DNA of 28,574 nucleotides from Fidelibacterota bacterium (GTDB lineage: Bacteria; Fidelibacterota; UBA8477), in assembly GCA_021734045.1 (NCBI GenBank), contig JAIPJR010000036.1, forward strand, positions 1-28,574. Reading direction: 5' to 3'. The position numbers and the translations under genes are program-made. The stretch's first letter is position 1; the number at the start of each line of letters is the position of its first letter. Positions 1 to 28,574 of this stretch are shown here, in pieces. The notes below the pieces were generated by a model. The model searched no databases. It saw only the letters and a list, made by a program, of their open reading frames with translations, and was not told the DNA's origin.

Positions 1-1842
1 GCCCATGCGTTTAATCCGCTCCACATCAGACCGCAATCCGGCTTCATCCAAGCGGAAGGGTGGAATGGCGTGAGCCGTCATTCCACCCACTGTATCGCTG
101 GATTCAAAGCTCTCCACCTCAAATCCATCCTGGATAAGAAAATAGGCTGCAGACAATCCGGCTGGTCCACCACCAATTATGGCGACCGTTTTACCATTAA
201 ATTCAGCCACATCCGGATCCGATTTTCCATTGCCCTGTTGCGCAATAAAGTGCTTAATCCTGCGGATGAGCAGCGGGCGGTCATAATTCATGCGCGTGCA
301 TTTTGTCTGACATAAATGATCACATACCAAGCCTGCTACATGGGGAAAGGGATTATTTCTTAGAATGACCTCCAGCGCGCTATCAAAATCGCCCCGGGCA
401 GTATGGTACATATAGGATGGAATATCCTGATTCACAGCGCATTCATTGATACAGGGGGCGGCATTACAATCAAATGGCGTTAACGCTCGGTTAGTTTTTA
501 TTGTACCAGATGCGATTGGGTTCTGATGGTAGCGATTATTTTCTATCACAGCTTCAGCATAGGCGTGGAGATTAGCTAAACCAGCCCGGGGAATGTCAAG
601 TTCGCCATTAGAGGCCGACAGTATAAATTCATGGATATTTGCCGCACCGCTGGCCGAGATTTTTTCATCCAATGTGTCAAGATACTGTTTCAGGCGTGTG
701 TAACCACCGGGCTTCAGCAGGTCTGAGCACATGGTGACCGGGCGAATATTGCACGCCAGGATTTCGGTTACATTGAAGGCATCCACTCCGGCGGAAAAAC
801 TAATATCCAGCGCACCATCAAAATCGGATTGCAGCCGCTCAGCCACCAGCACACTGATGGGATGCAATGCCCTGCCACTCAAATACAGCATGGACGCCTC
901 ATCCGGGAGATTGGGATTCAAATTCTCCACTTCCAGCGTATTGGTTAACTTGACACCAAATTTAACCCCCGCCTGGTGTGCTTCTTTTTCCAGCACATTT
1001 ATCAAATCCACTGCAGCCGGATAGGTCAGATCGTGTTCGAATGCCTCCGCGGGAACGCGAATGTTTCTGAAGTTTAATTTTTCATTTAACAACGCCGGTA
1101 GTTTTTCCGGCCCCAGCAGCGTTGGATTGAGCTTAATTGTGGTGTGAAGCTGCCGCTCCCGGAGCAGGTAGCGGGCAATGCGTTCAATCTCATCCGGCGG
1201 ACACCCGTGCATGGTGGAAAGGGTGATGTTGTTGGTAATGGTTTCCGGGATATGAATTTCTTCAATGCCGGGCAAAATGGGTTTTAACCGCGCGACCCGC
1301 TCTTCCAGCCATTCACCGGCATGGGTCATCCGATCCAGAAACTGTTGCACATTGGCATTGCGAATACCCACCAGATCATATCCCACACTCATGTTAAAGA
1401 TAAATCCGGCCTCCGGTTGCCTGTCCCACTCCAAATGCCTGCGCAACCAGTGGAGCAGAATCCAGGCGTTGAGATATTCACTGAAAGACTGGTTGAGGGT
1501 TAATTCCTGTGACCATTCGCAGTTGTACCCCTCATCCGTCATGTCGATACAGGGCTTGATAACCTCAATATTATCTAGCGTTTGTACTGTCTTTAATTCG
1601 ATGTAGCGGGCACCGCACAGCCAGGCGGCGATAATATTATGGGATAATTGGGTATGCGGACCCGCCGCAACGCCAATGGGTGTTTCGAGCAACTGGTCAT
1701 ATCGTTTCATCCGGTAAGGCTGGCGAGAATGAGGTTCAAACCATAGTGGACGCGGAATGCCGAATAGTGAATCCTGTTCCAATCCACGCAGCATCCATTC
1801 TGCCAAATGCTCTATTTTTATAGGGTAAAGTTTGTCACTCAT
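1..1842 (-). CDS. ygfK: YgfK-like Fe-S/FAD oxidoreductase subunit, 3' end outside window
   Basis: This is a putative NAD(P)H-linked electron-transfer subunit of the selenium-associated molybdenum hydroxylase system, often labelled probable selenate reductase YgfK subunit and implicated in anaerobic urate metabolism. The reading frame is open from ATG at 1842 to base 1, giving 614 codons. E. coli YgfK is about 1030 residues, so roughly the last 40 percent lies beyond the left edge. The N-terminal part is TIM-barrel-like and contains STMHGCPPDEIERIARYLL. A GltD-like double 4Fe-4S domain follows, with cysteines in FDCNAAPCINEC (about residues 455-467) and VCDHLCQTKC (about 505-516). A Rossmann FAD motif IIGGGPAGLSAAY lies near residue 550. 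The start overlaps the ygfM stop by 8 bp, which suggests translational coupling. Family identity is strong. The in vivo substrate (selenate, urate or other) is not shown by the sequence. Confidence 0.93.
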   Translation of the reverse strand, partial: MSDKLYPIKIEHLAEWMLRGLEQDSLFGIPRPLWFEPHSRQPYRMKRYDQLLETPIGVAAGPHTQLSHNIIAAWLCGARYIELKTVQTLDNIEVIKPCIDMTDEGYNCEWSQELTLNQSFSEYLNAWILLHWLRRHLEWDRQPEAGFIFNMSVGYDLVGIRNANVQQFLDRMTHAGEWLEERVARLKPILPGIEEIHIPETITNNITLSTMHGCPPDEIERIARYLLRERQLHTTIKLNPTLLGPEKLPALLNEKLNFRNIRVPAEAFEHDLTYPAAVDLINVLEKEAHQAGVKFGVKLTNTLEVENLNPNLPDEASMLYLSGRALHPISVLVAERLQSDFDGALDISFSAGVDAFNVTEILACNIRPVTMCSDLLKPGGYTRLKQYLDTLDEKISASGAANIHEFILSASNGELDIPRAGLANLHAYAEAVIENNRYHQNPIASGTIKTNRALTPFDCNAAPCINECAVNQDIPSYMYHTARGDFDSALEVILRNNPFPHVAGLVCDHLCQTKCTRMNYDRPLLIRRIKHFIAQQGNGKSDPDVAEFNGKTVAIIGGGPAGLSAAYFLIQDGFEVESFESSDTVGGMTAHAIPPFRLDEAGLRSDVERIKRMG

Positions 1843-2680
1843 GACTACCGACTCCCAGTCGCTGCAGATGATGGCTGATCAATCGTCCAAGAACCTTACG
1901 CCGATAGTCCGCGCTGGCCCGAATGTCATCAATAGGAGCGATGTCTTGCTCTATCAGGGCCTGCCATGCTGCTATGTTCGTTTCACCACCCAGGATAGCT
2001 GTGGTTAATGCATCCAGGAAAACAATGGTCGGTGCCACAGCACCTGCGGTTATCTCAAGGTCGGTGAGTTCGCCATCTTCTGCATTTGAGTAGCGCAATG
2101 CATAATTCACCACCGAGATGGCCATGGCATCCCGCAGACCCAATTTATAGAAGCAGGAGGATCCGGAGACCTTGGGGAGAATAATGGATTGGATAAGTTC
2201 GCCCGGTTCCTGCGTAGTCTGACCAGGGCCGACTAAAAAGTCTTCCAGGCGAGTGGTGCGACTTGCGTGACGACTCACCAGTTTCAATTTGGCATGATAC
2301 AAATAGAGCGACGGCAGCGTGTCGCCGGCCGGTGATGCATTGGCAATATTGCCCGCGAGTGTCGCACGATTCCGGATTTGAACACCGGCAAATTGCGCCG
2401 TGCTCCGCCATAGTGCCGGGTACTCCTGGCGAATCAAATCGGAGTGTTGCAGCGCTTCAATCGTGGTGAGCCCACCGATTTCAATGCCGTTTTCTGTTTC
2501 TGTAATGCCCTGTAGCTCAGTGAGATGCTTGATATTAATCAAGTTATTCGGCAATATGCGTCCCTGCTCATAGCGCGGCATTAAATCGGTTCCGCCTGCT
2601 AAAATCACCGTCGCGTCCGGCGGCAATTCACTAAGTAGCGTCAGACAGTCTTCCAGTCCGTATGGCTGATGGATTTTCAT
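1835..2680 (-). CDS. ygfM: FAD-binding subunit of molybdenum hydroxylase (YgfM-like)
   Basis: This is the FAD subunit of a xanthine-dehydrogenase-family enzyme, passing electrons between the 2Fe-2S subunit and the acceptor. It has 281 residues from MKIHQPYGLEDC. The pyrophosphate-binding motif ILAGGTDLMPRYEQGR lies near the N-terminus. The second FAD motif TLAGNIANASPAGDTLPSL lies near residue 110, and a CO-dehydrogenase flavoprotein C-terminal domain follows. An upstream in-frame ATG at 2845 would give 336 residues, but it lies inside the 2Fe-2S gene and adds unrelated sequence. The start at 2680 gives the usual family length and an exact ATGA overlap with the upstream stop. It sits between the 2Fe-2S subunit gene and ygfK, so all three are probably translated together. 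Confidence 0.93.
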   Translation of the reverse strand: MKIHQPYGLEDCLTLLSELPPDATVILAGGTDLMPRYEQGRILPNNLINIKHLTELQGITETENGIEIGGLTTIEALQHSDLIRQEYPALWRSTAQFAGVQIRNRATLAGNIANASPAGDTLPSLYLYHAKLKLVSRHASRTTRLEDFLVGPGQTTQEPGELIQSIILPKVSGSSCFYKLGLRDAMAISVVNYALRYSNAEDGELTDLEITAGAVAPTIVFLDALTTAILGGETNIAAWQALIEQDIAPIDDIRASADYRRKVLGRLISHHLQRLGVGSHE

Positions 2681-3162
2681 CGTTTCTTTGCCGAATTTTC
2701 TACGGCATCCACCACCTTTTGATAGCCGGTACAGCGACAGATATTGCCCGCCAGGGCGTGGCGAATCTGCTCCCGGTCCGGGTGGGGCGTGTGCGTCAAC
2801 AGCTCTTCCGCTGACAAAATCATTCCCGGAATGCAATACCCACACTGTACCGCATGATCACGAATGAAAGCCTCTTGGAGATCATCCATACCGGCCGCTG
2901 ATTGCAATCCCTCGACCGTGAGAATGGTAGCACCATGACATTCAGCCGCTAATATCAGACAACTGTTTACCGCTTTGCCATCCAACAGTACGGTACAGGC
3001 ACCGCATTCCCCCTCTCCGCAAACCTCCTTTGCGCCGGTGAGTCGTAAGTTTTCCCGTAAAAAGTCCAACAGTCGCAGATGCGTTGGGATTGACGCCCGG
3101 ATGTGCCGGCCATTGATAATGACCTCCAGATCAAACCATTCTGTGGTGTTCACGTGCAGCAT
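2677..3162 (-). CDS. 2Fe-2S subunit of molybdenum hydroxylase (XdhC/CoxS type)
   Basis: This is the small iron-sulfur subunit, with 161 residues, that carries electrons from the molybdenum site to FAD. It has both expected clusters. A plant-ferredoxin-type site reads CGEGECGACTVLLDG (about residues 48-62). The C-terminal helical domain carries CGYCIPGMILSAEELL and GNICRCTGYQKVVDAV. In E. coli XdhD this domain is fused to the molybdenum-binding chain, whereas here it is a separate gene about 6.7 kb downstream of the large subunit. It starts 4 bp after the stop of the threonine-synthase-like gene and overlaps ygfM by 4 bp. E. coli calls the equivalent subunit XdhC, but that symbol is also used for an unrelated maturation protein, so no symbol is assigned. 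Confidence 0.95.
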   Translation of the reverse strand: MLHVNTTEWFDLEVIINGRHIRASIPTHLRLLDFLRENLRLTGAKEVCGEGECGACTVLLDGKAVNSCLILAAECHGATILTVEGLQSAAGMDDLQEAFIRDHAVQCGYCIPGMILSAEELLTHTPHPDREQIRHALAGNICRCTGYQKVVDAVENSAKKR

Positions 3163-3166
3163 GAAT

Positions 3167-4444
3167 TTATTCCAACACGCCCGATCGGGTCAATAATTGT
3201 TCCACCGCCGCCATATCGGGCGCTATCGCGGCGGGCAATTGAATCGATTTCTGGGCGGCGGGAATGTCTTTTAAGCCACTACCGGTGATTAAGACAACCA
3301 CGCTGGCATCCGGGGAAATTTCACCTGTTGCCTGACAGACTTTTAGCCCGGCGTAAGCGGCGGCGGCCGCAGGCTCGGCAAAAATGCCGGAAAATGCCGC
3401 CAATTCGTGCTGCGCCGCCAAAATCCCATTATCGCTCACCAGAACACCACAACCGTTGGAATCGCGTAATGCCCGGAGCGCTTTATGTCCGTCGCGGGGC
3501 CTGTCCACCGTGATACTGTCGGCGATGCTAAGTGCCGCTACGGGTTGTGGTTCTCTTTCACCTTCACTAAAGGCATTCACAACGGAGGCAGATCCTTCCG
3601 CCTGCACTGCCACCAGCCGCGGCATTCGTTCGATCCAACCCAGTTGCAGTAAATCATAGAAGCCCTTATAAACACCACTAAGAATGCAGCCATCCCCCAC
3701 CGGGACCATGACAAAGTCCGGAACCTTCCACGCCAATTGTTCCACAATTTCCAGCGCGACGGTCTTTTTTCCCTCAACCAGCACGGGATTGATGCCCGTG
3801 TTGCGGTTATACCAGCCAAATCGCTCCGCCGCATCATGGGCCAGATCAAATGCCACGTCATAATTCCCCTCAATGGGAACCAGCGTAGCACCATATTGAA
3901 GAATCTGAGTAAGCTTGGCGGGTGGTGCGGAGACGGGCGCGAAAATGACGGCTTGTCGTCCGGTATGGGCGGTCAAAGCGGCCAGGGAAGCGGCGGCATT
4001 CCCGGTACTGGCAGCAACGATGGTGGATAACCCCAACTCACCGGCATGCTGTACACCAATCACCGAAGCCCGATCTTTCAAAGATGCAGATGGATTACGG
4101 GTATCGTCTTTTATCCAGAGATTTTCAAATCCTAAATGACGCGCCAGACGCTCTACCCGGACCAACGGCGTCCCGCCCACCACCAGGGAGCAGTTATTGG
4201 GTGGCGAATGAACAGGTAATAACGGTGCATAGCGCCAAAGTGAACGCTCCGGGTTAGCCATCAGGTCATCGATTTTCCATTCTGCCCCAATAGCATCATA
4301 GTCGTACGCCAAATCCAGATTGGCGCCACATTCCGGGCAGGTATAGGCAAAAACGGATGTGCCTGCATCAGCGCCACAGCTAACACAGGTGGCCTTGAGG
4401 ACGTGTTCAGGGTACGCCTTCACACTGTTTCCGTGCTTATTCAT
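3167..4444 (-). CDS. threonine synthase-like PLP enzyme with N-terminal zinc ribbon
   Basis: This is a fold-type II pyridoxal-phosphate enzyme of the threonine synthase family, 425 residues. The N-terminus has a four-cysteine zinc-ribbon pattern (C20xxC23, C36xxC39), as in many archaeal and deep-branching ThrC proteins. The PLP lysine is predicted at K123 in NPSASLKDRAS. A STGNAA loop follows near residue 145, then VPVGDGCILSGVYKGF near 247 and a C-terminal LITGSGLKD. The last is typical of threonine synthases. No homoserine kinase or other threonine gene is nearby. The gene starts inside the last codons of the preceding PLP gene (8-bp overlap) and lies within a purine-degradation operon. A catabolic role, such as beta-elimination on a diamino acid, is therefore plausible but inferred. 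Ordinary threonine synthesis cannot be excluded. Confidence 0.85.
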   Translation of the reverse strand: MNKHGNSVKAYPEHVLKATCVSCGADAGTSVFAYTCPECGANLDLAYDYDAIGAEWKIDDLMANPERSLWRYAPLLPVHSPPNNCSLVVGGTPLVRVERLARHLGFENLWIKDDTRNPSASLKDRASVIGVQHAGELGLSTIVAASTGNAAASLAALTAHTGRQAVIFAPVSAPPAKLTQILQYGATLVPIEGNYDVAFDLAHDAAERFGWYNRNTGINPVLVEGKKTVALEIVEQLAWKVPDFVMVPVGDGCILSGVYKGFYDLLQLGWIERMPRLVAVQAEGSASVVNAFSEGEREPQPVAALSIADSITVDRPRDGHKALRALRDSNGCGVLVSDNGILAAQHELAAFSGIFAEPAAAAAYAGLKVCQATGEISPDASVVVLITGSGLKDIPAAQKSIQLPAAIAPDMAAVEQLLTRSGVLE

Positions 4445-5903
4445 ATTCCTTCATTAATCCGGTTCGCTCATTGAACGCCTCGATTTTTTCATCCCATTCA
4501 TCCACCTGGCCGAAATGATCAGGCCAGTAATTTTCATCGTACCACTGGGCATTCAACTCGGCCACCGTTTTCCCCTGCTGCTCCACCCAGGTAAAGTACT
4601 TAAGATTATGCATTCGTTTCCGATCATAATAGGTCAATTCAAGCAAATCGTCCTTATCGGCATTCATAAGACGCCCTTCAAAATCAACGGCAGCCTGGGT
4701 GGTGGTATATTCCCCAAACCGATCACGGGCCTGCTGAACGCGGCTGGCGTACATTTCCATGCTATCTGTTGCCACAGTAAAAATCACATCGTTGCTGTTG
4801 AACTCGTAGTATTTGGCCATTTTTATGGCACCCAGCATGTTGGCGATGCCTGAAATACCCAGCAGACTTAGGTTCTTCACCACATCTTCGGAAACGCCCT
4901 TGGACAGCAGGTATTCATGGCCCGTCGGCTCATTGAAGAGCCGCATCAGGTTCATCACCACCTCATCATCCAAATCTACCACCATGTCCATGTTGCGAAC
5001 ATTGTGCACCCAGGGCACATGTTTGTCTCCAATGCCTTCAATCCGATGCGCGCCAAAACCATTTTGCAGAAGTGTTGGACACTGGACGGCTTCGCCAGCT
5101 GCAATTTTCAGATTGGGGAAGCGGGTTTTCAGATAATCACCACTGCCCAGCGTGCCGGCTGATCCCTGGGTGAGAAACAGGCCACTGAAGCGCTGGTTTA
5201 TCTGCCGTGCCGCCTGGAAAACTTCCTCCATAGCCGGTCCGGTGACGGTATAATGCCAGAGAGGATTGCCCATCTCGTCAAATTGATTCAGCGTGATAAT
5301 TTCGTCGCCGCGCTGTGCTTTCAGTTCCTTCACCTTGTCGTAAATTTCCTTTACATTGCTCTCGCCGCCCGGTGTGGCAATGACTTCGGAGCCAACCTTG
5401 TGAAGCCAATCAAACCGTTCCTGTGACATTTCCTCCGGTAAAACAGCGATGGAACCACAACCCAGCAGGTAGGCATCGTAAGCGCCACCCCGGCAATAAT
5501 TTCCGGTCGATGGCCATAATGCCCGTTGGGTTGTTGGATCAAACGCACCGGTAACGAGCCTGGAAACCAGTGGACCAAAGGTGGCACCGACTTTATGCGA
5601 TCCGGTGGGGAAATATTTCCCGATGAGGACCATAATGCGGGCATCCACACCGGTGAGTTCACCCGGCAATTCCATGTAATTCACGCCACCAAATCCACCA
5701 CCAAATGGAACCATCTCGTTTTTCCAGGTGATACGGAACAGATTCAAAGAATTCAGGTCCCAAAGACCAATGTCACTGAGTTTGGCTTTGATTTTATCCG
5801 GTATCAGTTCAGGATTGCGCATCTGTTTGTAGGTGGGAATGATGATATGCCGTTCCCGGCACCGTTTGACTGTGTTTTCCAGTATCTGCTGTTGATTCGT
5901 CAT
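4437..5903 (-). CDS. TrpB/cysteine-synthase-superfamily PLP enzyme, substrate unknown
   Basis: This is a long fold-type II PLP enzyme, 488 residues. The Schiff-base lysine is predicted at K104 in YFPTGSHKVGATFG. WPSTGNYCRGGAY looks like the substrate-carboxylate loop. A serine/glycine-rich phosphate-binding loop, TQGSAGTLGSGDYL, lies near residue 245. The first 60 residues and the acidic, aromatic-rich C-terminal 90 residues lie outside the core fold. It is clearly not a standard TrpB, because the TrpB hallmark around the lysine is absent. It is also much longer than diaminopropionate ammonia-lyase (YgeX, about 400 residues), whose motifs I do not see. It sits 56 bp after ygeW and overlaps the next PLP gene by 8 bp, so the two may form one functional unit. 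Its position suggests a role in breaking down an amino-acid intermediate of purine catabolism, which is an inference. Confidence 0.8.
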   Translation of the reverse strand: MTNQQQILENTVKRCRERHIIIPTYKQMRNPELIPDKIKAKLSDIGLWDLNSLNLFRITWKNEMVPFGGGFGGVNYMELPGELTGVDARIMVLIGKYFPTGSHKVGATFGPLVSRLVTGAFDPTTQRALWPSTGNYCRGGAYDAYLLGCGSIAVLPEEMSQERFDWLHKVGSEVIATPGGESNVKEIYDKVKELKAQRGDEIITLNQFDEMGNPLWHYTVTGPAMEEVFQAARQINQRFSGLFLTQGSAGTLGSGDYLKTRFPNLKIAAGEAVQCPTLLQNGFGAHRIEGIGDKHVPWVHNVRNMDMVVDLDDEVVMNLMRLFNEPTGHEYLLSKGVSEDVVKNLSLLGISGIANMLGAIKMAKYYEFNSNDVIFTVATDSMEMYASRVQQARDRFGEYTTTQAAVDFEGRLMNADKDDLLELTYYDRKRMHNLKYFTWVEQQGKTVAELNAQWYDENYWPDHFGQVDEWDEKIEAFNERTGLMKEYE

Positions 5904-5959
5904 TCAGATCTCAATTCTATTTTTTACTTATTGGCATCTGTTAATCTCAGGCGCTTGGT

Positions 5960-6943
5960 TTATCGCCCGCCCATGGTTAATGCCATGACCGCTTTGGAAG
6001 TGTGCAGACGGTTTTCCGCCTCGTCATATACGATGGCGTGTGGTCCGTCAATGACCGCGTCTTCCACCTCATTCCCCCGGTCGGCCGGCAGGGCGTGCAT
6101 ATACAACGCATCCGGTTTGGCGAGCGTCATTCGGTCAACTGTGCATTTCCATGCCTTGTTTTTTGTGAGTAATTCATCCACCACATCTTTACCAGGATTG
6201 CTGACCCAACTCCCCCAGTTTTTGGGGATCACCACATCCGCATCCCGGTAAGCGGCGTCTTGATCATGGGTAATGGTGAGCGAACCGTCATTCGCTTCCG
6301 CATTTTTACGCGCCTGTTCAATCACCCATTCGGGCAGCTCATATCCCTCCGGATAGGCCAGGGTCACATCCATACCGAACCGGGGAAAAAGCAGCACCTG
6401 GGAAACCGGAACCGAAATGGGTTTTTTATGGCTGGTGGCATACGCCCAGATCACGGAGACTTTCAGGTTATCCGTCCGTGGTCGCTTTTCCCGAATCGTC
6501 ATGAGGTCAGCAATTGCCTGTAGTGGGTGGTACAAATCGCACTGCATGTTGATGATGGGTACGGTTGACCATTTTGCCATGTCATTCAGGTATTTATTGC
6601 CAATTTCCCAGAAACAATTTCGGCAGGCAATGGCGTGACCATACCGGGACAGAATAATGGCCGTATCCTTAGCGACTTCACCGTGGGAAACCTGCATGGT
6701 GCTGGTGTCCAGAAAATGGCCGTGACCACCCAATTGGGTAATACCGGCTTCCATGGAATTCCGGGTGCGGGTGGATTGCTCGAAGAACATGAGGAATACT
6801 GTTTCGTTCGTAAGATAATTCGTGGTTTCCCGGAGGGCGAATTTGCGTTTCAAATCCATAGAAACATCCAGCAGGGTCTCAACTTCCTCCCGGCTCCAGT
6901 CCTGTAGTGTGATGAAATGTTTACCTCGAAAATTTGTCTGCAT
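5960..6943 (-). CDS. ygeW: YgeW-type knotted carbamoyltransferase
   Basis: This is a probable carbamoyltransferase of the purine cluster, expected to work between a carbamoylated intermediate and carbamoyl phosphate. Carbamoyl phosphate could then yield ATP through a carbamate kinase. The carbamoyl-phosphate motif is FEQSTRTRNS (about residues 54-63), and the second binding motif is CDLYHPLQAIAD. The segment WAYATSHKKPISVPVSQ matches the proline-rich loop of knotted transcarbamylases such as N-acetylornithine carbamoyltransferase and YgeW. A further active-site motif, YMHALPADRG, lies near the C-terminus. At 327 residues it is about 70 shorter than E. coli YgeW (396), mainly through a shorter middle insert and C-terminus, but the frame is intact. 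An AGGA-type ribosome site lies about 9 bases before the ATG. No carbamate kinase gene is visible in the window. Confidence 0.88.
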   Translation of the reverse strand: MQTNFRGKHFITLQDWSREEVETLLDVSMDLKRKFALRETTNYLTNETVFLMFFEQSTRTRNSMEAGITQLGGHGHFLDTSTMQVSHGEVAKDTAIILSRYGHAIACRNCFWEIGNKYLNDMAKWSTVPIINMQCDLYHPLQAIADLMTIREKRPRTDNLKVSVIWAYATSHKKPISVPVSQVLLFPRFGMDVTLAYPEGYELPEWVIEQARKNAEANDGSLTITHDQDAAYRDADVVIPKNWGSWVSNPGKDVVDELLTKNKAWKCTVDRMTLAKPDALYMHALPADRGNEVEDAVIDGPHAIVYDEAENRLHTSKAVMALTMGGR

Positions 6944-6967
6944 TTATCGAATCCTTTGGTTTGAAGT

Positions 6968-7215
6968 TTCACGGAGGACACAGAGAATTTCACAGAATAC
7001 CACAGAGATTTTTCTTCTAAATTTCATAAGCTCGTTCTTTTCGTATGCTTAGGTGCCACACCGGATTCAACACCCCGCTTAATCTCCCCTCAAGGGGAGC
7101 ATTCATTCGACAGTGTTTCCCAAAAACTCCGCGCTTATTTGCGTCCAACTTTGTTCCTTCGTGGTTAAATCTTCCCTTCGGCGTGCCTCTGGGGCCTTGG
7201 TGGTGAATAATCATT
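6968..7215. repeat. degenerate intergenic repeat relics upstream of ygeW
   Basis: The 273-bp gap between ygeY and ygeW holds no credible gene. It holds two groups of degenerate short repeats of the dispersed kind built from variants of CACGGAGGACACAGAG and CCTTCGTGGTTAAA. One group lies at about 6970-7013 (CACGGAGGACACAGAG, TTTCACAGAA, ACCACAGAG). The other, in opposite orientation, lies at about 7152-7208 (TCCTTCGTGGTTAAA, GGGGCCTTGGTGGTGA). Such elements occur between genes in many environmental bacteria and tend to create spurious ORFs. Here they interrupt an otherwise tight operon. Confidence 0.45.
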
Positions 7216-7216
7216 T

Positions 7217-8470
7217 CTACTCTGCCAGGTTCGCTGTGGTTGAGGGCATTTTCCCGGCAAAATCCTTCACATAGATGGTGGGAATGACCGCGTACATAGC
7301 TGCCGCTTGCACCAACTCATCCTTCCATGTCATTTCATTGGGCGCGTGAGCCTGATCTTCATGGCCTGGTCCGAATCCAATACAGGGAATGCCGTAGCGA
7401 CCCATGATGGCGACGCCATTGGTGGAGAATGTCCATTTATCAATGAGTGGTTTTTGATGAAATAACTGCTCATACGCTCTCACCAGTGTCTCAGTAGCCG
7501 GATGATTTTCTTCAATCAACCAGGTTGGAAAATAGGACTCGGATGGATAGGTAAGTCCGGTATAGGATGGGCGCGCGTATTGATATAACGCCACGTCGGC
7601 GCCATATCTTTTCACCGCTGGCAGATTCCGGATTTCCAAAAGCGCCGATTCAGCTGTCTCCCCAAAAGTGAGACGCCGGTCAATTGAGATGGAGCACCCA
7701 TCAGCTACAGCGCAGCGTGAGGGTGAACTGAAAAAGATTTCGGAAACCGTTAGGGAGCCTTTTCCCAGAAAATCATGGTGCTTGAGCCGGGGATGTAGTT
7801 GCTCCAACGCTTGAATAATCTCAGCCATTTTGTAAATGGCATTATCCCCCCGTTCCGGTGCTGATCCGTGGGCGCTTAGACCTTGGACGGTGACCTGAAT
7901 CTCCATCCGACCACGATGCCCGCGATAGATATTGCAGGATGTGGGTTCGGTTATGACGACAAATTCCGGGATGATATGCTCCTCCTGGATCAGGTACTGC
8001 CAACAGAGTCCGTCACAATCTTCCTCCTGTACAGTTGCAGTGATGAATAGTGTGTAATCCCCTTCCAAACCCAATTCCCGGATAATTTTGCCGGCATAAA
8101 CCATGGCAGCCAGGCCCCCCTCCTGATCTGATGCACCGCGGCCCACAATAATTTGGTCATCTTCAAATCCCTGATAGGGGTCGTACTTCCACAAACTCTG
8201 ATTGCCCACACCCACCGTGTCGATGTGGGCGTCCATGGCGATAATGTGTTTTCCATGCCCAATCCGTCCGATGAGATTACCCATACCATCAATACGGGTT
8301 TCATCGAATCCGACTTTCTCCATCTCCTGCTTTATTCGCTGAATGACCCCTGCTTCCTGCGTGCTCTCGCTGGGAATGGCTATGATGTCTCGTAAAAAAC
8401 GCGTAATTTCATCACGATTTTTACCCGCAAATTTTCGGACTTTTTCAAAATCAATGGCTGCTTCAGACAT
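7217..8470 (-). CDS. ygeY: YgeY-family M20 metallohydrolase
   Basis: This is a dinuclear-zinc amidohydrolase/deacylase of the peptidase M20 superfamily, of the YgeY type that accompanies selenium-dependent hydroxylase clusters. It has 417 residues (E. coli YgeY about 403). Metal and catalytic motifs appear in order: [11 protein letters not shown] (first histidine ligand with catalytic aspartate), [10 protein letters not shown] (bridging aspartate), TVQEEDCDG (catalytic base and ligand glutamates), and [13 protein letters not shown] (final histidine). The lid/dimer domain begins near [10 protein letters not shown]. An AGGTGA ribosome site directly precedes the ATG. The likely task is hydrolysis of an acylated or carbamoylated amino-acid intermediate between the hydantoinase and the carbamoyltransferase or PLP steps. 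That ordering is inferred from studies of the gut urate cluster. The gene is separated from ssnA by 123 bp. Confidence 0.92.
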
Positions 8471-8519
8471 ATCTCACCTTTTACCGGTTTCTGCTACTTT
8501 GTTTTGGTTTGCAATTCTT

Positions 8520-8592
8520 CCCATAAATTAGGATTTGTGTTTCTATTACTCCCTGTGCTTTGTGTCCAGCCCTTCGCGGTCGCGTTTGATAA
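8520..8592. repeat. second degenerate repeat relic, between ssnA and ygeY
   Basis: The 123-bp spacer between ssnA and ygeY contains CTCCCTGTGCTTTGTGTCC followed by CCCTTCGCGGTCGCG. It resembles the CTTCGTGG-type dispersed repeats in the ygeY-ygeW gap. It is weakly conserved, and no hairpin strong enough to call a terminator is visible. Confidence 0.3.
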
Positions 8593-8593
8593 C

Positions 8594-9913
8594 CTATTTC
8601 AATTTCTCCATCGCCTGCCACAGCCGGCCCGAGGCCACACGGGCATTCTCAAGGATTTCACGCCCATCAATACCCACCGGATCACCATTTCGGATCATAA
8701 AAGCACCATCAGTCATCACATCGTCCGGTTGACCCAATCCATACAGCAAATGGGCAGCCCAATTTTCATAAGAAAGTTCAGTGCGGGCCTGATAATCGTA
8801 GAAGACCAGATCAGCCGGTACACCCGGTTCGATCCAGTTCAGATTATACCCAAACAGTTTGGAAGCAATCCGGGGGTTGTTTTCAAACAACAGCTTCAAA
8901 TAATCCACATTGGGCTGACCCTGTGTCATTTTACTGCTGCGTATGAGTGCACCGGTCCGTGCTTCATCCAGTAAATTCGCCTGCATACCATCGGTGCCCA
9001 GGCCATAGCCCAACAATTCCAGCGTCACACCATTCAGTATCCCCACACGATTATTGGCGTTGGAGGTGGGATTGTGGACCAGATTAGCATTGCTGTTAAA
9101 TAATGTATCCGCGTCGTCGGGCGTGATGTGAATACCATGGGCATACAGGTTATGTGAGTGGATGAGGTCATATTCGCTAAGTCGCTGTACAACAGACTGA
9201 TAGCCCCGTTCACCTGAATCGTGGTGATCGGTAATGTCTTCCGCCAGATGGATATGAATGCCGGTCTCCGGAAAATCGTCCAAAGCCCGCCGAACCGTTT
9301 CCAGGGATTCGTCCGACAAGGTGAAGGAAGCGTGCAATCCCAGCATGGGATGAACCACCGGATCATTTTGGTAACGCTCCATCGTAGTAAGATTTTCCGC
9401 CAGCCCTTGCTGAAAATTCTCCGCACCATTCCGGTCAGATACTTCGTATGCTGTGGAAATTTTGATTCCCATTTCCCGGGCTACATCCGCCAAAAGAGTC
9501 AGCGATCCTTTAATCCAAGCCGGACTAGAGTGATGGTCAAACACCGTGGTTACACCGGTACGCAGACACGCCAGCAATCCCGCTTGAAATGAGACACGAA
9601 TCGAATCTTCATCCAGCGCCCGGTCCAGTCGCCACCAAACCGATTCCAGGATTTGGCGGAAATTTACCGGTGCCCGGGACGGTGGCGGCATTCCCATCGC
9701 CAAAGTGGAATAGAGATGGGTGTGGGCGTTCACCATTCCCGGCAGGACCAATTTCCCGGACATGTTGATTTCGGTCTCCTCCGGCTCCAACAGTACCGGC
9801 ATTTCACCAAAGGCGGCAATGCGCCCGTCAATCAACCGAATCCAACCCGTTTCAATAAATGCCGGTTCGCTGTACGGACGCAAAATCCTCAAATGCGTTA
9901 ATACCTTATTCAT
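8594..9913 (-). CDS. ssnA: SsnA-type amidohydrolase / aminohydrolase
   Basis: This is a metal-dependent deaminase/aminohydrolase of the amidohydrolase superfamily, SsnA family, 439 residues (E. coli SsnA 442). Metal-binding motifs appear in order: VNAHTHLYSTLAMGM, then IHLAEDITDHHDSG near residue 225, AHGIHITPDDADTL near 260, and LGTDGMQANLLDEAR near 310. These are the HxH, H, H and D ligands of the cytosine-deaminase-like subgroup. The start MNKVLTHLRIL at 9913 is preferred over an in-frame ATG at 9931 that lies inside the upstream gene, because it gives the family length and an 8-bp overlap with the hydroxylase stop. It probably deaminates a purine or purine-derived ring made by the adjacent molybdenum hydroxylase. 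The exact substrate is unknown. Confidence 0.92.
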   Translation of the reverse strand: MNKVLTHLRILRPYSEPAFIETGWIRLIDGRIAAFGEMPVLLEPEETEINMSGKLVLPGMVNAHTHLYSTLAMGMPPPSRAPVNFRQILESVWWRLDRALDEDSIRVSFQAGLLACLRTGVTTVFDHHSSPAWIKGSLTLLADVAREMGIKISTAYEVSDRNGAENFQQGLAENLTTMERYQNDPVVHPMLGLHASFTLSDESLETVRRALDDFPETGIHIHLAEDITDHHDSGERGYQSVVQRLSEYDLIHSHNLYAHGIHITPDDADTLFNSNANLVHNPTSNANNRVGILNGVTLELLGYGLGTDGMQANLLDEARTGALIRSSKMTQGQPNVDYLKLLFENNPRIASKLFGYNLNWIEPGVPADLVFYDYQARTELSYENWAAHLLYGLGQPDDVMTDGAFMIRNGDPVGIDGREILENARVASGRLWQAMEKLK

Positions 9914-12194
9914 GAACCACCTTGTCCTCAAATGCCACGAGAACCCGCTCAGGTGTGAGGGGAATCTGATTCATAGGCTGCCCCACGATTCGGCTCACCG
10001 CATTGGCGATGGCGGCCGCTGTGGGAATAATAGCTGGCTCTCCAATACCCTTCGCACCCCACGGCCCCAGCGGCTCCGGATCTTCAATCCAAAACGCTTG
10101 AACATCCACACTGTCTGCAGCGGTTGGCAGCAAATAGGTTGAGAGATTAGGTGTGGTAATTCGACCGGCATTATCATGTCCGAAATTTTCATAGATCGCC
10201 CAACCGGCGCCCTGGACCACACCCCCCTGCACCTGACCTGCCAATCCCGCCGGATTGATTATTTTCCCCACATCATGCGCCGCCCAGACTTTTTGCACCC
10301 GCACCTGACCGGTGAGCGTATCCACCTGCACCCGGGCGATATGGGTGGCGTAACTATATGTGAAATAGGCTTCACCGCGTCCGGTTTGAGCATCATAAGT
10401 CAATGCCGGGACATGCCACCAGCCAAGCGCATCCATGGGGCGGTTCGTTACATAAAGATATTCGCATAATGCACTGATTGATAGGGCATTACCAGATTTT
10501 GTATTAACAACTTGGTCGTTTTGAAAAGCCACATTTTCCGGCGCGCATTCCATCGCCTCGGCTGCAGCAGTTGACAAAATCGGCTTCAATTTTTCCACTG
10601 CATTCCGTATGGCATTACCGGTCATAACAATATTCCTGCTGGCCACCGAGGGTCCACTGTCAGGAACCTGGCTCGTATCGGTGGGCAGAATGGAAATTCT
10701 TTCGGCATTCACACCCAATGCTTCCGCCGTCATCTGGGTCACCACGGTCAGAGCACCCTGTCCCATCTCGATCAGGCCAAATGCCACAGCGATGGAACCA
10801 TCGCGGTTAATCTGAATTTTCACGCCTGCGCCATCCATGGACCAACCGGCTGCACCGAGGCAATTCCCATAGTGACAAACGGACACGCCCAGGGCTTCGC
10901 GGTACCGTCCATCCTTGGACACCATTGGCCTCGCATCAGTCTGCCATTCGGCAGCATTGGCTGATTTTAACAATGTGGCTTCAGCGCCCACGCTGGTGGA
11001 TAGTGCATGTCCTGTCTGGGTTTCCTGACCCGGTTTCAGGATGTTCTTCAGGCGAAATTCCACCGGGTCCATCCCCAGACGATCTGCCAGAATATCCATC
11101 ATCCGCTCATGACCGAATGTTGCCTGGGGTGAGCCAAAGCCTCTAAAGGCGCCGGTAGGAGGCAAATTGGTATAGTACGAGGTCGAATGAACCTGAATAT
11201 TTGGAATGGCGTATGGCCCCATCGCCTGCATTGTTGCCCGGTAGGAAACCACGGAGCTCAGGGTGGCATACGCGCCGGCATTCTCCTCCAGAATAATGTC
11301 CGCCGACAGCAATTTACCGGTTTTGGAAACGCCCACTTTGTAATGCATCTGAAAGGGATGCCGCTTGGAGGTCCATTGCACATCATCCCGCCGGCGATAG
11401 ATCATTTTAACCGGTCGCTGTAAATGCCACGCCGCTACCGCTGCCCGTGCACACATTTCGGACGGGATATCCTCCTTCCCACCGAATGCACCGCCCGTGG
11501 GCGTTTGAATGACGCGGACTTTGCTGAATGAGATTCCCAGAACTTTTGCTATCGCTTTTTGAACATAAAAAACGCATTGAATGGAACCGTAAACGGTAAA
11601 CGCATCACCTTGGGGCACTACGATGCACCCTTGTGGCTCCAGATAAAAATGCTCCTGATAGGGCGTCACTAAATCCGCCTCTACCACCACATCCGCGTCA
11701 GCGAATCCTGCCTGAATATCACCCCGCTCCAGACGGTGCTCACAGGCGATATTGTTTTCGTGAATCTTCTTCCCTGTGGCCATTTTGCTGGCGTTGATGG
11801 AGAGAATTGGCTCCCGGGGGGTGGTGTCAATTTTTACTGAACGGGCAGCGGATATAGCGTCAACTTCCGTCTCCGCCGCCACGATCCCGATAGCGTCACC
11901 CACAAATCGCAGTTTATCCTGCGCGAAAAGTGGCTGATCAGGCAGAATCACACCGACCTGGTTTTCACCGGGAATGTCACCGGCGAACCAGGCGCCTAAA
12001 AAGCCCGGCATTTTACGAGCCGGAGAAATGTCAACGCCATCCAGTGCTCCGAAGGCAATCGGCGACACTACCGGATAAGCGAAAACCATTGAATCAAAGT
12101 GCATATCTGTGATAAACCGGGTCAAACCCGAAACCTTCCCCGGAGCATCAACACGAGGCAGTGATTTACCGATATGGTGAAATTTTTCAGACAT
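9906..12194 (-). CDS. molybdenum-binding subunit of xanthine dehydrogenase-family hydroxylase (XdhD/XdhA-like)
   Basis: This is the large catalytic chain that hydroxylates purines (xanthine, hypoxanthine or a related heterocycle) using molybdopterin, probably with labile selenium given the yqeB/yqeC neighbours. It has 762 residues. Motifs include TGGAFGGKEDIP, AFRGFGSPQATF, GLIEMGQGALTVVTQ and the catalytic-glutamate segment GPWGAKGIGEPA near the C-terminus. E. coli XdhD is about 956 residues because it carries its own 2Fe-2S domain. This protein lacks that domain, which is supplied by the separate gene at 2677-3162, as in the XdhABC arrangement. It is the first gene of the leftward operon and overlaps ssnA by 8 bp. 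No TGA is read as selenocysteine. Selenium in this family is not genetically encoded, so the sequence cannot confirm selenium dependence. Confidence 0.93.
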   Translation of the reverse strand: MSEKFHHIGKSLPRVDAPGKVSGLTRFITDMHFDSMVFAYPVVSPIAFGALDGVDISPARKMPGFLGAWFAGDIPGENQVGVILPDQPLFAQDKLRFVGDAIGIVAAETEVDAISAARSVKIDTTPREPILSINASKMATGKKIHENNIACEHRLERGDIQAGFADADVVVEADLVTPYQEHFYLEPQGCIVVPQGDAFTVYGSIQCVFYVQKAIAKVLGISFSKVRVIQTPTGGAFGGKEDIPSEMCARAAVAAWHLQRPVKMIYRRRDDVQWTSKRHPFQMHYKVGVSKTGKLLSADIILEENAGAYATLSSVVSYRATMQAMGPYAIPNIQVHSTSYYTNLPPTGAFRGFGSPQATFGHERMMDILADRLGMDPVEFRLKNILKPGQETQTGHALSTSVGAEATLLKSANAAEWQTDARPMVSKDGRYREALGVSVCHYGNCLGAAGWSMDGAGVKIQINRDGSIAVAFGLIEMGQGALTVVTQMTAEALGVNAERISILPTDTSQVPDSGPSVASRNIVMTGNAIRNAVEKLKPILSTAAAEAMECAPENVAFQNDQVVNTKSGNALSISALCEYLYVTNRPMDALGWWHVPALTYDAQTGRGEAYFTYSYATHIARVQVDTLTGQVRVQKVWAAHDVGKIINPAGLAGQVQGGVVQGAGWAIYENFGHDNAGRITTPNLSTYLLPTAADSVDVQAFWIEDPEPLGPWGAKGIGEPAIIPTAAAIANAVSRIVGQPMNQIPLTPERVLVAFEDKVVHE

Positions 12195-12431
12195 TTTCAG
12201 AATTATTTACCGTAATTCGGGAAAGAGCAGGACCAGATGATGGGATTCGAGACCCATTGTTTTGGATGTATAATACTGACAATTAATAACTTACGCATGC
12301 TTTCTCCCCTCAGTTGCAGGGTGCCGGTGGCGAAAAGAGTCAATCGGCAGCGATAAATACTGCAACTTCTGTACCTGATTGAAAATCATCCTATCTTCAA
12401 AGTGGTCAATAATTTGCAGCTTGCGGAATGT
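12195..12431. promoter_or_regulatory. divergent control region of the two purine operons
   Basis: This AT-rich gap separates the start codons of the leftward hydroxylase operon and the rightward yqeC operon, and must hold both promoters. A perfect TATAAT lies on the plus strand at 12269-12274, but no good -35 box stands 16-18 bases upstream. An imperfect palindrome GGGATTCGAGACCC (10 of 14 symmetric positions) lies just upstream at 12242-12255 and could be an operator. No known riboswitch structure was recognised. Exact promoter positions remain uncertain. Confidence 0.4.
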
Positions 12432-13166
12432 ATGCGATTCACCCAAATGATATTCGGGGAAAGTGAAATCCTGCCCGGGAATCGAATCGCCATCATGGGC
12501 GGAGGAGGCAAGACCAGTCTGCTGCATCGGTTGGGAGAAGAATTTTCACAGCTATTTCCCCGGGTGGTTATGACTGCCCTAACCCGCTCCGCTGTCCATC
12601 CGGAACACCCAATTTTATTTGCCGATGATGTGCCGGGGCTTGATTTAACACCATTATTCCAACCACAAAAGCCGCTCTGCATTATGGGTGGCCGGGAGAG
12701 AAACAAACTTACCGGTATTTCCGTGGACCAATTGGAACGGATATATCCCCAGGTAGATGTAACGCTATTTGAGTCAGATGGCGCTCGGAATTTGCCTTTA
12801 AAAGCTCACCTGCCCCACGATCCGGTTGTTCCGCCTTTCACCACATTGGTGGTGATTTTGGTGGGGGCAGATGTGGTAAATACCACACTGGCGGATTGCT
12901 GGGTACACAGACCGGACATTTTCCGCGAAAAATGGCAAATCACCCCGAATATGCCGCTATCCGTGGAGTTCATCGCCCGGGTGGTCTCTACACCAGCGGG
13001 TTATTTGGAAAAAGTGCCGGCTGATATTTCACGCATATACTTTGTGAATAAGGGTGATGCGCACAGAGAAAATGCCCGGAAACTGGCCGCGGCGATCCAT
13101 GCCCAGACGCCTGCACCGGTTTTCTGGGGCAGCATTCAGCGCAAATTTTGGGAGTGCGTTTCATGA
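12432..13166 (+). CDS. yqeC: YqeC-like selenium-dependent hydroxylase accessory protein
   Basis: This is a P-loop protein of the YqeC family, associated with maturation of selenium-dependent molybdenum hydroxylases. The nucleotide-binding loop IAIMGGGGKTSLLHRL lies near the N-terminus, as in E. coli YqeC. Other family features are FESDGARNLPLKAH, which holds the likely Walker-B-like acidic residue, and the KVPADISRIYFVNKGD segment. The start is uncertain: GTG at 12402, ATG at 12432 and ATG at 12447 are in frame. The one at 12432 has a short GCGGA upstream and gives an N-terminus of usual length, about 244 residues. It is the first gene of the rightward operon and its stop overlaps the next start in ATGA. 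The biochemical role (selenium or cofactor insertion) is predicted, not proven. Confidence 0.88.
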   Translation: MRFTQMIFGESEILPGNRIAIMGGGGKTSLLHRLGEEFSQLFPRVVMTALTRSAVHPEHPILFADDVPGLDLTPLFQPQKPLCIMGGRERNKLTGISVDQLERIYPQVDVTLFESDGARNLPLKAHLPHDPVVPPFTTLVVILVGADVVNTTLADCWVHRPDIFREKWQITPNMPLSVEFIARVVSTPAGYLEKVPADISRIYFVNKGDAHRENARKLAAAIHAQTPAPVFWGSIQRKFWECVS

Positions 13167-13768
13167 ATGCACTTCGTATAGGTTTTGTCATTCCTGCTGC
13201 CGGACTCTCCCGGCGACATCCACCCAATAAGCTGCTTTTAACTGTGGATGATCAACCGGTAATACGAAGAACCGTTTCCGCTATGCTCGCCCTGCCCTAT
13301 TCGCTCTGCGTCGTTGTGGGATATGAGGCAAACAAGATTATTGCGGCGCTGGCTGGTCTTGATCAATCGCAGTTCAATATCATTGAGAACCCAGCTTATA
13401 AAACCGGGATGGCGAGCGCCATTATTTCCGGAATTACCGCACTGCCTGATGATCTGGATTATTTCGGGTTTTTGCCGGGCGATAAGCCTTTTATCAGGCC
13501 ACATACCATTCATTCCATGATTAGAGATTTAGAAGTACAGAAGCCGGATATTCTGGTTCCCACTTGCCAGGGGCAGCCCGGACATCCCACATTTTTTTTA
13601 AGTACGGCATTCCGGGACGAATTCGTGCGACTTACCGGTGATACAGGCGGTCGGGAAATCATTGAACGCCACCCACAGCAGGTTCGATATTTACCGATGG
13701 ATACGCCGGAGATTATCCTGGATATGGATCGCTGGCTGGAGATGGAGGAGCAAAAGCATGCTGAATAA
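13163..13768 (+). CDS. mocA: MocA/YgfJ-type molybdenum cofactor cytidylyltransferase
   Basis: This is a MobA-like nucleotidyltransferase that converts molybdopterin to the cytosine dinucleotide form used by xanthine-dehydrogenase-family enzymes, 201 residues. The N-terminal nucleotide-binding segment reads IPAAGLSRRHPPNKLLLTVDD. It is a variant of the usual AAGxSxRMGxxK loop, with histidine and prolines in place of MG. The metal-site region GFLPGDKPFIRP lies near residue 106 and QGQPGHPTFFLS near 138, both typical of the family. An in-frame GTG at 13148 exists, but ATG 13163 gives the ATGA overlap with yqeC. Its 3' end overlaps yqeB by 11 bp and contains that gene's GGAGGAG ribosome site. Confidence 0.92.
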   Translation: MNALRIGFVIPAAGLSRRHPPNKLLLTVDDQPVIRRTVSAMLALPYSLCVVVGYEANKIIAALAGLDQSQFNIIENPAYKTGMASAIISGITALPDDLDYFGFLPGDKPFIRPHTIHSMIRDLEVQKPDILVPTCQGQPGHPTFFLSTAFRDEFVRLTGDTGGREIIERHPQQVRYLPMDTPEIILDMDRWLEMEEQKHAE

Positions 13769-14570
13769 ACCGGTGATTATCGTACGCGGTGCCGGTGAGC
13801 TGGGCAGCGCGGTGGCTTTGACACTGAATCGGGTGGGTTATCCGGTCATTTTAACCGAGCGATCGGAGCCGCTGGCCATTCGACGCCCTGTAACCTTCAG
13901 CGATGCTGTTTTTACGGGCACAGCTTCCGTTGAGGAAATCACTGCCGTTCGGACAATCCCCAGTGAGCTCGATGAGATATTGCATGCTCAGGCTATCCCG
14001 CTAATCGTGACGGACGATCTTCCTGATTTCCATTTTCCGGTTCAGGCGTTAATCGACGCGCGGATGCTGAAGGATTCAGGCATTACACGCCCGTCACAGA
14101 TCCCGTGGGTAATTGGGCTGGGACCCGGTTTTGAAGTCGGACGAAATTGTGATGTCATTATCGAAACCCAGCGGGGACACGATCTGGGCCGGGTATTGTG
14201 GCACGGCTGCGCTGCAACCAATTCGGGTGTGCCCGGTGAGATTGGCGGTGAAAGTCGTAAACGGGTGATTTACTCCCCCATCGCCGGTCAGGTTAAATGG
14301 GGGGTGGATTTCGGAAAAATGGTTCAGGCAGGACAGCCCATGGGCAGGATAACCGCTGATCATATCATTACTGCTCCCATATCGGGACTGGTGCGGGGAT
14401 TGATATCGCCCCTGGTCACTGTGAAAGCGGGTGTTAAAATAGGCGATGTGGATCCGCGGGGAAGTCAGGTATCCTATCAACGCATCTCCGAAAAAGCGCG
14501 CAACATCGCCCGCGGTGTTTTGGAGGCATTGTTGATGTTGGAAAACAATAGCTTTGTAGAAAGACCATAG
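13758..14570 (+). CDS. yqeB: YqeB / EF2563-family selenium-dependent hydroxylase maturation protein (short form)
   Basis: This is a maturation protein of the selenium-dependent molybdenum hydroxylase system, 270 residues. It begins with a Rossmann-like segment, IIVRGAGELGSAVALTLNR. Family-typical stretches include VIGLGPGFEVGRNCDVIIETQRGHDLGRV near residue 120 and a biotinyl/lipoyl-like C-terminal region with YSPIAGQVKWGVDFGKMVQAG and ITAPISGLVRGLISP. E. coli YqeB is about 541 residues. Here the XdhC-like part is a separate gene directly downstream. The start ATG 13758 follows GGAGGAG by 7 bases and lies within the end of mocA. An earlier in-frame ATG at 13638 lies deep in mocA and was rejected. 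Confidence 0.9.
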   Translation: MLNKPVIIVRGAGELGSAVALTLNRVGYPVILTERSEPLAIRRPVTFSDAVFTGTASVEEITAVRTIPSELDEILHAQAIPLIVTDDLPDFHFPVQALIDARMLKDSGITRPSQIPWVIGLGPGFEVGRNCDVIIETQRGHDLGRVLWHGCAATNSGVPGEIGGESRKRVIYSPIAGQVKWGVDFGKMVQAGQPMGRITADHIITAPISGLVRGLISPLVTVKAGVKIGDVDPRGSQVSYQRISEKARNIARGVLEALLMLENNSFVERP

Positions 14571-14642
14571 AAAAAATTGCCCTTCGACCCTGCTACGCTT
14601 TGCTTCGCACGGGCAGGCAAAGCTCAGGGAGACAATTTTTTC
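14570..14642. repeat. long hairpin / dispersed repeat between yqeB and the XdhC-like gene
   Basis: Perfect 10-base arms GAAAAAATTG (14570-14579) and CAATTTTTTC (14633-14642) enclose a GC-rich interior. The interior has its own pairings, such as CCCT with AGGG and either CCTGC with GCAGG or CTTTGC with GCAAAG. The arms begin at the last base of the yqeB stop codon. The interior resembles the common CCCTTCGAC...CTCAGGG dispersed repeat. The T-rich right arm followed by TTTTTT could act as a rho-independent terminator or attenuator, but the operon continues beyond it. It could also be an mRNA-processing or stabilising element. Confidence 0.6.
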
Positions 14643-14666
14643 TTTTTTGCCAATCATGGATTAATT

Positions 14667-15698
14667 ATGGAAAAACACATCTATAAAATTTTGACCGAAT
14701 ACGATTTCATGCAACCGGCAGCAATCTGCTCGGTAGTGGATTCCAAAGGTTCAGTGCCCCGCAAGGATTATCCATTTATGCTGGTGCTGGCGGACAAAAC
14801 GACCAGCGGCACGGTCGGTGGCGGGCAGTTGGAGCACAGGGTGAGTCAGCAGGCCCAGAATGTCCTCCAAACCGGCGAACCACAATTGCTGCATTTTGAC
14901 CTGACGGGTGAAGACCCGACTGATGAAGCCGGATTATGTGGTGGCACTGCTACGGTTCTGGTGGAAAGCTTCACACGTGACCTACAGCAGCAATTTCAGC
15001 AACTCAATTGGGAGCAGGCGCAATCCGAAGCACACCTGGTGCTGGTTCATTTTGATACAAATGCGGGGACTGTACAGCGAATCTGGGACTGGGAAAGCCC
15101 AGCCGATAACGACATCCGGGCGATGTTTGAATCTGAATCGCAGGGTAAACTTGCAGATTCACCGGGCAATGGTTACTGGTATCGTCACCTGCTCACACCG
15201 CCACCGGTGATTCACATTTTCGGTGCCGGGCATGTGGGCCAGCGTGTGGCAGAGCTGGCTGCTTTTCTGGATTTGGATGTAATGGTGTATGACGATCGGG
15301 CGGAAATGGCATCAAAAGAACGTTTCCCCTTCGCGGGGGGACTGCACGTGGAGTCATTTCAGAATCTGATTGAGAGTTTTTCCCCTGGTTCCGGTGATTA
15401 TGTCCTGGTGATGACCAAAGGCCACCGCTACGATCATCTACTCATCCGGCGGTTATTGACATTGGATATTGCGTATCTGGGGCTCATGGCCAGCAAACGC
15501 AAATGGGCTGTTTTGCAGAAATCGCTGGCTGACGAAGGATTCCGCCCCGATCAATTGAATCGAGTCCATGCACCGCTGGGGTTGGATATCGGCAGTGAGA
15601 CAGTGCCGGAGATTGCGGTGAGCATTATGTCGGAAGTCATTCATCACCTGCGATTGAGGAAACGCTCTCCCATCGCACTGGTTGAGGCTGCGCGATGA
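14667..15698 (+). CDS. XdhC/CoxI-family molybdenum hydroxylase maturation factor
   Basis: This protein of the XdhC family, 343 residues, is expected to bind molybdenum cofactor and aid its sulfuration or selenation and insertion into the hydroxylase. The N-terminal XdhC_CoxI domain contains ICSVVDSKGSVPRKDYPFML, TVGGGQLEHRV and GLCGGTATVLVES, with a conserved cysteine. The C-terminal Rossmann domain begins at IHIFGAGHVGQRVAELAAF near residue 182 and contains YVLVMTKGHRYDHLLIRRLL. The start ATG 14667 is chosen because upstream in-frame codons are part of the preceding hairpin repeat. The stop overlaps the hydantoinase start (ATGA). It probably corresponds to one half of the longer E. coli YqeB. 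Confidence 0.9.
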   Translation: MEKHIYKILTEYDFMQPAAICSVVDSKGSVPRKDYPFMLVLADKTTSGTVGGGQLEHRVSQQAQNVLQTGEPQLLHFDLTGEDPTDEAGLCGGTATVLVESFTRDLQQQFQQLNWEQAQSEAHLVLVHFDTNAGTVQRIWDWESPADNDIRAMFESESQGKLADSPGNGYWYRHLLTPPPVIHIFGAGHVGQRVAELAAFLDLDVMVYDDRAEMASKERFPFAGGLHVESFQNLIESFSPGSGDYVLVMTKGHRYDHLLIRRLLTLDIAYLGLMASKRKWAVLQKSLADEGFRPDQLNRVHAPLGLDIGSETVPEIAVSIMSEVIHHLRLRKRSPIALVEAAR

Positions 15699-16960
15699 AA
15701 ACGACTTCCTATACCCTGCTTGAAAATGGTACCGTGGTGAATGCTGATGGTGAGGAGCAGGCGAATGTTCTGATTCGGGAGCGGAAAATCGTCCAGGTCT
15801 CCCCCAAACTCACCATACCAGTGGATACGACGGTCATTGATTGTTCGGGAAAATACATACTCCCCGGAATCATTGATTCTCACACCCACATGGGTATTCC
15901 CATTAAAAATGGATGGTCTGCAGATGATTTTGACTCGGGCACCCGCGCAGCGCTAAAGGCCGGCGTCACCACGATTTTGGACTTTACAATTCTGGAACCC
16001 GGTCAATCCCTGACAGAGTCAGTTGCAAAACGACTGAAGCAGGCGGAGAAAAGTCATATTACCGTGGGATTGCACTGCAACATCACCCGATATGAAAAAT
16101 CGCTATTGAAAGAAATTCCCGATCTGATTCGCCAGGGAATTCGAAGTTTCAAGGCATTCACCACCTACGAAGAAGCGGGTATGTATCTTACCTACGCCCA
16201 AATCAAAAAGGTCGCCCGGATCATTGGGAAGCATGGCGGCCTGCTCATGGTGCATGCGGAGGATAATGAAACCATCAAAGCCGCCACAAAACAATACAGC
16301 GGCCAGAATCTCACCCATCCCAAATACCATGCCCTCTCCCGTCCCCCGGAAGCTGAACGGCTGGCAGTTGAAAAACTGGTGGAAATTCACCAGCAAACCG
16401 GGTGTCCCATTTACATCGTTCATCTAAACACGGCAGCCGGGTTGGAAATTGCTAAAGCTGGCGGACTTCTGGTGGAGACCTGTCCCCAGTACCTGTTTTT
16501 CAATGATTCGGTTTACGAGCAACCGGACGGTCGTATGTATGTTATTTCCCCGCCCTTACGCAAGCCCAGTGATCAGAAAGCACTCTGGGAAGGCTTGCTC
16601 AATGGTCAGGTGGACACGATTGGAACAGACCATTGTCCATTTCGATTGAGCGACAAACCGGAAGGACTGCCATTCGAACAAATACCCAATGGCATGGGCG
16701 GTATCGAGACGGCATTCCCCATCATGTTGGCAAAATGGCTAAAGGAGGGCTGGCCATTATCGCGATTGGTACAGCTGATGAGTAGTCACGCCGCAAGAAT
16801 TTTCGGACTCTATCCACAAAAAGGCGTCATCCAGGCCGGCTCCGATGCAGATGTGGTTATTTTCGATCCGGATAATAGACAGACAATTACACAACAGGAT
16901 TTAGCAGGACGGGATGCCTGGAACGGTTATTTGGGGTTAGAAGCGGTGTGGCCGGGGTAG
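15695..16960 (+). CDS. hyuA: dihydropyrimidinase / hydantoinase-type amidohydrolase
   Basis: This is a cyclic amide hydrolase of the dihydropyrimidinase group, like E. coli HyuA, 421 residues (E. coli 461). The binuclear metal site is complete: H63 and H65 in DSHTHMGIPI, the carboxylated lysine at K153 in SFKAFTTYEE, H187 in MVHAED, H243 in IVHLNTA, and D312 in TDHCPF. In the cluster it would open a hydantoin- or pyrimidine-like ring derived from purine breakdown and give an N-carbamoyl product. YgeW/YgeY-type enzymes could then process that product. It is the last gene of the rightward operon, coupled by ATGA to the XdhC-like gene. No clear terminator follows. Confidence 0.92.
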   Translation: MKTTSYTLLENGTVVNADGEEQANVLIRERKIVQVSPKLTIPVDTTVIDCSGKYILPGIIDSHTHMGIPIKNGWSADDFDSGTRAALKAGVTTILDFTILEPGQSLTESVAKRLKQAEKSHITVGLHCNITRYEKSLLKEIPDLIRQGIRSFKAFTTYEEAGMYLTYAQIKKVARIIGKHGGLLMVHAEDNETIKAATKQYSGQNLTHPKYHALSRPPEAERLAVEKLVEIHQQTGCPIYIVHLNTAAGLEIAKAGGLLVETCPQYLFFNDSVYEQPDGRMYVISPPLRKPSDQKALWEGLLNGQVDTIGTDHCPFRLSDKPEGLPFEQIPNGMGGIETAFPIMLAKWLKEGWPLSRLVQLMSSHAARIFGLYPQKGVIQAGSDADVVIFDPDNRQTITQQDLAGRDAWNGYLGLEAVWPG

Positions 16961-17067
16961 GTGATACCAAACCAGCTGGATTTATCATTTTTGTCAGGGA
17001 TTCATTCCATTAAATCCAAATCCCGGAGGGGTGACACATGAGAAACTCTTCGCCTGGAAAACCCCTC

Positions 17068-17694
17068 TCATCCGATGCGGTAAATCGTCCGAATTTCATC
17101 CAAAATGGTTTTGTACGGAATTTCCAAATCAATAAGCCGGCCGGTGTGGAGATCAAATACCCACCCGTGTACTGCCAAACCGTAGGCTGAGAAAGCTTTT
17201 TGAACCGTTGCCGTTTTCAGCACATGAATACACTGCTCCCGCACATTGCGCTCTACCAAGGAATTGTAGCGTTGGTTTTCATCGGAAATAGCATCCAGTT
17301 CGTCATGATGCTTCCGGTACACATCGCGGATATTTCGTAACCAGGGATTGAGCAGACCCAAATCTGCATGCTGCATGGCAGCTTGCACCCCGCCACAGCC
17401 ATAATGTCCACACACCACGATGTGTTTGACTTGCAGGACATCCACAGCGTATTGAATCACGGATAATGCACTCAGATCGTTATTGGGAACCAGATTGGCG
17501 ATATTGCGGTGAACGAAAACCTCCCCGGGGCTTGCGCCCATGAGTTCTTCTGCCGTGACACGACTGTCCGAACAACCGATGTACAGCAAATCAGGATTCT
17601 GCCCCTGAGAAAGCTTTTCAAAATAATCAGAATCAAGCTGGAGCTTTTCGGTAACCCAGCGCTGGTTATTTGCGAAGATGTTTTCAATTTTCAT
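17068..17694 (-). CDS. can: beta-class carbonic anhydrase
   Basis: This is a zinc enzyme interconverting CO2 and bicarbonate, 208 residues (E. coli Can 220). Zinc ligands and the catalytic pair are all visible: C41, D43 and R45 in LYIGCSDSRVTAEELMG, and H97 and C100 in VVCGHYGCGGV. The start ATG 17694 (MKIENIFANNQRW) matches the family N-terminus. An in-frame ATG at 17736 would add 14 unusual residues. No clear ribosome site is visible, and a TATATT sequence just upstream could belong to the promoter. It converges with hyuA across a 107-bp gap that lacks an obvious terminator. It is not obviously linked to the purine operon. Confidence 0.95.
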   Translation of the reverse strand: MKIENIFANNQRWVTEKLQLDSDYFEKLSQGQNPDLLYIGCSDSRVTAEELMGASPGEVFVHRNIANLVPNNDLSALSVIQYAVDVLQVKHIVVCGHYGCGGVQAAMQHADLGLLNPWLRNIRDVYRKHHDELDAISDENQRYNSLVERNVREQCIHVLKTATVQKAFSAYGLAVHGWVFDLHTGRLIDLEIPYKTILDEIRTIYRIG

Positions 17695-17804
17695 AGGGGC
17701 GAATATAGAACAGAAATCGTATTCGGGAAATTCCAACTAACGCATACCTAGGATTAGGTAAAAAACCGGAGTATCCAGATTAAACCGACCAGTCCGAAAT
17801 CTCA

Positions 17805-18068
17805 TCACTCATAATGGGTCCACATTCGAATCACCTTTATCGTCTGTTGATCAGATAAAATCTGATACACCAACCGATGCTGGATATTAATCCGGCGTGA
17901 ATCTGCACCGGATAAATCGCCAACTAATTTTTCAAATGGTGGCGCACTGGAATATGGATCTTTCCGAATGATGTCCAACAGACTCACTACTTTGCTCTTA
18001 AAACCGGCAGCTTCAATTCGTTTTGCATCTTTGAGAGCTTGTTTTGTGAACACGATTTTCCAACTCAC
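17805..18068 (-). CDS. yoeB: YoeB-family mRNA interferase toxin
   Basis: This is a type II toxin of the RelE/ParE superfamily, YoeB-like, expected to cleave mRNA at the ribosome. It has 87 residues. Conserved elements are FEKLVGDLSGADSRRI, HRLVYQIL and the C-terminal WTHYE. They supply the glutamate, arginine and histidine that correspond to E46, R65 and H83 of E. coli YoeB. The GTG start at 18068 overlaps the antitoxin stop in GTGA. A TTG one codon earlier is also possible. The start is not ATG, which fits low, coupled expression behind the antitoxin. Confidence 0.9.
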   Translation of the reverse strand: MSWKIVFTKQALKDAKRIEAAGFKSKVVSLLDIIRKDPYSSAPPFEKLVGDLSGADSRRINIQHRLVYQILSDQQTIKVIRMWTHYE

Positions 18069-18304
18069 CAATCAAGCTTCTCCGTCTCACTGATCTCCGT
18101 TTTCAATCCCTCAACAATGGAATCCCTCATTCCCGGAATTGAGGTAAGATAGAGGGTCTCCTGAATAGCCCGCCAATCCTCTTCTGACAATAGCACGGCA
18201 TTATTCTTTTTCCCCGTGATCTGGATTGGCTCATGGGATTCTGCAGTTTCTATTAACAATTTATATAATTCGGTTCTGGCTTTGGTCACATTGATTGTTT
18301 TCAT
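18065..18304 (-). CDS. yefM: YefM/Phd-family antitoxin
   Basis: This is the antitoxin partner of the adjacent YoeB-like toxin, 79 residues. Its N-terminal part, KTINVTKARTELYKLLIETAES, is the DNA-binding and dimerisation half of Phd/YefM proteins, followed by ITGKKNNAVLLSEEDWRAIQETL. The C-terminal tail, rich in glutamate and aromatic residues (GLKTEISETEKLDW), is the probable toxin-binding segment. A strong GGAGGAG ribosome site stands 7 bases before the ATG. The operon is probably self-repressed, as in other members. No TGTACA-type YefM operator was found upstream, only a loose ACAT...ATGT inverted pair. Confidence 0.92.
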   Translation of the reverse strand: MKTINVTKARTELYKLLIETAESHEPIQITGKKNNAVLLSEEDWRAIQETLYLTSIPGMRDSIVEGLKTEISETEKLDW

Positions 18305-18461
18305 GCTGCGTCTCCTCCAATAGTAACATTTTAACGTATGTCTTTATGTCCGTTGTGCCAAGAGATAACCGGATTGCCTTTAATCCATCACCAAGTCCTT
18401 TCCTGTTGCGCCAATGTCGGTGGGGATTAGCTTTTGCGCCGGAAAGCAGCGGTACCAGCAG

Positions 18462-20378
18462 ATGATCCAACTCGACCATATCACCAAAGAATTTCCCGAC
18501 AAAGTCCTGTTTGCCGATTTGTCCATGCTCATAACCCCCTCCATGCGGATTGGACTGGTGGGTCCCAATGGCGCCGGAAAAACCACCCTGTTGCGTCTCA
18601 TCATGGGAGAGGAAGCACCGGACGACGGACAGATTATCAAGGGTCGGAACACACAGATTGGCTATCTGCCCCAGGAAATTGTGCCTGGCACGGATCAGTC
18701 CATTCTCACCGAGGTGATGCAAGCCCTGCCTGCGGTGGGTAAAATCGAACAGCAGATCGAAGCCATCACCAACCATCTGTCCCACGATCCCCATCATGCA
18801 AAATATTTGAAGGAGCTGGGTCAACTGCAGCAGGAATATGACCGGTTGGATGGCTGGTCACTGGAAAGCCGCGCGAAAGAGATTTTAGGCGGACTGGGAT
18901 TCCAGCCGGACCAATTCAAGCGCCCGCTGGAAAGTTTCAGTGGTGGCTGGCGTATGCGGGTGGCACTGGCAAAGCTACTCCTGAAAGCGCCCGACATTCT
19001 CCTGCTGGATGAACCCACCAATCACCTGGATCTGGATGCCACCATTTGGTTGGAGGCATTTTTGAATGACTGGGCTGGAGGGCTCGTGATTATCAGTCAC
19101 GATCGAGCCTTCCTGGATCGTTCCGTGACTCACATTCTGGAGCTGGAACGAGGAATGGGACATCTGTTTACCGGGAATTACACCGCTTATATGCAGGAGA
19201 AAGCGTTGCGCCTGGAGCAGCAACAGGCCGCATATGAGAGTCAGCAGAAAAAAATTGCTGAAACCACCGTTTTCATTGAGCGCTTCCGGTACAAAAACAC
19301 CAAAGCCAAGCAGGTACAGAGTCGCATTAAAATGCTGGAAAAAATGGAGAAAATTCCACCACCGGAAACCGGCCGTGCCACCCTGCGTCTTCGACTACCC
19401 CAACCGGGCCGGGGTCCGCGTATGGTTGCCTCATTTAAACACGCCAGCAAGGCGTACCGGGATGTGCAAGTGTATAACGATTTGACGGTGGAGATTGAAC
19501 GGGGTCAGAAAATCGGGTTGGTGGGTCCCAATGGCGCCGGAAAATCCACCCTGCTCAAGCTGACGGCCGGTGTTGAGAAACTCAGCGGAGGTCAGTTGAT
19601 CTACGGACCGGCTGTCACACCTGCTTATTACAGCCAACACCAGTTGGAAGTGCTTGATGAACGCAAAACCGTTTTCGAAACAATTCAGCACGAAGTACCA
19701 GATTGGGAAATCTCCCCCATCCACGGATTATTGGGGGCATTCCTTTTTTCCGGCGACGCGGTGGAGAAAAAGGTGAGCGTTCTATCCGGTGGTGAAAAAG
19801 CCCGGCTGGCATTGGCGCGGATCCTGGTGCGTCCCACCCATCTGTTGCTTCTGGACGAACCCACCAACCACCTGGACATTCAGAGTCGGGATGTGGTGGA
19901 ACAGGCGTTAAAGGATTATCAGGGTACGCTGATCTGTATTTCCCACGATCGCCACCTGCTGGATGCGGTGGTGGATACGATTTGGGAAGTACAGGATGGC
20001 GGGATTCGGGCTTTTGCGGGGAATTATGATTATTACACCTGGAAGAAGTCACAGGAACAGGCGACTTCCGATGAAACCGTCCTAACGTCGGAACAGAACA
20101 TTTCGCATGATTCGGGTTCACAAAAAACCGATCCAGACTCGGGTGAACGCTCCCACAAAGAGCGGCGGCGCCTCACGAACCGGTTGCAGAAGTTACCAGG
20201 ATTGATTGAAGCGATGGAGCAGAAAATCGCTGCCCAGCAAGCTATCTTGAATCACCCGGACTCACAGAGTGACTTCAAGGCCATTCAAGAGGCCTCCAAA
20301 GAACAATTACGCCTGGAAGATGAGTTGATCAACCTGCTGGTGGAGCAGGAGGAGCTTACGGGGCGACTGGGAGGTTAA
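18462..20378 (+). CDS. ABC-F family ATPase (YheS/Uup/YdiF-like)
   Basis: This is a soluble twin ATPase of the ABC-F family, acting at the ribosomal E site as a translation factor or antibiotic-protection protein, 638 residues. Domain 1 has Walker A GPNGAGKTT (about residues 34-42), a signature SGGWRMRVALAKLLL near 160 and Walker B DILLLDEPTNHLDLDA near 183. The linker contains FRYKNTKAKQVQSRIKMLE, as in YheS/YdiF-type proteins. Domain 2 has GPNGAGKSTLLKL near 354, LSGGEKARLALARILV near 442 and DEPTNHLDIQS near 465. A charged coiled-coil C-terminal domain ends the chain. No transmembrane segments are present. MIQLDHITKEF at 18462 is the normal N-terminus. It is flanked by two toxin-antitoxin-like units, and its stop codon interlocks with the stop of the convergent nucleotidyltransferase gene. 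Confidence 0.94.
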   Translation: MIQLDHITKEFPDKVLFADLSMLITPSMRIGLVGPNGAGKTTLLRLIMGEEAPDDGQIIKGRNTQIGYLPQEIVPGTDQSILTEVMQALPAVGKIEQQIEAITNHLSHDPHHAKYLKELGQLQQEYDRLDGWSLESRAKEILGGLGFQPDQFKRPLESFSGGWRMRVALAKLLLKAPDILLLDEPTNHLDLDATIWLEAFLNDWAGGLVIISHDRAFLDRSVTHILELERGMGHLFTGNYTAYMQEKALRLEQQQAAYESQQKKIAETTVFIERFRYKNTKAKQVQSRIKMLEKMEKIPPPETGRATLRLRLPQPGRGPRMVASFKHASKAYRDVQVYNDLTVEIERGQKIGLVGPNGAGKSTLLKLTAGVEKLSGGQLIYGPAVTPAYYSQHQLEVLDERKTVFETIQHEVPDWEISPIHGLLGAFLFSGDAVEKKVSVLSGGEKARLALARILVRPTHLLLLDEPTNHLDIQSRDVVEQALKDYQGTLICISHDRHLLDAVVDTIWEVQDGGIRAFAGNYDYYTWKKSQEQATSDETVLTSEQNISHDSGSQKTDPDSGERSHKERRRLTNRLQKLPGLIEAMEQKIAAQQAILNHPDSQSDFKAIQEASKEQLRLEDELINLLVEQEELTGRLGG

Positions 20379-21055
20379 TTTTCGAGATTTCGAAGAATTT
20401 CATCTGCACCAAACTGCTGAAGTAATCTGAGTATGACTTTTTGCTGCTTTTCCGTAAACGCTCGAAAGGATTTTATCAATTTGTCAATCGGTTCCTCTCT
20501 TGAACAAATATGGAGAATCTCTAATGCAACCGAAGTATCCCTGTTACGCTTGTCTTTCTGGTGGCGGTCTTTCGAGGAAATTAATTTCTGAAATCCGTAA
20601 ATAATTGGGTGTGGTAGTTTCACCGAAATTCTGCCAATATCTATTGATACAGTATGATCTAGTAGCGGAGCGACTGCCCGCAAAGGTTGCGCATTCATGG
20701 AAAGGTCAGCAATTGGAAAGGGACCATCGGTTCCTTTTCCAATTTGAGGAACTAAAAATTCAATGATTAAGTCCGGGTGAACAAGTCGCATCAAACCATC
20801 CGGGTAATTAAATTCAATTAGGAATCCTAAATCCTCCACCAATGCGGGTACATCAACCTTATGAATATTTTTAAATTTTCGTGGGAGGAGAAAATCAATG
20901 TCGCGGGTACGCAAGGGTGAGATATTGGGGTGGGCAAAGTAATAATCTCGATAAAGTGGTATACACCAGCTTCCCACCAGCACCATATGCTGTAAGATTT
21001 GATGATGATAAAAACGTTCAAGTACTTCCTGGACAATATCACGCTGATTTTCCAC
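20375..21055 (-). CDS. GSU2403-type nucleotidyltransferase-fold protein
   Basis: This is a minimal nucleotidyltransferase-fold protein of 226 residues. LVGSWCIPLY near residue 27 and RTRDIDFLLPRK near 50 provide the Gly-Ser loop and the Asp-x-Asp metal pair. A third acidic position may be LIIEFLVP near 95. The following helical part has no recognised domain. It resembles the GSU2403 family of stand-alone nucleotidyltransferases. These are related to toxins of the AbiEii/MenT kind that modify RNA or proteins, but the target is unknown. The start is GTG, coupled by a 17-bp overlap to the upstream small gene. Its TTA stop complement shares bases with the TAA of the convergent ABC-F gene. A toxin or defence role is inferred. 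Confidence 0.75.
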   Translation of the reverse strand: MENQRDIVQEVLERFYHHQILQHMVLVGSWCIPLYRDYYFAHPNISPLRTRDIDFLLPRKFKNIHKVDVPALVEDLGFLIEFNYPDGLMRLVHPDLIIEFLVPQIGKGTDGPFPIADLSMNAQPLRAVAPLLDHTVSIDIGRISVKLPHPIIYGFQKLISSKDRHQKDKRNRDTSVALEILHICSREEPIDKLIKSFRAFTEKQQKVILRLLQQFGADEILRNLEN

Positions 21056-21353
21056 GAAGCGCGCCTTCTAAAAATTTAATCTGTTTCTTTACCTGTGATA
21101 AATGTTTGCGATAAAGTACCCGCTTCTGTTTGGCATCCGCATATAAGGATTTGGTTTCATCGGAGACAGTTTTACCGATGTATTCAAACTGAACTTTGCC
21201 TTGAATGCGTTTTACAATGTAAAAATATTCATGTCCATTGATTTTCTTTTTTATCAGACTACCGACCGGTAAGCGCTGCAACGCAGCCTCATAATCCGAT
21301 TTCATCCTGCGGGAATTTTCCAGTTCTTCACTCAAAACGCTGTAGATACTCAT
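21039..21353 (-). CDS. small basic protein, possible partner/antitoxin of the nucleotidyltransferase
   Basis: This is a 104-residue lysine-rich protein of unknown function. It has an N-terminal helical part (MSIYSVLSEELENSRRMKSD), a central beta-rich core (LPVGSLIKKKINGHEYFYIV, then VQFEYIGKTVSDE) and a basic helical tail. The G-x-Y/F...GK core recalls small proteins that accompany nucleotidyltransferases in accessory regions. ATG 21353 is favoured because AGAGGAG lies 4 bases upstream. An in-frame start at 21374 would sit in the operator region. It overlaps the nucleotidyltransferase gene by 17 bp and is the first gene behind a promoter packed with repeated half-sites. It may therefore be the DNA-binding or antitoxin component, which is inferred. 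Confidence 0.65.
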   Translation of the reverse strand: MSIYSVLSEELENSRRMKSDYEAALQRLPVGSLIKKKINGHEYFYIVKRIQGKVQFEYIGKTVSDETKSLYADAKQKRVLYRKHLSQVKKQIKFLEGALRGKSA

Positions 21354-21363
21354 GCTGCTCCTC

Positions 21364-21456
21364 TTACCATACAAATGTTAATATGACACATCCTATATGG
21401 TAAAGTCAATCATTACTTACCATACAAAAGCAGCTTTTTACCTGCTTGTATGGTAA
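21364..21456 (-). promoter_or_regulatory. promoter with four repeated operator half-sites
   Basis: Four copies of TTACCATA occur here in alternating orientation: TTACCATACAA at 21364-21374, TATATGGTAA at 21394-21403, TTACCATACAA at 21417-21427 and TTGTATGGTAA at 21446-21456. They form two 40-bp inverted pairs, and corresponding sites are offset by exactly 53 bp, about five helical turns. The second pair has longer arms, extending to AAGCAG/CTGCTT. On the minus strand a -35 candidate TTGACT (21404-21409) and a -10 candidate CATATT (21380-21385) with 18-bp spacing overlap these sites. A repressor bound here would block the promoter. Autoregulation by one of the two downstream proteins is the simplest reading. 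Confidence 0.75.
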
Positions 21457-21487
21457 ATCCTCACCTACCACTATAACACCGATTAAT

Positions 21488-23539
21488 TTAAGGTCTAATT
21501 GAAATTGCAAATTCCCGCAACCGCTCAATGCCGCTGATGACCATGAGCTCCATCGCTGCCCGGGGGTTTTTCGCATTCTCCAGAATCACACCACTGGACG
21601 CAATCCACACGTCATCCGGCGCTTCACCCAATTCAAGATAGGCCAGAGCGTCCCGTCCTACCGTAGCAGCGCGACTCAAATCAGCGGACAGCGATTCCAC
21701 CTCTTTCAGGATCGGTGAACCGGCAATGGTCGTTTTTAACTTGGCGTGATTGGATTCCCAACGAACCAGGTGTTGAATAATGGTGGTTTGGGTAATGCCT
21801 TCCACCGGATTGGCTAAATACGCGTCCACCAACTTACGAAATTTTCGCGCCACCGCAGCATCAGGCCGGGCTGCATCCACCACATGAGTTAGCGGTGAAA
21901 ATGATGTGTATTTAGCAAAACGGTGCCGGGTGTACCCTTTCACCGGCTCCACCACATCCACCAGGGTCTGTAGTGCTGTGATGTCCTGATGATTCCTCAA
22001 CCGGCGCAGCAGCATGGGATGGTTTTTCTCATGGGTCAGCCCTAATTCTTCCAACTGAAAACTCACCAGCTCCAACCGGCGGTACATATCATCCACATCA
22101 TTTACCTCCGGCGCTGACCAGAGTCGTTCGGCAATCGCCGCGGTACGCGGCCAGATCCGACTGTCAATGGTCTCCGGTGTCACCAATTCGGCCCACATGG
22201 TGGCCTCACCGCCCAGGATCCGGGCGCGTTCATCGGGTGTTAAATCCGCATCCGGTGCGATAGGATAATTCAGGTAATGGTTGTCGGTTGGGTAGCACAA
22301 ATCAATGTAGTAACCATTGGACAGAATGCCTTGGTAACCCTGTCTGGCCGCGTCAATCAAGGCCTTGCGTCCCCGCCAGGACTGAATCACAATATTTTTG
22401 GGCAAATCTGGCTGGAATATCTCATCCCACCCCATCATTTTTTTACCATTCCGGGTGAGAATTTCCAGTAACCGCGTATTGAAATAGCGCTGCAGGGCAT
22501 GATTGTCCGCCAAGTCCATGCTGTCCATGAATGCCTGAATGCGCGGATTGGCGTCCCACTGCTTCCCATTATTCTCATCGCCACCGATGTGCATATATTC
22601 GTCAGGAAAAAGCGCGGCCATCTCACCCCAGAATTTTTCCATGAATACATAAGTACTTTCCCGGGTGGGATCAATCGTGGGGTCAAATACGCCAAATTTG
22701 CGCTCAATTTCATACGGTCCCGGCCCGCTGGCCAGGTCCGGGCGTGCTGTTAGCAGTGCCGTGGTGTGTCCGGGCATGTCAAATTCGGGGACCACACGAA
22801 TACCACGATCATCAGCATACTGGATGATCTCACGGATCTGGGTTTGCGTGAAATAATTGCCGTCTGATCCCTTCTCCGTCAGTTCCGGAAATACCTTGCT
22901 CTCCACCCGAAACCCCTGATCCTCCGATAGATGAAAATGGAGCACATTCAATTTCACTGCCGCCATGCCATCCAAATTGCGCTTGATAACGGCCATGGGT
23001 TGCCAATGCCGACATACATCAATGAGTAATCCACGCCAGGGATATTGGGGATGATCGTTAATCTGAATTGCCGGAAAATAGTACCCGTCTCCATCCACGC
23101 TCAGGAGTTGCAGCAGCGTTTCCAAACCATGGAGCGCCCCCAGGTCGGTATGGGCCTCCAGAACAATACCCTTGCTGGAAATGGTGAGTTCATAGGACTC
23201 ATCTTCACCCAATTTCACCTCACCGGGGCGCTGCACACGGATAATCAGTTTCCCCTCTGTGGGTGTGGTCTTCTCATTGAGAAATCCCTGGGCGAAAAAG
23301 AGTACGGTTCGGCCGGATAAGCGTTGCAGAAAGCGATCGGCACCACCGTAAATCCGGTCGTGACTCCGACCCGTAACACCCAACGAAAAATCATCGGTCA
23401 CGCGAAATGCCCCTGATTTCAGTTCAATGTGTTGGGGAACCGGCATGAGGTTTAGAACCACCGGCTTTGATTTTGAGAACCATTGTGCGTTCAGTGAACC
23501 AATCAGAAACAGCGTCAGGATCAACGGTGAGAATTTCAT
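21488..23539 (-). CDS. secreted beta-N-acetylhexosaminidase (GH20)
   Basis: This is an exported glycoside hydrolase of family 20 that removes terminal N-acetylglucosamine or N-acetylgalactosamine from chitin- or peptidoglycan-like oligosaccharides, 683 residues. A Sec signal peptide (MKFSPLILTLFLIGSLNAQ) is predicted to be cut after A18. The N-terminal GH20b-type domain runs to about residue 165. The (beta/alpha)8 barrel then starts at YPWRGLLIDVCRHW and contains LNVLHFHLSEDQGFR, VVPEFDMPGHT and the catalytic Asp-Glu pair D321-E322 in HIGGDEN. The substrate-lining tryptophans MGWDE and QSWRG are present. A roughly 190-residue helical C-terminal part follows. GGAG lies upstream of the ATG. It is the promoter-distal gene of the leftward scavenging run and is preceded by an all-purine leader tract. 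Confidence 0.94.
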   Translation of the reverse strand: MKFSPLILTLFLIGSLNAQWFSKSKPVVLNLMPVPQHIELKSGAFRVTDDFSLGVTGRSHDRIYGGADRFLQRLSGRTVLFFAQGFLNEKTTPTEGKLIIRVQRPGEVKLGEDESYELTISSKGIVLEAHTDLGALHGLETLLQLLSVDGDGYYFPAIQINDHPQYPWRGLLIDVCRHWQPMAVIKRNLDGMAAVKLNVLHFHLSEDQGFRVESKVFPELTEKGSDGNYFTQTQIREIIQYADDRGIRVVPEFDMPGHTTALLTARPDLASGPGPYEIERKFGVFDPTIDPTRESTYVFMEKFWGEMAALFPDEYMHIGGDENNGKQWDANPRIQAFMDSMDLADNHALQRYFNTRLLEILTRNGKKMMGWDEIFQPDLPKNIVIQSWRGRKALIDAARQGYQGILSNGYYIDLCYPTDNHYLNYPIAPDADLTPDERARILGGEATMWAELVTPETIDSRIWPRTAAIAERLWSAPEVNDVDDMYRRLELVSFQLEELGLTHEKNHPMLLRRLRNHQDITALQTLVDVVEPVKGYTRHRFAKYTSFSPLTHVVDAARPDAAVARKFRKLVDAYLANPVEGITQTTIIQHLVRWESNHAKLKTTIAGSPILKEVESLSADLSRAATVGRDALAYLELGEAPDDVWIASSGVILENAKNPRAAMELMVISGIERLREFAISIRP

Positions 23540-23680
23540 GCGAATTTGTTCTCCAAATTTATTCCAGTCGTTTTATTTGAGGATTCCTTGAATTGTCGGT
23601 AAGTACTTGCGGTAAATCTATCCGGATCAACCATCTCGTTTAAAGTGAATTTAGTCCACACGCCCCTGTGTCGAATCAAA

Positions 23681-23726
23681 TTCCTTCTTCCTTCTTCCCT
23701 CTTCCTTCCTCCTTCTTCCTTCTTTC
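23681..23726. repeat. 46-bp uninterrupted pyrimidine tract (TTCC/TTC microsatellite-like)
   Basis: Every base from 23681 to 23726 is C or T, built from irregular TTCC, TTC and CTTC units. It lies in the 196-bp gap between the D-aminoacylase-type gene and the GH20 gene. In the minus-strand transcript it would be a 46-nt purine run rich in GGAAG and GGAGG. The rest of the gap shows no gene or clear terminator. Confidence 0.9.
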
Positions 23727-23735
23727 ACTCCCCCA

Positions 23736-25406
23736 TCACCTCCCATGCCGCAAAATTTGACCCGGTGTCGCGCCGGTATGCTCACCATTCTTGATTACCA
23801 CCACACCATTCACCAGCACATGTTCAATCCCCACCGGATATTGGTGCGGATCGGTGTACACCGCCTTGTCGATCACTGTTTCAGGATTCAAAATCACCAC
23901 ATCAGCCTTTTTTCCCTCCTTCAGTACACCACGATCCCGGAATCCCAGTTTCTCCGCCGGTAAGGAAGTCATGCGCTTCACCGCTTCAGCCATTGGGTAA
24001 ACATTTTTATCTCTGGCATAATGTCCCAGAACCCGGGGGAATGTTCCGTAATAACGCGGATGGGGCACGCCTTCACCCAGAACCCCGTAGGGCGCTACCG
24101 CATTGCCGTCGGAACCGATCATGGTGAAGGGCGCAGCCAATACTTTTTCCAGATTCTCCTCGTCCATGGCAAAGCCCACCACACCCACACGATTACGCGC
24201 AGAAAGCAGCAACTCCTGAACAAAATCCACCGGCGTCAGGTCTGATTCTTCAGCACATTGCAGAACATATTTTCCTTGAAAACGCTTGTTGTCCTCGCCA
24301 CTGCAGGAGCTGATCAACACCCGGTCCCATCCGCCAATGCGTTGGGCACGACTCTCCGTGTAGGCTTTGATTTTCTGCGCAGTTTCCGGATTGCGTAACC
24401 GCTCCAAAACCTCATCCGTATCACCCTGGCGCGCCCACAGGGGCAAAAAGGAGGTCAGACCCGTTCCCCAGGCCGTGTAGGGATAACGATCCGCGTCCAC
24501 CGGCAAATTCTCCCGGGAGCGATCAATCTGTTCCAGCATCCCGTCCACCTTGTGCCAGTTATTTTTATTACACGCCTTCAAATGGGAAATCTGTGTGGAA
24601 ACTCCGGCCTGACGGCAAATCTCCACCGCTTCGGCGATGGCTGCTTCCACCGTATCGTCTTCATTCCGCATGTGTGTGGCGTACACACCGCCGTAACGGG
24701 CCACCATGAGCGACAATTTGATAAGCTCGTCGGTGGTGGCATAACTTCCCGGTGCGTATTCCAGACCGGTGGAAAGTCCCAGGCTTCCCTGCTCCATTGA
24801 GCGAGCGAGGGCACCCTCCATTTTTATCATCTGCTCTTGGGTGGGTGCTGTGTCATGCAGCCCCACACCAAAGGCGCGCAAATCACCGTGCCCGGTGAAG
24901 GTGGCATAATTCAATCCAATACCTCTATTTTCCAGCGCATGGAAAAATCCATCCAGATCATGCCATTCCACCGCCACCCCATAGCGCTCCATCCAGCGCT
25001 CTGCCATTTTCACCCGATCTGCTTCCAGGAGCGGAAATGGTGAAGCGCCACAATTTCCCGAAACTTCCGTGGTCACACCCTGACGGATTTTGCTCTCACC
25101 GTGCGGATTCACCAGAAGCTCTACATCAGTGTGGGTGTGTATGTCGATAAATCCCGGTGTTACCAGTCGACCAGATGCATCGATGACTTGCTTCGCTTTC
25201 GCACCGGAGAGGTCACCAATCGCAGCTATTTGATCACCTCGAATGCCCACATCAGCACGGAAAGGTGTACCACCCAGACCATCAGCAATCCGGCCGTTTC
25301 GAATAATCACATCAAACTGGTTACCGCCATAGCACCCCACCAGGAGTCCGCCTGTACCTAAAGCCGTTACTTTTACAAAATCGCGACGGGAGATAATGTC
25401 ATTCAT
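23736..25406 (-). CDS. Tat-exported lipoprotein, N-acyl-D-amino-acid deacylase family
   Basis: This is an amidohydrolase of the D-aminoacylase/N-acyl-D-glutamate deacylase family, 556 residues. It is expected to free D-amino acids from N-acyl derivatives such as cell-wall debris. The N-terminus carries a perfect twin-arginine motif, SRRDFVK (residues 6-12), followed by a hydrophobic stretch and a lipobox LVGC with C25. It is therefore probably Tat-exported and lipid-anchored. The catalytic part has IDIHTHTDVELL (H90, H92), VSGNCGASPFP, HMRNEDD near residue 245, and YPYTAWGTG. A late aspartate appears in MIGSDGNAVAPYG. An AGAGGA ribosome site lies about 10 bases before the ATG. It is clustered with GH20 and another lipoprotein amidohydrolase. 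Confidence 0.9.
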   Translation of the reverse strand: MNDIISRRDFVKVTALGTGGLLVGCYGGNQFDVIIRNGRIADGLGGTPFRADVGIRGDQIAAIGDLSGAKAKQVIDASGRLVTPGFIDIHTHTDVELLVNPHGESKIRQGVTTEVSGNCGASPFPLLEADRVKMAERWMERYGVAVEWHDLDGFFHALENRGIGLNYATFTGHGDLRAFGVGLHDTAPTQEQMIKMEGALARSMEQGSLGLSTGLEYAPGSYATTDELIKLSLMVARYGGVYATHMRNEDDTVEAAIAEAVEICRQAGVSTQISHLKACNKNNWHKVDGMLEQIDRSRENLPVDADRYPYTAWGTGLTSFLPLWARQGDTDEVLERLRNPETAQKIKAYTESRAQRIGGWDRVLISSCSGEDNKRFQGKYVLQCAEESDLTPVDFVQELLLSARNRVGVVGFAMDEENLEKVLAAPFTMIGSDGNAVAPYGVLGEGVPHPRYYGTFPRVLGHYARDKNVYPMAEAVKRMTSLPAEKLGFRDRGVLKEGKKADVVILNPETVIDKAVYTDPHQYPVGIEHVLVNGVVVIKNGEHTGATPGQILRHGR

Positions 25407-25481
25407 AAAAAGTCATTCCTCTGATTGATTGGGCATTTTACCGCATGACCCACAGTCGTTGCGGACTCGTTTGATAAGCTC

Positions 25482-25994
25482 TCAGTGTTTTGCCAATGGA
25501 CTGACACCGGTGCTGAACGCGTGCAGGATGCGATCCAACAATCCTTCACGCTCGGCTTTTTCCGGTTCAAAACCTTCGTAGCCCTTGATAACAAAGTAAA
25601 CCGCTTTATCGAAAAAGTAGGTGACCCGGCTGTTGAATTCGATGAGCCGCTGCAGATCCAGGGCATCCTGAATCACGGACTGCTCCATGAGGTGGTCAAA
25701 CAGATTCCGCCGCGCCAGAATGATAGCATAGATGGATTCGGAAAGTGGTGTCTCTTCGGTTTTCCGCTCCGCGCCACAGGTGATGAAAAATCGGGCCACC
25801 TCACCGGAGGAAATTTCCCAGTCCAGCCACATGGACAGTTTTTCATACACATTGTGAATGCGGTTCACCAGGTCATTTTCCTCAATGTCATGGTAGGATG
25901 GCGTGTTGTGGTTGCTTTTGAGCATGGCTACCCAACTGGCGGTGAGACGATCGGCCTGGTGTTCCAGAAAGGAAGCGAGTCTGTCACTTAACAT
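25482..25994 (-). CDS. RsbRD N-terminal-domain-like helical sensor protein
   Basis: This is a 170-residue all-helical protein without a signal peptide or membrane segment. The pattern resembles the RsbRD N-terminal (RsbT co-antagonist) domain, a globin-like sensor fold: a first helix with LASFLEHQADRLTASWVAML, then a WLDWEISSGEVARFF region, then GAERKTEETPLSESIYAIILARRNLFDHL. No STAS domain follows, so it cannot act as a complete RsbR stressosome subunit. It may be a stand-alone sensor. The ribosome site AAAGGGGGG lies just before the ATG. It sits 90 bp downstream of the YtcJ-type amidohydrolase and 75 bp upstream of the D-aminoacylase-type gene, in the same direction. Family assignment is from pattern only. 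Confidence 0.6.
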   Translation of the reverse strand: MLSDRLASFLEHQADRLTASWVAMLKSNHNTPSYHDIEENDLVNRIHNVYEKLSMWLDWEISSGEVARFFITCGAERKTEETPLSESIYAIILARRNLFDHLMEQSVIQDALDLQRLIEFNSRVTYFFDKAVYFVIKGYEGFEPEKAEREGLLDRILHAFSTGVSPLAKH

Positions 25995-26084
25995 GATACC
26001 CCCCTTTGGTCCCCTGGGGACGCTGGATTTGCGTCTGAAAGGTAATGCCGAAGCGGAATTAACTCAACAAGACTTGGTATCAGG

Positions 26085-27782
26085 TCATTTGGTCATCAAT
26101 GGGTTGGTGTATAGGATTTTACCACCCACAATTGTGTACAGCACCCGGGCATCCCTGATTTTTTCCGGCGAGAGGCGGGTCAGATCAGCATCCAGAATAA
26201 CCATATCGGCCAACTTTCCCACCGCCAGCACGCCCTTCTTTCCATCCATGAATTCTGCGTAAGCAGCATGGTCCGTGTAGGCCCGCAGCGCCTCTTCCAC
26301 CGATATTTTCTGTGCCGGCACCCAGCCATCCGGATGTTTATCGTCCAGTGTCCGCCGGGTCACAGCCGCATAAATCCCCTCCAACGGTGTGGGCGGCGCC
26401 ACAAACCAATCGCTGCCAAACGCCAGTCTGGCCCCCGTGTCCAGCAAGTCCCGGAACGCGTAGGTGGTGGCGCTCCGCTCCGCACCAATCACCGGTTCCG
26501 CCCAGCAACCATCATCAATACAATGGTATGGCTGCATGGAGGCGATAACGCCCAGTTGACCAAACCGGGGAATGTCCAACGGGTGAATGTGCTGGGCATG
26601 CTCCACCCGAAAGCGTCGGTCGCGGGGACCATTTTCCTGTGCAACACGTTCAAAAATATCCAAAATCACCCGATTGGCGCGATCGCCGATGGCGTGCACC
26701 ATGACCTGTAATCCCAACGAATCAGCGCCGGAAATCCATTGGTACAAATCCATCTCGGTATTCACCAGCAAGCCTGAATCCGTGGGGACATCGGTGTAGG
26801 GTTGTAAAAACGCGGCGGTGTGCGATCCCAGACTGCCGTCCACGAACCCTTTCAGACCGGCCACCCGTAGCCATTCATCACCCACACCCTGTTCAGACAC
26901 GCGCTGACCCAACGCCTGCCAGGTGGAGAGCGGTACAGCTGCGGAAATCCGAACTTTCAGCCGGTCATTCCGATGCGCCCGTTCAAAAACCGCCACATCG
27001 CCCCAACCGCCCATGTGTTGGACCGAGGTCACACCCCGCGAGAGGACATAATCCATGGCCGCGTCCAGCCCGCCATCCAGTTGGTCATCCGTTGGTGCCG
27101 GAATCGCGTGGTTGATGAGATCCATGGCATTGTCCTTGAAAATACCGGTGAGGCGTCCCTGGGCATCCCGCACGATGGTTCCGCCCGCCACATCCGCAAC
27201 ATCTGCGGCGACGCCCGCCAACGCTATCGCTTTGGAATTGGCCAACGCCATGTGCCCGTCCAGCCGACTCACCCATACGGGATGGTCCGGCGTAACGGCA
27301 TCAATCCAAGCCCGGTCCGGCAGTTCCCCGCCCCACTGTTTGTGTTCCCAATTGCCACCGGTGATCCAGGTGCCGGCTGGTACTGTGCGGACAAAATCGG
27401 CGAGTTTTTCCGTGAATTCCGCCGGCGTGGCGGCATCCCGGAGTTGAACCGAACTCAATTCCAGTCCGGCATCAATGAAGTGCAAATGACTGTCATTGAA
27501 GCCCGGCGTCACCATCCCGCCTTGAGCGTCAACCACCTGTGTCGCTTCGCCGGTAAGTGCAGCGACACCTGTTTGCTCGCCCACAAATATGATGGAATCG
27601 CCACGCACTGCCAGTGCTTCCGCCCGGGGTTGTTCCGGATTCCCGGTCCAGATGTTGGCGTTGGTTATGACCAGTGTGGCCGGTACGGGTTGGGTGGTTG
27701 AACAGCTACTGACCCCAAAGATGCTTGCTAGAGCAATCAGGGTAATCAGTACACTCTTTTTTACCGGGAATTTGGGTGACAT
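26085..27782 (-). CDS. lipoprotein amidohydrolase, YtcJ family
   Basis: This is a predicted metal-dependent amidohydrolase of the YtcJ-like (amidohydrolase 3) family, 565 residues, substrate unknown. The N-terminus is a lipoprotein signal with a VSSC lipobox and C27. The enzyme domain has VTPGFNDSHLHFIDAG (H99, H101), TWITGGNWEHKQWGG, KGFVDGSLGSHTAAFL near residue 315, QVMVHAIGDRANR near 370, FRVEHAQHIHP near 395 and FGSDWFVAPPTPLEGIYAAV near 460. This is the full set for the family. ATG 27782 is preferred to an in-frame start at 27797 because GAGGAG lies 7 bases upstream. It is the first gene of the run leading to the RsbRD-like, D-aminoacylase-type and GH20 genes. Confidence 0.9.
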   Translation of the reverse strand: MSPKFPVKKSVLITLIALASIFGVSSCSTTQPVPATLVITNANIWTGNPEQPRAEALAVRGDSIIFVGEQTGVAALTGEATQVVDAQGGMVTPGFNDSHLHFIDAGLELSSVQLRDAATPAEFTEKLADFVRTVPAGTWITGGNWEHKQWGGELPDRAWIDAVTPDHPVWVSRLDGHMALANSKAIALAGVAADVADVAGGTIVRDAQGRLTGIFKDNAMDLINHAIPAPTDDQLDGGLDAAMDYVLSRGVTSVQHMGGWGDVAVFERAHRNDRLKVRISAAVPLSTWQALGQRVSEQGVGDEWLRVAGLKGFVDGSLGSHTAAFLQPYTDVPTDSGLLVNTEMDLYQWISGADSLGLQVMVHAIGDRANRVILDIFERVAQENGPRDRRFRVEHAQHIHPLDIPRFGQLGVIASMQPYHCIDDGCWAEPVIGAERSATTYAFRDLLDTGARLAFGSDWFVAPPTPLEGIYAAVTRRTLDDKHPDGWVPAQKISVEEALRAYTDHAAYAEFMDGKKGVLAVGKLADMVILDADLTRLSPEKIRDARVLYTIVGGKILYTNPLMTK

Positions 27783-28090
27783 GCAGGTTCTCCTCATTTA
27801 GAATCAGGTTGGGGCTCCCTACGAAATTATTGCGCGTTGGATGTGGGGCTAAATTACACCCTTGCCGGACGGAAGGAAGGTGAAAATTATCCGGAAGGGT
27901 GCAAAGCATTCGGAGGGGTTGGAATTTGGGGAGGTTTGTTCAGCAAAGATTTGCTCTACACACCATTCAGCAAGCGCGAACAATGGTTATCAGTCAGATT
28001 TTTTGCCGGGTATACAAAAGAAAGGCACCCACTTGCATGGATGCCTTTTCCCTTCCCTGGAAGTCGGGTGAGTCTTTCAAGCGGGGCACC
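27783..28090. other. 308-bp intergenic gap, no gene recognised
   Basis: The gap lies between the YtcJ-type amidohydrolase and the T9SS-domain gene. Besides the ribosome site of the amidohydrolase at its left end and a terminator hairpin at about 28011-28048, no feature is supported. Plus-strand open frames here lack coding character and have no recognisable product. The promoter of the leftward amidohydrolase run is expected in this gap, but no convincing -35/-10 pair was found. Confidence 0.6.
28011..28048 (-). terminator. rho-independent terminator after the T9SS-domain gene
   Basis: On the minus strand, AAAGGCA and TGCCTTT form a stem of at least 7 bp, extended by CC/GG with one bulge. 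It is followed by CTTTTGTATA. It begins about 43 bases after the stop of the T9SS-domain gene, so it would end that transcript before the amidohydrolase gene. Confidence 0.6.
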
Positions 28091-28574
28091 CTACTTCAGG
28101 AGTAACATCTTGCGGGTTTGGGAGAACTGACCCGCCCGCATCTGGTAGAAATAAATGCCCGTCCCAACTTGCTGTCCAGCATTATTTTGACCATCCCAAA
28201 CCACGGCCTGATACCCCGCTGCTTTTTCACCGTTCACCAAAGTTCGGATTGGTTGACCCAGCTGATTGAAGATGGTCAAACTTACCAAGGCTGGTTCGGG
28301 CAGATCATATTGAATGGTTGTCGTGGGATTGAAGGGATTGGGGTAATTCTGCTCAAGCGAGTATTGCAGCGGCATTGACAATGGATTAGTAATAATAGCG
28401 GTCACCAAGTCAGTACTCACAATTTCGCCATAATGATTGACCATCCAAATGATCCCGTTCTGATCCTTCATAACATCCCTGAATAGCCTGCTCATACCGG
28501 TAGGATAGCTTTGCCATGAGTTGCCACTATCAATAGAGTGATGAAGGTCGTGTCCAGCTGTGATGATTTCTGTC
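28091..28574 (-). CDS. C-terminal part of a T9SS-secreted beta-propeller-like protein, 5' end outside window
   Basis: This is the 3' end of a longer gene whose frame stays open to the right edge (161 codons visible). The first part has an Asp-box-like repeat, SIDSGNSWQSYPTG, then DVMKDQNGIIWMVNHYGEIV. This suggests a sialidase/YCF48-like beta-propeller. The last about 80 residues form a type IX secretion sorting domain (type A). They begin at LEQNYPNPFNPTTTIQYDLP and include LTIFNQLGQPIRTLV, VVWDGQNNAGQQVGTGIYFY and a basic KMLLLK end. That domain directs export and surface attachment by the T9SS of FCB bacteria and is the best taxonomic marker in the window. The methionine at 28495 is internal, not a start. 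Function beyond secretion is unknown. Confidence 0.88.
   Translation of the reverse strand, partial: TEIITAGHDLHHSIDSGNSWQSYPTGMSRLFRDVMKDQNGIIWMVNHYGEIVSTDLVTAIITNPLSMPLQYSLEQNYPNPFNPTTTIQYDLPEPALVSLTIFNQLGQPIRTLVNGEKAAGYQAVVWDGQNNAGQQVGTGIYFYQMRAGQFSQTRKMLLLK

What the first reader, a model, noticed from the sequence alone, without database searches (positions are those of the whole stretch)
3167..5903. Two coupled fold-type II PLP enzymes where diaminopropionate ammonia-lyase is expected
In the E. coli-type cluster, ygeX (diaminopropionate ammonia-lyase) follows ygeW. Here ygeW is followed by a 488-residue TrpB-superfamily enzyme of unknown substrate and a zinc-ribbon threonine-synthase-like enzyme, overlapping by 8 bp. 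Neither shows YgeX motifs. No threonine-pathway gene is nearby. The pair may carry out the amino-acid elimination or replacement step of purine degradation by a different route, possibly as a complex.
Basis: partly seen in the sequence, partly recalled or inferred. Interest (0 to 1): 0.75.

Follow-up and report, generated by a model that had tools for sequence, protein, structure and literature searches.

The report
Enzyme pair replacing purine-pathway enzyme YgeX
In many anaerobic bacteria the last step of uric-acid breakdown, done in E. coli by one enzyme (YgeX), seems to be taken over by two others: one mislabelled threonine synthase, and a cysteine-synthase relative whose active site suggests it makes serine.

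Summary
Two fold-type II PLP genes (488 aa at 4437-5903, 425 aa at 3167-4444, minus strand, 8-bp overlap) sit where E. coli has ygeX, inside a complete reductive uric-acid cluster (xdh, ygfK, ssnA, hyuA, carbamoyltransferase, ygeY). The housekeeping reading fails. The genome has no YgeX, and it and two congeners lack homoserine dehydrogenase. All 64 orthologues of the 425-aa enzyme lack the arginine found in threonine synthases, although the HMMs call it threonine synthase. Of 41 surveyed SsnA-positive genomes carrying the 488-aa gene, 39 also have the 425-aa gene and only 4 have YgeX. The pair is also found in Bacillota uric-acid clusters. Best reading: the 425-aa enzyme (THC) does YgeX's job (diaminopropionate to pyruvate plus ammonia); in one cluster YgeX replaces it, with the 488-aa enzyme still present. 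The 488-aa enzyme is a cysteine-synthase-fold protein with an invariant Asp293, aligned with Asp232 of Fusobacterium cysteine (hydroxyl) lyase, which swaps SH for OH to give serine. One lineage has a recruited CysK in the same slot with the same Ala-to-Asp change. Diaminopropionate to serine is predicted. Substrates are inferred, not measured; an obligate complex is not supported.

The parts
4437..5903 (-). 488-aa fold-type II PLP enzyme ('PLP488'), CysK/beta-substituted-alanine-synthase fold with N-terminal (about 1-35) and C-terminal (about 410-488) extensions
   Evidence: (VIA Z 35.8 to beta-cyanoalanine synthase), model mean pLDDT 90
3167..4444 (-). 425-aa zinc-ribbon threonine-synthase-like PLP enzyme ('THC'), proposed YgeX replacement
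4437..4444 (-). 8-bp overlap of the two genes, suggesting translational coupling
5592..5594 (-). codon of Lys104 of PLP488, predicted Schiff-base lysine (PTGSHKVG), invariant
5025..5027 (-). codon of Asp293 of PLP488 (HRIEGIGDKHVPW), aligned with Asp232 of Fn1055, invariant
   Evidence: read
3779..3781 (-). codon of Leu222 of THC, at the position of the Arg of true threonine synthases (NPxRxEGQK)
5960..6943 (-). short OTC-type carbamoyltransferase in the ygeW position
7217..8470 (-). ygeY (M20 hydrolase, 65% to E. coli YgeY)
8594..9931 (-). ssnA-like aminohydrolase
9906..12194 (-). xanthine-dehydrogenase-type molybdenum subunit
2677..3162 (-). xanthine-dehydrogenase-type Fe-S subunit
1835..2845 (-). 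xanthine-dehydrogenase-type FAD subunit
1..1842 (-). ygfK, N-terminal 614 aa, runs off the contig end (38% to E. coli YgfK)
15695..16960 (+). hyuA (D-hydantoinase family)
12402..15698 (+). yqeC, mocA, yqeB and xdhC-type maturation genes

Best explanation
The pair is the amino-acid end module of a reductive uric-acid pathway that lacks YgeX. THC, a paralogue of threonine synthase, takes the YgeX step and splits 2,3-diaminopropionate (DAP) into pyruvate and ammonia. PLP488 is a second enzyme of cysteine-synthase fold. It removes the beta-substituent of DAP (or of the ureido precursor albizziin) to an aminoacrylate, and Asp293 lets water add back, giving serine plus ammonia (or urea). Serine can then feed pyruvate or, through serine hydroxymethyltransferase, glycine and one-carbon units. 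Shown: location in the cluster, co-occurrence, absence of YgeX, loss of the threonine-synthase arginine, invariance of Asp293. Inferred: both substrates, both products, and the order of steps.
For: Pathway membership: the window carries xdh, ygfK, ssnA, hyuA, a carbamoyltransferase and ygeY around the pair. Most of 80 fetched loci show the same company in several phyla. Survey of 60 genomes including the window's own: with ssnA (42), THC 38, PLP488 31, YgeX 2; without ssnA (18), THC 1, PLP488 2, YgeX 0 (Fisher p 2.5e-10 for THC, 8.9e-6 for PLP488, not corrected for kinship). Of 50 PLP488-bearing genomes, 41 have ssnA; 39 of these 41 have THC and 4 have YgeX. Not housekeeping: only three PALP genes in the genome, and no homoserine dehydrogenase there or in two congeners. 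The arginine of true ThrC is T, L, M or C in 64 of 64 THC, but R in 4 of 4 true ThrC; THC is one clade. THC stands in for YgeX: L153 has HyuA-PLP488-SsnA-Xdh-YgeX-YgfK-OTC-YgeY with no THC; L221 and L222 have YgeY-OTC-THC-YqeA, THC next to OTC and one gene from YgeY; in six Bacillota genomes YgeX lies outside the uric-acid cluster and THC inside it. PLP488: CysK-type fold. Asp293 aligns with Asp232 of Fn1055, the residue mutated to Asn in 5b55; Fn1055 turns L-cysteine plus water into L-serine plus H2S, with Asp232 critical (PMC12940168, PMC9865163). Asp is present in 53 of 53 PLP488, 9 of 9 Bacillota PLP460 and Fn1055; E. coli CysK has Ala. In family f3 the slot holds a recruited CysK (46% to E. 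coli CysK, 30% to PLP488) that also has Asp (3 of 3), whereas its five nearest solved CysK have Ala. Serine hydroxymethyltransferase adjoins the pair or THC in L187, L200, L202, L220 and L095.
Against: No activity has been measured. Asp at this position does not fix the substrate, and cystathionine beta-synthase has an Asp one residue further on. The AGAT-linked Aminicenantes genomes have PLP488 without ssnA or THC, so PLP488 can work outside purine breakdown. A few genomes carry YgeX together with the pair (G085, G095, G099; G268; G040 and G044). THC lacks the YgeX aspartate of TDGNHG, so it may not take the D-isomer that has been proposed as the intermediate.
Confidence: 0.45

Rival explanations
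1. Sequential route: PLP488 turns DAP plus water into serine, and THC then deaminates serine to pyruvate, so that the two enzymes together equal one YgeX.
For: Near-obligate pairing in the surveyed FCB-group genomes; Asp293; the THC model also resembles L-serine and threonine dehydratases (Z 34-36).
Against: L153 has PLP488 with YgeX instead of THC, which makes THC rather than the pair equivalent to YgeX. Several Bacillota clusters hold THC with no PLP488-like gene in the stretch read (L198, L204, L206, L210).
Confidence: 0.2
2. Stereochemical split: YgeX accepts both enantiomers of DAP. Here one enzyme racemises D-DAP or takes D-DAP, and the other takes L-DAP.
For: Intermediates of R (D) configuration have been proposed and YgeX takes both isomers (PMC12990295; PMC12507026). 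THC and PLP488 lack the Asp that YgeX has next to GN. Aminicenantes PLP488 lies beside an Amidohydro_3 (D-aminoacylase-type) gene.
Against: PLP488 coexists with a YgeX that has the TDGNHG motif in L153, and the Fn1055-like Asp293 is not a known racemase feature.
Confidence: 0.12
3. The two proteins form an obligate heteromeric enzyme.
For: Gene overlap, and THC directly downstream of PLP488 in 36 loci.
Against: Genes are 4-12 kb apart or unlinked in Cloacimonadota, f6 and Chloroflexota; each occurs in a cluster without the other. No complex could be modelled here.
Confidence: 0.08
4. Housekeeping: THC is the threonine synthase and PLP488 the cysteine synthase of the cell, placed here by chance.
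For: NCBIfam calls THC threonine synthase above cut-off (NF006050 320.7 against 303; TIGR00260 198 against 167.1); the genome has no other ThrC or CysK.
Against: No homoserine dehydrogenase in three congeners, arginine lost in 64 of 64, strong linkage to uric-acid genes in several phyla, Asp instead of the CysK Ala.
Confidence: 0.04
5. PLP488 serves sulfur or selenium delivery to the molybdenum hydroxylases rather than the carbon pathway.
For: In f6 it follows yqeB and a DUF364 gene, and its fold family includes H2S-producing enzymes.
Against: Elsewhere its neighbours are the carbamoyltransferase, carbamate kinase, HyuA or THC; Fn1055-type chemistry yields serine.
Confidence: 0.05

Closest known systems
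YgeX, 2,3-diaminopropionate ammonia-lyase (TIGR03528, NF006058)
   Same: Fold-type II PLP enzyme at the end of the reductive uric-acid pathway; THC occupies the same kind of place (beside carbamoyltransferase, ygeY, hyuA, yqeA)
   Different: THC scores 50-57 bits against cut-offs of 276-532, has STGN instead of TDGN, and carries a zinc ribbon; PLP488 is more distant still
Threonine synthase, zinc-ribbon type (TIGR00260, NF006050)
   Same: Closest fold (Z 44) and HMM family of THC, 35% identity to solved enzymes over the catalytic domain
   Different: Arginine of the NPxRxEGQK motif absent in 64 of 64; no homoserine pathway in the genome; separate clade tied to uric-acid genes
Fn1055, cysteine (hydroxyl) lyase of Fusobacterium nucleatum (PDB 5b53, 5z5c)
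   Same: CysK fold with Asp at the GI[GS]D position and a [ST][ST]GN loop and Gln that align; proposed same water-for-substituent chemistry
   Different: Only 27% identity; PLP488 has N- and C-terminal extensions, GDK instead of SDE, and a different gene context
CysK / beta-cyanoalanine synthase / O-ureido-L-serine synthase
   Same: Fold family of PLP488 (Z 33-36)
   Different: Ala in place of Asp293 in the CysK sequences seen; PLP488 is 100 to 150 residues longer; it scores 103 bits against a CysK cut-off of 351
Reductive uric-acid degradation cluster of E. coli and C. difficile (PMC12507026)
   Same: XdhD, YgfK, SsnA, HyuA, carbamoyltransferase and YgeY functions all present in the window
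   Different: YgeX replaced by the pair; that survey assigned YgeX by Pfam PF00291 alone, which the pair also matches

Membership tests
Diaminopropionate ammonia-lyase (YgeX) | Score above TIGR03528 / NF006058 cut-off | tested here: not met
   THC 50 and 57 bits, PLP488 19 bits; cut-offs 532 and 276
Diaminopropionate ammonia-lyase (YgeX) | Aspartate before GN (TDGNHG) | tested here: not met
   THC STGN, PLP488 STGN; YgeX TDGNHG
Diaminopropionate ammonia-lyase (YgeX) | Activity on DAP | not testable with these tools
   needs an assay
Threonine synthase | Score above HMM cut-offs | tested here: met
   THC 320.7 against 303 (NF006050), 198 against 167.1 (TIGR00260)
Threonine synthase | Arg of NPxRxEGQK (substrate-phosphate contact; role recalled from the Thermus structure, not checked here) | tested here: not met
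   R in 4 of 4 true ThrC (one beside thrB), T/L/M/C in 64 of 64 THC
Threonine synthase | Homoserine pathway in the genome | tested here: not met
   PF00742 absent in the window's genome (92% complete) and two congeners, present in 40 of 60
Cysteine synthase (CysK) | HMM cut-off TIGR01139 | tested here: not met
   PLP488 103 bits against 351
Cysteine synthase (CysK) | Fold and PLP-site motifs (Lys, [ST][ST]GN, Gln, G-rich phosphate loop, Ser at pyridine N) | tested here: met
Cysteine (hydroxyl) lyase, Fn1055-like | Asp232 equivalent | tested here: met
   Asp293, 53 of 53
Cysteine (hydroxyl) lyase, Fn1055-like | Serine-forming beta-replacement with water | not testable with these tools
   needs an assay
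Reductive uric-acid cluster | xdh, ygfK, ssnA, hyuA, ygeW-type, ygeY together | tested here: met
Knotted carbamoyltransferase YgeW | HMM cut-off and about 396-aa length | tested here: not met
   327 aa, 181 bits against 453

The most novel reading that the evidence does not exclude
A widespread, overlooked branch of anaerobic purine degradation in which a cysteine-synthase-fold enzyme exchanges the beta-amino (or ureido) group of the purine-derived C3 unit for water. The product is serine, and through serine hydroxymethyltransferase glycine and one-carbon units, alongside a threonine-synthase-derived DAP lyase. The water-using Asp arose at least twice (PLP488 and the recruited CysK of family f3).
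Probability: 0.35. Interest if true: 0.75.

Novelty: new variant of a known kind. Interest (0 to 1): 0.6.

Why it matters
The reductive uric-acid pathway was described only in 2025 and is discussed for gout. Its last step has been taken to be YgeX wherever a PF00291 protein lies near SsnA. Here the step appears to use different enzymes in Bacteroidota, Chlorobiota, Cloacimonadota, the window's phylum, Chloroflexota, Synergistota and many Bacillota. This changes how uric-acid degraders should be counted and how carbon leaves the pathway (pyruvate or serine). It also exposes a family that the NCBI models NF006050 and TIGR00260 would name threonine synthase, and gives a function to test for an unnamed 488-aa PLP family.

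Tried and rejected
OrtB (ornithine thiolase): considered from memory; no NCBIfam model of that name came up. TrpB: PLP488 shares only the GSHK motif; the fold matches are CysK-type. Search by the family name 'PLP-dependent protein subunit beta' in papers gave nothing useful. Looking for the ThrC arginine and the DAPAL aspartate in papers failed, so the arginine's role is quoted from memory. Searches for prior mention of the pair found none in the library held. Plasmid homologues at 42% (Rhizobium, Bosea) lie near amino-acid transporters, M20 hydrolases and TauE exporters with no purine genes, so they did not settle the substrate. The core of NF006050 (573-690 bits) is a different, Arg-containing group without uric-acid neighbours. 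The ssnA-like genes of G025 and G055 stand alone and are probably not uric-acid genes.
Full report
1. What is there. The window is one whole contig (C118) of a 2.5-Mb, 92% complete genome whose nearest named relative is a Candidatus Neomarinimicrobiota bacterium (L016, 92% identity for the 488-aa protein). On the minus strand lie ygfK (cut by the contig end), the FAD and Fe-S subunits of a xanthine-dehydrogenase-type enzyme, THC (425 aa), PLP488 (488 aa), a short carbamoyltransferase, ygeY, ssnA and the molybdenum subunit. On the plus strand follow yqeC, mocA, yqeB, an xdhC-type gene and hyuA. This is the gene set of the reductive uric-acid pathway (PMC12507026) except that ygeX is missing. 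The two genes overlap by 8 bp.

2. The genome has three PF00291 genes: the pair and a third on another contig whose sequence reads as a TrpB2-type protein. A YgeX search finds only weak cross-hits in the genus. Homoserine dehydrogenase is absent from the genome and two congeners but present in 40 of 60 genomes, so THC has no threonine-synthase substrate there. One caveat is that these genomes are 82-92% complete.

3. Co-occurrence. In 60 genomes including the window's own, 42 have an ssnA homologue. THC orthologues (40% identity or more) are in 38 of these, PLP488 in 31 and YgeX in 2; in the 18 without ssnA the numbers are 1, 2 and 0. Fisher p is 2.5e-10 for THC and 8.9e-6 for PLP488, ignoring kinship. 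Several of the missing cases are probably contig breaks (L150, L162). In 50 other genomes that carry PLP488, 41 have ssnA (E of 1e-89 or better); 39 of these 41 have THC and 4 have YgeX. The four Aminicenantes genomes with an amidinotransferase beside PLP488 have neither ssnA nor a THC orthologue. They form one clade inside the purine-linked tree of PLP488, so the purine link appears older.

4. The pair reaches Bacillota. Of 249 Bacillota genomes, a set scores 300-340 bits with NF006050. Their loci are uric-acid clusters with THC, often beside a 60-64% PLP488 or a 36-43% relative of about 460 aa (PLP460). In L221 and L222 the order is YgeY-OTC-THC-YqeA-PLP460. In six of these genomes YgeX exists elsewhere, outside the uric-acid cluster, and THC is the PLP enzyme inside it (L204/L205, L206/L207, L210/L211, L212/L213, L214/L215, L216/L217). 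G268 has both a YgeX-YgeY-YgeW cluster and a PLP488-THC-Xdh-SsnA cluster, which is not explained.

5. Which member replaces YgeX. In L153 the cluster reads HyuA-PLP488-SsnA-Xdh-YgeX-YgfK-OTC-YgeY: YgeX is present, THC is not, and PLP488 remains. This points to THC as the YgeX equivalent and to PLP488 as a second activity.

6. THC is not a threonine synthase. Its fold and HMM family are those of threonine synthase (Z 44). In 64 of 64 THC sequences from FCB-group, Chloroflexota and Bacillota genomes, the arginine of the true ThrC motif NPxRxEGQK is T, L, M or C. It is R in four true ThrC, one of them beside thrB, and the solved ThrC aligned have it too. From memory, this arginine holds the substrate phosphate in the Thermus enzyme. 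THC forms one clade (SH-aLRT 100) apart from ThrC and from the core of NF006050.

7. PLP488. The model (pLDDT 90, pTM 0.91) matches beta-cyanoalanine synthase, CysK, CBS and O-ureidoserine synthase (Z 33-36). The regions before about residue 31 and after about 410 were barely tested by these matches. The PLP lysine, the [ST][ST]GN loop, the Gln and the pyridine Ser are kept. Asp293 in HRIEGIGDKH is invariant. It aligns with Asp232 of Fusobacterium Fn1055, as shown by the D232N entry 5b55, which differs from 5b53 at that letter. Fn1055 exchanges the SH of cysteine for OH from water to give serine, and Asp232 is reported as critical (PMC12940168, PMC9865163). E. coli CysK has Ala there.

8. An independent replacement. 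In family f3 (five genomes) the cluster holds THC, and in place of PLP488 a 350-aa protein that is 46% identical to E. coli CysK and 30% to PLP488. Three of three copies read have Asp at the same position, while its five nearest solved CysK have Ala. A CysK recruited to this slot has thus taken the same residue, which argues that the slot needs this chemistry.

9. Serine. A serine hydroxymethyltransferase gene adjoins the pair or THC in four Bacillota loci (L187, L200, L202, L220) and in Synergistota L095. This fits a serine product, which could yield glycine and one-carbon units.

10. Mechanism proposed. THC: DAP to pyruvate and two ammonia. PLP488: DAP plus water to serine and ammonia, through an aminoacrylate. 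Because ygeY is missing from 22 of 50 PLP488 genomes, PLP488 might instead take albizziin and release urea, or a second carbamoyltransferase may replace YgeY. The substrates are inference; only assays can decide.

11. Relation to the literature. Li and co-workers marked YgeX in their SsnA network by PF00291 (PMC12507026, Fig. 3g legend). Both proteins here match PF00291, so part of that signal may be THC and PLP488. No paper in the library held was found that describes the pair.

12. Verdict. A real, widespread variant of a recently described pathway, with a named candidate for each enzyme's reaction and simple tests.

Noticed in passing
window 5960-6943: The gene in the ygeW place is a short 327-aa OTC-type carbamoyltransferase, not the 396-aa knotted YgeW; other genera of the same order have a true YgeW there.
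   Followed up: partly
L018, L023, L024, L039, L044, L062: Cloacimonadota uric-acid clusters hold two or three carbamoyltransferase paralogues plus a carbamate kinase, and G065, G066 and G074 lack ygeY; the second ureido group may be removed phosphorolytically, saving energy.
   Followed up: partly
L068, L069, L072, L079: Aminicenantes PLP488 sits between an Lrp-type regulator plus an AGAT-like amidinotransferase and, in some, an Amidohydro_3 (D-aminoacylase-like) gene, with no ssnA in the genome; substrate unknown.
   Followed up: partly
window 23736-25406: Amidohydro_3 protein with a lipoprotein- or Tat-like leader, same Pfam family as UacY of C. difficile; relatives lie close to PLP488 in L088 and L093.
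   Followed up: partly
L198 11774-13111: A UbiD-like decarboxylase gene inside a THC-HyuA-YqeA cluster with a purine-type ABC transporter; may point to another route.
   Followed up: no
L208 / L209 (G268): One Bacillota genome holds both a YgeX-YgeY-YgeW-YqeA cluster and a PLP488-THC-Xdh-SsnA cluster.
   Followed up: no
L016, L048, L055, L057: A second molybdenum hydroxylase set and a second SsnA-like amidohydrolase (8-oxoguanine deaminase family in the L147 homologue) follow ygfK downstream of the pair.
   Followed up: no
window 20375-21374: NTP_transf_8 nucleotidyltransferase overlapping a small unnamed 111-aa gene, arranged like a toxin-antitoxin or defence pair.
   Followed up: no
L105, L106: Rhizobium and Bosea plasmid homologues of PLP488 (42%) keep Asp293 and lie near TauE sulfite exporters and amino-acid transporters.
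   Followed up: partly
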